64,000 nucleotides of DNA from SAR86 cluster bacterium (GCA_023703655.1 CP097973.1:664170-728169), one strand, 5' to 3'. Shown: positions 1 to 64,000, counted from the stretch's first letter. Notes: generated by a model from the sequence alone, not told the origin. A program made the numbers and translations.

Positions 1-1389
1 GAAATAGATCCTGAGTACAACATAGATATATCTAGATCAAAATCAAAAAAATTTGTATACATAAATGTTGAAGCAACTAATGATAATGAAATTTATCTAG
101 TCGATCTTGATGATCCAATAGCGAAACCAATGTTATTTCTAAAAAGATCAACTAATCATCTTTACTATCTTGAACATGTTGATGGTGAAAGTTTTTATGT
201 AAGAACTAATAAAAACGCTCCTAATTTTAAGGTTTTAAAAGTAAACAGCCTTAGTCAAATTGATCTAAAAAATGCTGATGTAATCGTTGAACATAATGAA
301 AATATTTTTATAAGTGATTTTCTTTCTCTAAAAGATACTTTAATTCTTGAGATTAGAGAGAATGGTCTACCAGAAATTGAGATCATTGATATTTCAAATC
401 AACAAAGAAATCGACTTGAATACGCTAACAATGCTTACAATGTTTTTTTAAATTCAAATAATATATCAGATCAAAATGGGTTTTATTTTAACTATTCTAG
501 TCTTACCTCTCCAAGCTCCATTTATTACTACAATTTTTTAACAAACAAACAGGAAATTAAATGGGAAAAAAATATCTCTTTGTATGATAAAAAAAATTAC
601 GTTGATGATCGTTTTTTTATTGAGGCACGTGATGGGGTCAAAGTACCCGTGATGACACTTCGACATAAGGATACCAGCCCACAAAACGCACCAATCTTAT
701 TTTATGGCTACGGTTCATATGGCATCTCTCAAGAAGCAAGGTTTAGAGAAACACTTATTCCTTTGCTAAATAGAGGTTTCATATTTGCGGTGATCAATAT
801 TAGAGGTGGTGGAGAGATGGGTAAGCATTGGTATGAGAATGGCAGAATGTTTAACAAAATGAATACTTTCTATGATTTTAATGATGGTGTAAGGGAAGTA
901 TTAAAAAAAGGTTTGGGTGATCCTAAAAATGTATTTGCACAAGGAGGTAGCGCAGGAGGCTTGCTAATGGGTGCCATAATAAACTTAGAGCCTAAACTTT
1001 ATAAAGGTATATTATCGGGGGTCCCATTTGTTGACGTCCTTACAACAATGTCAGATCCTAGCATTCCACTTACAACATTTGAATATGATGAATGGGGAAA
1101 TCCTAATAATAAAGATGAGTATTTGTATATGAAAAGATATTCTCCTTATGACAATATAAAAGAATTAAATTATCCTGCTGTATTTGTTACTTCGAGCTTA
1201 TTTGATTCGCAAGTTCAATATTTTGAACCTGCAAAATATGTTCCAAAATTACGAGATTATAGTCAGTCAAAAAATCCCATCCTAATGAAAATGAATCTAA
1301 TAGGTGGGCACGGGGGTTTAAGTGGGAAAATAAATCAATTCAATGAAGTTGCTGAGGAATATAATTTTATAATTAACTTACTCGAATAG
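1..1389 (+). CDS. ptrB: Oligopeptidase B, C-terminal part (gene cut by window start)
   Basis: Serine peptidase of family S9A that cleaves short peptides after basic residues, normally in the cytoplasm. The frame is open from base 1, so the start lies upstream; 462 residues are present of a family length near 690. They cover the end of the beta-propeller and the whole alpha/beta-hydrolase domain. Visible: the oxyanion segment FYGYGSYG, the nucleophile serine in GGSAGG, the family block DEWGNP, the catalytic aspartate in SSLFDSQVQY and the catalytic histidine in GGHGG. DEWGNP and the VTSSLFDSQVQY region favour oligopeptidase B over prolyl oligopeptidase. The M14 peptidase gene follows 28 bases later on the same strand. 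Confidence 0.9.
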   Translation, partial: EIDPEYNIDISRSKSKKFVYINVEATNDNEIYLVDLDDPIAKPMLFLKRSTNHLYYLEHVDGESFYVRTNKNAPNFKVLKVNSLSQIDLKNADVIVEHNENIFISDFLSLKDTLILEIRENGLPEIEIIDISNQQRNRLEYANNAYNVFLNSNNISDQNGFYFNYSSLTSPSSIYYYNFLTNKQEIKWEKNISLYDKKNYVDDRFFIEARDGVKVPVMTLRHKDTSPQNAPILFYGYGSYGISQEARFRETLIPLLNRGFIFAVINIRGGGEMGKHWYENGRMFNKMNTFYDFNDGVREVLKKGLGDPKNVFAQGGSAGGLLMGAIINLEPKLYKGILSGVPFVDVLTTMSDPSIPLTTFEYDEWGNPNNKDEYLYMKRYSPYDNIKELNYPAVFVTSSLFDSQVQYFEPAKYVPKLRDYSQSKNPILMKMNLIGGHGGLSGKINQFNEVAEEYNFIINLLE

Positions 1390-1417
1390 AGCTATACTTA
1401 AAAATAAATGTGGGGGA

Positions 1418-4285
1418 ATGATGATTAGTATTAATAAAAAAAATATTTTTGGTTTTGTTTTTCTATTGCTTTCTGCTTTTACACACGCAGAAGTACTTAT
1501 GCAGCCAACTAGCTACTCAAAAGATTTATATAAGCTAGATATTCTTGATGGTACATATAATAAAACTATTGATCATCCAAACAAATTTCTAGATTTTAAA
1601 TATGGTGATCGTGTAGCAAATACTTCGCAAATAACTAATGCTATTTTGTCATGGGCAGAACAAAGCGAACGTCTTCAAGTTGTTGAATATGCCAAAAGTC
1701 ACGAAGGAAGATCTTTGTTTGCACTATATATATCATCTCCAAAAAATATTAATCGTTTAGATGAAATTAAATCTAATGTTGGCTTATTGTCTGATGCAAG
1801 AAAAATTAATGATTCAAAGGCACGTGAACTTATTGCGGAACTCCCTGCAATTGCATGGATGGCCTACTCTATTCATGGAAATGAAACATCGGGTGCTGAT
1901 GCAGCACTTGGTATTGTTTACCATCTTATAGCTAGCACCGATCAAGAAATAGTTAACATGCTTGATAATATGGTTGTAATAGTTGACCCAATGATGAATC
2001 CTGATGGTCGTGATCGTTTTGCTAAATCATTAGAGCAATATCGAGGTACAGCTCCAAACTATGACGATCAATCTTTGCTTCATACAGGTGATTGGCCTTA
2101 TGGTAGAACTAATCATTATTATTTTGATTTAAATCGAGATTGGTTTTATTTGACTCAACCTGAAACTCAAGGAAGAGTCAAACTAATTAATGCCTGGAGA
2201 CCACAAATTCTTGTAGATGCACATGAAATGGGAGCTCAAGATACATTCATGACTGGTCCTGCTAGAGAGCCAATAAATAAAAATATGGATACTGATATTA
2301 TCAAATGGGGTAATGTATTTGCTAAAAATCAAGCAAATGAATTTGATAAAAGAGATTGGCGTTTTTATACAGGTGAATGGCATGAAGATCTATATCCAGG
2401 CTACTCTTTCTATGTTAATTTTAGAGGAACTCTAGGTATTTTGTATGAACAATCTAGAATGTCTGAAGATGGAGTAAGAAGACCAGAAGGCACAATACAA
2501 TCATACAAAGAATCTGTTCACCATCAATTTGTTAGTACCATATCTAATCTAAGAACTCTTAATATGTACTCAAAAGAAATGTATGTAGACTTTTGGGAAG
2601 GTAGAAAATATAACGTTTCACGTGATAGCAAATTTGCAAATCAATCATTTGTGATAATGCCAACTAAAAATAAGGGGCGTTTAAATTCAATCGCTAAAAA
2701 GTTAAAAGCACAAGGCATTGAAATTTTTACTAATCAAAAAACTATTAATGTAAAGTCTGCATTAAAACAAACTGGAGATCTATTAGAGAATGTTGTTGTA
2801 CCAGTTGGAAGCATGATCATTCCAAATAGGCAACCTGAAGCACCATTGATATCTGCAATATTAGAATTTGATGCTGAAATAGATAATGAAGTTTTAGTTG
2901 AGGAACGTCAAGAAAATCTAAGAGATGGATCTTCGATAATGTATGACACCACTGCTTTTAATTTTTCTATGATGTATGGTTTAAATGCATTAACGGTCCC
3001 TGAAAATATTACAAATAACTTGATAGTGTGGGAACCAACTCCTATTAATATTGAAGTAAATAAAGACGCCATCATGTGGGCAACAGATGGAGCAGATGAC
3101 AGGTCAGTTGCGTTTGCAGCAAGATTAATGGAGGAAGATATAGAAGTAAGAATTATTGATACAGAATCAATCCTTTCAAATTATTCCCTTTCAAGGGGAA
3201 GTGTTGTTGTAATTGCAATGGATAATCCTGAATATGATAATCTTGATACTAAAATTCTTACAATTGCTTCTGAACTAGGTATTGCGGTTGCATCAATTAA
3301 TTCAGGATATGGAGCAGAAGAGCTTCCAGATTGGGGTGGAAGACATTTTCGTTTATTAGAAAGACCACAAATTGCTATATTAAGTCATGCTGGTTTTAAT
3401 TCATATGATGTAGGAGTGAGTTGGTGGTCAATTGATCATCATCTTGGTATCCGACACAGTCAAATTAACTCCTCATTAACAAATTATGCTGATTTAAGAA
3501 GATATAACACTATAGTTATTCCAAGTGGTTACAATCAAATAAGTGAGTATCAAAAAGAAGCATTGCTAGACTGGATTAACCAAGGTGGTACTTTAATTGC
3601 ACATAATCAGAGTACGAGATTAATAGCTAATGCAGATATGACAAATACACAATTGCTCCCAAATGCACTGGAAAATAGTAATCAATATAACTTTGATTTA
3701 ATGCGAGAAATTCTTGCTCTGGATATCAATATTGACAGAGAAAAGATACACAATAATAAAGTAGATACCAATATAAACTACCCTTGGGAAACTTCAGAAG
3801 AAGAAAACTCAGAAGAAATGCTGATGAGTAGAGATAAATGGCAATCCATATTTATGCCTTCAGGTGCAATGGTTGCTGGAAGAGTTGATCAAAAACATTG
3901 GTTATCATTTGGGACTGATGAAATGCTACCCTTACTATATGGTAATTCTCCAGTACAAATGACTGGAGATAACGTTGAAGCAGTTGTAAGGATTGGAGAA
4001 CTTGTGCCAAATAGTCAGTCAAATAATACCAAGAGGATAAACTGGTCCTCAATACCAAAGGGATATGATTTGAATGTAAGGATGAGTGGGTTGGTTTGGC
4101 CTGAAGCAGCACAAAGAATTGCTAATTCAGCATATCTTACTCGTGAAAAAATTGGTAAAGGCCAGGTCATTTTATTCTCAGGCGAGCCAAATTTTAGAGG
4201 TGCTGCAAGAGGTACAAATAGATTATGGCTCAATGCATTGGTATATGGAGCTGGCTTAGGTACAGATGCAAGAATAAATCCATAA
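1418..4285 (+). CDS. Exported M14-family zinc carboxypeptidase, 955 aa
   Basis: Predicted exported metallo-carboxypeptidase that would trim peptides outside the cytoplasm. An N-terminal signal peptide (hydrophobic core FGFVFLLLSAF, cleavage near THA-EV) precedes the M14 domain. Zinc ligands are readable in HGNETSG (His and Glu) and the later DAHEMG (His); DPMMNPDGRDRF is the family's substrate-binding block and YEQSRMSE carries a candidate catalytic Glu. The remaining ~550 residues form a large extra region whose segment near residues 650-740 (SHAGFNSYDVGVSWW, VIPSGYNQI, GGTLIAHNQ) resembles a ThuA/amidotransferase-like fold. Two ATGs lie in tandem at 1418 and 1421 behind a GGGGGA Shine-Dalgarno; either may be used. 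Confidence 0.85.
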   Translation: MMISINKKNIFGFVFLLLSAFTHAEVLMQPTSYSKDLYKLDILDGTYNKTIDHPNKFLDFKYGDRVANTSQITNAILSWAEQSERLQVVEYAKSHEGRSLFALYISSPKNINRLDEIKSNVGLLSDARKINDSKARELIAELPAIAWMAYSIHGNETSGADAALGIVYHLIASTDQEIVNMLDNMVVIVDPMMNPDGRDRFAKSLEQYRGTAPNYDDQSLLHTGDWPYGRTNHYYFDLNRDWFYLTQPETQGRVKLINAWRPQILVDAHEMGAQDTFMTGPAREPINKNMDTDIIKWGNVFAKNQANEFDKRDWRFYTGEWHEDLYPGYSFYVNFRGTLGILYEQSRMSEDGVRRPEGTIQSYKESVHHQFVSTISNLRTLNMYSKEMYVDFWEGRKYNVSRDSKFANQSFVIMPTKNKGRLNSIAKKLKAQGIEIFTNQKTINVKSALKQTGDLLENVVVPVGSMIIPNRQPEAPLISAILEFDAEIDNEVLVEERQENLRDGSSIMYDTTAFNFSMMYGLNALTVPENITNNLIVWEPTPINIEVNKDAIMWATDGADDRSVAFAARLMEEDIEVRIIDTESILSNYSLSRGSVVVIAMDNPEYDNLDTKILTIASELGIAVASINSGYGAEELPDWGGRHFRLLERPQIAILSHAGFNSYDVGVSWWSIDHHLGIRHSQINSSLTNYADLRRYNTIVIPSGYNQISEYQKEALLDWINQGGTLIAHNQSTRLIANADMTNTQLLPNALENSNQYNFDLMREILALDINIDREKIHNNKVDTNINYPWETSEEENSEEMLMSRDKWQSIFMPSGAMVAGRVDQKHWLSFGTDEMLPLLYGNSPVQMTGDNVEAVVRIGELVPNSQSNNTKRINWSSIPKGYDLNVRMSGLVWPEAAQRIANSAYLTREKIGKGQVILFSGEPNFRGAARGTNRLWLNALVYGAGLGTDARINP

Positions 4286-4294
4286 AATTTATTT

Positions 4295-5485
4295 GTGAAC
4301 AGAAGGCACTTTCTAAAACTAATTACTGCTATTGCTCTGTACTCTCCTTTTGTAAGATCATCAAATAAAAATCTTAAAATTGTAGTTATAGGTGCTGGAA
4401 TTATTGGTACCTTTATAGCCTATGAATTATCAAAATATGGCATTGATGTTACTTTAATAGACAAAAATAAACCCGGTTCAGGTACAAGTGGATCATCATT
4501 TAATTGGGTTAATGCTACCTACCCTAAAAAACCTTACTCATACAATTATTTTGCTCAATTAGGAATCAATTCTTATAAAAATTTATTAAAAGAGATAGAT
4601 ATATCAATTGAATGGAATGGTTCTCTTGAATGGTTTAATTTAAGACAAGATCAGTTAGATCTTTTAAATGAAATTTCTCAATTAATGAATTATCCAACAC
4701 ATACAAAACACGAAATCATCAATTCAGAACAAGCAAATATTCTTGAACCATCTATAAACTTTAACAACAATAAAAATATAGTTTATTCAAAAGATGATGG
4801 GACAATAAATACAAGAGAATTAATAAATCTTCTCATAAAAAGCATCAAAATTAATGGAGGCAAGGTTATTACTGAGTGTGAGTATAAGAAATTGAATTTT
4901 TATAAAACAAATATAAGCTCAGTAAGTACATCATTGGGTAATATTGACGCAAATAAGGTTGTCTTTGCATGTGGTATTGATACAAATTCATTGTTATCTA
5001 AGAACTATCTTATTAAACCAACTCCAGGAGTCATAATAAAATCAAAACCCTACAAGAAAATAATTAATAAAATAATAGTTGGTCCCGGAATCCATTTTTA
5101 TCAACAATCTAATGGTCAAATAATTATTGGTGAGCAAGGCAGTATTTCAATAACGGATGCAAAATCTCTTAAAAATCGTTTGGAGAGGTTTTCATCAAGA
5201 TCTATCGAAATGAATTATCTGAATAAAATTAGATCCATGGGCGGTGAGTTTTTTGAAGATATATTTGATTTAGAAATTGATGAAGTATCCATTGGATGGA
5301 GACCAATACCAATAGATGGAAAACCAATAATCGGAAGACTTGATCATAATCCTAATATATATTTAGCAACAATGCATAGTGGTATAAGTTTAGGACCCTT
5401 AGTTGGTTCATTAGTAGCAAGAGAACTAGTTCAGGATACAGAAATTCCAGTTCTTGAAAATTTTAGACCAAGTAGATTTGATTAA
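4295..5485 (+). CDS. Tat-exported FAD-dependent D-amino-acid oxidase/dehydrogenase-family protein
   Basis: Flavoprotein of the DAO fold (D-amino acid dehydrogenase, glycine oxidase and relatives), 396 aa. It starts at a GTG, 9 bases after the M14 stop. The N-terminus MNRRHFLK matches the twin-arginine signal (RRxFLK) and is followed by a short hydrophobic stretch, so a folded, FAD-loaded enzyme is probably moved to the periplasm. The FAD Rossmann motif VIGAGIIGTF starts near residue 31, followed by an acidic-tipped beta strand (VTLIDKN). The C-terminal IGWRPIPIDGKPIIG and HSGISLGP blocks are typical of the family. Substrate unknown; the neighbouring peptidase suggests amino acids or amines released from peptides. 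Confidence 0.8.
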   Translation: MNRRHFLKLITAIALYSPFVRSSNKNLKIVVIGAGIIGTFIAYELSKYGIDVTLIDKNKPGSGTSGSSFNWVNATYPKKPYSYNYFAQLGINSYKNLLKEIDISIEWNGSLEWFNLRQDQLDLLNEISQLMNYPTHTKHEIINSEQANILEPSINFNNNKNIVYSKDDGTINTRELINLLIKSIKINGGKVITECEYKKLNFYKTNISSVSTSLGNIDANKVVFACGIDTNSLLSKNYLIKPTPGVIIKSKPYKKIINKIIVGPGIHFYQQSNGQIIIGEQGSISITDAKSLKNRLERFSSRSIEMNYLNKIRSMGGEFFEDIFDLEIDEVSIGWRPIPIDGKPIIGRLDHNPNIYLATMHSGISLGPLVGSLVARELVQDTEIPVLENFRPSRFD

Positions 5486-5492
5486 ATAAGAT

Positions 5493-5513
5493 AGGGTCGT
5501 ATTATACGACCCT
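5493..5513. terminator. Bidirectional hairpin terminator
   Basis: A perfect inverted repeat (AGGGTCGTA, 3-base loop, TACGACCCT) lies between two convergent genes, 7 bases after one stop and 15 bases before the other. There is no clean T-run, but both flanks are A/T rich. Position and symmetry suit a terminator for both strands. Confidence 0.65.
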
Positions 5514-5528
5514 AATATTAATAGTAGA

Positions 5529-6059
5529 CTAATAAACTCTCTTTATCTGAGCTTTATTATTCTCAATTTTGCCATCAAGAAAAATACTATTTTTCATTGA
5601 CAAGGTATCTTTATCAGATAATTTCCATGAAATAGAATTAACAAAATTATGATGGTCTTTGTGATAGCCGGGTGATGGATCAGATTCAAAGCTTATAGAA
5701 TTATTAGAGAGTTTTGCAACCTTAAACATTGGTTCTGTTCCAAGAGCACAATAGTGTTTTATTACAAGAACTCCATCTTTATCTGAGTAAGTAGTGAACA
5801 TTTCTACGCCATCCTCAACTAGATCTTCTCTAATGGTGTTTCCATTCGACAAGAGTTTAAAATTGTATGAGGCTTCTATTACATTCCCTGAATGCTGAGT
5901 TAAAGTTCCCTCCCATTTACCAAGCATATTATCTTTAATGAATTGAAATGCCTTGCTATGAGTAACTTCGCCCAGGTCAACATCACCAACTTTATTATTA
6001 GCAGCATCTATACTGAAAGAAAAAATCAATATAAATGAAAAGACTATTTTTTTTAACAT
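5529..6059 (-). CDS. Exported protein of unknown function, 176 aa
   Basis: I do not recognise this protein. The ATG at 6059 is chosen because it follows AAGGAGAAAT and begins a clean signal peptide (MLKKIVFSFILIFSFSIDAA); the frame stays open further upstream but would run into the preceding gene. The mature part is mostly polar beta-type sequence (GKWEGTLTQHSG, SYNFKLLSNGNTIREDLV), which recalls small lipocalin- or calycin-like domains of DUF1579-type proteins; that is only a resemblance. It starts 10 bases after the end of another exported unknown protein, so the two are probably co-transcribed and may work together outside the cytoplasm. Confidence 0.7.
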   Translation of the reverse strand: MLKKIVFSFILIFSFSIDAANNKVGDVDLGEVTHSKAFQFIKDNMLGKWEGTLTQHSGNVIEASYNFKLLSNGNTIREDLVEDGVEMFTTYSDKDGVLVIKHYCALGTEPMFKVAKLSNNSISFESDPSPGYHKDHHNFVNSISWKLSDKDTLSMKNSIFLDGKIENNKAQIKRVY

Positions 6060-6069
6060 TATTTCTCCT

Positions 6070-6753
6070 TTAACTTCTTGTATATATAGTTTCACAAACT
6101 TCAATAGTATCACTAACTTCCTCATCTACATATTGAAGAGATTCATCCCAAATCTTTGACCATTCAGCTCCTGCAAAATAATCATCAATAATTCTTCCTT
6201 GTTCACCACCTGTTGGGGCAACTGCTCTCAAATGAAATACCTCTGTTCCGCCACCTAAAGGTGTAAATAAACCAATATTCATATTAAATCCACGAGCTCT
6301 GATAGCAGCCTCCATTTCAGTCATTTTTGCTGCATAAGATCTCCAATCGTTAAGCTTTAATCTCCATAATCTCTCATAACCTGGCTCCAGCTTAAAGTCT
6401 TTTAGTGGCTTCCATGTCACTGAGTATTGGACTTTTCTTATTTTTTTAAATTCATCTGATGCCTGAAAAGGATCATATTTTTCAGACGCTTCCATAGCTT
6501 TTTCTATGCTGGGGAATGCATTCCAAACAAACATTTCACCAGGATACTGATTTCCTGATTTTGTAACACAAACACCTGCAATATCAGATCCAATTACTTC
6601 AAATGGCGTGGTGTTATTCTTCATTAATTCAACATACTTTTCTACATCTTTAGCTTTTACATGAAGTGTAGTAAATGCACCCTCACCTATTGAAAAAACT
6701 GATCCAACGAAAAAAATACATATTAAATTAATACCAATAAAATACTTTTTCAT
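6070..6753 (-). CDS. Exported protein with two dimeric alpha/beta-barrel-like repeats, unknown function
   Basis: About 227 aa with an N-terminal signal peptide (MKKYFIGINLICIFFVGSVFS). The ATG at 6753 is preferred over one 15 bases upstream because GAGGAAA sits at the right distance. The mature protein looks like two copies of a ferredoxin-like unit: AFTTLHVKAKDVEKYVELMKN in the first half and LWRLKLNDWRSYAAKMTEME in the second, each followed by a MFVWNAFPS- or EVFHLRAVAP-type strand. This pattern is common in ABM/DUF1330-like dimeric barrel proteins. First gene of a two-gene transcript with the exported protein at 5529-6059. No catalytic function can be assigned. Confidence 0.65.
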   Translation of the reverse strand: MKKYFIGINLICIFFVGSVFSIGEGAFTTLHVKAKDVEKYVELMKNNTTPFEVIGSDIAGVCVTKSGNQYPGEMFVWNAFPSIEKAMEASEKYDPFQASDEFKKIRKVQYSVTWKPLKDFKLEPGYERLWRLKLNDWRSYAAKMTEMEAAIRARGFNMNIGLFTPLGGGTEVFHLRAVAPTGGEQGRIIDDYFAGAEWSKIWDESLQYVDEEVSDTIEVCETIYTRS

Positions 6754-6826
6754 AATACTTTTCCTCATAAATCAATACTACATCATAAAAATATTAATTT
6801 AAGTCTTCAACTAAATAAACAAAAAA

Positions 6827-6859
6827 TGATAATATTCTTTAAAAGTTTACATAGGAGGT
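6827..6859 (+). promoter_or_regulatory. Extended -10 promoter and perfect Shine-Dalgarno before the small membrane protein gene
   Basis: TGATAATAT (6827-6835) fits an extended -10 element, with only a weak -35 (TTCAAC) 18 bases before it. AGGAGGT at 6853-6859, 5 bases before the ATG at 6865, is a full match to the 16S anti-Shine-Dalgarno. Many genes in this window have weak or no visible Shine-Dalgarno, so this one stands out. Confidence 0.5.
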
Positions 6860-6864
6860 AAATA

Positions 6865-7266
6865 ATGGAACTTGAATTATGGGGATTATTTCAAGCTGCT
6901 AGAGGTGCAAATGCAACACTAATATTGGCTGTTGTAATAGGCATATGGATAGCTGCTCGATTTGCAAGTGTCGCAATGCAAAATAATGTGCCACTTTTTG
7001 GAAAAATTGTAATAACTGTATTCGCATTAGCTGGATTTCTTTTTGGATGGCAGGTTTTTACTACAGCAGCTAATAACTTTACAATCACTTCAAATGCAAT
7101 GCTAGCGTTAGAAGAAAGTGGTGAGGCAATTAGTCCAATTGCAAAAGGATTTATTGAATATTTTCCTGCTGGTGAATTATCAGCTAGCCCACCAATAATT
7201 GGAATTTTCTATTTGGTAGCAGGTTTGCTTATAGCAGTTGTTCCTCTTTGGTTAGATAGAAAATAA
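6865..7266 (+). CDS. Small three-helix membrane protein, unknown function
   Basis: 133 aa, not assigned to a family. Three hydrophobic segments are visible: residues ~17-37 (TLILAVVIGIWIAARFASV), ~46-66 (GKIVITVFALAGFLFGWQVF) and ~108-128 (PIIGIFYLVAGLLIAVVPLW), with a ~40-residue polar loop (FTITSNAMLALEESGEAI) between the second and third. There is no signal cleavage site. A strong ribosome-binding site and its own promoter and terminator suggest a single-gene transcript that may be well expressed. The neighbours on both sides are on the other strand and give no functional hint. Confidence 0.7.
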   Translation: MELELWGLFQAARGANATLILAVVIGIWIAARFASVAMQNNVPLFGKIVITVFALAGFLFGWQVFTTAANNFTITSNAMLALEESGEAISPIAKGFIEYFPAGELSASPPIIGIFYLVAGLLIAVVPLWLDRK

Positions 7267-7274
7267 ATTTCTTT

Positions 7275-7303
7275 AAATGAAGTCTGAATTACAGACTTCA
7301 TTT
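7275..7303. terminator. Bidirectional hairpin terminator
   Basis: Perfect 12-base-pair stem (AAATGAAGTCTG / CAGACTTCATTT) with a 5-base loop between convergent genes. The right arm contains the TGA stop codon of the minus-strand gene at 7298. It can terminate both transcripts. Confidence 0.75.
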
Positions 7304-8173
7304 ACTTATAGCTTTAATCAAAGACGATGTGTCTAATCTGCCATTTCCATGTTTAGATAATTTTTTATATTTGTTTAAAACATTCTTTGTTAAAAAATAA
7401 TTTTTTCCTGACTTTTCTGATTCCTTGATAGCGATTTTTAGATCTTTAATCATAAGATCTACTGCAAAACCAAAATTAAATTTATTTGCATTCATGGTTT
7501 GAAACCTATTATCTAATTGCCAGGATTGGGCAGCACCTGCACTAATTGCTTCAAATACCTTATCCATATTTAATTTTGATGATTTACCGAAAGTTATAGC
7601 TTCAGACAAACCAAATAAAACACCAGAAATTGCTATTTGGTTTACCATTTTAGCTAACTGTCCGTCACCAGATTTACCTATGTGTGTTATGTTTTTGCAA
7701 TATGCTGATATTAGGTTACTAATATATTTAATATTTATATTGTTTCCACCAATCATTGTCGATAATTTACCATCAATTGCTCCTTGTTCTCCTCCACTGA
7801 CAGGCGCATCTATATATTTAATATTTTTATGTTGAAATGACTTATTTTTAGTTATAGTTTCAATTATTTCTAATGATGTAGTTGAGTGATCAATAATGGT
7901 CGAATTTGGTTTTAAATATTTTATAAATTTATTTTTAACCAATACATCATAAATGGAGTTATCGTCTTTTAAACATAATATAAAAGTATCAAAAAAATCA
8001 TTGTGTAAATGATTATCAAGTTTTTTGCCGTCATAATTCCTAAGCCATTTATTTATTTTGTTAACAGATCTATTCCATACAAATGCATTTATTTTTTTAT
8101 TAATACTTAAATGTCCAGCCATGTGATATCCCATTGTGCCAAGACCAATAAATAATATATTTTTATTTCTCAT
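7298..8173 (-). CDS. Beta-hydroxyacid dehydrogenase (3-hydroxyisobutyrate dehydrogenase / tartronate semialdehyde reductase family)
   Basis: NAD(P)-dependent oxidoreductase of 291 aa. The dinucleotide motif LFIGLGTMGYHMAGHL is at the N-terminus; the substrate-binding block DAPVSGGEQGAIDGKL and the catalytic-lysine block GDGQLAKMVNQ follow in the usual order. The family oxidises or reduces small beta-hydroxy acids such as 3-hydroxyisobutyrate from valine or 2-hydroxy-3-oxopropionate from glyoxylate; which of these applies cannot be read from the sequence. Transcribed divergently from the histidine operon, so its promoter shares the 50-base gap that carries the TrpR-like palindrome. Confidence 0.85.
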   Translation of the reverse strand: MRNKNILFIGLGTMGYHMAGHLSINKKINAFVWNRSVNKINKWLRNYDGKKLDNHLHNDFFDTFILCLKDDNSIYDVLVKNKFIKYLKPNSTIIDHSTTSLEIIETITKNKSFQHKNIKYIDAPVSGGEQGAIDGKLSTMIGGNNINIKYISNLISAYCKNITHIGKSGDGQLAKMVNQIAISGVLFGLSEAITFGKSSKLNMDKVFEAISAGAAQSWQLDNRFQTMNANKFNFGFAVDLMIKDLKIAIKESEKSGKNYFLTKNVLNKYKKLSKHGNGRLDTSSLIKAISK

Positions 8174-8187
8174 AGTAGTGTCCTATT

Positions 8188-8205
8188 GTATTAGCTCGTT
8201 AATAC
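8188..8205. promoter_or_regulatory. TrpR-like operator palindrome upstream of the his operon
   Basis: GTATTA-6 bases-TAATAC is a perfect 6+6 inverted repeat with 18-base overall length. It matches the symmetric E. coli trp operator GTACTAGTTAACTAGTAC at 12 of 18 positions without gaps. It lies 18 bases before the ATG of a TrpR-family gene and in the only promoter space of that operon. Probably an autoregulatory operator for the TrpR-like protein. Confidence 0.55.
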
Positions 8206-8223
8206 ATATATACTCCTTCTCCT

Positions 8224-8490
8224 ATGAATTTAAATGAAGCAATTAAAAATATCAAATCAAATAAAGATGCTGAAAATTTTTTAAAGGATTTGTGTACTCC
8301 ATCTGAATTAAAAGCATTAGAAGAGAGATGGAATGTAGCAAAACTTTTATATCTTGGAAAATACTCGTATAGAGATATTGCATCAAAATTGAATACCTCC
8401 ACCACTACAGTGACTCGCGTAGCTAGATTTTTATTTAATGAAGAAAATAAGGGTTACTTAAAAATTCTAAAATCATATAAGAATGTTTAA
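8224..8490 (+). CDS. TrpR/YerC-family helix-turn-helix repressor, probable his operon regulator
   Basis: 88-aa DNA-binding protein of the TrpR superfamily, YerC/YecD branch. The diagnostic stretch runs from LCTPSELKALEERWNVAKLL to the recognition helix region YRDIASKLNTSTTTVTRVARFL. The amino acid it senses cannot be read off; TrpR itself uses tryptophan, but this gene heads the histidine operon and overlaps hisG by 8 bases, so histidine or a pathway intermediate is the likelier signal. TrpR-family regulators of histidine genes have been proposed by comparative genomics in other bacteria. There is little Shine-Dalgarno sequence before the ATG. A matching operator palindrome lies just upstream. 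Confidence 0.85.
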   Translation: MNLNEAIKNIKSNKDAENFLKDLCTPSELKALEERWNVAKLLYLGKYSYRDIASKLNTSTTTVTRVARFLFNEENKGYLKILKSYKNV

Positions 8491-9343
8491 TAAAAAGATC
8501 ACAATAGCAATTCAAAGCAAAGGTAGGCTTTATGAAGAAAGTAAAAAATTGCTTTCTAATTCAGGTATATCGTTTAGGATAATTGAAAACAGACTTCTAA
8601 CTCGAGCTTCAAATGTTAATGTTGATATACTTCAAGTCCGGGATGATGACATACCATCATTAGTATCTAATAAAGTTGCTGATTTAGGCATCGTTGGTAA
8701 AAATCTCCTCGACGAACAATTAGCTGGTGATAAATCACTATCAGTAAAAGAAATAATTAACCTTGGTTTTTCAAAGTGTAAGTTATGTTTTGCAAAACCA
8801 AAGGATTCAACTACTGAATCGCTTAATAATAAAATTATCGCATCTTCATATCCAAATTTAGTTAATCAGTATCTTAAACAAAACAAAATTAAAGCTGATG
8901 TAATTAAAATTAATGGGTCTGTTGAATTAACACCTTACATAGGTATTGCAGATTATATTTGTGACTTAGTGTCTTCAGGAGCGACACTTGAAGCAAATAA
9001 TTTGGAAGCTACAGAAACACTTATGGAATCTGAGGCTGTTTTAATCTCTAGCAATGATGTTGATGATACAAATTTTTTTGATTTGGTGAATAGATTTAAA
9101 GGAGTTATTAATGCAAAAGACTCAAAATACGTGATGTTGAATTGTGATGAATCTAATATTAAAAAAATATGTTCACTGCTACCAGGTTCTGAATCTCCAA
9201 CAATTATTCCACTTGAACAAAAGAATAAATTTGCTATTCATGCGTTATGTAAAGAACCAGTCTTTTGGGAGACGATGGAAGAATTAAAAGAGAATGGTGC
9301 TTCTTCAGTATTAGTTTTACCCGTAGAAAAAATCCTTAATTAA
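8483..9343 (+). CDS. hisG: ATP phosphoribosyltransferase, long form
   Basis: Catalyses the first step of histidine synthesis, joining ATP and PRPP. At 286 aa it is the long, hexameric form with the C-terminal regulatory ACT-like domain, so it should not need HisZ and should be inhibited by histidine. Recognisable: IAIQSKGRLYEESKKLL, VRDDDIPSLV, DLGIVGKNLL, the PRPP-binding region ICDLVSSGATLEANNL, and the regulatory-domain end FWETMEELKENGASSVLVLP. The start overlaps the TrpR-like gene by 8 bases, implying translational coupling and placing hisG under the same promoter. Confidence 0.95.
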   Translation: MFNKKITIAIQSKGRLYEESKKLLSNSGISFRIIENRLLTRASNVNVDILQVRDDDIPSLVSNKVADLGIVGKNLLDEQLAGDKSLSVKEIINLGFSKCKLCFAKPKDSTTESLNNKIIASSYPNLVNQYLKQNKIKADVIKINGSVELTPYIGIADYICDLVSSGATLEANNLEATETLMESEAVLISSNDVDDTNFFDLVNRFKGVINAKDSKYVMLNCDESNIKKICSLLPGSESPTIIPLEQKNKFAIHALCKEPVFWETMEELKENGASSVLVLPVEKILN

Positions 9344-9347
9344 TTAA

Positions 9348-11219
9348 ATGAAAATTATTAACACTGCCAAGAATAAAAAACCAATTCAATGGTTTTGTGA
9401 CGTTAAAAGTGATCAATCAGTTATTAAAAAATTGTTAGATTATAAAGATATCATTAACAGCAAAGGTACCAATGGAATCAAAAAAGTAAATTCTCTGCTA
9501 AATATAGAGTCACCAAGATCTTTTAAAGTTAGCAAAATTGAAATTAAAAATGCTGGAAAAAATCTATCTGATGAAATAAAAGCATCAATTTTAGAAGCAG
9601 CAGGTAACATTGAAAAAATTTGTCAGATTGAAAAAAGTAAACTTATATATGATGTCATTGAAACAACAAAGGGCATAAAAATATGGAAAGAGTTTAGACC
9701 GATAGGCACTGTTGGTTTATATGTGCCAGGTGGTGAAACACCATTAATATCTTCTTTATTAATGCAGTTAATTCCTGCAAAGATTGCTGAATGTAAAAAC
9801 ATTGTTATATGCACCCCACCCAATAAAGAAGGAAAAGTAGCTGAAGAAATTCTTTGGATTGCCAAAAGATACAATATTTCAAAAGTATATAAAGTTGGTG
9901 GATCACAAGCAATTTTTGCAATGGCTTATGGAAATACACTTATACCAAAAGTTGAAAAAATATTCGGTCCGGGCAATCAATATGTAAATTTAGCTAAACA
10001 AATTGTAACTGATGAAGTTGATATTGACTTACCAGCTGGGCCTAGTGAAGTGATGGTAGTTTCTAACTCAGAAGAAGATTATGACATCATTGCAGCAGAT
10101 TTATTATCACAATTGGAGCATGGAACAGACTCTAAAGCATTTTTATTGTCAAATAATATAAAACTAATTAATAAAGTACAAAAAGCTGTCCAGGATCAGG
10201 CTAGAAAATTAACAAGAAAAAAAATTCTCCAGAAAAGTCTTGATAATCTATTATTAATCAAAACAAAATCTAAGAAAGATACTATTAAGTTAATCAATGA
10301 ATGTGCGCCTGAGCATTTAATTTTATTTGATGATAATTATTCCTCCCTACTCCCATTTATTGAAAATGCTGGGTCTATTTTTTGTGGTAAATATAGTCCA
10401 GAGTCATTTGGTGATTATGCGTCAGGCACTAATCATGTTTTACCAACCAATGGAAAAGCAACAACTAAATCAGGCTTAGGAATAAAAGATTTTGGCAAGC
10501 AAATATCTGTTCAGACATCTACAAGTGAAGGTTTTCAAAATTTATCAGAAACTGTTTTGAATTTATCTAAAGCAGAGAAACTTGATGCACATACTAATTC
10601 TGTTTCCATTCGAAATAGACTTATTAATAAGAACTTTGTTAAAAGAAAATCACTAAAAATTAGAAATACTAATGAGACTAAAATTTTTATCAGCTTAAAT
10701 CTTGATGGAACTGGAAACAGTTCTATTAATACAGGAATTAAGTATTTTGATCATTTGCTTGAGCAATTTGCTAAGCATGGAAAATTTGATCTAATGCTTG
10801 ATTGTCAAGGAGATCTTGAAATTGATGAACATCATTCTATTGAGGATATTGCAATTACGCTAGGGGAAGCAATATTTGAAGCTTTAGGTTCTAGGACAGG
10901 TATCAAAAGATATGCAAATAATGAGGTGTTAGTAATGGATGAGGTAAAATCATCTATTAGTATTGATCTATCAACACGAAGATATTTATCATTTAAGACA
11001 TCTAAGCTTAGGGAAAAAGTTGGTGAATTTCCATCTGAAATGTTTAAACATTTTTTTATCAGTCTCATAAATGGCGCTGCAATGACATGTCACATTGAGA
11101 CAAAAGGCGAAAATTCTCATCACATACTTGAGGCAACTTTTAAAAATTTTGGTAGAGCTTTATGTGACGCAGTTACAATCGAAACAAATCAAGCTTCTTC
11201 AACAAAAGGTATTTTATGA
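9348..11219 (+). CDS. hisDB: Fused histidinol dehydrogenase - imidazoleglycerol-phosphate dehydratase (HisD-HisB)
   Basis: One 623-aa frame carries two histidine enzymes. Residues 1 to ~425 are HisD (last two steps, histidinol to histidine): RPIGTVGLYVPGG, GPGNQYVNLAKQ, zinc and active-site blocks LEHGTDS, ECAPEHLIL and GTNHVLPT. Residues ~432-623 are the HisB dehydratase domain: DEHHSIED and SHHILEATFK metal-binding motifs and a typical SSTKG end. The linker is only a few residues (RNRLINKNFVKRK). In E. coli the dehydratase is instead fused to histidinol-phosphatase, which is absent here, as is hisC. It lies 4 bases after hisG and overlaps hisH by 4. No frameshift signature is visible at the junction. 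Confidence 0.9.
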   Translation: MKIINTAKNKKPIQWFCDVKSDQSVIKKLLDYKDIINSKGTNGIKKVNSLLNIESPRSFKVSKIEIKNAGKNLSDEIKASILEAAGNIEKICQIEKSKLIYDVIETTKGIKIWKEFRPIGTVGLYVPGGETPLISSLLMQLIPAKIAECKNIVICTPPNKEGKVAEEILWIAKRYNISKVYKVGGSQAIFAMAYGNTLIPKVEKIFGPGNQYVNLAKQIVTDEVDIDLPAGPSEVMVVSNSEEDYDIIAADLLSQLEHGTDSKAFLLSNNIKLINKVQKAVQDQARKLTRKKILQKSLDNLLLIKTKSKKDTIKLINECAPEHLILFDDNYSSLLPFIENAGSIFCGKYSPESFGDYASGTNHVLPTNGKATTKSGLGIKDFGKQISVQTSTSEGFQNLSETVLNLSKAEKLDAHTNSVSIRNRLINKNFVKRKSLKIRNTNETKIFISLNLDGTGNSSINTGIKYFDHLLEQFAKHGKFDLMLDCQGDLEIDEHHSIEDIAITLGEAIFEALGSRTGIKRYANNEVLVMDEVKSSISIDLSTRRYLSFKTSKLREKVGEFPSEMFKHFFISLINGAAMTCHIETKGENSHHILEATFKNFGRALCDAVTIETNQASSTKGIL

Positions 11220-11788
11220 GTATTGTTATTGTTGATTCAGGTGGTGCAAATTTAACATCTATTAAGAATGCTTTTGAAAAAATTTCAAGTCAAGCAGTAG
11301 TTTCAATAGATGAAAATATTATTAGTAATGCAGACTATGTCATATTGCCTGGAGTGGGTAGTGCTCAAATGGTAATGCAGTCACTTATTTCAAATAATCT
11401 CGTAAATGTAATCAAATCACTAACTCAACCAGTACTGGGCATATGCGTTGGAATGCAAATATTATTTAATTCCTCAGAAGAACAAAACTGTAAATGTCTT
11501 GGATTAATTAATGATGATATAAAAAAGTTCAATTTGCCAAAAGATAAAGCTGTGCCACATATGGGATGGAATAAAGTGATATTTGAGAGTGAGCAACTGC
11601 TAAGTAATTACTATTATTTTGCTAATAGTTACTATGCTCCAATCACTAAGGATACAACCGGTATATGTGAATATGGAATTGAATTTAGTGCTACAGTGCA
11701 AAAAGATAATTTTTTTGGATGTCAATTTCATCCGGAAAAATCCTCAAACTCAGGAATTAAATTTATTCAAAATTTTCTTAAATATTAA
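11216..11788 (+). CDS. hisH: Imidazole glycerol phosphate synthase, glutamine amidotransferase subunit
   Basis: Releases ammonia from glutamine and passes it to HisF. 190 aa, class I amidotransferase fold: oxyanion region ILPGVGSAQM, nucleophile cysteine in LGICVGMQILF, and catalytic His-Glu in FHPEKS near the C-terminus. The PHMGWNK block is typical of HisH. The ATG overlaps the hisDB stop (ATGA) and its own stop overlaps the hisA start (TAATG), so translation is probably coupled through the operon. Confidence 0.95.
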   Translation: MSIVIVDSGGANLTSIKNAFEKISSQAVVSIDENIISNADYVILPGVGSAQMVMQSLISNNLVNVIKSLTQPVLGICVGMQILFNSSEEQNCKCLGLINDDIKKFNLPKDKAVPHMGWNKVIFESEQLLSNYYYFANSYYAPITKDTTGICEYGIEFSATVQKDNFFGCQFHPEKSSNSGIKFIQNFLKY

Positions 11789-12507
11789 TGAAATTATTGC
11801 CAGCAATCGATATTTATAAAGGTAAATGTGTGAGATTAGAAAAGGGTGAATTTCAAAAGTCTGTAATCTACAACTCATGTCCATTTGATCAAGCAAAAAA
11901 ATTTGTCTCTCATGGTTTTAACACACTGCATATTATTGATTTAGATGGAGCAAAAAAAGGTACTCTGATAAATCTCAAGATATTAAAAAAAATCATGAAC
12001 ATCCCAAATCTTTCAGTTCAGTTTGGTGGTGGTATTAGAGACATTGCAATAATGCAGAAACTGTTTTCAATTGGTATGGATAAATTAATAATTGGAACAT
12101 CAATATTTAAAAAAGACTTTCTTAAGAAAGTGTGTGAAAACTTTGAGCCAAATAAAATAATTCTTGCGTTAGATTTCAAATTGTTAAATGAGCAACCAAT
12201 TATTATGAAAAATGGATGGCAACAAGATTCTAAGGTTAATTTATTTGAGTTTATAGAAAATACTAATCATTTTGATAATTTACTTATTACAGACATATCA
12301 GTTGATGGAATGTTATCAGGACCAAATTTAAAGATGTATAGAAAGCTAATAAGATGTTTTCCTAATAAACATATCATTGCCTCTGGTGGTATTGCTGATT
12401 TAGATGATTTGAAGGCGTTATCCAAAATTAATGTTAAAACCACAGTCATAGGCAAAGCAATTTATGAAAATAAAATATCTCTAAGTGAGCTAAAGAATGT
12501 TAGCTAA
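11788..12507 (+). CDS. hisA: Phosphoribosylformimino-5-aminoimidazole carboxamide ribotide isomerase
   Basis: Amadori isomerase acting before the HisH/HisF step. 239-aa beta/alpha barrel starting [17 protein letters not shown], with the general-acid/base aspartate in PAIDIYKG and the partner aspartate in [16 protein letters not shown]; phosphate-binding loops QFGGGIRD and IASGGIAD are both present. Starts on the last base of the hisH stop codon and overlaps hisF by 11 bases. Confidence 0.95.
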
Positions 12508-13270
12508 AAGAATTATCCCATGTCTAGATGTCAAAGATGGAAAGGTAGTAAAAGGAGTAAAGTTTGATAATCATGAGATTGTTGGAGATATTATTGAGTT
12601 GGCAAGCCGATATTCAAATGATGGTGCAGATGAACTAGTTTTCTATGATATTTCTGCCAGTACAAAAAATGAAGTAGTTAAAAATAAATGGGTTGAATTA
12701 GTAGCTAGAGAAATAAATATTCCTTTTTGTGTTGCAGGCGGAATCAAAACGTTAAACATAGCTGAAAGAGTACTAAATCTTGGAGCAGATAAAATTTCAA
12801 TTAACACCCCTGCTCTTCAAGATCCAGAATTAATTACTAATCTTGCAAATGCATTTGGATCACAATGTGTGGTAGTAGGAGTAGATAGTTTTTATGATGG
12901 AAATAAGTATAGCGTATATGCAAAAACTGGTGACCCAAAAACAAAGTATAAAACCACTAAAGATACAGTTTCTTGGGTAAAAGAGGCTCAAGAAAGAGGT
13001 GCTGGCGAAATTGTATTAAATTGTATTAATCAGGACGGCGTCAGAAAAGGCTATGACTTAGAACAACTAAGTTTGATAAGAAAACAAATTAGTATTCCTT
13101 TAATTGCCTCTGGAGGAGCTGGAAAAAAAGAAGATTTTTTAGATGTATTTGAAAATAATTGTGTTGACGGCGCACTTGCTGCAAGTATTTTTCATAAAAA
13201 AATAATCTCAATTGGAGAAGTTAAAAAATTCTTAATAGATAATGGAGTGAATATTAGAAATGGAAACTAA
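12497..13270 (+). CDS. hisF: Imidazole glycerol phosphate synthase cyclase subunit
   Basis: Forms imidazole glycerol phosphate and AICAR using ammonia from HisH. 257 aa barrel opening with [20 protein letters not shown]; the catalytic aspartates are in PCLDVKDG and in the LNCINQDG region. FCVAGGIKT and LIASGGAG are the phosphate loops. One difference from most HisF is [13 protein letters not shown] where LTSMDRDGTKSGY is usual, so the second catalytic Asp is still in place (NQDG) with altered neighbours. Overlaps hisA and hisI by 11 bases each. Confidence 0.95.
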
Positions 13271-13850
13271 AAAATTAAATTGGTCAAAAGGCAATGGTTT
13301 GTTGCCTGCAATCATTCAAGACTTTAATTCAAAAGATATTCTGATGTTAGGTTTTATGAATGAAGAAGCACTTGAAAGAACATTATCAGAAAATAAAGTA
13401 ACCTTTTTTAGTAGAACTCAAGATAAATTATGGCGTAAAGGAGATACTTCAGGTAATTCGTTATGCGTTAAAGATATCGCTATAGATTGTGATAAAGACA
13501 CGATTCTTGTGCAGGCCATTAATGATGGTCCCACTTGTCATGAGGGTTCATATTCTTGCTTTGGAGAACAGATGTTTTCATTACAAAAGCTAGAAAAAAT
13601 TATCTCAGATAAATCTATTGCTGATCCTCAATCGTCTTATACAGCATCACTTATCAAGAAAGGAACTGCAGAGATTGCAAAAAAAGTAAATGAAGAAGCT
13701 GGTGAGACATCAATATCAGCAGTATCAAAAGATGGAAGAATTGAAGAAGAAGCTGCAGACCTTATGTATCACTTATTAGTATTGTTATATGATGCTGGTT
13801 CTAACTTAAATGAGGTTATTAAAGTTTTAGAAAACAGAGCTGAAATATAA
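13260..13850 (+). CDS. hisI: Bifunctional phosphoribosyl-AMP cyclohydrolase / phosphoribosyl-ATP pyrophosphatase
   Basis: HisIE fusion of 196 aa performing steps 2 and 3 of histidine synthesis. The cyclohydrolase part (~1-105) has [29 protein letters not shown], zinc and metal residues in DCDKDTILV and GPTCHEG. The pyrophosphatase part (~110-196) has [10 protein letters not shown] and the metal-binding EEAGE and EEAADLMYH motifs. Last gene of the operon; it ends 4 bases before the convergent symporter gene, with no room for a separate terminator. Confidence 0.95.
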
Positions 13851-13854
13851 AACT

Positions 13855-15504
13855 TTATGTTTTTTGAATCTGATATTCATCAACATCTTGCTTCATAACT
13901 TTTCGTAAAACAAATATGGCTATCAGGTTTGGGATGGAAACCAGTGCAACAACTACATAGGCAATGTTCCAAACAACCTCAGTATCAATTACAGCTGCTA
14001 AAATAAAACAAATGACATAAATATTTCGATACCAAAATACTCCTTTTTCTCCAAATACGTAAGCAGTTGATCTGTCACCATAATAGCACCATGCTATTGC
14101 AGTAGAGAAAGCAAACAATAACAAAGCAATTGCAACTAAATATCCACCATACTCTCTTAAAGAACCTTGGGAAAAGGCTTTTGCAGTCAACTCAGCAGAA
14201 TCAATTAAAGATTTTCCAGTAATCTCATACCCTCTTTCTACCAAATCACCCTGATCTACAATGAGTGTACCGTTTACTGGGAGATTATCACGATAAAATT
14301 TGATATCTTCTGCAACAGATCTTTTATGTATGATAGTAACGTTATTAGATACTAATTCTCCACCTTCAATAACTATTTCACCACTGTACTCTGATATAGT
14401 TGAAGACATGCCTTGAACGAATCTCGTAAGTTGCTCTACGTCACTAGCTTCAGAATCATTATATAGACCAGCAACAATTTTCATTGATGTGCGATCAAAT
14501 GTATTCTCAAACTTTTGTGTCCAAACTCCACTGGATAAAATCACTAGAGCTGTAACACTACAAACAACAATAGTATCTATAAATGGCTCTAATATAGATA
14601 CAACCCCTTGATCTACTGAATTTTTTGTTTTTGATGAGGCATGAGCAATAGGTGATGATCCTTGGCCAGCTTCATTTGAATATAAGCCTCTCGCCACTCC
14701 ATATTTTAAACTCATTGCAAAACTTGCACCTAAAAATCCACCAACTGCTGCAGAACCAGTGAAAACCTGAGTAAAAATAGCATTAAATGATGGAATAATA
14801 TTCTGGTAGTTTTCTACAAGAATTATTAATGCGCCTCCAAAATATATGATACCCATAATTGGAATAATTTTACTTGCTACTGCGGCTATTCTAGTGATGC
14901 CACCTATAATGATCACCCAGAGTAACCCACCCAATATTAGACCAGTCATTAATTTTGGGACGGAAAACTCAGTTTCCATAACATTAGCAATGTTATTAAT
15001 TTGAGGCATATTTCCTGATCCAATTGCACAAATCATCATTAATAATGAAAATAGTATTGCCACCCACTTCATGTTCAGGCCCTGTTCAATGTAATACATT
15101 GGCCCACCTGAGATCGAACCATCCTTCAATGTAGTTCTAAATTTATGAGCCAGCGTTACTTCAACAAACTTTGTTGTCATTCCAAAAATAGCAGTTATCC
15201 ACATCCAGAAAATAGCTGCAGGACCGCCTGTCCATATTGCTAGAGCAACACCACCAATGTTTCCAGTTCCGATGGCCCCAGACATAGCAGTGGTAAGAGC
15301 CTGAAAAGGAGTAGTTTCACCTTTGGTATCATCTTGGTCATATTTACCAGTTACTATTCTCCATCCATGACGAAAAAATCTAAATTGAGGAAAATTTAAA
15401 TAAACTGTAAAAAATATCCCAGTACCGATCAAAAGGGCTGGGAACCACCACGATCCGCTGAGATTTGAATCCAGCAGTTTAAGAAATTCATTAAATTCAA
15501 CCAT
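13855..15504 (-). CDS. Sodium:alanine symporter (AGCS family) with a long extra loop
   Basis: Na+-coupled amino-acid importer, about ten membrane helices. Family blocks: FRHGWRIVTGKY, the AMSGAIGTGNIGGVALAI region, GGPMYYIEQGLNMKW, YSNEAGQGSSPIAHA and FAFSTAIAWCYYGDRS. At 549 aa it is longer than typical members (~450-480) because of a ~100-residue hydrophilic stretch at ~329-437, between SSGVW and the helix beginning GGYLVAIALLLFA. Transported substrate likely alanine, glycine or similar. It follows the glutaredoxin gene by 2 bases and is convergent with the his operon. No glycine riboswitch is visible upstream. Confidence 0.9.
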   Translation of the reverse strand: MVEFNEFLKLLDSNLSGSWWFPALLIGTGIFFTVYLNFPQFRFFRHGWRIVTGKYDQDDTKGETTPFQALTTAMSGAIGTGNIGGVALAIWTGGPAAIFWMWITAIFGMTTKFVEVTLAHKFRTTLKDGSISGGPMYYIEQGLNMKWVAILFSLLMMICAIGSGNMPQINNIANVMETEFSVPKLMTGLILGGLLWVIIIGGITRIAAVASKIIPIMGIIYFGGALIILVENYQNIIPSFNAIFTQVFTGSAAVGGFLGASFAMSLKYGVARGLYSNEAGQGSSPIAHASSKTKNSVDQGVVSILEPFIDTIVVCSVTALVILSSGVWTQKFENTFDRTSMKIVAGLYNDSEASDVEQLTRFVQGMSSTISEYSGEIVIEGGELVSNNVTIIHKRSVAEDIKFYRDNLPVNGTLIVDQGDLVERGYEITGKSLIDSAELTAKAFSQGSLREYGGYLVAIALLLFAFSTAIAWCYYGDRSTAYVFGEKGVFWYRNIYVICFILAAVIDTEVVWNIAYVVVALVSIPNLIAIFVLRKVMKQDVDEYQIQKT

Positions 15505-15506
15505 AA

Positions 15507-15740
15507 TTATTTACTTTCAAACCAAACTACAAGGTCTTGATATCCACCAATGTGTTCACTATTTATAAAAATCTGTGGCATAGTTCTAGCATTAGGATTT
15601 CGTTGAAGAAGTTCCGATAAAATATTTGGTTCTTCTGTATTATAATCTTTAAATACTATGTTTTTCGATTTAAATAATAATTTTGCTTTATCGCAAAAGC
15701 TACAATTTGATTTTGAATATATTTCTACGTCGTACTCCAC
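15507..15740 (-). CDS. Dithiol glutaredoxin
   Basis: 77-aa thioredoxin-fold reductant with active site CSFC in SKSNCSFCDKAKLLF and the cis-proline loop RTMPQIFINSEHIGG, which binds glutathione. Shortest form of the GrxC/NrdH type. GTG start. It is the first gene of a transcript with the downstream symporter, 2 bases apart; no functional link between them is obvious. Confidence 0.85.
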   Translation of the reverse strand: MEYDVEIYSKSNCSFCDKAKLLFKSKNIVFKDYNTEEPNILSELLQRNPNARTMPQIFINSEHIGGYQDLVVWFESK

Positions 15741-15758
15741 AGATTAATTATAAATGAA

Positions 15759-16526
15759 ATGAAAATATTTGAGCTAAAAAATAAATGTGTTCTAGTAACT
15801 GGATCTTCAAAAGGTATTGGTAAATCTGTTGCTGCACAATGTGCTTATGCTGGAGCTAAGGTAATTATATCAAGTAGAAAGATAAATGCCTGTGAAGAAA
15901 CTGCAAATGAAATTAATAGCAATGTTGGAGACGAAGTTGCTTTTCCAATTCAAGCAAATATAGGTGATAAAACTCAACTTGAAAATCTTGTTAATGAAGC
16001 TCGAGAGAAAATTGGCAAAATTGATGTTCTTGTTTGCAATGCAGCTACAAACCCATTCCTAGGATCATCTCTTGATATACCAGAAGAAGCATTCGATAAG
16101 ATAATTAATAACAATATTAAGTCTAATCATTTATTGGCTAATCTTGTATTACCTGAAATGATAAAAAGAAAAGATGGAGTCATTATTATAATTTCGAGTA
16201 TTAGTGGATTTAAAGGGAATGAAATTCTTGGTACTTATGCTATGACTAAAGCTGCAGATATGGCTTTAGCCAGAAATCTAGCAGTTGAATTTGGAAAGCA
16301 CAACATCAGAAGTAATACTATCGCTCCAGGTTTAATAAAAACTGATATGGCTAAAGCGATTTGGGATAATCCAGATACACTTAAAACGTTCACAGAAACA
16401 AATCCTATGTTAAGAATTGGTGAGCCTGATGAAATTGGAGGAATTGCTGTTATGCTTGCCTCAGATGCTGGAAGATATATTAATGGACACACAATTGTTG
16501 CTGACGGTGGCGCAACTATTAAATAA
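15759..16526 (+). CDS. Short-chain dehydrogenase/reductase, 255 aa
   Basis: Classical SDR: cofactor loop VTGSSKGIGKSVA near residue 13, NAATN after the fourth strand, catalytic Ser in IIISSISG and catalytic Tyr/Lys in TYAMTKAA. The C-terminal INGHTIVADGGATIK end is typical of 3-oxoacyl-ACP-reductase-like members of broad substrate range. An arginine (SSRK) after strand two suggests NADP(H). Transcribed alone; it begins 18 bases after the divergent glutaredoxin start and its stop codon abuts that of holB. Substrate unknown. Confidence 0.8.
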   Translation: MKIFELKNKCVLVTGSSKGIGKSVAAQCAYAGAKVIISSRKINACEETANEINSNVGDEVAFPIQANIGDKTQLENLVNEAREKIGKIDVLVCNAATNPFLGSSLDIPEEAFDKIINNNIKSNHLLANLVLPEMIKRKDGVIIIISSISGFKGNEILGTYAMTKAADMALARNLAVEFGKHNIRSNTIAPGLIKTDMAKAIWDNPDTLKTFTETNPMLRIGEPDEIGGIAVMLASDAGRYINGHTIVADGGATIK

Positions 16527-17438
16527 CTAATTTTCTTTAATGTGATGGAGCTTAGAAAGGAAATAGCCGATTCCTATCTGCTCATTTAGAGATTTAATAC
16601 TTAATAATCTACCTTTGTAATTTATCAAATGCGATGCGAATTGACTTAAATTTTGTAACTTCATTGAATCATATCTGTTAGTAGTAGAATTAGATGAATA
16701 GAATTGAGTATTTCTTCCAATTAACAAAATCACATAATCAATTAGATAATCGATTTTTTTGAGATATGGCATCTTTAGTTCTTTAAAAAAGCCTAACTGA
16801 TCAGCAAAAGATTGATTTGAATCCATAGTATTTAAAAAATTTTTGTAAGTATCCCTTTCACCATTATTAATGGCATTAATAATATCTTTAGGTGAAAAGT
16901 AAGATGGAAAATTAAAGATAGTTTCATCGTATCCCAATGATCTCAACCATTCGTTTATTTGAGTATAAGATAATGGAGATATGTTAATTTGTTGACATCT
17001 GCTATAAATTGTTGATAAAAGGGACTTAGGCCTGTTACTTATAAAAATAATATGGTTTTTTAAATTTATTTCCTCTGTAATTTTCAAAATACTATTTTGT
17101 GCTGGTTTATTCATTAAATTTGCATTATTTATCAATGCAACCTTTGACGGTGATGATGATGACGTTAAGCTCATAAACTCTATTAATTTTCTTCCCTCAT
17201 CCACTCCAATCAGATCATTCTCCTGATCAATAACTAATAAATCGGGATGGTTTCCACTCTTTACCAAACTACATTGATAGCAAGTATCACATCCTGTTTT
17301 TTCCTCGCAAAATATTTTTATAGTTCGCTCATATACTGTCTCGAATTTTCCATACCCAGCAGGGCCCTCAACAATTAATAAGTTTGGTAATTTACTTAGA
17401 TTAGTATGTAGTTTTTCTAGCCATGGATACGAGATCAT
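16527..17438 (-). CDS. holB: DNA polymerase III delta' subunit
   Basis: Clamp-loader subunit, 303 aa. AAA+ fold beginning with GPAGYGKFE where the P-loop lacks the final Ser/Thr, as expected for the non-hydrolysing delta' subunit. A zinc module (CEEKTGCDTCYQC, then NHPDL) follows, as does the SRC-like motif SRCQQINI. Overlaps the end of tmk by 4 bases, the common tmk-holB arrangement. Confidence 0.85.
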   Translation of the reverse strand: MISYPWLEKLHTNLSKLPNLLIVEGPAGYGKFETVYERTIKIFCEEKTGCDTCYQCSLVKSGNHPDLLVIDQENDLIGVDEGRKLIEFMSLTSSSSPSKVALINNANLMNKPAQNSILKITEEINLKNHIIFISNRPKSLLSTIYSRCQQINISPLSYTQINEWLRSLGYDETIFNFPSYFSPKDIINAINNGERDTYKNFLNTMDSNQSFADQLGFFKELKMPYLKKIDYLIDYVILLIGRNTQFYSSNSTTNRYDSMKLQNLSQFASHLINYKGRLLSIKSLNEQIGIGYFLSKLHHIKEN

Positions 17439-18025
17439 ATTGAATTTACCAAATCTATAATTTGATTGTGAATATTTTTTTCTGTTTGCTGAGCATCAAT
17501 TATCTTGACGTAATCATATCTATCGGCAAGAGCAACATAACCATTTTTTACTTTTGTAAAAAAATTATTGCCTGAATTTTCGATCCGATCTTTTTCATCA
17601 TGCCTTTTACGCTCAAAACCCTTTGATGGTTCAATATCTAGAACTATTGTTAGATTAGGTTCAGGACATTCTGTAATTTTTATGAGATTGTATATTTTGT
17701 CTAGCGATATTCCTCTACCATATCCTTGATAAGCCAAAGATGCATGAAAATATCTATCAAGAACAATAAACTCAGAATCCGATTTTTTAATAAGGTTGTT
17801 AACCATCTCTGCTCTAGCAGAAAACATCAATAATAACTCTGTCATTGACGATAAAGTGATTTCATTTGAGAGTAAAACTTTTCTAATCATTTCCCCACCA
17901 GGGGTTGAACCAGGCTCTCTAAGCAAAGTGCATGTAATGTTATTTGAATCAAGATAATCCTTTAACAGATTAATCTGAGTAGTTTTACCCGCTCCCTCTA
18001 TCCCTTCAAAAGAAATTATTTTCAT
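17435..18025 (-). CDS. tmk: Thymidylate kinase
   Basis: Phosphorylates dTMP to dTDP. 196 aa with P-loop FEGIEGAGKTTQ, the LREPGSTPGGEMIR region, DR motif LDRYFHASLAYQG and a LID region ERKRHDEKDRIE. Sits between mltG (7 bases upstream) and holB (4-base overlap). Confidence 0.93.
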   Translation of the reverse strand: MKIISFEGIEGAGKTTQINLLKDYLDSNNITCTLLREPGSTPGGEMIRKVLLSNEITLSSMTELLLMFSARAEMVNNLIKKSDSEFIVLDRYFHASLAYQGYGRGISLDKIYNLIKITECPEPNLTIVLDIEPSKGFERKRHDEKDRIENSGNNFFTKVKNGYVALADRYDYVKIIDAQQTEKNIHNQIIDLVNSI

Positions 18026-18031
18026 TTAAAT

Positions 18032-18952
18032 CTATTGATATTCACTAATGGCACTCAAGTGCTCATTATATGTCACTGAAAAATAATGAGAACCATCACC
18101 TTTGCTTACAAAAAATAAAAAATTTGTTTCAGATGGTTGTGATGCTGCAATTAAACTTGTTTTACTTGGTATAGCAATTGGTGTCGGAGGTAAATCATCA
18201 ATAACATAAGTATTATATGGATTTGTTTGATCATAAATATCTGCTTTTTTTATATCTCCATTAAATTTAGGTAAAAGTCCATAAATAATTGTTGGGTCAG
18301 CTTGCAGGCGCATGCCATTTCTAAGCCTATTATAAAAAACACTGGATATCAGTGGTTTATCTATTTCATTTCCTGACTCTTTTTCAATAATCGAAGCTAA
18401 TATTAGTAAATCTTTTTTTGATTTAATATTTTCATCTTCTATCCTATTTTTCCATATATTATCTAAGAATGAATCCATCCTTGATTCAGAGAATATAAGA
18501 ATAGTTGATAAAAAATCGTTCACACTATAAAAATATGTATCTGGATAAAGGGTTCCCTCAACAAAATCAAATTTATTTTGAAGGCATGAGAAATTAATGC
18601 AGTCATTTATTATGTTGAGTTTACTAATACTATCTTTTAGATCATAAATATTCATCCCCTCATTTATTACAAATCTTCTCTGAAAAACATTCCCTGATGT
18701 TAAATCATTAAAAAAATCAATATACGAGATATCATTCATAACATATTCACCATAAATTATTATTTCTTGATGATTTAATTTGTAATAAATTCTTAAGGCA
18801 AGTTTTCTTAAATATTTTGTCTCTAATTTATTTAAAATTGAATTTAAGCTATTGCCTTGATCTACAATAAAAGTTTCTTTTTCATAGTTAATGCTTTCTC
18901 TTGCAATTGAGTAAACGATTCCAAGGAAAGATAAGCTAAAAAAAGAAAGCAA
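18032..18952 (-). CDS. mltG: Endolytic peptidoglycan transglycosylase MltG
   Basis: Membrane-anchored YceG-like enzyme that cleaves nascent glycan strands. 306 aa; catalytic Glu in ASIIEKESGNE and the following SSVFYNRLRNGMRLQADPT block are diagnostic. Start is uncertain: the given start is a TTG that leaves a bare hydrophobic N-terminus, while in-frame sequence just upstream encodes FLKRSNFIKFILLLS before a stop, i.e. a better positive-inside membrane anchor, reachable only from ATA or ATT codons. Lies 19 bases after fabF; pabC, often found between them, is absent. Confidence 0.88.
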   Translation of the reverse strand: MLSFFSLSFLGIVYSIARESINYEKETFIVDQGNSLNSILNKLETKYLRKLALRIYYKLNHQEIIIYGEYVMNDISYIDFFNDLTSGNVFQRRFVINEGMNIYDLKDSISKLNIINDCINFSCLQNKFDFVEGTLYPDTYFYSVNDFLSTILIFSESRMDSFLDNIWKNRIEDENIKSKKDLLILASIIEKESGNEIDKPLISSVFYNRLRNGMRLQADPTIIYGLLPKFNGDIKKADIYDQTNPYNTYVIDDLPPTPIAIPSKTSLIAASQPSETNFLFFVSKGDGSHYFSVTYNEHLSAISEYQ

Positions 18953-18971
18953 TAGAATGAACTTTATAAAG

Positions 18972-20198
18972 TTAGATCTTTTTAAAAACTAGACTTGAGT
19001 TAGTTCCTCCAAAACCAAAAGAATTATTCATTGCATATTGAATTTTAGTTTCTCTTGCATCTCCACAATTATAGTCAAGAGTGCACTGATCATCTTGGTT
19101 TTTAAGATTAATTGTTGGGGGTATAACATTTTTGTAGATGCTCATTATGGTAAATACCGACTCAATTGCTCCAGCTGCACCAAGAGTATGTCCAGTCATA
19201 GATTTTGTAGATGATACTATTGGAGGTTCATTAAAAATTTCTTCAATTGCTTTTGATTCTGCAATGTCACCTAGAGGTGTTGAGGTTCCGTGAGCATTTA
19301 TATAACTAATTTCACTTTGATCAATATTGGAGTCATTAAGTGCATTTTGCATAGCAAGTCTAGCACCAGCTCCTGTTTCAGGTGGAGCTGTCATGTGATA
19401 TGCATCAGAACTCATACCAAAACCAATTAACTCAGCATAAATATTAGCGCCTCGACTCTTTGCAATTTCATATTCTTCTAGAACAATAGCTCCAGCGCCA
19501 TCAGATAAAACAAAACCGTCTCGATCCTTGTCCCATGGACGCGAAGCTGATTCAGGATCAGAGTTTTTCGATAAAGCCTTTGAGGCAAGGAATCCAGAAA
19601 TTCCCAATGGAGTTGATGCCATTTCTGATCCACCAGCAATCATAATATCTGCATCTCCATATGCAATAGATCTTGCTGCAAAGCCTATACAATGACTACC
19701 AGATGAACAAGCAGTAACTATAGAACTATTTGGCCCCATAAAACCATGTTCAATAGAGATAAGTCCAGAAATCATGTTAACTATTGAGCCAGGAACAAAA
19801 AAAGGTGAAACCTTTTTAAATCCTCTATCATTTAGATTATTATGATTGAGTTCTATTGATTGAAGACCTCCAATTCCAGATCCCATAGAAACACCTATTT
19901 TTTCAGGATTTATATCTGATTCATTTAATTGTGAATCCTTTATTGCTTCGTTTGCTGATATGATCCCATATTGGACAAATGGATCGATTCTTCTGGATAA
20001 TTTTGATGAAATTAAATTTTCAAGATCTAAATCTTTAAGTTTGCCACCTACAGTTACAGGACAATCATCAATACCAAAATCAACTTCTGTAATCCCATTA
20101 ACTCCATTTATACAGTTTGACCAGGCAGTATTCTTTGAATTACCAATAGGAGATAAAATTCCAAGACCTGTAACTACAACTCTTCTTTGTAGTTGCAT
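18972..20198 (-). CDS. fabF: 3-oxoacyl-[acyl-carrier-protein] synthase II
   Basis: Condensing enzyme of fatty-acid elongation, 408 aa. Catalytic Cys in TACSSGSH and the two His in NAHGTSTPLGD and SMTGHTLGAAG are all present, with the FGFGGTNSSL glycine-rich end. Follows acpP by 8 bases in the standard fab order. Confidence 0.95.
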   Translation of the reverse strand: MQLQRRVVVTGLGILSPIGNSKNTAWSNCINGVNGITEVDFGIDDCPVTVGGKLKDLDLENLISSKLSRRIDPFVQYGIISANEAIKDSQLNESDINPEKIGVSMGSGIGGLQSIELNHNNLNDRGFKKVSPFFVPGSIVNMISGLISIEHGFMGPNSSIVTACSSGSHCIGFAARSIAYGDADIMIAGGSEMASTPLGISGFLASKALSKNSDPESASRPWDKDRDGFVLSDGAGAIVLEEYEIAKSRGANIYAELIGFGMSSDAYHMTAPPETGAGARLAMQNALNDSNIDQSEISYINAHGTSTPLGDIAESKAIEEIFNEPPIVSSTKSMTGHTLGAAGAIESVFTIMSIYKNVIPPTINLKNQDDQCTLDYNCGDARETKIQYAMNNSFGFGGTNSSLVFKKI

Positions 20199-20206
20199 GC
20201 AGACGA

Positions 20207-20437
20207 CTAACTATTGGAATTTATGTAATCTATGGCCTCTTGAACAGTAGAAATCTTTTCAGCTTCTTCATCAGCTATCTCAAGATCAAATTCTTCTTCT
20301 AGAGCCATAACCAACTCTACGGTGTCTAGTGAATCTGCTCCAAGATCATCAACAAATGAGGAGCTTGTATTAACTTCATCCTCGCCAACTCCAAGCTGTT
20401 CACAAACAATTTTAACTACTCTTTCTTCAACGCTCAT
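20207..20437 (-). CDS. acpP: Acyl carrier protein
   Basis: 76-aa acidic carrier of acyl chains. The phosphopantetheine attachment serine is Ser36 in [18 protein letters not shown]. Preceded by a GGAGAGG Shine-Dalgarno. Confidence 0.95.
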
Positions 20438-20481
20438 AAGCCTCTCCAGAATTTAAAAAGTATTTTAACCCAATATTTGAA

Positions 20482-21198
20482 TTAGTGCATAAATAAACCA
20501 CCGTCAACACTTAACGTTTGGCCAGTAATATAATTTGCATTTTTTGATGCTAAAAAGAGAGCAGTATTTGCAACCTCACTTGAAGTACCAAATCTTTTTG
20601 TTGGAATCATTTCCAGTGCCGATTGAATTTGATTTTCATTCATTGCATCTGTCATATCACTTTCAATGAATCCAGGGCATAAAGTATTGACTGTAATATT
20701 TCTTGAGGCTAGTTCTTTTGCTAGCGACTTTGAAAAGCCAATTATTCCAGCTTTAGATGCAGAATAATTAACTTGTCCAGGATTACCCATTAATCCTGAT
20801 ACACTTGATATATTTATTATTCTTCCAAATTTATTTTTCACCATAATTTTTACAGCTGGTTTAGTAACATTAAAGATGCCAGTTAAATTTGTTTCAATTA
20901 CAGAATCCCATTCCTCTTCTTTCATTCTTAAGAAAATGTTATCTGCAGTTATACCTGCATTGTTAATTAAACACTCTAAAATAAATTCTGATTTTGCTAT
21001 TTCACTAAAAATATCATTAATAGAATTCCTATCATTAACATCCAAAGCAAAGTGCTTTGCATTATCGGTATTTAACGCTTTGTTCAAATCAAAATTTGAT
21101 CTTGATGAACCATAAATATAATATCCATCTTCAGAGAATACCTTTGCAATCTCCAAGCCTATTCCCCTTGATACACCTGTAACAAATACTGCTTTCAT
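20482..21198 (-). CDS. fabG: 3-oxoacyl-[acyl-carrier-protein] reductase
   Basis: NADPH-dependent reductase of the elongation cycle, 238 aa. SDR hallmarks: VTGVSRGIGLEIA, NNAGIT, catalytic INISSVSGLMG, and Tyr/Lys in VNYSASKAG, ending ITGQTLSVDGG. Its position between fabD and acpP distinguishes it from the other SDR genes in the window. Confidence 0.93.
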   Translation of the reverse strand: MKAVFVTGVSRGIGLEIAKVFSEDGYYIYGSSRSNFDLNKALNTDNAKHFALDVNDRNSINDIFSEIAKSEFILECLINNAGITADNIFLRMKEEEWDSVIETNLTGIFNVTKPAVKIMVKNKFGRIINISSVSGLMGNPGQVNYSASKAGIIGFSKSLAKELASRNITVNTLCPGFIESDMTDAMNENQIQSALEMIPTKRFGTSSEVANTALFLASKNANYITGQTLSVDGGLFMH

Positions 21199-21199
21199 T

Positions 21200-22117
21200 T
21201 TATTTAATCATACTAAGTTTAAATCCATTTTTTGATGTTGAATGAACATTACTAATTTTATTGCCTTTTGCTAATCCTGCAAGAACTGATCCAGGACCAA
21301 TTTCAATAAATAATTGATCATTATTATGCATTGACATAATTTTTGACCATCGTACTGGCATAAAAAGCTGTTTTACCAGTTTGGATTTAATTAAATCAAT
21401 ATCCTTTTCCACTGATGCATCAACATTTTGAATAATTTGGTATTTAGGCATCATAAATTCAAATTTACTCATGAATTCTTCGAATTTATTAGATGCATCT
21501 TTCATAAGTTTACTGTGAGAGGCGACGCTTACATTTAATCGTATGATTTTCTTAGCGCCTGCATCTTTTAATTTAATTTCGGCTTCAGCAACCTCTTCAA
21601 TATTGCCAGAGATTACACTTTGTAATGGCGTATTATAGTTGCCAATCTCAACACTTCCAGCCATTTCATTTGTTAATTCATTGCACACATCCTCAATAAT
21701 CTTCTCATCCAGCCCCAAAACAGCAGACATGGCTCCACTCGGAGCGTTTGACATAAGTTTAGCTCTTTCAGTTACAATTTTTATTCCATCAATTAGTTTT
21801 AAAGATTCAGAACAAACTAATGCAGTATATTCACCTAAAGAATGCCCTGTAAACTTAATATTGGTTAAATTAGGATTTTGCTCAACAAATCTTACATAGT
21901 GAAGATAACTGCAAAACAACAGCAGTGGTTGAGTAAACTTTGTATCATTAATGAGATCATTTTCAGATTCAATCAAATCAATAATATTGGTTTTTAGAGA
22001 ATCTCCCATGAAATCAACATGTTCGTGAAAATCTTGACTACCTGCTAATTCGAGTAAATTAGCACCAGATAACATATAGTTTTGTTGTGAACCTTGCCCT
22101 GGAAATGCAAGCAGCAT
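21200..22117 (-). CDS. fabD: Malonyl-CoA:ACP transacylase
   Basis: Loads malonate onto ACP. 305 aa; FPGQGSQ at the N-terminus, nucleophile serine in GHSLGEYTAL, catalytic histidine region VASHSKLM, and IEIGPGSVLAGL near the end. One base separates it from fabG. It directly follows rpmF, where plsX and fabH would normally intervene. Confidence 0.93.
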   Translation of the reverse strand: MLLAFPGQGSQQNYMLSGANLLELAGSQDFHEHVDFMGDSLKTNIIDLIESENDLINDTKFTQPLLLFCSYLHYVRFVEQNPNLTNIKFTGHSLGEYTALVCSESLKLIDGIKIVTERAKLMSNAPSGAMSAVLGLDEKIIEDVCNELTNEMAGSVEIGNYNTPLQSVISGNIEEVAEAEIKLKDAGAKKIIRLNVSVASHSKLMKDASNKFEEFMSKFEFMMPKYQIIQNVDASVEKDIDLIKSKLVKQLFMPVRWSKIMSMHNNDQLFIEIGPGSVLAGLAKGNKISNVHSTSKNGFKLSMIK

Positions 22118-22124
22118 ATGTAAT

Positions 22125-22331
22125 TTACTCTAGTTCTTCAGTTGGTTCTTTCTCAGGTTTTTTTAGGTCCTTTATTAGTCTACCTTTATAGAAACCATCT
22201 GCAGTCATTCTATGACGCAGATGCCTTTCACCAGAAACCTGATCAGTTGAAACAGATAATGCCTTTAATGAGTCATGTGAACGCCTCATTCCAATTCTAG
22301 ATCTTGTTTTTTTACTTTTTTGTACTGCCAT
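22125..22331 (-). CDS. rpmF: Ribosomal protein L32
   Basis: 68-aa basic protein of the large subunit starting [20 protein letters not shown], with the usual [10 protein letters not shown] middle. It is the cysteine-free form, so it binds no zinc. First gene of the lipid/cell-wall/replication transcript that runs to holB. Confidence 0.93.
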
Positions 22332-22373
22332 AAAGATGCGTATCCTAACAGATTTTTAGTAATTTTAAAAAAA

Positions 22374-23297
22374 TTATATTTGATGGAAGTTATCCAAAAA
22401 TAACTGAAATGCTTGATCAGGAGTTGAAGTAAATGCAAATTCAGCACCCTTTTTATCAAAGAAATTGATTTCTTGCGAGTGTAATGCAAGCCTTCTAAAC
22501 TCATCAAAATTTCCATGCTCCTTAATTTTATAACCATATTTTTTATCATTTAATATAGGAGTGCCATTTATAAATGCGTGTGCTCTAATCTGATGAAGCT
22601 TTCCCGTTGAAATTTTTACCCTCGTAAGTGTTAGATTTTTATATTGTTTAATTGGAAAAAATTCTGAATATGCTTGTTTGCCATAGCTAGACAAAATAGA
22701 TCTTTTATTTTGTTTTACGTAAGTACTTGAAAGACTTTTATTAATAGTAAATGATTTTTTAAGATTTCCACATAAAATTGCTATATATGTTTTACCAACA
22801 AGCCTTTGTTTTAAAAGCTTATTAAAATGACTTAAAAACAATTTATTTTTTGAAATAACAATACATCCACTTGTATCTTTATCTAGTCTGTGACATAGAT
22901 CTATGTCCTCCGCTTTGATGCATGATCTGGCAATATCAATCAAACCAAAGTTTTGTTTTGTTCCCGAGTGAGAGCTTATGCCTGATGATTTATTTACTAT
23001 AAGAAAGTTTGAATTCTCAAAGATTATTGATTTTCTAAAATTAGAAATTATTTCGGTAGAGTATTTTCTTTTATTATCATGCTGCTTGGTATTAACCAAA
23101 TAAGGTGGAATTCTAATTTCATCATTTGTTGAAATACGCGTTGAGGGCTTTGCTCTTGAAGAATTAACTCGAATCTCACCTCTTCTAATCATGTTATAGA
23201 TTTTTGATTTTGGTATGTTAGGCAATTGATAAAAAAGATAGTTGTCTAATCGTCTTTGATTATTGGATGCTGTTACTTTTAGGTTTTTTTTCATCAT
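22374..23297 (-). CDS. rluC: 23S rRNA pseudouridine synthase, RluC type
   Basis: RluA-family enzyme with an N-terminal S4 domain (RLDNYLFYQLPNIPKSKIYN) and the catalytic aspartate motif CHRLDKDTSGCIV; later KLHQIRAHAF is the family motif III. RluC rather than RluD is favoured by the position next to rpmF and rne, the E. coli arrangement. The start is one of two tandem ATGs at 23297/23294; the frame is open further up to a TTG with no better signal. Divergent from rne. Confidence 0.85.
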   Translation of the reverse strand: MMKKNLKVTASNNQRRLDNYLFYQLPNIPKSKIYNMIRRGEIRVNSSRAKPSTRISTNDEIRIPPYLVNTKQHDNKRKYSTEIISNFRKSIIFENSNFLIVNKSSGISSHSGTKQNFGLIDIARSCIKAEDIDLCHRLDKDTSGCIVISKNKLFLSHFNKLLKQRLVGKTYIAILCGNLKKSFTINKSLSSTYVKQNKRSILSSYGKQAYSEFFPIKQYKNLTLTRVKISTGKLHQIRAHAFINGTPILNDKKYGYKIKEHGNFDEFRRLALHSQEINFFDKKGAEFAFTSTPDQAFQLFLDNFHQI

Positions 23298-23384
23298 TGG
23301 TGTATTATTATCAGAAATAAACAATAAATTATAAAAAAGTTAAAAATAACTTTATTTTTAGAGAAGATATAAAAGTTTCAATAT

Positions 23385-23436
23385 GGCTGATTAATGTCAG
23401 CCTATCTGAAAGCAAATGATTGTAAGACTTTCAGAT
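23385..23436 (+). promoter_or_regulatory. Two tandem hairpins in the rne leader
   Basis: GGCTGA / TCAGCC (6-base stem, 6-base loop, 23385-23402) is followed one base later by ATCTGAAAG / CTTTCAGAT (9-base perfect stem, 23404-23436). A possible -10 (TATAAA) lies at 23368. In E. coli, leader hairpins let RNase E cleave and limit its own mRNA, so these are candidates for the same autoregulation. Confidence 0.55.
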
Positions 23437-23479
23437 TCACATGTATAAAAAATCTTCTTCTCTATTTTTGGAGAAATCA

Positions 23480-25453
23480 ATGAAAAGAATTTTAATCAAC
23501 AAATCTTTAACAGATGAATTGCGTATTGCATTGGTCGACGGCGCTAGGTTGTTTGATCTTGACAGCGAAACAAATGATATAAAGATTCTAAAAGGTAGTA
23601 TTTTTAAAGCAAAAGTTTCAAGAGTTGAAACAAGCTTAGATGCTGCATTTGTATTTTATGGAGCAGAGCGACATGGCTTCCTACCATTAAAAGAACTCAC
23701 AGATGATTTTTATGAAAAAGATGATGAAGGCAAAAGAGTATGTAATCTAAAAGAAAATGATGAAATTATCGTACAAGTTCTAAAAGAAGAAAGAGGCACT
23801 AAAGGCGCAGCACTATCAGCACAATTGTCACTTGCTGGCAGATTCCTAGTATTAATACCAAATTCATCGCGAGGTGGAGGTGTTTCAAGAAGAATAAGTG
23901 GAGACGAAAGAGATCAAGTAAAAAATATTATTAAACAACTTGCAATTCCAGAGGGAATGAGTGTAATTGTCAGAACCGCTGGATTAGGAAGAAATATCGA
24001 AGAACTGAATTGGGATCTTGATTACCTACTTTTGATGTGGTCTCAAATAGATAAAAGCACAAAAGATGTTGATTCCCCTTCCCTCATATATTCTGATGAC
24101 AAGCTTATCCTAAGAGTATTTCGTGATTATTATAGAGAAGATATAGAAGAAATATTAATTGATGATAATGATGTTTATGAAGAAGCCCTTAAGTTTGCTC
24201 AGTCGGTGATACCTGACCATGCAAATAAACTTAAATTTTATGATGAAGAAATTCCTTTATTTAATCGGTATCAAGTTGAATCGCAAATTGAATCTGCTTT
24301 TCAAAGAGAAATTAATTTACCATCTGGCGGATCAATTGTAATTGATCCTACAGAGGCTATGGTAACTATAGATGTAAATTCATCAAGAGCAACTAAAGGA
24401 AAGGATATTGAAGAAACCGCTTTAGCTACAAACTTAGAAGCCGCATCAGAAGTTGCAAGACAATTAAGATTGAGAGATCTTGGTGGATTGGTAGTAATTG
24501 ACTTTATCGATATGCAAAACGTTGAAAATCAAAAGAAGGTTATGAATGGAATCAGGCATGCAGTCAACTCAGATAGAGCAAGAGTGCAAGTTACTGAAAT
24601 TTCAAGGTTTGGTCTTCTTGAGCTGTCAAGACAAAGACTTCGTCCATCATTAAATGAAACATATGATATTGAGCATATATTAGTTCGTGGACCTAAATCA
24701 CTTGGGCAATCAATATTAAGAATAGCCAGCGAGGATGCTGCTAAAGAAAATACAGGTGAAGTTCATATATTTGTACCAGCAGATGTAGCAAGTTATCTTC
24801 TAAATGAAAAAAGACGAGAAATTATAACCATTGAAAATTCTAATAAGATAAATATTCTTGTTATTGCTGATCCATATAAATCAAGACCTTACTATAAGGT
24901 TGTAAGAGTTAAATCATCAGATGTTAAAAATAATCTTTCCTATAAAATGACGCCCGATAGTCCTGAACCTGATTTATCTTGGAGAGAAACAAATGATTCT
25001 CGATCAAAGAGAGAACCATTAGTCAAAGTTTCAGCTCCTCCAAGAAAACCAATAAAATCTAAAGGCATTTTCAAAAAAATCGTTAATATATTTTCTAAGT
25101 CTGAGACTTCAAATAAATCAAAATCCAAAAGAAGACGTCCATATAAAAAACAAAATAAAAATAATTCTAGAAGAGCAAACTTTGACAAAAATAGACCTAA
25201 AAATAACAGCTCTAGTAAAAGAAGTTTTAGAAAAAGAAACAATGATAATAAAAATATTAATCAAAAAAATCGTAAACAAGTTTCTAAAAATTTAAATAAA
25301 CAACGATCAAAAAAAGCTATTGAAAATAAGTCTCCACAAGAACCTAAAAAATCAATTGAAAAAAAGACTGTAGATAAACAAGAAATTAAAAAGGTCAGTA
25401 AATCAGTGAGGCCGACCAGAGCAGTTAATGATCCTCGATATAAGAGCGAATAA
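23480..25453 (+). CDS. rne: Ribonuclease E, short form lacking the zinc-link motif
   Basis: Endoribonuclease of mRNA decay and rRNA/tRNA processing. The start at 23480 (MKRILINKSLTDELRIALVDG) matches the E. coli N-terminus and follows GGAGA; 657 aa. S1 domain (GAERHGFLPLKEL), and DNase-I-like catalytic aspartates in TIDVNSSRATKG and VVIDFIDM are present. Between RQRLRPSLNE and SILRIASEDAAKENT the CPxCxGxG zinc-link, which in E. coli joins subunits, is missing and the segment is shorter. Residues ~510-657 are a low-complexity Lys/Arg/Asn/Ser tail, much shorter than the E. coli scaffold. The 3' end overlaps nudC by 29 bases on the opposite strand. Confidence 0.93.
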   Translation: MKRILINKSLTDELRIALVDGARLFDLDSETNDIKILKGSIFKAKVSRVETSLDAAFVFYGAERHGFLPLKELTDDFYEKDDEGKRVCNLKENDEIIVQVLKEERGTKGAALSAQLSLAGRFLVLIPNSSRGGGVSRRISGDERDQVKNIIKQLAIPEGMSVIVRTAGLGRNIEELNWDLDYLLLMWSQIDKSTKDVDSPSLIYSDDKLILRVFRDYYREDIEEILIDDNDVYEEALKFAQSVIPDHANKLKFYDEEIPLFNRYQVESQIESAFQREINLPSGGSIVIDPTEAMVTIDVNSSRATKGKDIEETALATNLEAASEVARQLRLRDLGGLVVIDFIDMQNVENQKKVMNGIRHAVNSDRARVQVTEISRFGLLELSRQRLRPSLNETYDIEHILVRGPKSLGQSILRIASEDAAKENTGEVHIFVPADVASYLLNEKRREIITIENSNKINILVIADPYKSRPYYKVVRVKSSDVKNNLSYKMTPDSPEPDLSWRETNDSRSKREPLVKVSAPPRKPIKSKGIFKKIVNIFSKSETSNKSKSKRRRPYKKQNKNNSRRANFDKNRPKNNSSSKRSFRKRNNDNKNINQKNRKQVSKNLNKQRSKKAIENKSPQEPKKSIEKKTVDKQEIKKVSKSVRPTRAVNDPRYKSE

Positions 25454-26231
25454 GTTGCCCTGATATTGACTCTTTTGGTGGAATGTTTGGTAAATTACTG
25501 ACATCAAACCAATAAGCTTCTTCTAATTCATCTTCATCTAAAGTGATTTCTCCAGAAGAATACTCAGCATAAAAGCCAATCATTAATTGAGCAGGAAAAG
25601 GCCATGTTTGACTGCCGAAATATCTTATATTTTTAACTTCAATGCCTACTTCCTCAAACACTTCCCTTTCAAGAGCTTCTTCGCAACTCTCACCAGCTTC
25701 AATAAATCCTGCCAAAGTACTAAACATATCTTTTGGAAAATATGCATTTCTTCCAAGCAATATTTTGTTGTTTCTATGGATTAGGGTAATAATACATGGC
25801 GATATTGCGGGATAGTTGAAAGTTTTTCGACACTCACAATAGAATGCCCCTTCTTTATCACTGAATAAATTTTCTTTACCACACACACCACAAAATTGAG
25901 CATTTTGGCTCCAATAAATAATTTGCTTTGCTCTACTTATGAATAAAAATTCATCTTGTTCAAGATTAGACAGAATAAAACGTAAGTCTACCAATGAAAT
26001 GCTTTCATCATATTTTGAAACATCGGTATTTGCTTTACAAACATAGATTTCTTTATTGTCTTTATATCCAATCAAAAAAGTATCATTTAATGAAATAAAG
26101 TTCTTTAAATCTTCATAGTTTAGAAAAAATTCATTGGATTCTTGCTTCAAAACTAATTTATCCTGATAAAATACAATCAGATTAGAATTATCATCTGGTT
26201 TGGACTTTTTCCTTACTAGCTTATTTATCAT
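25425..26231 (-). CDS. nudC: NAD(P)H pyrophosphatase / RNA NAD-decapping Nudix hydrolase
   Basis: 268 aa. A zinc ribbon ([10 protein letters not shown] ... CECRKTF) precedes a complete Nudix box, [22 protein letters not shown], quoted here only in outline by its Glu and Arg-Glu residues, and the NudC signature appears as [11 protein letters not shown], with Thr and Gln replacing the usual Pro and Ser. NudC cleaves NADH and removes NAD caps from RNA. Its last codons overlap those of convergent rne. Confidence 0.88.
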
Positions 26232-26240
26232 TTTAATATT

Positions 26241-27749
26241 GTGAAACTATTGTACAGATTATTTTTAGGTAACTCCCCTACTTGGTATAAAAATACGATA
26301 ATCGTTTTTTTATTGATCAATCCAATTTTATTGTTTCTATTAAATAATCTCGGTTTGAATGGTGGTTTCATAATGGGTTGGATATTATTACTTCAATTCA
26401 TCTTTACGCTTGCATTGGCATTAAATTGCTATCCACTTCAGCCTGGTGGACTGCTTGCAATTCAAGCTTTAATACTTAATCTAACAACTCCTTATACTTT
26501 ATTGCATGAAATTGAAAATAATTTGGCTGTGATATTGCTTTTGGTCTTTATGGTTGCTGGCATCTATTTTATGAAAAATTTAATGCTAACTATTTTTACA
26601 AAGTTATTTCTTAGAGTTAAATCTAAGATACATCTTTCCCTTTTATTTTGTTTTGTTGCTGCATTCTTATCAGCGTTCCTTGATGCTTTAACTGTCACAG
26701 CAGTATTGATTGCAGTTGCAGTTGGTTTTTATAGAATATTTCATCTAGCGACCTCAAACAAAAGTTTTGATGATAAAGATCATAATCACCTTAATGATAC
26801 TAATTTAAGTGAATTAGGAGTTAATGAAATTGAAAATTTTAAAGCTTTCCTAAGAGATATTCTTATGCATGGAGTTGTTGGTACTGCTTTAGGTGGTGTA
26901 TGTACTTTAGTTGGAGAACCACAAAATTTGCTCATTGCAAATGTTGCCGACTGGGAGTTCATGGAGTTTATTTTTGTTATGGCTCCAGTAACTTTTCCTG
27001 TATTTATTGTTGGAATGGCAACTTGCTATTTAATTGAAAGATTTAAAATTGCTGGTTTTGGAGCAGAGCTACCTTTACCAATTAAGGAAGTATTTTCTCA
27101 ATATGATTTGCATGAAACATCAAATCAAACAGATGAGAATAAAATGTCAATTTTAATTGAAGGGTTTGTTGCACTGTTACTGATATTTGCACTTGCCTTT
27201 CATATCGCAGAGGTTGGAATTATTGGTCTAGGAGTCATTATTTTGTTGACTGCATTTAAAGGCATTACAGACGAACATGATCTAGGGCCTGCTTTCAATG
27301 AAGCTTTACCATTTACTGCGTTACTAGTAGTTTTTTTCTGTATTGTAGGTGTTATACACGACCAAAACTTGTTTGATCCTGTAATAATTTTTGTACTAAA
27401 TCAAAATATTGATTTACAAGCTCCATTATTTTTTGTTGCAAATGGAGTTTTATCAATGATCAGTGACAATGTTTTTGTTGCTACTGTTTATATAAATGAG
27501 ATTAAAGCAGCACTTGATAGTGGAGTTATTACAAGAGAACATTTCGATAAGTTAGCTGTAGCGGTTAATACGGGAACAAACATACCTAGTGTTGCTACTC
27601 CAAATGGTCAGGCAGCATTTTTATTTTTATTAACATCATCTGTAGCCCCATTAATAAACTTATCTTACCTAAGAATGGTATTAATGGCTTTACCATATAC
27701 GATAACGATGAGTATCACTGGCTTCTTTGCTGTTTTTTATTTTTTGTAA
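26241..27749 (+). CDS. nhaB: Na+/H+ antiporter NhaB
   Basis: 502-aa inner-membrane sodium/proton antiporter. Characteristic stretches are [15 protein letters not shown] at the N-terminus, [35 protein letters not shown] and [23 protein letters not shown] start, 9 bases from divergent nudC. Directly followed by dusA with no gap. Fits a saline habitat. Confidence 0.93.
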
Positions 27750-28715
27750 ATGTCTCAAGATCATACTTTTTGTATCGCTCCTATGATGCAATGCACAGAT
27801 TTGCATGATAGATTTCTAATGCGGCTTATAACAAAAAAAGCTTTTTTATATACAGAAATGATTTCTTCTGGAGCAATTATTCATAACAAGAATTATCATA
27901 GTCTTCTCTACAATAACGAAATTGACTCGCCTGTAGCCCTACAATTAGGTGGGTCTAATCCAGAAGACCTTGCTAAGTGTATCGATATTATAAATGAGTA
28001 TGGCTATGATGAGATCAATCTAAATGTTGGATGTCCCTCGAAACGAGTTCAAAATGGATCATTTGGAGCATGCTTAATGCTTGATCCAAAATTGATTACC
28101 AAATGCTTAAGATCAATGACAGAAGCTTCTTCAACTCCCATATCAGTAAAATGCAGGATTGGAGTAGATGAGCATGACGATTATGACTTTCTTAAAACTT
28201 TTGTTGAAGCTGTAGCAAAAGCTAATGTCAAAATTATCATCGTACATGCGAGAAAAGCATATCTAAGCGGGCTTTCACCAAGACAAAATAGATCTATACC
28301 AGAGTTAAAATACGAAGTTGTTTATAAGTTAAAAGAAGATTTTCCAGACATGCAAATCATTATTAACGGTGGTATTAATGATATTTCATCAGCAAAAATT
28401 CATCTCAAGTATACAGATGGAGTAATGATGGGAAGAATGGCTTATGATAATCCAATTATATTAAGTGAGGTTGATAGTGTGTTTTATGATGAACCACTAA
28501 AAACTCTTTCCAAAAAGAACATTCTTAAAGAGTATTTTAAATTTATTGAGCGATCACCAACAAAACATATCCCATTGAGTCAGTCCCTAAGACATTTATA
28601 TGGTCTTAATAAAGGATGTGTTGGAGCAAAAAAATTTAGACAGGAAATAAATAATTTAATTATTAAAAAAGATTTAAATAATTCTTTGGATAATCTTTCA
28701 AGATTTTTAAATTAA
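27750..28715 (+). CDS. dusA: tRNA-dihydrouridine synthase A
   Basis: FMN enzyme reducing uridines in the D-loop (U20/20a in E. coli). 321 aa: IAPMMQCTDLHDRFLMR, catalytic cysteine in NLNVGCPSKRVQNGSFGACL, VKCRIGVD, and the FMN phosphate region INGGINDI / DGVMMGRMAYDNP. Begins on the base after the nhaB stop. Its TAA stop lies in a TTAA that is also the stop of convergent mlaA. Confidence 0.93.
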   Translation: MSQDHTFCIAPMMQCTDLHDRFLMRLITKKAFLYTEMISSGAIIHNKNYHSLLYNNEIDSPVALQLGGSNPEDLAKCIDIINEYGYDEINLNVGCPSKRVQNGSFGACLMLDPKLITKCLRSMTEASSTPISVKCRIGVDEHDDYDFLKTFVEAVAKANVKIIIVHARKAYLSGLSPRQNRSIPELKYEVVYKLKEDFPDMQIIINGGINDISSAKIHLKYTDGVMMGRMAYDNPIILSEVDSVFYDEPLKTLSKKNILKEYFKFIERSPTKHIPLSQSLRHLYGLNKGCVGAKKFRQEINNLIIKKDLNNSLDNLSRFLN

Positions 28716-29401
28716 TCATCAAAAATATCATCAATATCATCAAGAAATTCATCGTTTGATTGAATGCCATCACTTACCTCATATTCGACGAATTGTTCGT
28801 ATGAATCTCTTATAAATGAATATTCATCTCCAATAACCAAAGATTCAATATCAAGTAAGCGAGCACGTGTATCAAGTGCATTGAGAGCAAATAATGAGAT
28901 TCTTGCTTCATTTTTTTCAACAGCAAAAGTACCTGATAAAAAACTAGATATTGGTCCACCAATTAAGTCACGTGGACTACTTGGTCCAAAAATTGGTAGC
29001 ATTAAATAAGGTCCACTGGGAATACCCCAAACACCTAATGTTTGACCAAAATCTTCATCATGAGAATCAAGACCAAGACTGCTAGCAACATCCACCAATC
29101 CAACTAAACCTATTGTTGTATTAACACAGAATCTTGCAAAGTCATTGATAGCATATCCAGGCTTCCCTTGTAATAGTTGATTAAAGCTATTATCAATTTC
29201 CTCAATGTTATCAAAGAAATTTGTTACGCCAGATTTTATAAATGAAGGAACTAAATTGTCATATACTTCCGCGACTGGTCTTGCAAAACTTTCATCAACA
29301 GCCTTATTAAACTTATATATACTTCTATTAATTTCTTCAAATGGATCATTAGCAGACAAATTAAATGACAATAAAAGAAAAAAAGTTAACAATTTTTTCA
29401 T
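28712..29401 (-). CDS. mlaA: MlaA-family outer-membrane lipid-asymmetry protein without a lipobox
   Basis: Family role: removes misplaced phospholipid from the outer leaflet of the outer membrane and hands it to MlaC. 229 aa; DPFEEINRSIYKFNKAVD, NFFDNIEEI, FARFCVNTTIGLVGLVDVAS and PYLMLPIFGPSSPRD are all family blocks. MlaA is normally a lipoprotein, but the signal peptide here (MKKLLTFFLLLSFNLSAND) has no cysteine, so it should be cleaved by signal peptidase I. Tail is strongly acidic (DEFLDDIDDIFDD). The remaining mla genes are not in this window. Confidence 0.88.
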   Translation of the reverse strand: MKKLLTFFLLLSFNLSANDPFEEINRSIYKFNKAVDESFARPVAEVYDNLVPSFIKSGVTNFFDNIEEIDNSFNQLLQGKPGYAINDFARFCVNTTIGLVGLVDVASSLGLDSHDEDFGQTLGVWGIPSGPYLMLPIFGPSSPRDLIGGPISSFLSGTFAVEKNEARISLFALNALDTRARLLDIESLVIGDEYSFIRDSYEQFVEYEVSDGIQSNDEFLDDIDDIFDD

Positions 29402-29402
29402 A

Positions 29403-30092
29403 TTAAATTAATTCAGTAATTGGTTTGAAAATTTTTGTTATTGTCTGGCTCTTAAATTCTGCGAGGTTATTATCAAAATAGATTGTGCCAAAACAATTAA
29501 CATCTAACAGATTTTGTAATTCCTTAGCACTCATTTTGTATTTACCCTTACCATTCTCATACATATTAATCAAAAAACCTAATATCGGAATTTCTAATTT
29601 ATTAAAGGTAATCTTTGATTTAAGTGTATCTTCAGCCGACATAATGTTATTGGTAGTAACTAAAATTATTCCATCTGGATTTACTTCATTCGCAATTGTG
29701 AGATATGCATCGCCTGTACCAGGAGGCATATCAATTATAAGATAATCAAGGTCGCCCCATTTTGTATGATTGTATATTTGTTTGAGTACGCTGCTCAACA
29801 TTGGTCCACGCCATGTAAGTGACTTATCTTTATTAATATAAAATCCCATACTCATAATTAATAAATTTTCTTTTTTTAAAGGCTGTAGGTTTGTAGTAGA
29901 TGTTTTAAACGCTTTTGAGTTAATTTGATCTTTGAGATTAAAAATTAAATGCTGGCTAGGCCCATAAATGTCAGCATCAAATAAACCAACAGTATTATCT
30001 TTACCCAAAACCTTTGCAAGACAAGCAGCAATAGTTGATTTGCCAACTCCTCCCTTGGCTGATGCAATAGCAATAATTTTTTTTATAGCCAT
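29403..30092 (-). CDS. Mrp/ApbC-family iron-sulfur carrier ATPase
   Basis: P-loop ATPase (229 aa from ATG 30092; a TTG lies two codons upstream) with the deviant Walker A SAKGGVGKSTIAA, DADIYGPSQ and IDMPPGTGDAYLT. These match Mrp/Ind1/Nbp35 proteins that hold and transfer Fe-S clusters. It is a short version: the N-terminal DUF59 domain is absent and the CxxC that normally carries the cluster near the C-terminus is not visible (one Cys in DVNCFGTIY). Its cluster-carrying ability is therefore doubtful. Divergent from metG. Confidence 0.82.
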   Translation of the reverse strand: MAIKKIIAIASAKGGVGKSTIAACLAKVLGKDNTVGLFDADIYGPSQHLIFNLKDQINSKAFKTSTTNLQPLKKENLLIMSMGFYINKDKSLTWRGPMLSSVLKQIYNHTKWGDLDYLIIDMPPGTGDAYLTIANEVNPDGIILVTTNNIMSAEDTLKSKITFNKLEIPILGFLINMYENGKGKYKMSAKELQNLLDVNCFGTIYFDNNLAEFKSQTITKIFKPITELI

Positions 30093-30110
30093 ATTCAAAT
30101 ATTTAACCTA

Positions 30111-30116
30111 TATAAT
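30111..30116 (+). promoter_or_regulatory. Probable -10 element of metG
   Basis: A consensus TATAAT lies 25 bases before the GTG start of metG, in the 48-base divergent gap with the Mrp-like gene. No convincing -35 is seen. Confidence 0.4.
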
Positions 30117-30140
30117 AACTTAATAAATCTGTTCGTTGGT

Positions 30141-32096
30141 GTGACAAAAAAATATCTCATAACTTCCGCTCTTCCTTATGGAAACGGTCCTATACATCTT
30201 GGTCATATGCTTGAACATATTCAAACTGATATCTGGGTAAAGTTTCTTAGGCTACAAAATTGTGAGGTAATCTATATTTGTGCTGATGATGCTCATGGCG
30301 CACCAATCTTAATCAAAGCACAAAAAGATGATATTGATCCAGAAGTCATGACTAAAAGAATACAACAAGAGCATATAACAACTCTTCAAGATTTTAATAT
30401 CAATCATACCAATTATTACACAACTCATTCAGACGAAAATAAAGAATTAGTTGAGGAGATTTATAGTAACTTGCTTGAAGATAATCTTATATACAAGAAA
30501 AAGATAAAACAGCTATTTGATGAAAAACAAGGTATGTTTCTCGCTGATAGATATGTAATTGGTACATGTCCAGCATGTGGTGCTGACTCTCAATTTGGGG
30601 ATGGGTGTGAGGTTTGTGGTATCACTTATGAAGCCGAAGAATTAATCAATCCAATATCTACCATAACAAATACGACTCCGGTGCTTAAGAAAACTGAACA
30701 TTTATATTTTAAATTAAATACCCAATCTAATTTATTAGGTCAGTTTCTTGAAGATGCTGTTAAACAAAAGGCAATTAAGAGCAAATTAAATGAGTGGCTT
30801 GATGGGGAATTAGCAGACTGGAATATTTCTAGAGACGCGCCTTATTTTGGATTTGAAATTCCTAATGAAAAGGATAAATATTTTTATGTTTGGCTTGATG
30901 CACCAATTGGTTACATCGCATCTACAAAAAATTATTGTGATAAAAATAAAAAAGATTTCATGAATATATGGAATAAGAAATCTGATTACGAAATTCATCA
31001 TTTTATTGGTAAAGATATTATCTATTTTCATGGGCTCTTTTGGCCAGCCGTTCTCAATGCATCAAAATATAAGTTACCTAACTCAATACATGCGCATGGT
31101 TTTCTCTCAATAAATGGTCAAAAAATGTCCAAATCAAAAGGCACATTTATTACTGCTGATCAGTTTAGAGAGAAATATGAACCTGATCTTTTAAGATTTT
31201 ATTTTGCAAGTAAACTTAATTCAAAAATTGAAGATATTGACTTAGATTTAGAGGATTTCACCAACAAGATTAACTCTTCACTTGTTGGAAAAATATTTAA
31301 TATTGGAAGTCGTGTGGATGCATTTATTAAAAATAATGATTATGTCTTAAGCAATAAATATGATCGGTCATTTGTTGATTCTCAACGTAGACAATATGAT
31401 CAAATCCTTAAAAATTTTGCAGATAAAGAATTTTCAAAAGCTGTAAATTTAATTCTACGAATTGCTGATTCAATCAATAGTTATATAAATGAAAAAAAAC
31501 CATGGCAACTTGATAATGAAGAGGCATTATTAATTGCAACAACATCTTTGAATATTTACATAGATATATGTATATTATTAAATCCGATTACACCCAAGCT
31601 ATCTGAACAAGCTCTTAAGCAATTTGAAATAGATAAATTTAGCTTTAAAGATCTGAAAAATGATATGCTCGGAACTAAAATTAATAAATATAAAGTTGTT
31701 ATTGAAAGAATAGAGGAAACTGATCTTAATCACTTTAATGGTAACGAAATGACAGTTCAAAATGATAAAGAAATCTCGATTGAAGATTTTGCAAAAATTG
31801 ATTTGAGAGTTGCAAAGATTATTTCTGCAGAAAATGTTGAGCATGCTGATAAGCTTATAAAAATAGAACTTGATGTTGGTGTTTTAGGAAGTAAAACTGT
31901 TTTTGCTGGTATAAAAGCAGCATACGAACCTAACGATTTAATAGGTAAAAACGTAGTATTAGTAAATAATTTAAAATCAAGAAAAATGAAATTTGGTATT
32001 TCTGAAGGTATGATTCTTGCCTCATCAAATGATGAGGGCGGAATTTTTTTATTATCATCGGACAGTGGTGCAAAACCAGGTGAAAAAATTAAATGA
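30141..32096 (+). CDS. metG: Methionyl-tRNA synthetase
   Basis: 651-aa class I aminoacyl-tRNA synthetase. HIGH-type motif in PYGNGPIHLGHM, zinc knuckle CPACGADSQFGDGCEVCG, and KMSKS in GQKMSKSKGTF. A C-terminal EMAP/Arc1-like tRNA-binding domain (~550-651: DFAKIDLRVAKIISAENVEHADKL is its start, here named by position) allows dimerisation. GTG start; overlaps the next gene by 4 bases. Pairing metG with an mrp-like gene in divergent orientation is usual for gammaproteobacteria. Confidence 0.95.
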   Translation: MTKKYLITSALPYGNGPIHLGHMLEHIQTDIWVKFLRLQNCEVIYICADDAHGAPILIKAQKDDIDPEVMTKRIQQEHITTLQDFNINHTNYYTTHSDENKELVEEIYSNLLEDNLIYKKKIKQLFDEKQGMFLADRYVIGTCPACGADSQFGDGCEVCGITYEAEELINPISTITNTTPVLKKTEHLYFKLNTQSNLLGQFLEDAVKQKAIKSKLNEWLDGELADWNISRDAPYFGFEIPNEKDKYFYVWLDAPIGYIASTKNYCDKNKKDFMNIWNKKSDYEIHHFIGKDIIYFHGLFWPAVLNASKYKLPNSIHAHGFLSINGQKMSKSKGTFITADQFREKYEPDLLRFYFASKLNSKIEDIDLDLEDFTNKINSSLVGKIFNIGSRVDAFIKNNDYVLSNKYDRSFVDSQRRQYDQILKNFADKEFSKAVNLILRIADSINSYINEKKPWQLDNEEALLIATTSLNIYIDICILLNPITPKLSEQALKQFEIDKFSFKDLKNDMLGTKINKYKVVIERIEETDLNHFNGNEMTVQNDKEISIEDFAKIDLRVAKIISAENVEHADKLIKIELDVGVLGSKTVFAGIKAAYEPNDLIGKNVVLVNNLKSRKMKFGISEGMILASSNDEGGIFLLSSDSGAKPGEKIK

Positions 32097-33139
32097 AACA
32101 AGAAATTGATATTTTAGTTGTGGGGGCTGGTCCTGTTGGTCTATTTACCGTTTTTGAAGCTGGTTTATTAGGAATGAAGTGTCATCTTATTGATAACCTA
32201 GATAAAGTTGGTGGTCAGTGTGCGGAACTATATCCTGAAAAACCAATTTATGATATTCCAGGAGTGCCTTTTCAGACTGCACAAGAACATGTTGATGCTT
32301 TAATCGAACAAATTAAACCTTTTGAATATGGAGTAAGTTTAAGTGAGAGAGTTGAATCAATAAAAGAAATTCAAGCTAATGGTGATGAAATTAATTCATG
32401 GGAAGTAATAACTTCTGAAGGTAATGAGTTTATAACAAAAAATATTTTTATTGCAGCCGGTGCCGGTTCATTTGAACCTCGAAGACCACCAAATATTGAA
32501 GAACCAGATCAATATATAGATCAAGGAGTATCTTATTCCGTTACATCAATAGATAAATTTAAAAATAAAAATGTATTTGTTTTTGGAGGCGGAGACTCTG
32601 CACTTGATTGGACAGTTGAACTAGCTCCCATTGCGAAAAGCTTATCATTGGTTCATCGAAGAGATGCTTTTAGAGGTGCTCAACATACTGAAGCACTAAT
32701 GCGTGAACTGGTATTAAAAGGTGATGTTAACCTCATGACTCCATATCAAATAAATTCAATTATTGGTAACGAACAAGTAGAAGCAATAGAGCTCAAAAAT
32801 TTTGATACAAAAGAAATAATTCAAAAAGAGGCAGATGAGTTAATTTTTTTATTTGGACTTAACAAAAAATTAGGTCCAATTTTAGATTGGGAGCTCGAAT
32901 TAGCTAATAAAAAGATTGCAGTAAATACAGAGAATTTTCAAACTAATAAGTCTGGAATCTTTGCTGTAGGTGATATAAATGATTATCCAGGAAAATTAGA
33001 TCTTATATTATGTGGGTTTCATGAAACAACTCTGGCAGTCCAAGAAGCTTTCCGAAGAATAAATCCTGGAGAAAGAGTTCCGTTTGGTTATACAACATCA
33101 AATACCAAGCTTCAAAGAAAACTTGGTGTGGCCGACTAA
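32093..33139 (+). CDS. Ferredoxin/flavodoxin-NADP+ reductase, thioredoxin-reductase-like type
   Basis: 348-aa FAD/NADPH protein: VVGAGPVGLFTVFEAGLLG, KVGGQCAELYPEKPIYDIPG, NADPH motif VFGGGDSALDW and AVGDINDYPGKLDLI. The TrxB-type CxxC disulfide is absent, and the CAELYPEKPIYDIPG block identifies the YumC/FNR2 type. It shuttles electrons between NADPH and small ferredoxins or flavodoxins. It could supply the Rieske oxygenase or P450 encoded further along the window (inference). The start codon overlaps the metG stop. Confidence 0.88.
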   Translation: MKQEIDILVVGAGPVGLFTVFEAGLLGMKCHLIDNLDKVGGQCAELYPEKPIYDIPGVPFQTAQEHVDALIEQIKPFEYGVSLSERVESIKEIQANGDEINSWEVITSEGNEFITKNIFIAAGAGSFEPRRPPNIEEPDQYIDQGVSYSVTSIDKFKNKNVFVFGGGDSALDWTVELAPIAKSLSLVHRRDAFRGAQHTEALMRELVLKGDVNLMTPYQINSIIGNEQVEAIELKNFDTKEIIQKEADELIFLFGLNKKLGPILDWELELANKKIAVNTENFQTNKSGIFAVGDINDYPGKLDLILCGFHETTLAVQEAFRRINPGERVPFGYTTSNTKLQRKLGVAD

Positions 33140-33141
33140 AA

Positions 33142-34167
33142 TCATAATAAATTTTCTTGAATAAATTTTAATGGGTGAAGATTATTTTTTTTTGAATTAA
33201 TAATAATGTTGCAAGCATTTTCAGCGATTCTTAATAAATCTTTTGAAATCTCGTTATCAGTTTTGTTCAGGTAATTTTGTGTAAGGCCAATTACTCCACC
33301 AGAATTTATTAGAAAATCAGGTACATATAAAATATTTTTTTTGAATAATAAGTCTGCCACATCGTTACTAGCTAATTGATTATTAGCGCCTCCAATAATT
33401 GCTTTAACATTGATATGTTCTGCAAAATGTCTATCAATTGTTCCCCCGACAGCACATGGTGAAAAAATAGTGCAATCTTCATTAAAAATATTTTTTACGT
33501 TTATAAATTTATTTTTTATAAAGCTACTTGTAACCTTTTTATCACTATCATTAATAAGAACTCTTGAATTTGAATTTGTTAAATGGCTAGCAAGATTTGA
33601 GCCGACACTTCCATAACCTTGTATTAAGGTCGTTATATCATTCAATTTCAAATCTAAAATCTTTTTCGAAACTAAATTAATAACGTTAAAGATTCCTCTA
33701 GCGGTATAAGGGCCTGGATCAACATCACACAGTACATATTCAGAATTTTTCTTGATTAATTTAATATCATCCAGTGAAATCCCTATATCTTGAGCAGTTA
33801 AATATGTGCCACCAAGTTTATTTAGAAATTTTGAATATTCATGAAGAATTTGTTTCTTGTCAGATATTTTATTTGATTTAATAATTACTGATTTTCCACC
33901 ACCAAAAGGAACTCCACATAATTTATTTTTTAGAGACATTGCCTTTGAGAGCCTTAAAACATCATTTAATGCAGCTTCAAAGCTTGTATACTCTTTATAT
34001 CTACATCCACCAATTGCTTGCTCGTTAACAGTTGAATGGATTGCAATCAACGCAGTGAAACCAAATCTTTCGCTTTTGCATACATATATGTGTTCATGCT
34101 CAAATAAATTACTATCCCTAACGTATAAACCGTTATATGAAATATTAGTTATTTCTTGAATTATCAT
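33142..34167 (-). CDS. Leucine/phenylalanine/valine dehydrogenase family protein
   Basis: NAD-dependent deamination of branched or aromatic amino acids; ~341 aa. Catalytic lysines lie in the AIGGCRYKEY to LSKAMSLKNKLCGVPFGGGK region, and the active-site Asp in LTAQDIGISLDDI. The NAD loop is IQGYGSVGSNLASHL. The C-terminal half (ADLLFKKNILYVPDFLINSGG) is as in leucine dehydrogenases. ATG at 34167 is preferred over a GTG four codons upstream; a TATAAT lies a few bases further up on this strand. May work with the valine-type hydroxyacid dehydrogenase at 7298, but they are far apart. Confidence 0.83.
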   Translation of the reverse strand: MIIQEITNISYNGLYVRDSNLFEHEHIYVCKSERFGFTALIAIHSTVNEQAIGGCRYKEYTSFEAALNDVLRLSKAMSLKNKLCGVPFGGGKSVIIKSNKISDKKQILHEYSKFLNKLGGTYLTAQDIGISLDDIKLIKKNSEYVLCDVDPGPYTARGIFNVINLVSKKILDLKLNDITTLIQGYGSVGSNLASHLTNSNSRVLINDSDKKVTSSFIKNKFINVKNIFNEDCTIFSPCAVGGTIDRHFAEHINVKAIIGGANNQLASNDVADLLFKKNILYVPDFLINSGGVIGLTQNYLNKTDNEISKDLLRIAENACNIIINSKKNNLHPLKFIQENLL

Positions 34168-34194
34168 TAGTAAGATCACTATTATATATATTCC

Positions 34195-34785
34195 ATGTTA
34201 AAAAAAAGAATTAGAAAATTTTTGCCAGTAGTTATTGACCTAGAGACTGGAGGTCTTGATTATCAAAAGAATCCGTTACTAGAAGCTGCAATTCAGCTGT
34301 TAGATTTTGATAATAATCATTTTATTCTAGGTGAACTGACCAGATTTCATATTGAACCAGCAGATGGTTTAGAAATTGATCCTGAATCATTAGAATTTAC
34401 TAAAATTGATCTTAAACATCCATTGAGACAAGCAATACATGAAAAGGAGGCTTTAAGGCAAATTAAAAAGATATTTGACTCACAAAGAAGCCTATACGAA
34501 TGCTCAAGAACAATACTTGTAGCACACAATGCACATTTTGATCACAATTTTCTTGCACAGGCATTTAGAAGGAATGGATACTCAAATCTTCCATTTCATC
34601 CATTTTCAGTAATTGATACTGTTTCATTGGGTGCTTTATATACTGGTCAAACTGTTCTAGCAAAAATATGCAAAGAGCTGAATATTGAATATGATAATGA
34701 GCTTGCACACTCAGCTGCTTATGACGCTGAAATAACAGCAAAAGTATTTTGTAAGATATTTAATAATTTTGAATTAAATAGTTAA
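34195..34785 (+). CDS. rnt: Ribonuclease T
   Basis: 3'-5' exoribonuclease of the DEDDh class that trims tRNA and other stable RNAs. 196 aa: VIDLETGGLDYQKNPLLEAA (Asp and Glu), AHNAHFDHNFLAQA (Asp), and HSAAYDAEITAKVF (His and Asp). RNase T is largely confined to Gammaproteobacteria, which supports the taxonomic call. Its last 12 bases overlap the convergent MBL-fold gene. Confidence 0.93.
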   Translation: MLKKRIRKFLPVVIDLETGGLDYQKNPLLEAAIQLLDFDNNHFILGELTRFHIEPADGLEIDPESLEFTKIDLKHPLRQAIHEKEALRQIKKIFDSQRSLYECSRTILVAHNAHFDHNFLAQAFRRNGYSNLPFHPFSVIDTVSLGALYTGQTVLAKICKELNIEYDNELAHSAAYDAEITAKVFCKIFNNFELNS

Positions 34786-35505
34786 CGTATTATGAGGTTC
34801 TTTGCATGCAACATTAATGCTTTGAAATTTCTTTTCGTCAAATTCATTTATTTTTAATAGATAACTAATAAGACCTTTTGTTTTTGTTGGTTTTGTGCCA
34901 GTGGGAATGAGATATTTAATATTATTAGAATCAATTATCTTAGCTGTTTTACTTAAATTCATAGAAACTTCAACAAGACCAAAAACTTTTACTTGATCAA
35001 TTGTTGTAATCAGTGCGTCTAATTCATAATCTGAAATAAAGTTTTCGTTCATTGTATGAGGTTCATGATAAATACATGAGAAATCATTTTTTAGATAATA
35101 AGCAAAACTAGTAGTATGGTAAGGTTTTCCAGCAGCTCTGATTTCTAGAGTTAGATCATCGATTTTATATGTATCTCCAGGCTTAACAATGCAACAGTTT
35201 TTAAAGCCTTCCTTAGTAAGCACTTTACTTGCCTCATGCGTAGTATAAATTTTGATATTTTTAGAAAATTTATTAATTGAACGAATATCTAAATGATCTG
35301 AAAAATGAGCTGTAATAATTAAATAATTGACTTTATCAATTAAATTATTCTCAACAAGATAATGATTACAATCTGTGGTTCTACTTAGCAACCATTCAGC
35401 ACCAGGGAAGATTTGTTTACTTGTAAGCCAAGGATCAACTGCAATAAGATTGTTTTCAGTCTTATATATCCATGATTGGTAATCATCGCCTCTTATAACT
35501 AACAT
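34774..35505 (-). CDS. MBL-fold (UlaG-like) protein with altered metal motif
   Basis: 243 aa, overall like UlaG/YtnP-type metallo-beta-lactamase-fold hydrolases: an early IAVDPWLTSKQI, then the loop that normally reads HxHxDH, and a late IPTGTKPTKTKG. Here the loop is TAHFSDHLD, so relative to THFHSDH the first two His positions have shifted or been lost while Asp-His remain. Activity may be altered. The promoter region is shared with the ferritin-like gene and contains two Fur-box-like sites, so it may respond to iron. Function unknown. Confidence 0.7.
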   Translation of the reverse strand: MLVIRGDDYQSWIYKTENNLIAVDPWLTSKQIFPGAEWLLSRTTDCNHYLVENNLIDKVNYLIITAHFSDHLDIRSINKFSKNIKIYTTHEASKVLTKEGFKNCCIVKPGDTYKIDDLTLEIRAAGKPYHTTSFAYYLKNDFSCIYHEPHTMNENFISDYELDALITTIDQVKVFGLVEVSMNLSKTAKIIDSNNIKYLIPTGTKPTKTKGLISYLLKINEFDEKKFQSINVACKEPHNTLTI

Positions 35506-35524
35506 TTAGATATATTCTCACAAA

Positions 35525-35557
35525 TAAGAATGATTGTCATAGTAAGAATGATTATCA
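35525..35557. promoter_or_regulatory. Two tandem Fur-box-like sites
   Basis: TAAGAATGATTGTCA (35525-35539) and TAAGAATGATTATCA (35543-35557) match the 7-1-7 Fur consensus TGATAATGATTATCA at 12 and 13 of 15 positions. They form an 18-base direct repeat, on the same face of the helix or nearly so, in the divergent gap between the MBL-fold gene (20 bases away) and the ferritin-like gene (76 bases away). Iron-dependent control of one or both genes is likely. Confidence 0.6.
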
Positions 35558-35632
35558 ATAAATAAATACCTTATATCAATACTTTACATAATTATATTTT
35601 TAGTTACAATTATCTTGCTAGGAGATAATAAT

Positions 35633-36067
35633 ATGGAAGATATTAATCCAAAAGAAATATGCGATATTCTTAATGAAATTATGGAATATGAGTTAGCTGG
35701 TGTGGTGAGATATACACATTCATCTTTAATGATTACAGGTCCAAATAGAATACCAATAGTAGATTTTCTTAAGGAACAAGCAAGAGAATCTCTTTTACAT
35801 GCACAACAAGCCGGAGAGTTGATAGTAGGTTTGGATGGTCACCCCAGTCAAAAAATTGCAAAAATTGAAGAAACAAATCGTCATTCAGTCAAAGATATAC
35901 TTCTTGAGGCAACACAACACGAACAGCATGCTTTAAGCCTTTATAAAAAATTATTATCAAATGTTGAAAATAGATCTATTTATTTAGAAGAGTATTCAAG
36001 AACTTTAATAAGTGAAGAGGAACAGCATTCTCTTGAGCTTAAGGCAATGTTGAAAGATTTTAGTTAA
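35633..36067 (+). CDS. Ferritin-like / bacterioferritin-family protein
   Basis: 144-aa four-helix-bundle protein with ferroxidase-type ligands: Glu in MEYELAGVVRYTHSS, Glu/His in ARESLLHAQQAGELIV, Glu/His in ATQHEQHALSLY and Glu/His in SEEEQHSLELK. Likely iron storage or detoxification. ATG 35633 follows AGGAGA; a TTG upstream in frame is less likely. Divergent from the MBL gene with two Fur-box-like sites between, and convergent with monothiol glutaredoxin, another iron/Fe-S gene. It is not close enough to E. coli Bfr for me to claim heme binding. Confidence 0.8.
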   Translation: MEDINPKEICDILNEIMEYELAGVVRYTHSSLMITGPNRIPIVDFLKEQARESLLHAQQAGELIVGLDGHPSQKIAKIEETNRHSVKDILLEATQHEQHALSLYKKLLSNVENRSIYLEEYSRTLISEEEQHSLELKAMLKDFS

Positions 36068-36082
36068 GTTTCTATAAATGAA

Positions 36083-36397
36083 TCAATTGGTCGTTTGATC
36101 GATTAGCTTCTTCAGTTCTCCAGTAGAGTGCATTTGTGTAACGATATCACAGCCTCCAACTAGCTCACCATTAACAAATAATTGAGGAAATGTTGGCCAT
36201 TCTGAGACGTCTGGAAGGCTACTTCTAATTTCTGGATTCGAAAGTATATCAACATATGAGAATTCTGCTTCACATTCTATAAGTGCTTGCACTGTCTTTG
36301 CTGAGAATCCACACTGTGGCTCATATGGAGAACCTTTCATGTATAACAAAATATCGTTTTCAGATATTTGTTCTTTAATTTTTTTAATAATATCCAT
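36083..36397 (-). CDS. grxD: Monothiol glutaredoxin (Grx4/GrxD type)
   Basis: 104-aa CGFS glutaredoxin that binds a glutathione-ligated [2Fe-2S] cluster and delivers it. Active site EPQCGFSAKTVQ, then EWPTFPQLFVNGELVGGCDI with the cis-proline and glutathione loop. Overlaps the end of pdxJ by 14 bases. Facing the ferritin-like gene, 15 bases apart. Confidence 0.93.
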   Translation of the reverse strand: MDIIKKIKEQISENDILLYMKGSPYEPQCGFSAKTVQALIECEAEFSYVDILSNPEIRSSLPDVSEWPTFPQLFVNGELVGGCDIVTQMHSTGELKKLIDQTTN

Positions 36398-37151
36398 AAC
36401 CTTTTACTGCATTGATATACTTTAATATGGTAGCATCAAATCCATATTTCAAGGCATCAACTATTAAACTATGACCAATAGATACTTCATCAATTTCAGC
36501 ACATTCTTTTAAAAACTTTAAGTTGTCTAAATTTAAATCATGTCCAGCATTAACTTTTAACTTAGCACTTTTTGCATCCTCAACTAATTTACTAATAGCT
36601 AATTGAATTGATGTTAGTTGTTTTTTATTATTTTCTTCGACTGCTTTTGCTAATGGGCCTGTATATATTTCAATAGAATTAATTATTGTTCCTTTAATAT
36701 CATTTAATGCAGAAAAATTATGATCAACAAAAATACTTACAAATTTTGTCTCTGTAGGTGTATGTTCTTCTATTAATGAAAAAAATTTACTGTTTAAGTA
36801 TTTAGAATCCCAACCGTGATCTGAAGTAAGTTGATTGTTTTCATCTGGTACCAAGGTTACTTGGAACGGAGGATTTGATTTTATTATCTCTAAGAAGCCA
36901 GGATAGTCCTGTGTTTTTTGAGAAAATGGGTTTCCTTCAATGTTTAATTCTTTAGTATGTTTTTCGCAAATTTCTCTAAGTTTGCTTACATCATCAGGGG
37001 TAGCATGTCTTAGATCGGGACGAGGATGTAAAGTTAGCCCATCTACACCAAGCTTAACTGCAGATAATGCAAAATTTTCAATGTTAGGTTGGTCTTGGCC
37101 GCGAGCGTTCCTTATTAATGCAATCTTGTTTAAGTTGATGCTTAGATTCAC
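36384..37151 (-). CDS. pdxJ: Pyridoxine 5'-phosphate synthase
   Basis: Closes the pyridine ring of vitamin B6 from 1-deoxyxylulose 5-phosphate and 3-amino-2-oxopropyl phosphate. 255-aa barrel: LSINLNKIALIRNARG, LTLHPRPDLRHATPDDV, EGNPF, VTLVPD, NAGHDLNLDNLKFL and EVSIGHSLIVDAL are family blocks. Transcribed after the NTF2-like gene with a 15-base gap. Confidence 0.93.
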   Translation of the reverse strand: MNLSINLNKIALIRNARGQDQPNIENFALSAVKLGVDGLTLHPRPDLRHATPDDVSKLREICEKHTKELNIEGNPFSQKTQDYPGFLEIIKSNPPFQVTLVPDENNQLTSDHGWDSKYLNSKFFSLIEEHTPTETKFVSIFVDHNFSALNDIKGTIINSIEIYTGPLAKAVEENNKKQLTSIQLAISKLVEDAKSAKLKVNAGHDLNLDNLKFLKECAEIDEVSIGHSLIVDALKYGFDATILKYINAVKGYGYY

Positions 37152-37166
37152 AGCTTAATATTATTA

Positions 37167-37595
37167 TTATCCTCTATCTTTAAAATCATCAATGTTCACA
37201 GTTAAGCTTTCAAGATTATCTGGAGAGGTTATCGAACCATCATCCCAAAAAGCTCTACCTGAAACAATCTTACCCTCATCATTGACTATGAAATGATCAA
37301 CAATACTAATATCCATTCCAGAGTTATCATTATCATTACGAACTTGCATTGTTGCTTTTAAAATTCCTTCATTTGCACAGACAACAAATTCTTCATTAAC
37401 TGGAGTAATGTTCATTCCATTAGAATGGCCAAAATCCCAAAAAGCAGATATTGAATCAATGCCTTTGCAAGGTTCTGCACCTACAGGATCCTCAAATATT
37501 GCTGCTTCATCCCACAAAGATAAAAATAGCTCTTTATCATTATTTTTATAAGCAGTTACATACCCTTCCATTACTTTCATCACAGCTTCTTTCAT
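37167..37595 (-). CDS. Ketosteroid-isomerase-like (NTF2-fold) protein with the KSI catalytic triad
   Basis: 142-aa NTF2/SnoaL-fold protein. It aligns by eye with bacterial delta5-3-ketosteroid isomerase: Tyr12 (GYVTAYKNND) and Asp36 (FEDPVGAEP) are 24 residues apart exactly as Tyr16 and Asp40 in the Pseudomonas enzyme, and Asp100 (SIVDHFIVNDEGKI) fills the place of Asp103. The enzyme shifts a C=C double bond next to a ketone. The operon also holds a 3-ketosteroid-dehydrogenase-like protein and an SDR, which supports this. Many NTF2-fold proteins are not isomerases, so the activity is inferred. Overlaps the previous gene by 4 bases. Confidence 0.68.
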   Translation of the reverse strand: MKEAVMKVMEGYVTAYKNNDKELFLSLWDEAAIFEDPVGAEPCKGIDSISAFWDFGHSNGMNITPVNEEFVVCANEGILKATMQVRNDNDNSGMDISIVDHFIVNDEGKIVSGRAFWDDGSITSPDNLESLTVNIDDFKDRG

Positions 37596-38086
37596 TTTTT
37601 CTCCAGTTTTATTCCGTGCTCCTTTAGATGCACTTTAGTAAATTTTTGATCTTTTGCGATTGGCTCTATAGATTCACTTATTCTATCGTACTCGGAAAAT
37701 TGTATTAACCATTTAGAATCTTGGTAAACATACTTGTCCTTATATAATGCTGTTCCTTGAGTAATTATATTTTCGTTAAAGTTATAAAATATGTCGTGCA
37801 AATACCATAAACCTGCAGCATTCTTACCATCTATAATTTCTATTTCCGGATGATGTCCAGTATGCATTGCACATGTTTGGTCATGAAAAGAATATTTCAT
37901 GGAAGTAATAATTTCATCCTTTCCGGATGCCTGCCATCTGTAAGTACCTCCTCTATAGTCAACAGAAATATCATCAGTAAAAATTGTTGACAATAATTCA
38001 TAATCTGCCATGTCTATAGCTCTAAAGTATTTATGCTTTAAATTTCTAATCTCTTCAATTGCTAGTAATCTATCTATTGCTTCCAT
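37592..38086 (-). CDS. SnoaL/NTF2-like protein, 164 aa
   Basis: SnoaL_4-type NTF2 fold: a start helix IDRLLAIEEIRNLKHKYFRA, then DYELLSTIFTDDISVDYRGG and a HTGHHPEIEI-LWYLHDIFY beta sheet. Proteins of this type are often small isomerases, dehydratases or oxygenase partner subunits in steroid, aromatic or polyketide pathways. It lacks the KSI spacing seen in the next gene. One base separates it from the SDR upstream and it overlaps the KSI-like gene by 4 bases. Confidence 0.75.
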   Translation of the reverse strand: MEAIDRLLAIEEIRNLKHKYFRAIDMADYELLSTIFTDDISVDYRGGTYRWQASGKDEIITSMKYSFHDQTCAMHTGHHPEIEIIDGKNAAGLWYLHDIFYNFNENIITQGTALYKDKYVYQDSKWLIQFSEYDRISESIEPIAKDQKFTKVHLKEHGIKLEKK

Positions 38087-38087
38087 C

Positions 38088-38843
38088 TTATCTTAAATAA
38101 GCTTGCCCCCCATCAATCATAATTGTTGTTCCAGTAATATAACCCATTCCGTCTGAAATTAAGTGACATACTGCATTTCCAATATCTTTTTCACAGTCAC
38201 CAACTTTTTTTAGAGGTATGGTTTCAATAAATGCACTTGATTCTTCAGGATTATTTTCTACCCACCAATCCATTCCTACGGAATTTCCAAGTGGCATTAT
38301 TGAATTTACTCTAATATTATCTTTTCCCCACTCTACAGCAGCAGCTCTTGTTATGGATCTAATTGCTTCTTTAACTGCAGCATACATACCGTATCCCTGC
38401 GAATCAGGTCTTAAGCCAGCAGAACTTGCAAGATTTACAATATTGCCGCCATTCTCCAAAAATCTATGAAACTTTCTCATCAATCGAAAAGTTGCTAATG
38501 GTCCAGACTCCCAACCTGACACAAAATCTTCTTCACTAATTTCGAGAACACTACCTAATGGGACTTCTTGTGCATTATTAACAAGAACATTGATAGTGGT
38601 AAATTCTGAAATTATTTGCTCAATTGCCAAATCAATTGATTCTTCATGTTTCACATCGCACTCTACTGCGATAGTAGTGAGGCCCTCTTTATTAAGGTTC
38701 TTTGATGCTTTATTAACCTTATCAAATGTTCTACCAAGTAATGCAACTTTAGCTCCATGTTTAGCAAGAGCAGTAGCTATCCCAAGCCCAACCCCTTGAC
38801 CAGCTCCAGTAACGACCGCGGTCTTTGATGACAAATCTATCAA
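38088..38843 (-). CDS. Short-chain dehydrogenase (hydroxysteroid-dehydrogenase-like context)
   Basis: 251-aa classical SDR: VTGAGQGVGLGIA, VNNAQE, catalytic Ser region VNLASSAGLRPD, and Tyr/Lys in YGMYAAVKEAI, ending ITGTTIMIDGGQAYLR. An Arg after strand two (LLGRTFDK) suggests NADP(H). Overlaps the KstD-like gene by 4 bases and is followed by two NTF2-like genes, which points to oxidation or reduction of a ring hydroxyl on the same substrate. Exact substrate unknown. Confidence 0.78.
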   Translation of the reverse strand: MIDLSSKTAVVTGAGQGVGLGIATALAKHGAKVALLGRTFDKVNKASKNLNKEGLTTIAVECDVKHEESIDLAIEQIISEFTTINVLVNNAQEVPLGSVLEISEEDFVSGWESGPLATFRLMRKFHRFLENGGNIVNLASSAGLRPDSQGYGMYAAVKEAIRSITRAAAVEWGKDNIRVNSIMPLGNSVGMDWWVENNPEESSAFIETIPLKKVGDCEKDIGNAVCHLISDGMGYITGTTIMIDGGQAYLR

Positions 38844-40558
38844 AAATTTGCTCCAGTAATATCTTTTGCAGCAAGATAACCAAATGTCATTGCAGGTCCA
38901 AGAGTTGAACCAGGTCCTGGATATTTAGGTAATAAAGCTGTGGTGCAATTTCCACATGCATATAAACCACTAATGGGATTTTTACTTGTATCAAGAACGC
39001 GTGCATTGGAATCTATAACCAATCCGCCTGCGGTACCCATTTCACCAGGATATAAAACCATACAATAAAACGGTCCTTTTTCTAGGGGTGCAAGGCATGG
39101 ATTAGGCTCAACTGACGGATCGCCGTAATATCTATCATATGCTGTGTCGCCTCTTTGGAAATCAAGATCATTACCAGTTTTACTAAACTCATTTACTTTT
39201 TGTTGAGTCTTCAATAGCCCATTGGCATTTAAACCAACTTTCTCAGCTAATTCTTCAAGTGTATCGGCTTTTGTTAAAAATGATGGATCCCACCATTCTT
39301 TTGGTACTCTTGAATCAGGCTGCATTGAGGCTTGAAGAAGAGGACCACATGGTCTATTTTTCCTAAAATCACTATCAAAGATCATATAGCACGGTGCACA
39401 CGGATTACCATTAGCATATTCCTTAAACATATCGTTTACAAAGCTTACGTAGTTTTGTGATTCGTTTGAAAAACGCTCTCCATTCTTGTTAACTGTATAG
39501 TTTCCTGGCATTGACTTATCGACCATTGATAACCACCCTTTATCTTGACCAGGAACTTTCATGGTAGTTGACCACCAACCAGTATCCATTTGATGAGTAG
39601 CCGCATTAAGGCGTAAACCTTCATTAAGTGCATCACCAGTATTATGGACATTTGCAGCGCTCCACTCTGCGTTTGTAGGTTGTGGTAAATATCGCTCTCT
39701 AAGTTCTTGGTTTTTTTCAAAACCACCAGATGCTAATATCACTCCCTTATTTGCTTTTATATTGAGTGTCTTTTCTCCTTGTGATGCCTTAATACCAATT
39801 ACCCTCCCGTCTGCAAATATGATCTCTGACATCGAAGTATTTCTCCAAATTGGTATATCTCTGTCCTTGCAGGAAAGTATTAATCTTGCAATACCAGCAT
39901 TTCCCATTGTTAATCTTCGATCTTTCCAACCAAAAAATAATCTCATGGGTAAATCGAATATATACTTAACAAATAGTTTGGCAAACAAAGCTTTCCATCC
40001 TGGTAGAGCGCCAAGTAATAGTTGACCCTCTACTTGGGTAAAGTTCATTCTAATTGGGCCCATTGTAAAAGCAGTTTGAGGATGTTGATCTCTTAAAAAA
40101 TTCAAATCATCTCCTAAATCAGTCCCAGGAATTGGTTCAGGTTCCATTGATCTATTTCCCTCTTTACCACCAGGGTTATCTGGGAAATAATCTGGATAGT
40201 GAGCTAAGTTTCTATACTTTACCCTTGAATTTTCGTGAAGATAATCGATCATTTTTGGACCATGTTCTAAATATGCCTCAATCAGATCATCTTCAATCAT
40301 GCCATCGGGAGAAACACTGTTGATGTATGCTTTAGCATCATCATAAGAATCATCAACATTCTCTGCAACTGCATACCTATTATTGGGTATCCAAACTCCT
40401 CCTCCAGATGTAGCACTTGTGCCACCATATTGATTTGATTTCTCAATAACAAGAACACTTGCACCACCATCTCTTGAGCAAATAGCTGATGTCAAACCAC
40501 CATTACCAGTACCAATGACAACAACATCAAATTCATGATCAAAATTAAAATTTTCCAT
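38840..40558 (-). CDS. 3-ketosteroid delta1-dehydrogenase-like flavoprotein
   Basis: 572-aa FAD enzyme of the KstD / fumarate-reductase-like family. N-terminal VVIGTGNGGLTSAICSRDGG with EKSNQYGGTSATSGGGVWIP, and a C-terminal YPGEMGTAGGLVIDSNARVL followed by GLYACGNCTTALLP and YPGPGSTLGPAMTFGYLAA. These C-terminal blocks closely follow KstD proteins, including the catalytic Tyr region. The family desaturates ring A of 3-ketosteroids. First gene of a probable six-gene transcript ending in grxD; next gene overlaps by 4 bases. A different 3-oxo ring substrate is possible. Confidence 0.8.
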   Translation of the reverse strand: MENFNFDHEFDVVVIGTGNGGLTSAICSRDGGASVLVIEKSNQYGGTSATSGGGVWIPNNRYAVAENVDDSYDDAKAYINSVSPDGMIEDDLIEAYLEHGPKMIDYLHENSRVKYRNLAHYPDYFPDNPGGKEGNRSMEPEPIPGTDLGDDLNFLRDQHPQTAFTMGPIRMNFTQVEGQLLLGALPGWKALFAKLFVKYIFDLPMRLFFGWKDRRLTMGNAGIARLILSCKDRDIPIWRNTSMSEIIFADGRVIGIKASQGEKTLNIKANKGVILASGGFEKNQELRERYLPQPTNAEWSAANVHNTGDALNEGLRLNAATHQMDTGWWSTTMKVPGQDKGWLSMVDKSMPGNYTVNKNGERFSNESQNYVSFVNDMFKEYANGNPCAPCYMIFDSDFRKNRPCGPLLQASMQPDSRVPKEWWDPSFLTKADTLEELAEKVGLNANGLLKTQQKVNEFSKTGNDLDFQRGDTAYDRYYGDPSVEPNPCLAPLEKGPFYCMVLYPGEMGTAGGLVIDSNARVLDTSKNPISGLYACGNCTTALLPKYPGPGSTLGPAMTFGYLAAKDITGANF

Positions 40559-40610
40559 AATAATTCTCTACCTTTGATTTATAATACAATCCTAAACATT
40601 ATTTTATATT

Positions 40611-41744
40611 ATGAAAACTGAAATAGCTGAGAAATTAGGAATTGAATACCCAATATTTGCATTCACACATTGCAGAGATGTTGTTGTTGCAGTAAGCAAA
40701 GCAGGCGGCATTGGCGTTTTAGGTGCTGTTGGATACTCACCTGAGCAATTAAAAGAAGAGCTTGATTGGATAGATGCACATATTGGCGATTATCCCTATG
40801 GGGTGGATACAGTAATTCCACAGAAATATGAAGGCATGGATAATAAAGATCCTGAAGAATTACTAGAGCAACTTCAAAAGCTTGTTCCTGAAGAACATAA
40901 AAGTTTCGCTCAAAAATTGTTAAATGATCATGGGGTTCCTGAGGCAGATACATCAAACGGACCAGAAGGAGGGCTCCTTGGATGGACTGAGGCAACTGCT
41001 GGACCGCAAATTGAAGAAGCATTAAAAAGAAAAAATGTAAAACTTATTGCTAATGCACTTGGAACACCGCCAGCAGATATTGTAAAAAAGATTCAAGACA
41101 AGGGGATTTTGGTTGGTGCATTGTGTGGAAAGATTAAACAAGCTAAAGCTCATAAGGAGGCTGGGCTAGATTTTATTATTGCACAAGGTGGTGAAGGTGG
41201 TGGCCACACTGGTGAAATAGGCAGTATAGTTTTATGGCCTCAAATTATTGATGCAGTCGGTGATATGCCTGTTTTAGCTGCAGGAGGTATTGGAAATGGC
41301 AGACAAATGGCTGCTGCTATGGCAATGGGAGCACAAGGTATTTGGGCTGGTTCATTGTGGTTGACTGTAGAAGAATCTCACTCACAGCCTGCACAACGAG
41401 AATCTTACTTAAATGCGACAAGCGAAGATACAATTCGGAGTCGTGCATGGACTGGTAAACCTGCAAGAATGTTAAAAAATAAATGGACTGAGGCCTGGGA
41501 AAGTGATGATACTCCTGATCCATTGCCTATGCCTTTGCAGGGAATGGTAACTTTTGATGCGATTAGAAGAACTGCAATGTATGCAGACAAGGGAGAAGCA
41601 CAGGCAGTTTCTTTTAATGCAGCTGGACAAGTAATAGGTCAAATTAATGAAGTTGAGTCGGCAAAAAATGTTGTTTTCAAGTTAGTTAGTGAATATGTAG
41701 ATACACTTGAGAAAATGAATGCATCAATGCCTCAAATCGATTAA
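40611..41744 (+). CDS. Nitronate monooxygenase / 2-nitropropane dioxygenase family protein
   Basis: 377-aa FMN barrel: YPIFAFTHCRDVVVAVSKAGGIGVLGAVGY (residues ~14-43) and AQGGEGGGHTGEIGSIVLWPQI with AAGGIGNGRQMAAAMAMGAQGIWAGS are the FMN-binding blocks of the NMO/FabK group. In steroid and terpenoid clusters such proteins are often enoyl-type reductases or NMO-like enzymes rather than true nitronate oxidases. Divergent from the KstD-like gene with a TATAAT at 40580 and no Shine-Dalgarno. Its TAA stop shares TTAA with the convergent M20 gene. Confidence 0.8.
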   Translation: MKTEIAEKLGIEYPIFAFTHCRDVVVAVSKAGGIGVLGAVGYSPEQLKEELDWIDAHIGDYPYGVDTVIPQKYEGMDNKDPEELLEQLQKLVPEEHKSFAQKLLNDHGVPEADTSNGPEGGLLGWTEATAGPQIEEALKRKNVKLIANALGTPPADIVKKIQDKGILVGALCGKIKQAKAHKEAGLDFIIAQGGEGGGHTGEIGSIVLWPQIIDAVGDMPVLAAGGIGNGRQMAAAMAMGAQGIWAGSLWLTVEESHSQPAQRESYLNATSEDTIRSRAWTGKPARMLKNKWTEAWESDDTPDPLPMPLQGMVTFDAIRRTAMYADKGEAQAVSFNAAGQVIGQINEVESAKNVVFKLVSEYVDTLEKMNASMPQID

Positions 41745-43036
41745 TTAGTCATTGCGATCGAATAGTCATTCACTAGGTGTATGAATGACTTTACACCATT
41801 GATCAAAGCATCATCGTCTACATAAAAGTATGGTGAGTGATTTGAAAAATCACTTTCCTTATCTTTAGGATTAACACCTAAATAAAAAAATAAACCAGGT
41901 ACTTGTTGAGCAAAAAATGAAAAGTCCTCTGCTCCGGTCCTTGGCAATGTCCATTCAATAAATTGTCCATTAGATGCTCGACTTAATGATGGCATCATCA
42001 TTTTAGCAAGATCAATATCATTTACTGTCACTGGATAACCGCCATATACTCTGAATTTAACATCGGCTTCAGCATTATGAGCTTCCGCAACATTTGTAGC
42101 AATCTTTGTAATTTCATCATAGATTCTTTTTCGATAATCTTCGTCAAAAGTTCTTATGGTGCCTTCTAGCATTACCTCTTCTGGAATAATATTGTTTCGC
42201 GTACCTCCCCTAATAATCCCAACTGAAATTACAGCTTGGCTCTCAAGTATATTTAATCTTCTGCTAACTATAGTTTGTAATGTTGATCCTATATCATAAG
42301 CAGCAGTAATCGGATCGACACCTGACCATGGTCTAGATCCATGAGTTTGTTTACCTTTCACAATTATTCTGAATGCTTCAGCGGAAGCCATGGCTGGACC
42401 TGGCTTCAGTGCAATCCATCCATGCTTTGCATTTGTTACGTGCATTCCAAAAATAGCATCTGGCTTTTCTTCTTTAAAAATTCCCTCTTTAAGCATTAAT
42501 TCTGCACCACCCTCTTCACCCTCAGGAGCTCCCTCTTCAGCAGGCTGAAAAATTAACATAATATCTCCACGAAGCTTATCTTTATTATTTGTTAAAAATT
42601 CAGCTACGCCTAATAAAACTGCCATATGTGCGTCATGACCACACGCATGCATTACTCCAACATCTTGACCTTGATATACAGTTCTGACTTTCGATGAAAA
42701 TGGTAAATTAAGTTTTTCTTCAACAGGCAATGCATCCATATCAGCTCGCAAAGCCATTAAAGGTCCTTCTTTTTGACCTCTGATCATCGCTATTAAGCCT
42801 GTATGTGCTATTCCAGTTTCTACACTTAATCCCATATCTTCTAATTTTGATTTAATATACTTTGCAGTTTCAAACTCTCTGTTTGATAGTTCTGGATATT
42901 CATGAAAGTGGTGCCTCCATTCAATCACATTTGTCATCACCTCTTGAATGTCACTTTCAATTAAATCAACAAGTTCCTTTGCAGTTAGATGCAAGCAACT
43001 AAGCAAAATTGAGAAAAATAAAAAATTCAGTTTCAT
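41741..43036 (-). CDS. Exported M20D amidohydrolase / aminoacylase-like peptidase
   Basis: 431 aa; hippurate-hydrolase-like zinc amidohydrolase. Metal ligands and active site: HACGHDAH, a Glu-rich EEGAPEGEEGG block, FGMHV, and TGAEDFSFF. A signal peptide leads (MKLNFLFFSILLSCLHL); LLSC resembles a lipobox, so the mature enzyme may be a lipoprotein starting at Cys14. It would split acyl-amino acids outside the cytoplasm. Last gene of the F420 operon, overlapping the previous stop by 4 bases; a link to F420 is not obvious. Confidence 0.82.
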   Translation of the reverse strand: MKLNFLFFSILLSCLHLTAKELVDLIESDIQEVMTNVIEWRHHFHEYPELSNREFETAKYIKSKLEDMGLSVETGIAHTGLIAMIRGQKEGPLMALRADMDALPVEEKLNLPFSSKVRTVYQGQDVGVMHACGHDAHMAVLLGVAEFLTNNKDKLRGDIMLIFQPAEEGAPEGEEGGAELMLKEGIFKEEKPDAIFGMHVTNAKHGWIALKPGPAMASAEAFRIIVKGKQTHGSRPWSGVDPITAAYDIGSTLQTIVSRRLNILESQAVISVGIIRGGTRNNIIPEEVMLEGTIRTFDEDYRKRIYDEITKIATNVAEAHNAEADVKFRVYGGYPVTVNDIDLAKMMMPSLSRASNGQFIEWTLPRTGAEDFSFFAQQVPGLFFYLGVNPKDKESDFSNHSPYFYVDDDALINGVKSFIHLVNDYSIAMTN

Positions 43037-43911
43037 TTTGTTTTAGAAAAATTAAATAATAAGGGTGGCGTATTTTTGCAATAATCTAAAAATCCATCTC
43101 TTTTTTCAGCAGATCTTTTATCCATCATTGGAATAGATGCCCTTGCTATTAAAATGTACATTACAATCGTGCCTCCAATTAACCAAATATTGCTCAAAGT
43201 GCTTCCAAGAGCAAAAATTAACCCACCAGACCAAAAGAGAATTTCACCTAAATAATTAGGATGTCTAGAATAAAACCAAAGGCCTTTGTCCATGACCTTA
43301 TTAGCATTATTTGGATCTTGTCTAAACTTATACATTTGTTGATCTGAAACAATTTGTAAAATAACTGCACTTATGATTGTTAAGGTTGCAAATAAATCAA
43401 AAATGCCTACACCATTGCTAGGGTAATAAAGCACAAAACAAAATGGAACTGTTGTTAAATAAACACAAACTGTAGGTATTAGATGTATTTGAAAAAAATC
43501 TACTGATGCAAATTCAAATTTTGAAGATGTTCTTCCTTTCATCATTACATACCTCCAATCTTCATGATTAAATCCATCCCATGATCTTATCCAATTATAA
43601 GTAAGTCTTATTGCCCACAACATTACACATGCGAACACTAAGACTGATCTTAGAAAATTTCCATCTGCATTAAAGTCTGTCCAAACAAGAATTAAAAGAA
43701 ATGGTGGAATAACTGACCAATATGCGTCATACCAACTTGAATTACGAAATAAAACGCTACATAAATATATAAAAATTGTTGCAATGACATCTACAAAAAA
43801 TAATCTTAGCCAAATATTAATTTCAAACATTAAATTCCAACTCATCATCATTAAGTAAAAACAGATGCAATATCCAATAAGAATTACTATTAAATCTCTA
43901 ATTTTATTCAT
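43033..43911 (-). CDS. DUF1295 membrane protein (steroid-reductase-like fold)
   Basis: 292 aa with about seven membrane segments. The conserved C-terminal block FYSRHPNYLGEILFWSGG identifies the DUF1295 family, which shares its fold with steroid 5-alpha-reductase C-terminal domains and isoprenylcysteine methyltransferases. Family members are thought to be membrane reductases or methyltransferases of lipid substrates. Its place between the FO-synthase and M20 genes (4-base overlaps on both sides) makes an F420- or NADPH-linked lipid reduction an attractive, untested idea. Confidence 0.75.
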   Translation of the reverse strand: MNKIRDLIVILIGYCICFYLMMMSWNLMFEINIWLRLFFVDVIATIFIYLCSVLFRNSSWYDAYWSVIPPFLLILVWTDFNADGNFLRSVLVFACVMLWAIRLTYNWIRSWDGFNHEDWRYVMMKGRTSSKFEFASVDFFQIHLIPTVCVYLTTVPFCFVLYYPSNGVGIFDLFATLTIISAVILQIVSDQQMYKFRQDPNNANKVMDKGLWFYSRHPNYLGEILFWSGGLIFALGSTLSNIWLIGGTIVMYILIARASIPMMDKRSAEKRDGFLDYCKNTPPLLFNFSKTK

Positions 43912-46310
43912 GTAAAGCTCCTCTCCTGATCAAAATGATTAATATCTTTTAACTTAAGTTTGAGTTTATCAAAATTAGCTTTAGTAGGTTCTTTCAAGAG
44001 ATCATATTTAGTGTTACGTTCAATTAATTTCATGTTTTTGCTTTCAACGATATTTTTAATATAAATAAGATCTAACTCTTGACCATGTCTGGCACCAGCT
44101 GATCTTGTGATTGTTTCATTCATTAAAATGCCACCAACATCATTGATTCCTGAGTCTAGGAGATATGATAGACCTGCATAACCCATCTTCACCCAAGATC
44201 CTTGGATATTTTTAATTGATTCATTTAAATATATTCTAGATATTGAGTGTACAAGTACTGATTCTCGAAAACTTGGACCTGATCTTGATAATCCTCTTAA
44301 ATACATTGGTGCTTCACTAGCAACATACGGTAATGGTACGAATTCAGTTATGCCGTTTGATTCTAACTGTAATGACTTTAGTTCATGCATATGTTTAGCG
44401 ATGTCATAATAATTTTCAACATGTCCGAACATCATAGTCGAAGTAGTAGGTAGTCCAATTGAATGAGCTGCTTTAATTACGTTAAGCCATTCATTTGTAT
44501 TAATCTTATCAGGACAAATTATTTCTCGAACATTATCATCAAGTATTTCAGCAGCAGTACCAGGCAAAGAATTCAAACCTGCCTCCTTAAGTTTTAACAA
44601 ATACGATTTCACATCAGTATTAGCACAATTTGCTCCATGTGAAATTTCCAATGGAGAAAAAGCATGTATGTGAATAGTATCTGATACTTCTCTAATTGAT
44701 TTAACAATATCAATGTAAGTATTTTCATCAAATTTCGGATGAATGCCGCCTTGTAAACATACCTCATTCGCACCTCGACTTATTGCTTCAAGTACACGTC
44801 TCTGTATTTCATCTAGGGAGATATTGTAAGATTTACCTCTTAAGCTTTTTGCACCTGTACTCTTTGAAAAAGCACAAAAACTACAGCTATAAATACACAT
44901 ATTGGTGTAGTTAATATTTCTATTTGAAACATATGTAATTGTGTTACCGTTTAGTTTGCCTCTTAACTCATTTGCATATTTTCTTAGATAGTTAAAATCT
45001 CCATCTCTTGATTCAAATAAGTTTGCAAGAGAATTAATGCAATCTTTTTTTTCAATATTTTGAATTAGTTGTTTTATATTACTGATATTTTTTGGGTGCA
45101 GTAGGATCTGTGGTAAGTCTTCTGTTACTCCAGGTTGCCACTCATCTTCTTTTATATATCCAGAAGCATCGGTGAGATTAAGAAGTCTAGATTTAATATT
45201 TTTTGAAAAAAATAAAGAGCTATCTTGAAGAGCTTTTGCTGAAACTGTTGTTCTTTTCAATAAATGCTGATTAGTCTTGATACAAAATTTACTAATTTTT
45301 GATATTTCTGGCCATGGTGCTTCAGGGTTAACATGATCAATTGTTAACGGAGATATGCCACCTAAGTCATCAATGCCTGATTTCAGTAATTCAACAAGAT
45401 TATTTGCATTTAAATTTGGTGGAACTTGTAGTGAGATTTTTGGATCGAGAATTTTTCTAGCCATGGAAATTGTCCAAAGAAGCTCGTCAAAATCTGGCTC
45501 ATCAGAATTTTCCATTAACGTTTCTTTTTTGGCCTTAAAGTTTTGAATAATAACTTCTTGTATATTTCCAAATTCTTTAAAGATGTTATTAATTACTGTT
45601 AATGATTGAAGTCGTTCTTCTCTTGTTTCTCCAATGCCAATTAGAATGCCAGTTGTAAACGGTATTTTCTGTTGACCTGCACAAATAAGTGTCTGAATTC
45701 TAAAATTAGGATCTTTGTCAGGTGAGCCGTAATGAGGCATGCCTTTTTGACATAATCTTGCACTGTGACTCTCTAGCATCATGCCCATAGAACCAGAATA
45801 ATTTTTTAATTTTTCAATCTCATTTATGTCCATTGTTCCAGGATTTAAATGAGGGATTAAACTAGTAGTATTTAATATTTCCTGAGACACGTTCTTTACA
45901 TAATCTAATGTGCTTTCAAATCCTAGAGCATTTAGACTGTCTCTTGCAGCTTTATATCTAAGCTCTGGCTTATCACCAAGAGTTATAAGTGCCTCGCGAC
46001 AACCAAGTTCTTCACCTTTTTTTGCAATTTCAAGAGCTTCCTCTATTGCCATATAAGGAGAGTCAATTTTTCTTGGAACTTTAGCAAAAGTACAGTAATG
46101 ACAAACATCTCTACATAAAAAAGTGAGTGGTAAAAAAACTTTAGGGGAAAAACTAATAATTTTTCCATAGTGGGCGACCTTAATATCAAATGACTCTTTT
46201 AAAAGAGTATCAGTTAAAGGTATTTTTGATAGATTTTTTGCAAGCTCATGATCAACAAAATTATTGATATCAATCCTATCAAAGTTATGTTTCTTAATAA
46301 TTTCTGACAT
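43908..46310 (-). CDS. fbiC: FO synthase, CofG-CofH fusion
   Basis: Makes the deazaflavin FO, the chromophore of coenzyme F420, from 5-amino-6-ribitylamino-uracil and tyrosine. 800 aa with two radical-SAM halves. The CofG half has CRDVCHYC (Cys66, 70, 73), and the CofH half has CIYSCSFC (Cys472, 476, 479). The fused order matches actinobacterial FbiC and proteobacterial homologues, unlike the separate archaeal CofG and CofH. Follows cofC by overlap at 46310 and is part of a contiguous F420 operon. Confidence 0.93.
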   Translation of the reverse strand: MSEIIKKHNFDRIDINNFVDHELAKNLSKIPLTDTLLKESFDIKVAHYGKIISFSPKVFLPLTFLCRDVCHYCTFAKVPRKIDSPYMAIEEALEIAKKGEELGCREALITLGDKPELRYKAARDSLNALGFESTLDYVKNVSQEILNTTSLIPHLNPGTMDINEIEKLKNYSGSMGMMLESHSARLCQKGMPHYGSPDKDPNFRIQTLICAGQQKIPFTTGILIGIGETREERLQSLTVINNIFKEFGNIQEVIIQNFKAKKETLMENSDEPDFDELLWTISMARKILDPKISLQVPPNLNANNLVELLKSGIDDLGGISPLTIDHVNPEAPWPEISKISKFCIKTNQHLLKRTTVSAKALQDSSLFFSKNIKSRLLNLTDASGYIKEDEWQPGVTEDLPQILLHPKNISNIKQLIQNIEKKDCINSLANLFESRDGDFNYLRKYANELRGKLNGNTITYVSNRNINYTNMCIYSCSFCAFSKSTGAKSLRGKSYNISLDEIQRRVLEAISRGANEVCLQGGIHPKFDENTYIDIVKSIREVSDTIHIHAFSPLEISHGANCANTDVKSYLLKLKEAGLNSLPGTAAEILDDNVREIICPDKINTNEWLNVIKAAHSIGLPTTSTMMFGHVENYYDIAKHMHELKSLQLESNGITEFVPLPYVASEAPMYLRGLSRSGPSFRESVLVHSISRIYLNESIKNIQGSWVKMGYAGLSYLLDSGINDVGGILMNETITRSAGARHGQELDLIYIKNIVESKNMKLIERNTKYDLLKEPTKANFDKLKLKLKDINHFDQERSFT

Positions 46311-46888
46311 TATGAAATAAGCTTATTTAATTTATCTAATGTTAACAAATTAAGATCATCTTCTGTATCTAAATCAAAAGAGATATTCTTTAAATCAACT
46401 TTAATGTAATCAGTTCCAATCTTTTCAAAATAACTACAAAATTTGTTGAGACTATTCTTGCCAAATAAGAGTTTTTGATTCCTCCATTTGAAACCAACTG
46501 CATTTGTTCCACTTGCAAATCTATCGGGGACAACAAAAGTTTTTTGTTGATGAATCAAATTCGTCAAATAATCTAGATCTTGATTTGATATCAATGGAAG
46601 ATCTGCATGCATGATAACAATAAACTCATCTTTTTTAGCATAGGTATTAATCGCATCTTCGAGTGCTTCATTAAGATTCTTTTTTGAAAAAAAGCTATTT
46701 TCTTCCTTTTCAGTAATATCTCGAGCATTAGAAACAACTATGGGTTGCAATTTATTTTTTTTAAGGATTTTGACGGTTCCAATAAACATATTTTTAGACA
46801 AGTTTTTCCGTTGTGCAGATCTCAAAACTTTTGTTAATCTTTGTTTAGATTGATCAAATGATTTAATTGGAATAAAGAATTTATACAA
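46310..46888 (-). CDS. cofC: Phosphoenolpyruvate/2-phospholactate guanylyltransferase
   Basis: Activates a three-carbon phosphate with GTP for the F420 side chain. 192-aa MobA/CofC nucleotidyltransferase: FIPIKSFDQSKQRL, VSNARDI, IMHADLPLIS and DRFASGTNAVGFKW with FGKNSLNKF. Which three-carbon donor (2-phospholactate, phosphoenolpyruvate or 3-phosphoglycerate) is used differs between lineages and cannot be read here. The start is a TTG, 2 bases after the cofD stop. No C-terminal nitroreductase-like FbiB module is seen in the operon. Confidence 0.85.
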   Translation of the reverse strand: MYKFFIPIKSFDQSKQRLTKVLRSAQRKNLSKNMFIGTVKILKKNKLQPIVVSNARDITEKEENSFFSKKNLNEALEDAINTYAKKDEFIVIMHADLPLISNQDLDYLTNLIHQQKTFVVPDRFASGTNAVGFKWRNQKLLFGKNSLNKFCSYFEKIGTDYIKVDLKNISFDLDTEDDLNLLTLDKLNKLIS

Positions 46889-46890
46889 TT

Positions 46891-47817
46891 TTAGCTTTCA
46901 CTTAATTGAGAAATTATTGAGTCTGCAAGATTTTTTTTGGTTTTAATATCTTTCATAATTAGATCAGCAAGGTAAACATTAAAGCCTAACTCATTTAATT
47001 CATTTAAATATTTTTTATCTTTGTTATCTATAAAAATATTTTTCGAAACTTCATTGTAATAATTTGCAACAGAAACAACAGTGGAATTGAAACCCAATTC
47101 CTTAAAAATTTTTGAGGTTGGTCCCTTTATAGATCTATCATTAACGATTGGGGAAACTATAACTACATCTTTTTTTCTGTTCTTAAGGTAATCTTTAAAT
47201 TTTCTTAAAGCAAGAATAGGTCCTATGCTTATAAATGGATTAGATGGACAAATGATAAATTTGTCATAGGTATCTAGCTTTATTTTCTTATTAAAACTTG
47301 CAGTTATTGCTCCTTTAAAAACAAAATCTGAAGCTGTAGGCTCACATTTATATTTTACAAAATATTCTTGAAATGAAAGGATATCTTTTTTGGTCTTGAT
47401 GAAAGTACTAACTGAATCATCAGACATTGGATAAATATTTTCTTTTATCCCAAAACTATCTTTTATATCTTTAGTTACTTCAGTAAGTTTTTTTCCTTTA
47501 CTTAAATTAAATGTGCGATAGATATGTGTGGCTAAATCTTTGTCTCCTAATTGAAACCATGTATCGCCTCCCATTGAATCTAGCTCAGTGAGCATTTGCC
47601 ATGATTCTTTTGATCTACCCCATCCTTTTTTAAGATCTACCTTATCGCTCAAAGTATAAGTTACAGTATCTAAGTCTGGGCAAACATATAGTCCGAGATG
47701 ATTAAAATCATCTCCAGTATTTACAACTATATCAATTGAATTTGAGTCTATTGCTTTACTGAAACCTAATGCTAATTTTGCACCTCCTACTCCACCACAA
47801 ATCAAAAGATATTTCAT
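46891..47817 (-). CDS. cofD: 2-phospho-L-lactate (or PEP) transferase, F420 biosynthesis
   Basis: Joins the activated three-carbon unit from CofC to FO, giving F420-0. 308 aa: LICGGVGGAKLALGFSK, VNTGDDFNHLGLYVCPDLDT, WFQLGDKDLATHIYRT and CPSNPFISIGPIL are diagnostic CofD/FbiA motifs. Overlaps cofE by 4 bases and precedes cofC by 2. Confidence 0.93.
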   Translation of the reverse strand: MKYLLICGGVGGAKLALGFSKAIDSNSIDIVVNTGDDFNHLGLYVCPDLDTVTYTLSDKVDLKKGWGRSKESWQMLTELDSMGGDTWFQLGDKDLATHIYRTFNLSKGKKLTEVTKDIKDSFGIKENIYPMSDDSVSTFIKTKKDILSFQEYFVKYKCEPTASDFVFKGAITASFNKKIKLDTYDKFIICPSNPFISIGPILALRKFKDYLKNRKKDVVIVSPIVNDRSIKGPTSKIFKELGFNSTVVSVANYYNEVSKNIFIDNKDKKYLNELNELGFNVYLADLIMKDIKTKKNLADSIISQLSES

Positions 47818-48536
47818 CTAAACAGGTCCTCTTTTTCATTTCTAATTAACGACTGAGCATTAAGTTTTGATTCTCTTCGTTTATAAAAATCTCTTATTAT
47901 TACTAAGGGCATTGCTTCATTTGCTTGACCCATTATTAGTGAAGCTGATGCAGCAAGTTCATCTGCGATTCCAATCTGTGTAACTTTAAGATCATTTCCA
48001 TATAAGTCAAATGATCCTATTTCATCTCTAAGGCATTCTAAGTTATAACTCCCAATTGCAAATCCAACTGCGCCATTCCTAAAGGGTCGTCCCATGGTGT
48101 CGCTAATGATAATAGAGATATCTTTTTGAAAATACTTCTCTAATTTTTGACCAATTTTTTTTGCAGATTTGTCTGGATCTTTTGGAAGCAATAATATTTG
48201 TTCATTTTTTTGATCGATATTTGATCTATCGATACCTGCGTTAGCATGTATAAACCCAAGTTTATGCTCAACAATAAGCACATTTTTTTTATATCTAACA
48301 ATCTTTTTGGACTCATCTAAAACTGCTTGAACAAGACGAGGATCTTTAGAAATTTTATCGCCAACAGTTTTAGCTTTTTTTGTTGGTTTAATGTTGCTTA
48401 ATTTACGATATCTATTTTCAGATTTAGATATAATTTTTTGGGCAATTGTAAGAATATCTCCATTATGGATGCTAATCTTATTTGTTTTTAAATTATGAAT
48501 AATAATATCTGCAATATCATCTCCAGGAGAAATCAT
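47814..48536 (-). CDS. cofE: F420-0:gamma-glutamyl ligase
   Basis: Adds the glutamate tail of F420. 240 aa from the ATG at 48536: ISPGDDIADIII, VISKSENR-type QKIISKSENR, VNAGIDxSN as IHANAGIDRSN, and SDTMGRPFRNGAVGFAIGS. The stretch just upstream of that ATG, in frame, reads INISIFGTKSFP, which lines up with the N-terminal strand of known CofE proteins. The true start is therefore probably an ATT at 48572, 7 bases after GGAG, overlapping the npdG stop. It lacks the nitroreductase domain found in FbiB. Confidence 0.9.
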   Translation of the reverse strand: MISPGDDIADIIIHNLKTNKISIHNGDILTIAQKIISKSENRYRKLSNIKPTKKAKTVGDKISKDPRLVQAVLDESKKIVRYKKNVLIVEHKLGFIHANAGIDRSNIDQKNEQILLLPKDPDKSAKKIGQKLEKYFQKDISIIISDTMGRPFRNGAVGFAIGSYNLECLRDEIGSFDLYGNDLKVTQIGIADELAASASLIMGQANEAMPLVIIRDFYKRRESKLNAQSLIRNEKEDLFR

Positions 48537-48574
48537 TGGAAAAGATTTTGTACCAAAGATTGAAATGTTAATTT

Positions 48575-49207
48575 CTACACTCCAGTAATCTTTATACCTG
48601 AGTGTTTAATTTCATGGTTTTTATTTATAGCAATAAGTATTGAAGTCAAGGCTTCTGCTGCTGCAGAATTACAAAGCGGGCCAGCATGCCAGCCAGTTAA
48701 TCCAATTTTATTAATTAAACTTATAACTTCCTCTCTTGCAGCTTTCTTATCACCACAAACAAGAACATCACAGTCAATCATTGCATCGCTTTGAAGTAAT
48801 TCTGCTGATATATTTTGGAATGCCGACACCACTTGAGTAGATTCATCTAAGATCATTTGAGCTTTTAGTGCAGCACAACCCTCTTTAGGTAGCTGGACAC
48901 GCATAACTTTTGGCGGTATGAGTGGTACAGTTGCGTCAATAAGTATTTTATTTTTTAGCGGTTCAATCAATCCTTTCAATGTTTCTGTTTGTGATGAAAA
49001 TGGGACAGTTATAATTCCTAAATCACACTTTGATGCAACATCATAATTTAGTCCGCCATTCTCTTCTTTTAAACCAAGCGATAAAGCAGCAGAAATCGCT
49101 GAGTCTTGTTTTCTAGAACCAATAAAGACTTCAAATCCAGTTTTAATCATTCTGGACGCAAGACCTTTTCCTAGGGCGCCAGTACCACCAATAATTCCAA
49201 TTCTCAT
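48575..49207 (-). CDS. npdG: F420H2:NADP+ oxidoreductase
   Basis: Exchanges hydride between NADP(H) and F420, keeping F420 reduced. 210 aa: NADP loop IGIIGGTGALGKGLASRM with IGSRK after strand two (an Arg for NADP phosphate), ITVPFSSQ, VVSAFQNISAELL, VCGDKKAA and the family block GPLCNSAAAEALTSIL. It heads the F420 biosynthesis genes and overlaps the probable cofE start. It is the only clear F420-using enzyme in the window. Confidence 0.85.
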   Translation of the reverse strand: MRIGIIGGTGALGKGLASRMIKTGFEVFIGSRKQDSAISAALSLGLKEENGGLNYDVASKCDLGIITVPFSSQTETLKGLIEPLKNKILIDATVPLIPPKVMRVQLPKEGCAALKAQMILDESTQVVSAFQNISAELLQSDAMIDCDVLVCGDKKAAREEVISLINKIGLTGWHAGPLCNSAAAEALTSILIAINKNHEIKHSGIKITGV

Positions 49208-49213
49208 ATAAAT

Positions 49214-50737
49214 TTATCCAAAAATCTTTCTTACAAACTTATTGCCCCAGAAAATTTTAAGGGCGCCTTTCATTTGATTGAAACTTTTTTCATTATATGG
49301 ATAAAGTGCTGCAGGTTTTTTTCCAATTATCAAAGGCATTGCATGCGCATAACTTCTTAAGCCTTCTTTACCATTCACTGATCCCAAACCGCTGTTTTTA
49401 ACACCACCGAAAGGTGCTTCATTTACTCCGTAACTCATAGCCATATCATTTATAGAGCATGCACCTGTCTCGATAGACTTTGCAATTTTTTCACCCTTTG
49501 TTATATCTTTAGTCCAGACATTACCATTTAAACCATAAAAGGAGTCATTAGCTAATCTAATTGCCTCATCCTCTGAGCTTACTTTCATAATAGAGATAAT
49601 TGGTCCAAAAGTTTCATCGGTCATAATTTTCATATCATGGGTGACATCCACTATTACAGTTGGCTCGAAATATAATCCATCGAAATTTGGATTACGTTTT
49701 CCACCAATTAAGATCTTAGCGCCCTTCGACTTAGCATCCTCAATATGATCTTCAATAATGTCAATTTGTTTATCCCAAAATGTTGGTCCTACATCAGCAT
49801 ATTTATCATCTGACTGTTTCAGTTCTTTTGTATATTCAACAACTTTTTCTAAAAAACTTTCATAAATTGATTCTTGAACATATATTCTTTCTGTTCCGCA
49901 ACAATACTGGCCAGCATTCATACATGAGCCAATGACTGCACCTTTAGCAGCATCATCTATATCAGCATCATCACAAACAATCATTGCATCTTTACCCCCA
50001 AGCTCTAATGAAAAGGGAATTAATGACTCACCACACTGTCTAGCTATCAATTTTCCAGTCTTTATACTACCTGTAAATGAAACTTTATCAGGTTTCAAAT
50101 TTATTAGGTCTGCGCCAACTTGCCCATCACCGATCAAAACTTGTACAAGATTATCAGGGGCATCAGCTTTCTTGAACATTTCCTCAACTAACATACCTGA
50201 TTTAGGAGTTACCTCGGAAGGTTTTATGATTACAGAGTTTCCAGCAAGAACAGCTTGAATTGCAGGATTTATTGATAGTATGAATGGGCCATTCCATGGT
50301 GTAATCACACCAATTACACCTCTAGGTTTAAAGGCTACTTTTGTTTTCTTTAAAAATTGCATAGGTCCATGCATTGAACGTGATTCATCTTTTAACCATT
50401 TTGGTGCACGTTTTGCATAAAAAGCTAAAGAGTCTATGGCAGAGTATATTTCCATTGACATAGCCTCTTGTATCGGTTTTCCAGTTTCGTCCATAACAAC
50501 TTGCATAATGTAATCTTGATTTTCCATGATCACATCAATCAAGTTATGCATAAGTTCACACCTCTCTGTTATGGATGTTTTTGACCAATGCTTTTGAGCA
50601 TCTCTTGATTTTTGCATTGCTGACTTTACATCTTCCGTTGATGCACATTCATATGTTCCAACAGTTCTAAAATCAACTGGGCTTTTAACGCTTAATATTT
50701 TTTTGTTATCTTTTTGTTCAATTGAAAAAATACCCAT
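49214..50737 (-). CDS. Aldehyde dehydrogenase family protein
   Basis: 507-aa NAD(P)-dependent aldehyde dehydrogenase: TPWNGPFILSINPAIQAVLAGNSVIIKPSE, described here by position ~150-180, GSIKTGKLIA, the catalytic Glu in LELGGKD and Cys in NAGQYCCGTERIYV, and EAPFGGVKNSGLG near the end. Substrate unknown; context suggests an aldehyde formed during breakdown of a larger lipid or ring. Follows the APH-like gene by overlap of one base. Confidence 0.88.
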   Translation of the reverse strand: MGIFSIEQKDNKKILSVKSPVDFRTVGTYECASTEDVKSAMQKSRDAQKHWSKTSITERCELMHNLIDVIMENQDYIMQVVMDETGKPIQEAMSMEIYSAIDSLAFYAKRAPKWLKDESRSMHGPMQFLKKTKVAFKPRGVIGVITPWNGPFILSINPAIQAVLAGNSVIIKPSEVTPKSGMLVEEMFKKADAPDNLVQVLIGDGQVGADLINLKPDKVSFTGSIKTGKLIARQCGESLIPFSLELGGKDAMIVCDDADIDDAAKGAVIGSCMNAGQYCCGTERIYVQESIYESFLEKVVEYTKELKQSDDKYADVGPTFWDKQIDIIEDHIEDAKSKGAKILIGGKRNPNFDGLYFEPTVIVDVTHDMKIMTDETFGPIISIMKVSSEDEAIRLANDSFYGLNGNVWTKDITKGEKIAKSIETGACSINDMAMSYGVNEAPFGGVKNSGLGSVNGKEGLRSYAHAMPLIIGKKPAALYPYNEKSFNQMKGALKIFWGNKFVRKIFG

Positions 50738-51798
50738 TACATTTCTCCTAATTTTGTCTGAAGCATCTGAGATGCATGATTATTTATGTGAGCATCAAGA
50801 CCAGGTGGCATTATTTCATAGTACTCGAGTTTCTTTACTACACGTATCATAATTACTGCAAATTTATATATAGCAAGAAGGTAATAGTAATTAAAGTTTG
50901 TAGATTTTAGACCTGTTAACTCTTCCCATAATTCAATGGTTTGTTGTTTGGATGGAAAGCCTGACAATTTCTGAATATTTATACCGTCTGTATTGCAATC
51001 ATCAATTGCTATACCCCAAGCTAAATCTTGACATGGGTCACCCAGACCAACCATTTCCCAGTCCAATACTCCCGTTACAGAGCCTTTTTCGTTGTACATA
51101 ATATTGGGTACTCTGCAGTCACCCCATTGAATTGAAAACTGATCGGAAGATTGTTTTGGCTTATTTTCTCTTAACCATTTCATTGTTTGCTCTAATACTT
51201 CATGTTTTTCACTTTCAATTGCCCATTCATAGAAAGATTGATAAAAGGATAAATCTTGATCGAGTGGTCTCACAGATGCAGGTGCATTAATTAAAAAATT
51301 AAAATCGTCACTTACTTCAACTTTATGTATCTTTGACATTTCTTCAATCCAACCATTCCAGACTTTTTGTCGTAACTCTTCATTAGAATCAAATAACCAA
51401 CCTTCTTGGTGAAATGGTGGATTGTCTGATGGTGCTTGACCGTCGCACATCTTCATGACATAAAATGCCGATTCCAAAAAATCAGGATTTGGTTCATACC
51501 ATACTACTTCTGGAACTTTTATCCCAAGGGGTCGTAAGTGCTTCATTATCAGAAATTGTTTTTCGATATCGTATTCTGGAAAAACAAAATATCCAGTTGG
51601 GTGAAATCTTAAAACATATCCTGTTTTTTTGTTTTTTTCAGAAACAATAAAACTTAGTGTTTCATTTGAAAAACCTGTATTTTCAGGGCCACCAAGTATT
51701 TCAACATCAAGATCTTTATCAAGTCCCTTTTCATGTATCAACCATGATTTGAAAGACGAAGTTGCTTTATTAAGATCTCTTTCTTGAGGTGCTGGCAT
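50737..51798 (-). CDS. Aminoglycoside-phosphotransferase-fold kinase (acyl-CoA-catabolism type)
   Basis: 353-aa kinase-like protein. Kinase-fold landmarks: VLRFHPTG (Brenner-type Arg-containing strand), the catalytic-loop variant QWGDCRVPNIMYNEKGSVTGVLDWEMVGLGDP, noted by position ~220-250, with Asp and Asn ligands and DWE metal Asp. Proteins of this ACAD10-like group sit in fatty-acid, sterol and terpenoid degradation clusters, not in antibiotic resistance. First gene of the F420 operon. Confidence 0.82.
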   Translation of the reverse strand: MPAPQERDLNKATSSFKSWLIHEKGLDKDLDVEILGGPENTGFSNETLSFIVSEKNKKTGYVLRFHPTGYFVFPEYDIEKQFLIMKHLRPLGIKVPEVVWYEPNPDFLESAFYVMKMCDGQAPSDNPPFHQEGWLFDSNEELRQKVWNGWIEEMSKIHKVEVSDDFNFLINAPASVRPLDQDLSFYQSFYEWAIESEKHEVLEQTMKWLRENKPKQSSDQFSIQWGDCRVPNIMYNEKGSVTGVLDWEMVGLGDPCQDLAWGIAIDDCNTDGINIQKLSGFPSKQQTIELWEELTGLKSTNFNYYYLLAIYKFAVIMIRVVKKLEYYEIMPPGLDAHINNHASQMLQTKLGEM

Positions 51799-51847
51799 AA
51801 TTATTTCTTATTTTGGTTTAATATATCAAAAATCTTTAATTAAACAT
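51799..51847. promoter_or_regulatory. Compact divergent promoter region between the F420 and oxygenase operons
   Basis: Only 49 A/T-rich bases separate the two divergent operons, so both promoters must overlap. TATATT on the minus strand (51822-51827 region) and TTTAAT-like elements on the plus strand are possible -10 boxes. Neither start has a clear Shine-Dalgarno; the plus-strand gene at 51848 may be leaderless. Confidence 0.35.
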
Positions 51848-52921
51848 ATGAATTCTAAAATTGATGAGTGGTATAAATTTTGTGATGAACTAAAAGAAGT
51901 TGGGAGGATTATTAGCGAAACCTCGGATAACACAATTGATGAAAACGAAGGCTTCAGATATGTTTTAAGATTATTGCGTCTTTCTACAGAAATGTATTTT
52001 GAACATTGCAATCCTGAACATAGCTCTTTTTATTGCTTATCTCACGAAACTGGCAAGATTGGTGCAGATAATCCAGATAATCATTACTTGAATGCAAATA
52101 TAGATTCAAATAATTCTTACTTGATTGAGGGAAATATTGGGGGTGTAGAATATTTGAGTATTGGAGTAAAAGAAAATAGATACTCACTGGATGGGACTAT
52201 GGTCTCACATGATGAAATTGATTTAGAAAAAATTGATATTGATCAAGATGGGAATTTTCAAGTTACTTTAAAACGTGGCAATAATCAAAATAAAAATTCC
52301 TTAAATTTAGAGCCTGCATCTAATATGATAATTGTCAGACAAACCTATAAAAATAAAACAACCGATAAAAAAGCAGTATTACAAATTAAAAATACCTCTT
52401 CCTCTTGTAAATCAGACATATTAAGTGATAAAAAATTTACTGAACATCTAAGTCAAAGTTTAGATTTTGTAAAAGGAACTGTAAATACATTTAATGAGTG
52501 GGTAAATATTTTTAAAAAAGATCATATGAATGCATTACCTTTAGGTAACCAAAAATTCTTTCAAGCAGCGGGTGGAGACCCAAATATTCAATATCATCAT
52601 GGCTATTTTAAATTTAAAAGTGATGAGTGTATGGTTATACAGTCTAAGATACCAGTATGTGAGTATTGGAATTTTCAACTTGAAAATAACTGGATGGAAT
52701 CTTTAGATTACAGGTTTTATCCAATTCACTTAAATTCTCATACTGCAGATCTTGATGAAAATGAATTCATAATACATGTAACACATGAACCTATAGATGC
52801 AAAAAACAATATAATTACATGTGGAAGAGAAAATGGCGCAATGCTTTTAAGATGGATTGGAGCAAATGAGCAAACAATACCAAACGTAAAAATTGTAAAA
52901 ATAGACAAACTAAATGACTAA
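51848..52921 (+). CDS. DUF1214-domain protein
   Basis: 357 aa. The C-terminal part matches DUF1214: FFQAAGGDPNIQYHHGYFKF, CEYWNFQLENNWMESLDYRF and HEPIDAKNNIITCGRENGAM. The rest (1-200) is beta-rich with no clear motif. DUF1214 proteins are common beside sulfotransferases, SDRs and amidohydrolases in actinobacterial and sphingomonad catabolic clusters; their biochemical role is unknown. First gene of a tight five-gene operon, overlapping the next by 8 bases. Confidence 0.75.
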   Translation: MNSKIDEWYKFCDELKEVGRIISETSDNTIDENEGFRYVLRLLRLSTEMYFEHCNPEHSSFYCLSHETGKIGADNPDNHYLNANIDSNNSYLIEGNIGGVEYLSIGVKENRYSLDGTMVSHDEIDLEKIDIDQDGNFQVTLKRGNNQNKNSLNLEPASNMIIVRQTYKNKTTDKKAVLQIKNTSSSCKSDILSDKKFTEHLSQSLDFVKGTVNTFNEWVNIFKKDHMNALPLGNQKFFQAAGGDPNIQYHHGYFKFKSDECMVIQSKIPVCEYWNFQLENNWMESLDYRFYPIHLNSHTADLDENEFIIHVTHEPIDAKNNIITCGRENGAMLLRWIGANEQTIPNVKIVKIDKLND

Positions 52922-54065
52922 ACTAAATATTAATAACCTAAAAATTGCAGCATGCGAGCAAACAGAATTAAATGATTTTGGTGAAGGTATTTTTCTTGAA
53001 GGACTGCAAAAAATGATTGAATCAATAAATCAAGAGGCAAATCTAATTGATGTTGGTAACGATGCCCAAGCTCAGAGGATAATTGGTCTCTTAATAAATA
53101 GATTGAGATTTGAAGATGATTTAAAAAAATATTCTGAAATATTAGATCATAAAATTATCTCCCCGATTGTTATCGTTGGTCTTCCTAGAACAGGTAGCAC
53201 AATGACTCATAGAATGTTAGCAGCTGATGAAAATCACACTGCAATGCTTTGGTGGGAAGGTAGATATCCATCAATGTTACCGAATGAAAAAAGAGGACAT
53301 CCGATTGATAGAATGAATTTGGGCAAAGCAGAGGTTGAAGCTGTTGTCGCTGCTTCACCGGATGCGCTAAAAATTCATCCCTGGGATTACAAGGGTGCGG
53401 ATGAGGAAATTCTATTGCTTGAACACAATTTTATGAGTACTGTGCCTGAATCATTTATGAGACTACCTACCTATTCTGAATGGATTGAAGAACAAAACCA
53501 TAAAGTTGCCTATCAAGATCTTAAAAAATGGATTCAATATTTACAATGGCAAAATCCAGGAAGAGAAGAAAAAAGATGGGTATTAAAATCACCTCATCAT
53601 TTGGGTTTCATTGATAAACTAATTGAAGTATTTCCTGATGCTCAAATCATACAAACACATCGAGATCCCATAAAAACCGTTCCATCATTTTGTTCAATGT
53701 GTGCAAATCTTTTTGAGCCTCTTGCAATTGATTTTGATAAAAAATTTATTGGTGCACATTGGGGTAATAAGCTTTCTAGGGCACTAAATCATTGCATGGA
53801 AGTTAGTAAAATACATAAAGATAACTTTCTTGATTTAAAATTTGAAAATATGATTAAAGATCCTATCGATGAGATGAAGAAAATCTATGAATTTATTGGA
53901 GAGCCGTTTGGCGAAAGAACAGAACTAGCAATTCAGGCATGGCAGGAAGAAAACAAACACGAAATGGGAGCACATAAATATGAGCTTGCAGACTATGATT
54001 TAACAAAAGAATTTATAACTGAGAATTTTAAAGATTATAAAGCGAGGTATATTAATGTTACTTAA
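52914..54065 (+). CDS. Sulfotransferase family protein
   Basis: 383 aa with the PAPS-binding PSB loop VIVGLPRTGSTMTHRML and the 3'-phosphate site region IQTHRDPIKTVPSFCSM. These identify a PAPS-dependent sulfotransferase of the broad Sulfotransfer_3 type, which acts on lipid or small hydroxyl compounds. Typical in mycobacteria and marine bacteria with sterol-like metabolism. Overlaps both neighbours, so translation is coupled. Confidence 0.85.
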   Translation: MTKLNINNLKIAACEQTELNDFGEGIFLEGLQKMIESINQEANLIDVGNDAQAQRIIGLLINRLRFEDDLKKYSEILDHKIISPIVIVGLPRTGSTMTHRMLAADENHTAMLWWEGRYPSMLPNEKRGHPIDRMNLGKAEVEAVVAASPDALKIHPWDYKGADEEILLLEHNFMSTVPESFMRLPTYSEWIEEQNHKVAYQDLKKWIQYLQWQNPGREEKRWVLKSPHHLGFIDKLIEVFPDAQIIQTHRDPIKTVPSFCSMCANLFEPLAIDFDKKFIGAHWGNKLSRALNHCMEVSKIHKDNFLDLKFENMIKDPIDEMKKIYEFIGEPFGERTELAIQAWQEENKHEMGAHKYELADYDLTKEFITENFKDYKARYINVT

Positions 54066-54834
54066 AGATAAAGTTGTAATAATTTCAGGTATTGGTCCCG
54101 GTCTTGGACAAGAACTTGCCTATGGTGCATCTGAAAATGGGGCAAAATGTGTATTAGCAGCAAGAACACAAGAAAAATTAGATCAAGTAAAAGAAGAAAT
54201 CGAAAAAAGTGGTAATGAAGCAATTTGTGTTCCAACAGATATTACTGATCCGGATGACTGTAAGAAGTTACTTAATATGACATTAGATAAATTTGGAAAA
54301 GTAGATTGTTTATTTAACAGTGCTTATAGGCCTGGTGACTTCAAGGAATTTAAAGATAGTGATTTAGATGATTGGATGGTAACCATGAAAACAAATTTTT
54401 TCGGTACCATGACACTAACAAAAATGGTTGCAGATCAAATGAAAAACGATTCAGGTGGCTCAATCGTGATGGTTAATAGTTTAATAACTAAAAAACCATT
54501 ACCAACACAAGGTGGATATGCTGCTTCAAAAGGTGCATTAACTGCAGCTACTAAAATACTTGCTAAGGAGTTAGGACCATTTGGAATTAGACTTAATTCA
54601 GTTTATATGGGATGGATGTGGGGACCACCGGTTGAAGGTTATGTAAACAGTACTGCTGAAATGATGAATATAAAACCAGAGGATCTTGTTAAAGAAATTA
54701 CTAAGGATATACCTTTAGGTATTATTCCAGATGATCGTGATTGTGCCAATGCAGTATTATTTTTGGCGTCAGATCTAGCAAAGGTTATAACTGGTGCTAA
54801 TTTAGATGTTAATGGTGGAGAGTTTATGTCATGA
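54055..54834 (+). CDS. Short-chain dehydrogenase/reductase, 259 aa
   Basis: SDR with SGIGPGLGQELA (cofactor loop), AARTQEK after strand two (NADP-type Arg), FNSAYRP where NNAG is usual, VMVNSLITKKPL for the catalytic Ser, and GGYAASKGA for Tyr/Lys. Ends VITGANLDVNGG. The divergent fourth-strand motif and the co-transcribed amidohydrolase and Rieske oxygenase suggest a specialised alcohol/ketone conversion. Overlaps the sulfotransferase gene by 11 bases. Confidence 0.8.
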   Translation: MLLKDKVVIISGIGPGLGQELAYGASENGAKCVLAARTQEKLDQVKEEIEKSGNEAICVPTDITDPDDCKKLLNMTLDKFGKVDCLFNSAYRPGDFKEFKDSDLDDWMVTMKTNFFGTMTLTKMVADQMKNDSGGSIVMVNSLITKKPLPTQGGYAASKGALTAATKILAKELGPFGIRLNSVYMGWMWGPPVEGYVNSTAEMMNIKPEDLVKEITKDIPLGIIPDDRDCANAVLFLASDLAKVITGANLDVNGGEFMS

Positions 54835-54846
54835 TTAAAATCCATT

Positions 54847-55713
54847 ATGTCATTTAATAAAGATATTTTTACAGTTGATTTAATGCTAGGAATTCCTGAG
54901 GACGAGGATAGATCTGATTGGTATACCTTCATGGAACCCCTATTACGTGATGAAGAATCAAAGTCAATGTTCAAGATGCCTGCTCAATATATGTTTAAAG
55001 ATATCCCTGAAACAGGTTCGCATGATGATTTCATAAAATACACCTTAGATCAGATGGATAAACATCATATTGATATGGCTATGGTCGGTTTTGATGAAAG
55101 CTCAGAGACTAAAAAGAGAGCACTGGAGAAACATCAAGATAGGTTTTTCTTTGACACACCAGTTACACCAAATAATAAAGATGAGGCTGCGAGAATTAGG
55201 ATGTATTTTGAGAATTATGGCATAAAAGCAGTGAGTGCCTTTCCGTCTGGCGTTTATCCTCAAGTTGCTATTAATGATCCAGCATGGCATCCAATTTATG
55301 AAACTTGTGTGGATTTAGATATTCCTTTTTTTTGCTGTGTTGGAGTTCCTGGTCCAAGAATTCCATTGGCTCCACAAAAAGTCGAGTTAATTGATGAGGT
55401 ATGCTGGTATTTTCCAGAGCTAAAATTTGTAATGCGTCATGGTGCAGAGCCTTGGACTGAATTAGCAGTCAAACTGATGTTGAAGTATCCAAATTTATAT
55501 TATTCAACAAGCGCATTTACTCCAAAGCACTATCCAAAAAATATTATAAATTATGCAAATACTCGTGGTAGAGAAAAAATATTATATGCAGGCTATTTCC
55601 CAATGGGTTTATCTCTTGATAAAATATTTAGTGAATTAAAAGATGTTCCATTTAAGCCTGATGTATTCGAGTCATTTTTAGGTGGGAACGCTAAAAAATT
55701 ATTTAACTTATAA
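54847..55713 (+). CDS. Amidohydrolase-fold (ACMSD-like) protein, first metal motif missing
   Basis: 288 aa resembling amidohydrolase_2/ACMSD-type proteins: AVSAFPSGVYPQVAINDPAWHPIYE, LDIPFFCCVG, and FVMRHGAEPW with a conserved His, plus a C-terminal ILYAGYFPMG in place of the usual GSD-type aspartate block. The N-terminal HxH that normally anchors the metal is absent (TVDLMLGIPED). It may be metal-poor or use a different activity, e.g. decarboxylase or hydrolase of a ring-cleavage product. Precedes the Rieske gene by 2 bases. Confidence 0.7.
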   Translation: MSFNKDIFTVDLMLGIPEDEDRSDWYTFMEPLLRDEESKSMFKMPAQYMFKDIPETGSHDDFIKYTLDQMDKHHIDMAMVGFDESSETKKRALEKHQDRFFFDTPVTPNNKDEAARIRMYFENYGIKAVSAFPSGVYPQVAINDPAWHPIYETCVDLDIPFFCCVGVPGPRIPLAPQKVELIDEVCWYFPELKFVMRHGAEPWTELAVKLMLKYPNLYYSTSAFTPKHYPKNIINYANTRGREKILYAGYFPMGLSLDKIFSELKDVPFKPDVFESFLGGNAKKLFNL

Positions 55714-55715
55714 AC

Positions 55716-56678
55716 ATGGAAGAAAATAAACGTTATCCAATGCCAATACCTTTTGGGTGGTATTGCGTAGGTCAATCAAAAGATTTAGAACCAGGAGATG
55801 TAAAACCCGTAAGGTATTTTGGTCAAGATCAAGTGCTTTTTCGCACCTCAACAGGTGAGGTTGCAATGTTAGATGCATATTGTCCACATTTGGGTGCTCA
55901 CTTAGGGCATGGAGGAATTATCACAAACGATTGCATTGAATGTCCATTCCATGCATGGCGTTGGAAGCCTGATGGGACCATTGGAGAAATTCCATATGCT
56001 AATAAAATCCCACCACGTGCGAAAGAAACTCAAATCTTTAAGTACCCTACTGTAGAAGAAAATAAATTAATTTATGCTTGGTATCACCCTAAAGGTGAAG
56101 CACCAACTTTTGATGTTCAAGTACACTCTGAATTGAAAGATCCTGAGTGGGCTGATGAATGGGACGTTTATGAATATAACGTGGGATGCCACATCCAAGA
56201 TATGGCTGAAAATGCTGTAGATGCAGCACACTTTGTCTATGTGCATGGAGTAGTCAGTTATCCAGATTTTGAAGTCTCGTATGATGGTCATAAAAGAATA
56301 TCAATCCAAAAAGCTGACATGGAAACACCTAGAGGGACAGTTCCTGGTTCTATAACATCTAAATCAAGTGGGCCAGGTGATGGTTTTACAAAATTTGAAG
56401 GTATCTGTGACACATTGCTTTTGGGTCTCACTACTCCAATCGAAAGAGAAGAAGTCATTATAAGATTCTTCTTCTTAAAGAAAAAAGTGAATGGTGAAGT
56501 TCCTGAAGGAGGTGTAGCTGCTGCAATAATCAAAGATATCAATAAGCAAGTAAAAGAAGACATACCTATATGGGAAAATAAAAAGTTTGCTAATCAACCA
56601 GTTTTATGTGACAGAGATGGGCCAATAGCAAAATTCAGAAGACACTACGCAACGTTCTATGCTAATGAGGATGCATAG
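55716..56678 (+). CDS. Rieske [2Fe-2S] oxygenase, KshA-like
   Basis: 320-aa oxygenase with a Rieske centre in CPHLGAH ... CPFHAWRW (~50-75) and a mononuclear iron site in AENAVDAAHFVYVHG (~168-182; two His and Asp). The ENxVDxAHFxYVHG form is that of 3-ketosteroid 9-alpha-hydroxylase (KshA) and the related cholesterol 7-desaturase group. Needs an electron donor; the FNR-type reductase and rubredoxin encoded in this window are candidates. A steroid-like ring substrate is inferred. Confidence 0.82.
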   Translation: MEENKRYPMPIPFGWYCVGQSKDLEPGDVKPVRYFGQDQVLFRTSTGEVAMLDAYCPHLGAHLGHGGIITNDCIECPFHAWRWKPDGTIGEIPYANKIPPRAKETQIFKYPTVEENKLIYAWYHPKGEAPTFDVQVHSELKDPEWADEWDVYEYNVGCHIQDMAENAVDAAHFVYVHGVVSYPDFEVSYDGHKRISIQKADMETPRGTVPGSITSKSSGPGDGFTKFEGICDTLLLGLTTPIEREEVIIRFFFLKKKVNGEVPEGGVAAAIIKDINKQVKEDIPIWENKKFANQPVLCDRDGPIAKFRRHYATFYANEDA

Positions 56679-56683
56679 CTAAC

Positions 56684-56854
56684 CTATTCTTCTATAAGCT
56701 CAAAATCAAACTTACTGACGCCACATTCCGGACATACCCAATCATCTGGGATATCTTCCCATCTTGTACCTGGAGCAAGCCCATCTTCTGGATCCCCTAA
56801 CTCTTCATCATAGATATAACCGCAAATTACACATTCATACTTTCTATATTTCAT
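56684..56854 (-). CDS. Rubredoxin
   Basis: 56-60-aa iron protein with the two iron-ligand pairs CVICGYIYD and [16 protein letters not shown], and the aromatic core [22 protein letters not shown]. Carries single electrons to alkane or steroid oxygenases and similar enzymes. The start may be the ATG at 56854 or a GTG four codons upstream (56866), which lies next to a GAGAGG. It overlaps the MFS gene slightly, so the two are co-transcribed. Confidence 0.92.
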
Positions 56855-58178
56855 TAGTCTGCTCACTTACCTCTCTTTTAATGGGATGACTCCATATTAA
56901 TACTGCTGAAATTAAATAACAAAACATAGGAACAAATACATAAATGTTCCAGAGAATGTTTTTACTTGAATCTGAATTTTGAGGCCCAAGCTCAACTTTA
57001 AAACCAAAAAATTCCTCAAGCAAAATATATGGGACAGCTGCTGCTAAAGCAAAACCTAATTTTGTAATTGTTGTTACATATGCATAAATACTTCCACTAA
57101 TATCCTCTCCTTTTTTGATCTTATGATTTTCTGCTAGATCTCCAATCATTGAATTAATAAGTGGTACTGGTCCCGAAAAAGAAAATCCATATACAATAAC
57201 AAACACAAATAAATAAAATATTTGATAATTTAAAGATAATTGAAGATAACTCTCATAGCCCAAATAAGAAATCATTAATATTGTAGATGCGTAAATACAA
57301 CATGCTGCTAAAGATTGGTGTTTTGAATACTTTAAACTTAAAGTACGCCAAAACCATAAACCTATTACACTTACTAAAAAATAGGCCAGCATAGCTCTTG
57401 AAGCGTATGTATCCAACTCAAAAATTGAGTCCACCACAATAATAAATAGTGCACCAGTTAATGATTGTCCGAAAGCAATTAATGTGCTGACAATTGTTAC
57501 TCTATTTAGGTCTAGATAAGTTATAAAACCTTTGAAAACATTCAAGCTAGATTTAAATGATCGAACACTCTCAACAGTTGAATGATCAGGCAAATTTTTA
57601 ACTGCAATTATTAAAATTACAGGTGAAAAAATACAAAGAAACCAGCCGATCCCATTTATTTTAGCGGTCATGCTTGGTGTATATATCTCTATAATGGCGG
57701 GGATCGTTATTACTATAAACATTGATACTAATGACATTAACTCTCTAAGAGTTAAAAGATTTGTTCTATTGTCATAATTGGGCGCCAAAGTGACCGACCA
57801 TGAAAGTTGCGTAATTACCAATAATGTAAAACTTGTATACAAAAGAAATAAACCTAGAAATAAATAAAAATTATTTACAAATTCGCTTATTGGAAAAAAG
57901 ATTATATAAGCAGAAAAAATAACCAAAGGAACAGAAATAATTATCCAATGCTTGTGTTTATATTTTTTTGTCTGATATCTATCAACGAAAAAACCCATTA
58001 GCGGATCTGTAAAAATATCTAAAAACCTTCCACAAAAAAATATGACACCAACTGCAGTTAGACCTAATGCTAATTCGTTTGCATAATATGGCAAAATATA
58101 CACAAATACTGGCATCCCTGCTCCTGAAACAGGAATTACCATTAGTGAATATAGAAGGCTTAATTTCTTATTAATCAT
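56844..58178 (-). CDS. MFS / GPH-family sugar-cation-like symporter
   Basis: 444 aa, twelve membrane segments. The pattern [23 protein letters not shown], here cited by position ~50-75, is the GPH-family motif that follows the second helix. GPH proteins move sugars or glycosides with protons or sodium; marine relatives include uncharacterised transporters of organic acids and sterol-like compounds. The cargo is unknown. Followed on the same strand by the rubredoxin gene. Confidence 0.83.
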
Positions 58179-58206
58179 ATTAAATGTTCACTGATGTCAT
58201 AATTTG

Positions 58207-58212
58207 TATAAT
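58207..58212 (+). promoter_or_regulatory. -10 element of the tRNA-Arg promoter
   Basis: Consensus TATAAT ends 8 bases before the mature tRNA 5' end, so transcription would start at or within 1-2 bases of it. The -35 is weak (TTCACT, short spacer). Confidence 0.55.
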
Positions 58213-58220
58213 TATTGTAC

Positions 58221-58297
58221 GCGCCCGTAGCTCAGCTGGATAGAGTACCTGGCTACGAACCAGGCGGTCGGGAGTTCGAATCTCTCCGGGCGCGCCA
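58221..58297 (+). tRNA. tRNA-Arg(ACG)
   Basis: Full cloverleaf of 77 bases with encoded CCA. Acceptor stem GCGCCCG pairs with CGGGCGC; the anticodon stem CCTGG/CCAGG encloses loop CTACGAA, giving anticodon ACG, which TadA converts to inosine to read CGU, CGC and CGA. T-arm GGGAG-TTCGAAT-CTCTC is canonical. The next gene starts 6 bases after CCA. Confidence 0.97.
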
Positions 58298-58303
58298 GAA
58301 TCA

Positions 58304-59182
58304 ATGAAAACAAATAGTCAAAAATTTTTGTTAGTAAAACCAAAGGTGTTCTATCACAATGATGAGACATCGCATTCAAATGTTTTTCAAACTAATAATA
58401 AGCTTAATGATGTTTATACAAAGTCTTTAAGAGAATGGAACGCTTTGTGTAATAAGTTAATAAATTATGGAATAAATATAATAATTTTTGATGGTGTTGA
58501 ATCATCGCCTGATTCAATTTTTCCAAATTGGTTCACAACTTATGAGGATAAAACATATGATATTTTTTCAATGGAGGCTTTAAATAGGAGAACGGAAAAA
58601 ACTGATGAAGTCATTAATTTTCTTGATTCGAAATATAAATTAAAAATGAACTTAACATCATTTGAAGAAAAAAAAATGTACTTAGAGGGTACGAGTTCAA
58701 TGGTTCTTGATAGAAAAAATAAAATTGCATATTCGTGCCTTTCCTCAAGAACAAATCTTGAAATGTTAAATATTTGGTCCTCTGCAAGAGGATATAAGAT
58801 CAAATTTTTTCATGCTTATTATCAAAATAAGCCTGTATACCATACAAATGTTCTGATGTGGATTGGTGATCAAATTATTGGCCTCTCATCGTCTCTCATC
58901 GAAGAAAATGTTTTAAATGAATTAAAGTCATCATTCTCAGAAGATTCAGAACTTATATTATTTGATGAGCATCAAATAGCATGCTTTTGTGGAAATATGA
59001 TTCAACTGAATAAAGGTAAAGATAAATATTTATTACTCTCAAAAACTGCGCATGAATCTTTAAATAAAAATCAGGTAACTATCCTAAATAGATTTTATGA
59101 TGATCTTATAATTCAAGATATTTCTACCATTGAAATGATCGGAGGTGGTTCTGTAAGATGTATGATTCAAGAATTATTTTAA
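58304..59182 (+). CDS. Arginine-deiminase/amidinotransferase-fold hydrolase, CtlX-like
   Basis: 292-aa guanidine-modifying-fold protein. Visible family features: the EGTSSMVLD region with the acidic catalytic residue, the YHTNVLMWIGD histidine motif, and the nucleophile cysteine at the end in IGGGSVRCMIQELF. The best match in pattern is CtlX, a citrulline-utilising hydrolase, or another arginine/dimethylarginine deiminase-type enzyme. It starts 6 bases after tRNA-Arg, with no Shine-Dalgarno in that space, so it is probably transcribed with the tRNA and translated from a processed, almost leaderless message. Confidence 0.83.
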   Translation: MKTNSQKFLLVKPKVFYHNDETSHSNVFQTNNKLNDVYTKSLREWNALCNKLINYGINIIIFDGVESSPDSIFPNWFTTYEDKTYDIFSMEALNRRTEKTDEVINFLDSKYKLKMNLTSFEEKKMYLEGTSSMVLDRKNKIAYSCLSSRTNLEMLNIWSSARGYKIKFFHAYYQNKPVYHTNVLMWIGDQIIGLSSSLIEENVLNELKSSFSEDSELILFDEHQIACFCGNMIQLNKGKDKYLLLSKTAHESLNKNQVTILNRFYDDLIIQDISTIEMIGGGSVRCMIQELF

Positions 59183-59199
59183 AAAGGTTTTGATTTATC

Positions 59200-59205
59200 T
59201 ATAAT
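59200..59205 (+). promoter_or_regulatory. Possible promoter of the M16 peptidase gene
   Basis: TATAAT at 59200-59205 has a 17-base spacer to a weak -35 (TTTTAA, 59177-59182). It lies 22 bases before the ATG. Confidence 0.4.
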
Positions 59206-59227
59206 AGCTATCTTTTCTGGTAAAACT

Positions 59228-61954
59228 ATGACAAAAAAAATCATCTCATTTCATCTATTAGTTCTTTTGACCATGTTTGCTTCTGCGCAAAATCAATTGC
59301 TTGAAACGATCCCTGAAATAAATTACGAAAAGTTTCAATTAGATAATGGTCTTACTGTTGTTGTGCATCAGGATAAAAAGGTTCCGATGGTTGCAGTAAA
59401 TGTTTGGTACCATGTTGGGTCTAAAAATGAGAAAGTAGGCAAAACAGGTTTCGCTCATCTATTTGAACATTTAATGTTTAATGGAACTGAGAATTATAAT
59501 TCTGAGTATTTTGAACCGTTTGAACAAGTTGGTGCAACTGATCAAAATGGAACAACAAATTCCGATAGAACTAATTATTTCCAAAATGTCCCAACAAATG
59601 CCCTTGATTTAGCATTGTGGATGGAATCTGACAGAATGGGTCACATATTAGATGTCATTGATCAAGAAAAACTCGATGAGCAACGTGGAGTTGTGCAAAA
59701 TGAAAAAAGGCAAGGTGAAAATAGACCTTACGGAAAAGCATTTTTAAAAATTTCTAACGGCGCATATCCAAAGGGGCATCCATATTCTTGGTCTACGATA
59801 GGTTCTATGGAAGATCTTGATGCAGCCACGCTTGATGACGTTAAAGAGTGGTTTAAAACCTATTATGGCCCAAATAATGCTGTTGTTGTTCTTGCTGGAG
59901 ATATTGATCTTAAAACAGCTAAAGAAAAAATGAATTTGTACTTTGGTGATATACCTGCTGGGCCTCCCCTTTCCAAGCCAATGAAATGGATTGGAAAAAG
60001 AACAGAGGAAAAACGTGAAGTCTTATATGATAATGTTCCTCAAACAGCTATTTATAAGGTTTGGAATACACCTGGGTATGATTCTGATGATGAGGTTTTA
60101 CTTAGCTTAGCTGCCAATGTGTTTAGTGATCAAAAGAATTCGCCTTTATACAGAGAGCTTGTGTATGAAAAACAAATATCTACAGGGGTGTCTGCATCTT
60201 ACATTGGAAGAGAAATCTCTGGATTATTTTATATTGTTGCTGAAGTAGCGCCCAATTCTGATCCAAAGGAAGTTGAGGAAGCTCTTGATGCGGCTTTAGC
60301 TAACTATATTGAAGAGGGTCCTAATCAAGATTTGCTTGAGGCAGAGAAAACTAAGACATATGCTTCATTTATCAGAGGCTTACAACGCATTGGCGGTTTT
60401 GGTGGAAAATCAGATATTTTGGCATCATGTGAGGTTTACTATAAAAATCCTGGTTGCTACAAGGATTATTTAGAAAATCTTTTATCAGTCAATAAAGATG
60501 ACATAAAAACTAGTCTCTCAAAATGGATTGATGATACTCCATATGTTTTAACAATTTCTCCTGAGAAAAAATACTCCGTAAGTGAAACTGATCTAAAAAG
60601 AGATGATGGAATACCTTACCCAACTGAAAAAGTATCGTATCAGTTCCCAGAAATAAAAACATCAACACTTAAAAATGGCTCAAAAATTGTTTTATCTTCA
60701 AGATCTAACCTACCAATCGTACAAATACAAATACTTTTTAATAGAGGTTATGCTGAAGAAAATAATAGGACTTTGGGTCATACAAATTTTATGATGGATA
60801 TGCTCAATGAAGGTACAAAAAATTATAATGCTCTTGAATTTGATTCAGAAGTTAACAAAATTGGATCGAGCATAGGCTATGGATCAAGCCTTGATTCATC
60901 TGTTATAAATATCTCTTCTCTTAAGCCAAATCTAGATAGAACACTAGATTTAGTTAAAGAGACTATGTTGTATCCAACTTTTGATAAAAATGAAATTGAG
61001 AGAATAAAAAAACTATCTTTAGCATCGATCGAACAAGAATTAAATCAACCTCGCGCTCTTGCATATCGAAAAATTGGAGAACTTTTATATGGAGCTAAGC
61101 ATCCTTACGGAAAGCCTTTGACTGGGTCGGGCACTTTGGAGAGCATACGAAGCATAAAGAAAAATAATCTTGAAGAGAAATTCAAATCAGTGATCAATTC
61201 AAATCATTCTACATTCATTGTAGTGGGTGATATCACAATGCAAGAGGCAAAAAATCTTTTAAATAAGAAATTTGGTGACTGGAAAAGTAAAAAACCAAAC
61301 AAGTCAAAAACTTTATTTACAGCTAATTTACCAAAAAGCAGAACCATATATCTTGTTGATAAGCCAAATGCCATTCAATCATTTATTGTATCTGGTCAAC
61401 TCATTCCACCAAGTGCTACGAGTGATGAAATTGAAATTGCTTATATGAACTATGCGATTGGAGGATCTTTTACATCACGACTAAATATGAATCTTAGGGA
61501 AGATAAAGGATGGTCATATGGTGTAAGAAATAGACTATCAGATAATCTTGGACAGAGACTATTTTTAGTCAATGCGCCGGTGCAAACTGATAAAACAGCT
61601 GACTCCATTAAAGAGATAATTAATGAGTATGAAAACTATCTGGGTAAAAATCCAATAACCACTGAAGAACTCACAAAAGCTAAAAACTCACGTATTTTAA
61701 GGTTGCCAGGACAATATGAAACAATTGGTGCCTTGTTAGGCGGCATATCTAATATTGTGAAATATGAAAGAGATTATGATTATCTCAATAAATTAAGTGA
61801 ATCGCTTGATAAACCTACTTTGGAAGATATTAGAGATACTGCAAAAAAATATATAAGACCGGATCAATGGACATGGCTTATAGTTGGGGATGTAAAGGAA
61901 ATTCAGGAAAAAATTGAAGCCTTAGACATTGGCGAAGTTATACTTTTAGATTAA
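59228..61954 (+). CDS. Exported M16-family (pitrilysin/insulinase-like) zinc protease
   Basis: 908 aa with a signal peptide (SFHLLVLLTMFASAQ). Two M16 repeats: the first has the inverted zinc motif HLFEHLMFNG and a downstream acidic ligand region; the second (~480-900) keeps the fold but lacks HxxEH, as usual for the inactive partner half. Likely a periplasmic peptide-degrading enzyme. Together with the M14, M20 and oligopeptidase B genes it points to peptide use as carbon and nitrogen source. Confidence 0.9.
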   Translation: MTKKIISFHLLVLLTMFASAQNQLLETIPEINYEKFQLDNGLTVVVHQDKKVPMVAVNVWYHVGSKNEKVGKTGFAHLFEHLMFNGTENYNSEYFEPFEQVGATDQNGTTNSDRTNYFQNVPTNALDLALWMESDRMGHILDVIDQEKLDEQRGVVQNEKRQGENRPYGKAFLKISNGAYPKGHPYSWSTIGSMEDLDAATLDDVKEWFKTYYGPNNAVVVLAGDIDLKTAKEKMNLYFGDIPAGPPLSKPMKWIGKRTEEKREVLYDNVPQTAIYKVWNTPGYDSDDEVLLSLAANVFSDQKNSPLYRELVYEKQISTGVSASYIGREISGLFYIVAEVAPNSDPKEVEEALDAALANYIEEGPNQDLLEAEKTKTYASFIRGLQRIGGFGGKSDILASCEVYYKNPGCYKDYLENLLSVNKDDIKTSLSKWIDDTPYVLTISPEKKYSVSETDLKRDDGIPYPTEKVSYQFPEIKTSTLKNGSKIVLSSRSNLPIVQIQILFNRGYAEENNRTLGHTNFMMDMLNEGTKNYNALEFDSEVNKIGSSIGYGSSLDSSVINISSLKPNLDRTLDLVKETMLYPTFDKNEIERIKKLSLASIEQELNQPRALAYRKIGELLYGAKHPYGKPLTGSGTLESIRSIKKNNLEEKFKSVINSNHSTFIVVGDITMQEAKNLLNKKFGDWKSKKPNKSKTLFTANLPKSRTIYLVDKPNAIQSFIVSGQLIPPSATSDEIEIAYMNYAIGGSFTSRLNMNLREDKGWSYGVRNRLSDNLGQRLFLVNAPVQTDKTADSIKEIINEYENYLGKNPITTEELTKAKNSRILRLPGQYETIGALLGGISNIVKYERDYDYLNKLSESLDKPTLEDIRDTAKKYIRPDQWTWLIVGDVKEIQEKIEALDIGEVILLD

Positions 61955-61956
61955 AA

Positions 61957-63306
61957 ATGTCAGCCAAGATTTCAATCTCAAGGCAAGTTGTTAATAACAT
62001 AATTAATGCACCAAAGTACGAATCTTATTACGATTTTGTAGCCTCAAATAAGCTTACAGATCTTGATTTATTTACTCTTGGTCAGCCTTATGATCTGTAT
62101 AAAGAGCTGAGAGAAAACGCACCAGTTTACTTTCACGAATCTGCATCTTATGATCCTGAGCCTGGATTTTGGGTCGCCACTAAATATGAAGACATAAAAC
62201 ACATTTCATCAAATCCTAAAATATTTTCTTCTCAATATGGTACCGGCACACTTATTACGTTGGGTGAGGAAGCTAAGAGACATCCAAAGTTATTTCGCTC
62301 AGCTGTTGATCATATGCTTAATCTGGATGGTGAACTTCATATAGGATTAAGAAAAGAACATATGCCATTTTTTAAACCTGATTATGTCTCTAATCTAAAT
62401 ATTAAAGTTAGTAATGAGATCACTCGATTACTTGATAATATTGAGAAATTGGGCGAATGTGATCTAGTAAAAAATATCTCACAACAGCTGCCAATATTTA
62501 CTTTATCAGAAATATTAGGTATCCCTGAGTCAGACAGACATAAAATTGCAGAATGGATGGAATTCCTTGAAATCGCTCAATACATTCAAGTAGAGCAACT
62601 CAAAAATGAAGCAGGCAATACAGATGCAAATTTTTCACAAGAAATGTTTGATATGTTTAATGCTATGGTCGATGAAATGTTTGATTATGGAAAATTTATT
62701 ATTAGTAAAAAACGTGAGCAACCAGAAAACGATCTATTGTCTGCTATTGGAAATGCAGAATTGGATGGGCATAAGTTAACTCAAGAATTTATTGATGGAT
62801 CGTGGCTTTTAATAATATTTGCAGGAAACGATACTACAAGAAATACTATTAGCGGTGCAATGAAATTGCTTACAGAAAACCCTAATCAAAAAAAATTATT
62901 GCTGGATGATTTTTCTTTGATGCCAAATTTTGTAAATGAAGTTATTAGATGTGTTTCTCCAGTGATTCATATGAGAAGAACGACTACGCAAGAGACTGAA
63001 GTTGGAAATCAAAAGCTTGGTGTTGGTGAAAAGATTGTTATGTGGTATGGCGCAGCAAATAGAGACCCAGAAATTTTTGAAAATCCCGATGAATTTAACA
63101 TTTTGAGAGAAAATTCGGATCAACATTTAGCATTTGGTATTGGAAGACATACTTGCTTAGGTAAACCAATTGCATTGATGCAACTGTCAGAACTATATAA
63201 ACAATTATTAAGTAGATTTCCAAATATTCATATGTCTGGAGACTGGAAGGTGGGTCCTAATAATTTTGTTCACACCATACAAGAAATGCCAATCAAAATT
63301 GCTTAA
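61957..63306 (+). CDS. Cytochrome P450
   Basis: 449-aa soluble bacterial-type P450. I-helix FAGNDTTRNT (oxygen activation), the ExxR motif in NEVIRCVSP (Glu/Arg), and the heme-cysteine loop FGIGRHTCLGKPIAL. Hydroxylates a hydrophobic small molecule; in sterol-degrading bacteria similar P450s attack side chains. No ferredoxin gene lies beside it, but rubredoxin and a TrxR-like ferredoxin reductase are in the window. Starts 2 bases after the M16 stop; its TAA is shared with the convergent DUF2237 gene. Confidence 0.93.
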   Translation: MSAKISISRQVVNNIINAPKYESYYDFVASNKLTDLDLFTLGQPYDLYKELRENAPVYFHESASYDPEPGFWVATKYEDIKHISSNPKIFSSQYGTGTLITLGEEAKRHPKLFRSAVDHMLNLDGELHIGLRKEHMPFFKPDYVSNLNIKVSNEITRLLDNIEKLGECDLVKNISQQLPIFTLSEILGIPESDRHKIAEWMEFLEIAQYIQVEQLKNEAGNTDANFSQEMFDMFNAMVDEMFDYGKFIISKKREQPENDLLSAIGNAELDGHKLTQEFIDGSWLLIIFAGNDTTRNTISGAMKLLTENPNQKKLLLDDFSLMPNFVNEVIRCVSPVIHMRRTTTQETEVGNQKLGVGEKIVMWYGAANRDPEIFENPDEFNILRENSDQHLAFGIGRHTCLGKPIALMQLSELYKQLLSRFPNIHMSGDWKVGPNNFVHTIQEMPIKIA

Positions 63307-63674
63307 CTAATATCAATCGCATACTCTTTCAGAATATCAAAATCAATTATTCTTAGTGACTCGAGATGAGTTTTCTTAAGATAAATTTTTGGAGCAGAAT
63401 TGTATTGATATGCCTCCAACCATCGTGCAGCACATAGACACCATGAGTCACCCTCTTTTAATCCTGGAAAATTAAATTCAGGTCTTGGTGTTGAAAGATC
63501 ATTTCCCCTAGATCTTGAGAAACTTAAAAATGTTTCCGTCATTAAGGCACATACAAGATGTAAACCACTATCAGAAGTGTGATAATTACAAAATCCATCT
63601 CTGTGATAACCTGTGATTGGATTTAAACAACACTCATGAATTGATTCATTAAATACGTTGAGTTGTTTCATCAT
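63303..63674 (-). CDS. DUF2237-family protein
   Basis: 123-aa small protein with several conserved cysteines: NPITGYHRDGFCNY, DSGLHLVCALMTETFLSFS and DSWCLCAARWLEA are the family's hallmarks. Function unknown; the Cys/His pattern could bind a metal. Two tandem ATGs (63674 and 63671). Convergent with the P450 gene; divergent from zur, 64 bases away. Confidence 0.8.
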   Translation of the reverse strand: MMKQLNVFNESIHECCLNPITGYHRDGFCNYHTSDSGLHLVCALMTETFLSFSRSRGNDLSTPRPEFNFPGLKEGDSWCLCAARWLEAYQYNSAPKIYLKKTHLESLRIIDFDILKEYAIDIS

Positions 63675-63724
63675 CGATATTGGATAATCAGATTTATTGA
63701 AAATTTATACATACATTAATTATG

Positions 63725-63737
63725 ATTATAATATAAG
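63725..63737 (+). promoter_or_regulatory. Zur-box-like palindrome overlapping the zur -10
   Basis: ATTATAATATAAG contains the core TTATAnTATAA of the gammaproteobacterial Zur box (GTTATAATATAAC) with only the two outermost bases different. It overlaps a TATAAT (63727-63732), whose transcript would start at about the ATG at 63739. Likely autoregulation, but the region is very A/T rich, so chance matches are possible. Confidence 0.45.
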
Positions 63738-63738
63738 T

Positions 63739-64000
63739 ATGGGTACTAAGATTAACATAGAGCATGTCGAAAATATTTGTAACGCTAAGAAATTAAATTT
63801 TACAAGCTCTAGAAGGAATGTATTGGAAATTTTAATTAATGCAGACAATGCATTAACAGCCTATGAAATCCTAGAAATCTTAAAAGAATCGTTACCAAAA
63901 ACTAAACCCGCAATTATTTACAGAGCATTAGATTTTTTATGTGAGAATGATTTTGTTCATAGAATTGAGATAAGTAATTCTTACATGGCTTGTGAAAATT
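63739..64000 (+). CDS. zur: Zinc uptake regulator Zur, N-terminal part (gene cut by window end)
   Basis: 87 codons of a Fur-family repressor. The sequence runs ENICNAKKLNFTSSRRNVLE, LTAYEILEILKESLPKTKP and IYRALDFLCENDFVHRIE, which tracks E. coli Zur closely (AYDLLDLLREAEPQAKP, VYRALDFLLEQGFVHKVE) and is nearer to Zur than to Fur. Controls zinc import genes. No Shine-Dalgarno; the transcript may start at the ATG. The metal-binding C-terminal half lies outside the window. Confidence 0.85.
   Translation, partial: MGTKINIEHVENICNAKKLNFTSSRRNVLEILINADNALTAYEILEILKESLPKTKPAIIYRALDFLCENDFVHRIEISNSYMACEN

Follow-up and report, generated by a model that had tools for sequence, protein, structure and literature searches.

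What does a bacterium of the SAR86 cluster use a ketosteroid isomerase (KSI), a KstD-like flavoprotein and a short-chain dehydrogenase (SDR) for, when their genes lie side by side? We have analyzed a window of 64,000 nucleotides containing these genes, at 664-728 kb of a 1.33-Mb genome (CP097973.1:664170-728169) that is a single contig and 92% complete. The proteins closest to the flavoprotein (78-82% identity) come from SAR86-cluster genomes, a few of them from MAGs labelled merely as gammaproteobacterial or proteobacterial; the source genome is a SAR86. Genome-based predictions of steroid degradation by SAR86 date from 2016 (PMC4810484); in 2024 they were restricted to certain genera within the Suzuki family, and tesI, hsaA/C/D, fadD3, kshA and kstD were named (PMC11582366), so the broad claim is not new. 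Our analysis indicates that the genes belong to a set of four which, in this bacterium, very probably prepares rings A and B for aerobic steroid catabolism by the 9,10-seco route.

The four genes are all on the minus strand. The set begins with kstD (38840..40558), coding for a 572-aa FAD protein assigned by homology, residues and tree as a KstD-like 3-ketosteroid delta1-dehydrogenase. A classical SDR of 251 aa with a TTG start follows (38088..38843), then a 164-aa SnoaL_4 protein resembling the BaiE/Hsh2 steroid dehydratases (37592..38086) and, last, the 142-aa SnoaL_2 protein, the predicted KSI (37167..37595). The initial annotation had proposed the first, second and last of these, with the SDR two genes upstream of the isomerase and the flavoprotein before it. 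The ORF layout agrees in coordinates and order, and all three genes are present; the SnoaL_4 gene in between had been left undescribed. KstD and SDR overlap by 4 nt, as do the BaiE-like and KSI genes, the gap between SDR and BaiE-like gene is 1 nt, and GGAG-type ribosome sites precede the SDR and KSI starts. The order of the set is kept in about 28 SAR86 loci. From the overlaps, the 1-nt gap and this conserved order, all of them observed, we infer a single transcript. It probably extends into pdxJ (36384..37151, minus strand; PF03740, 204 bits), located 15 nt downstream of KSI, and into the monothiol glutaredoxin-like gene that overlaps pdxJ (36083..36397, minus strand; CGFS motif in the sequence). 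Scans for promoters and terminators gave no clear excess over shuffled sequences (24 against 18.7 ± 4.2 and 3 against 2.0 ± 1.5, respectively) and are uninformative on the operon. On the other side, 52 bp from kstD and divergent from it, there is a gene for an FMN protein of the nitronate monooxygenase (NMO) family (40611..41744, plus strand; PF03060, 165 bits), with 77-91% identity among SAR86 orthologues.

The flavoprotein contains both motifs reported for it at the outset, YPGEMGTAGGL and YPGPGSTLGPAMTFG. Its best solved relative is AcmB, the cholest-4-en-3-one delta1-dehydrogenase of Sterolibacterium denitrificans (PDB 7p18, E 2.8e-143, 42% identity), with KstDs next (PDB 8joj, 36% identity, and 4c3x), and with both types it shares a full-length alignment and four catalytic positions. 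In the alignment of the tree sequences these positions (Y124, Y370, Y546 and G550) are kept in every KstD-side row, and those of Y124 and Y370 are replaced in the 4at0-type rows; we take Tyr119, Tyr318, Tyr487 and Gly491 (Rhodococcus KstD1 numbering) to be the catalytic set of KstD with the FAD_binding_2 fold. The phylogeny that the initial annotation had suggested, here a maximum-likelihood tree, places the protein with homologues from SAR86, Pseudomonadales and Alteromonadaceae (100/99), on the side of AcmB and the actinobacterial delta1-KstDs. A 100/100 split sets it apart from the delta4-(5alpha)-KstD 4at0 and from two paralogues encoded in its own genome; the tree has long branches, and the adjacency to AcmB is weaker than this split. 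A fumarate-reductase-like enzyme was also considered for this gene, and was rejected on the grouping with delta1-KstDs together with the catalytic residues. On the NCBIfam model for 3-oxosteroid 1-dehydrogenase the score was 520.7 bits, under the equivalog cut-off of 788, and for this reason orthology to the exact curated subgroup is not claimed. Unlike AcmB and KstD, the SAR86 proteins form a separate supported clade, the score lies below the curated cut-off, and the gene is in a predicted operon with a dehydratase and a KSI. The assignment as a delta1-KstD is supported by sequence, residues and tree.

The NCBIfam search assigned no family to the KSI or the BaiE-like protein, and therefore we used structure comparison for both. 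The 164-aa protein matches BaiE (PDB 4l8p) with an E of 7.2e-17, and its Y20, D25, H75 and D98 align with Tyr30, Asp35, His83 and Asp106, presumably the catalytic residues of BaiE. The four residues are invariant in 19 homologues, two of them from outside SAR86. When the predicted model was used in a fold search, the four best matches were all BaiE, then came LinA and scytalone dehydratase. The last two are also eliminating enzymes. It shares with the bile acid 7alpha-dehydratase BaiE of Clostridium the SnoaL_4 family, the Tyr/Asp/His/Asp set and, over the fold alignment, 29-32% identity, so that a BaiE-type dehydratase is supported by sequence, residues and modelled fold. What differs from BaiE and from Hsh2 of Sphingobium is the setting, aerobic and catabolic beside KstD and KSI; the position and stereochemistry of the elimination are putative. 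As to the SDR (adh_short_C2, 165 bits), it has TGAGQGVG, N89, S141, Y154 and K158, the Y, K and N being unchanged across 16 orthologues, and we consider it a putative hydroxysteroid dehydrogenase. The promiscuity of the SDR family counts against a firm steroid assignment.

The presence of this dehydratase, with its catalytic residues, would fit a module devoted mainly to bile salts and bile alcohols (from fish and zooplankton) through a delta4,6 variant like that of Sphingobium Chol11, and not to sterols; besides, Hsh2 homologues have been reported in marine metagenomes (PMC12175502). However, a KSI serves delta5-3beta-hydroxy substrates of the sterol type and is unneeded for 5beta bile salts, yet it is kept across SAR86, and a 7-hydroxylated delta5-sterol would suit both the KSI and the BaiE-like enzyme. 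We regard a specialization in bile salts as rather unlikely. The enzyme set as a whole suggests steroid substrates that are delta5 and 7-hydroxylated.

In the isomerase, Tyr12, Asp36 and Asp100, the residues singled out in the initial annotation, are indeed there and align with Tyr14, Asp38 and Asp99 of the Comamonas KSI. In phmmer searches the 142-aa protein matched 1ocv (F116W mutant) with an E of 2.8e-9 and the wild-type 8cho with 6.2e-8. The three residues are invariant across 21 orthologues with identities down to 37%, and likewise W117, which corresponds to the Trp116 of the F116W mutant. Given the alignment, the phmmer E values and this invariance, the Tyr/Asp/Asp spacing reflects homology and not chance. 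A structure prediction had been proposed as a check, and the AlphaFold2 model (pLDDT 92.3) has the NTF2 fold of KSI; its top 43 matches in the PDB were all solved KSIs (1ocv with TM 0.90 and E 1.9e-11), and sequence and fold alignments both place Y12, D36 and D100 in accord with KSI. Fold and triad are those of the delta5-3-ketosteroid isomerases of Comamonas testosteroni and Pseudomonas putida, whereas the identity to known KSIs is about 26% and most SAR86 copies have a C-terminal extension of some 17 residues. In two gammaproteobacterial loci outside SAR86 that keep KstD-BaiE a KSI homologue was not detectable. Some mycobacterial KSI-like proteins are not known to have isomerase activity, and NTF2-fold proteins are functionally diverse, so at such an identity this SnoaL-like protein might be one more member of the fold devoid of that activity. 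With four invariant residues and only KSIs among the nearest 43 solved structures we find this improbable, and a ketosteroid isomerase is the assignment supported by sequence and model.

The rest of the genome provides the context. A second cluster, at 898.9-918.4 kb and about 190 kb away, carries genes of ring degradation. These include FadD3 (642.8 bits, cut-off 657), HsaF and HsaG (above cut-off), FadA6 (632 bits, cut-off 591), HsaE, HsaD and HsaC, IpdA, IpdB and an IpdC-like protein, together with a P450, SDRs, an acyl-CoA dehydrogenase and EchA20-type and other enoyl-CoA hydratases; we assigned the names Ipd, EchA20 and FadA6 by gene order and family match. HsaA lies at 1032 kb (375 bits; PDB 2rfq, E 9.4e-80) and a delta4-(5alpha)-KstD-like protein at 454 kb (4at0, E 5.4e-87). 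The window itself contains a KshA-like Rieske oxygenase, a candidate 3-ketosteroid 9alpha-hydroxylase (55716..56678, plus strand; PDB 4qdf KshA, E 3.1e-47), whose orthologue (51-52% identity) adjoins kstD in another locus, L030. In an Alteromonadaceae MAG, IpdA-IpdB-EchA20-FadA6 and KstD-BaiE are in a single cluster. KstD was present in 19 of the order's 151 genomes and HsaC in 18; 18 had both, leaving one genome with KstD alone and none with HsaC alone. This co-distribution and the downstream genes are strong evidence that the module would serve steroid ring degradation. HsaA, HsaC, HsaD and KstD score under their NCBIfam equivalog cut-offs, and hence their exact substrates may differ. That, and the use of 4-oxocyclohexanecarboxylates by related KstD-type enzymes (seen in lower-scoring models), might indicate a non-steroid polycyclic ketone, such as another terpenoid or alicyclic compound, degraded by steroid-like chemistry, but this is very unlikely, as the genome has HsaA, KshA and the whole HIP-type downstream set, all of them co-distributed, and its KstD groups with AcmB and KstD.

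Since HsaC/D/E/F/G, IpdA/B/C, FadD3, FadA6, KshA and HsaA coexist in the genome, the module most likely readies rings A and B for the 9,10-seco cleavage. Homologies, residues, folds, conservation and the downstream pathway are observed; from them we infer substrates and an order of reactions. The SDR would oxidize a ring hydroxyl, likely that at C3, to the ketone. KSI, using Asp36 as its general base and Tyr12 and Asp100 as the oxyanion hole, would then convert the delta5 double bond into a delta4 one. The BaiE-like enzyme could act on the delta4-3-ketone by eliminating an allylic hydroxyl, most likely the 7alpha one, through acid-base catalysis by Asp25-His75 and Tyr20, to give a delta4,6-diene. 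After the dehydratase, KstD would add the delta1 double bond, the hydride passing to FAD and Tyr370 acting as base. Hydroxylation at C9 by KshA (55716-56678, or a split KshA located elsewhere) would open ring B and aromatize ring A, and HsaA, HsaC, HsaD, HsaE-G, FadD3 and the Ipd enzymes elsewhere in the genome could complete the breakdown. Oxidation, double-bond shift and ring A desaturation of a 3-keto ring compound had been anticipated in the initial annotation. The tree, the KSI fold and the rest of the genome support this steroid reading, to which the dehydratase step has to be added; the position on which the SDR acts is only putative. KstD, KshA, HsaA/C/D and FadD3 are common to the SAR86 pathway as predicted before (PMC4810484, PMC11582366), whereas the operon of four genes, its BaiE-like member, the linkage to F420 and the split KshA are undescribed in the passages of those papers that we consulted.

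The F420 biosynthesis operon (cofGH-C-D-E-npdG) is located about 3.3 kb from the steroid gene set, also on the minus strand. It codes for the FO synthase CofGH (43908..46310; NCBIfam CofH 482 bits and CofG 462 bits, both above cut-off), CofC (46310..46888; TIGR03552, 111 bits, cut-off 105), CofD (46891..47817; TIGR01819, 279 bits, above cut-off), CofE (47814..48536; TIGR01916, 266 bits, above cut-off) and the NADPH-F420 reductase NpdG (48575..49207; TIGR01915, 173.5 bits, cut-off 149.8). The order npdG-cofE-cofD-cofC-cofGH-DUF1295-M20-NMO-kstD-SDR-BaiE-KSI-pdxJ-grx is repeated in the majority of the approximately 28 SAR86 loci. Of the order's 151 genomes, 18 had both kstD and cofH, and in 16 of these the two genes lay 4-8 kb apart; kstD was alone in one (81% complete), cofH alone in three of one genus, and 129 had neither. 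This association is partly due to shared ancestry, which the order-wide Fisher p values ignore, and we have not used them as probabilities. Across the class, 4 among 368 other genomes share CofH and KstD (14 with CofH, at least 9 with KstD, a lower bound as three candidates per genome were scored), giving a p of 1.5e-4. The class-wide association is fragile: p rises to 0.019 without KstD matches under 39% identity, and to 0.17 if one genome (G310) is removed as well.

Candidate users of the cofactor are also found next to steroid genes. The Hsa/Ipd cluster of this genome includes a luciferase-fold (LLM) oxidoreductase with close homologues in 16 genomes, all of which have kstD. In L030, where KshA is next to KstD, a different LLM oxidoreductase adjoins cofGH on the opposite strand. 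The best solved relatives of these proteins are mixed, and use of F420 or FMN is inseparable by sequence. There is a parallel in M. tuberculosis, whose cholesterol gene set includes Rv3520c, annotated as F420-dependent. We put forward tentatively, with slightly less than even confidence, that F420 takes a direct part in the breakdown of steroid rings in SAR86 and in certain other gammaproteobacteria, that a reduction or a dehydrogenation is catalyzed there by F420-dependent luciferase-fold oxidoreductases encoded in the steroid clusters, and that this is the reason why these proteobacteria make F420.

The enzymes themselves come from known families, in a lineage whose steroid pathway had already been predicted; of interest here are chiefly the F420 link and an enzyme set hinting at delta5 and 7-hydroxylated substrates. 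The role of F420 in Proteobacteria was left as an unanswered question, with steroids unmentioned, in a 2021 review (PMC8498797), and the kstD-F420 association offers a testable answer to why some of them make it. SAR86 are among the commonest bacteria of the surface ocean, and the module, with its concrete and readily expressed candidate enzymes, bears on whether part of the group clears the steroid nucleus from seawater.

The genes for F420 biosynthesis form a complete operon (cofGH, cofC, cofD, cofE and npdG; positions 43908-49207, minus strand) in the streamlined 1.33-Mb genome of this SAR86 bacterium. Next to it, between an M20 peptidase gene and cofGH, a DUF1295 membrane protein is encoded (43033-43911, minus strand) that gave a weak match of the steroid 5-alpha-reductase type (23.3 bits against a cut-off of 22.6). 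The source genome encodes six luciferase-fold (PF00296) proteins. KstD and HsaC were not found at the thresholds used in three genomes carrying CofH (G045, G057 and G118), all belonging to one genus of another SAR86 family. Their F420 may serve another purpose, or the assemblies may be incomplete. Some SAR86 genomes (G135, G101, G144, G001 and G110) had an additional, more distant KstD copy with 46-49% identity to the query, the one in G110 containing one internal stop.

In the Hsa/Ipd cluster of the source genome (locus L062), a KshA is split into two genes overlapping by 4 nt (L062 positions 9504-10771, minus strand; about 900.5-901.8 kb of the contig). One product is a stand-alone Rieske protein of 134 aa with CKH...CPFH intact. 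The other, a KshA_C protein of 288 aa (PF19298, 193 bits), retains the DKGHFGPVH motif and starts with a vestigial-looking Rieske segment without ligands. A frameshift artefact could be ruled out because the same split appears at three other loci, L086, L087 and L088 (61-68% and 81-83% identity).

A third KshA-like protein (locus L060, 1462-2460, plus strand; contig about 777.7 kb) has Rieske ligand motifs that look degraded, with CAF replacing C-X-H and CPKS replacing CPFH. Within the window, genes for an unknown protein, a sulfotransferase, an SDR, an amidohydrolase and a KshA-like protein follow each other (51848-56678, plus strand), a run that looks like a second steroid-type operon.
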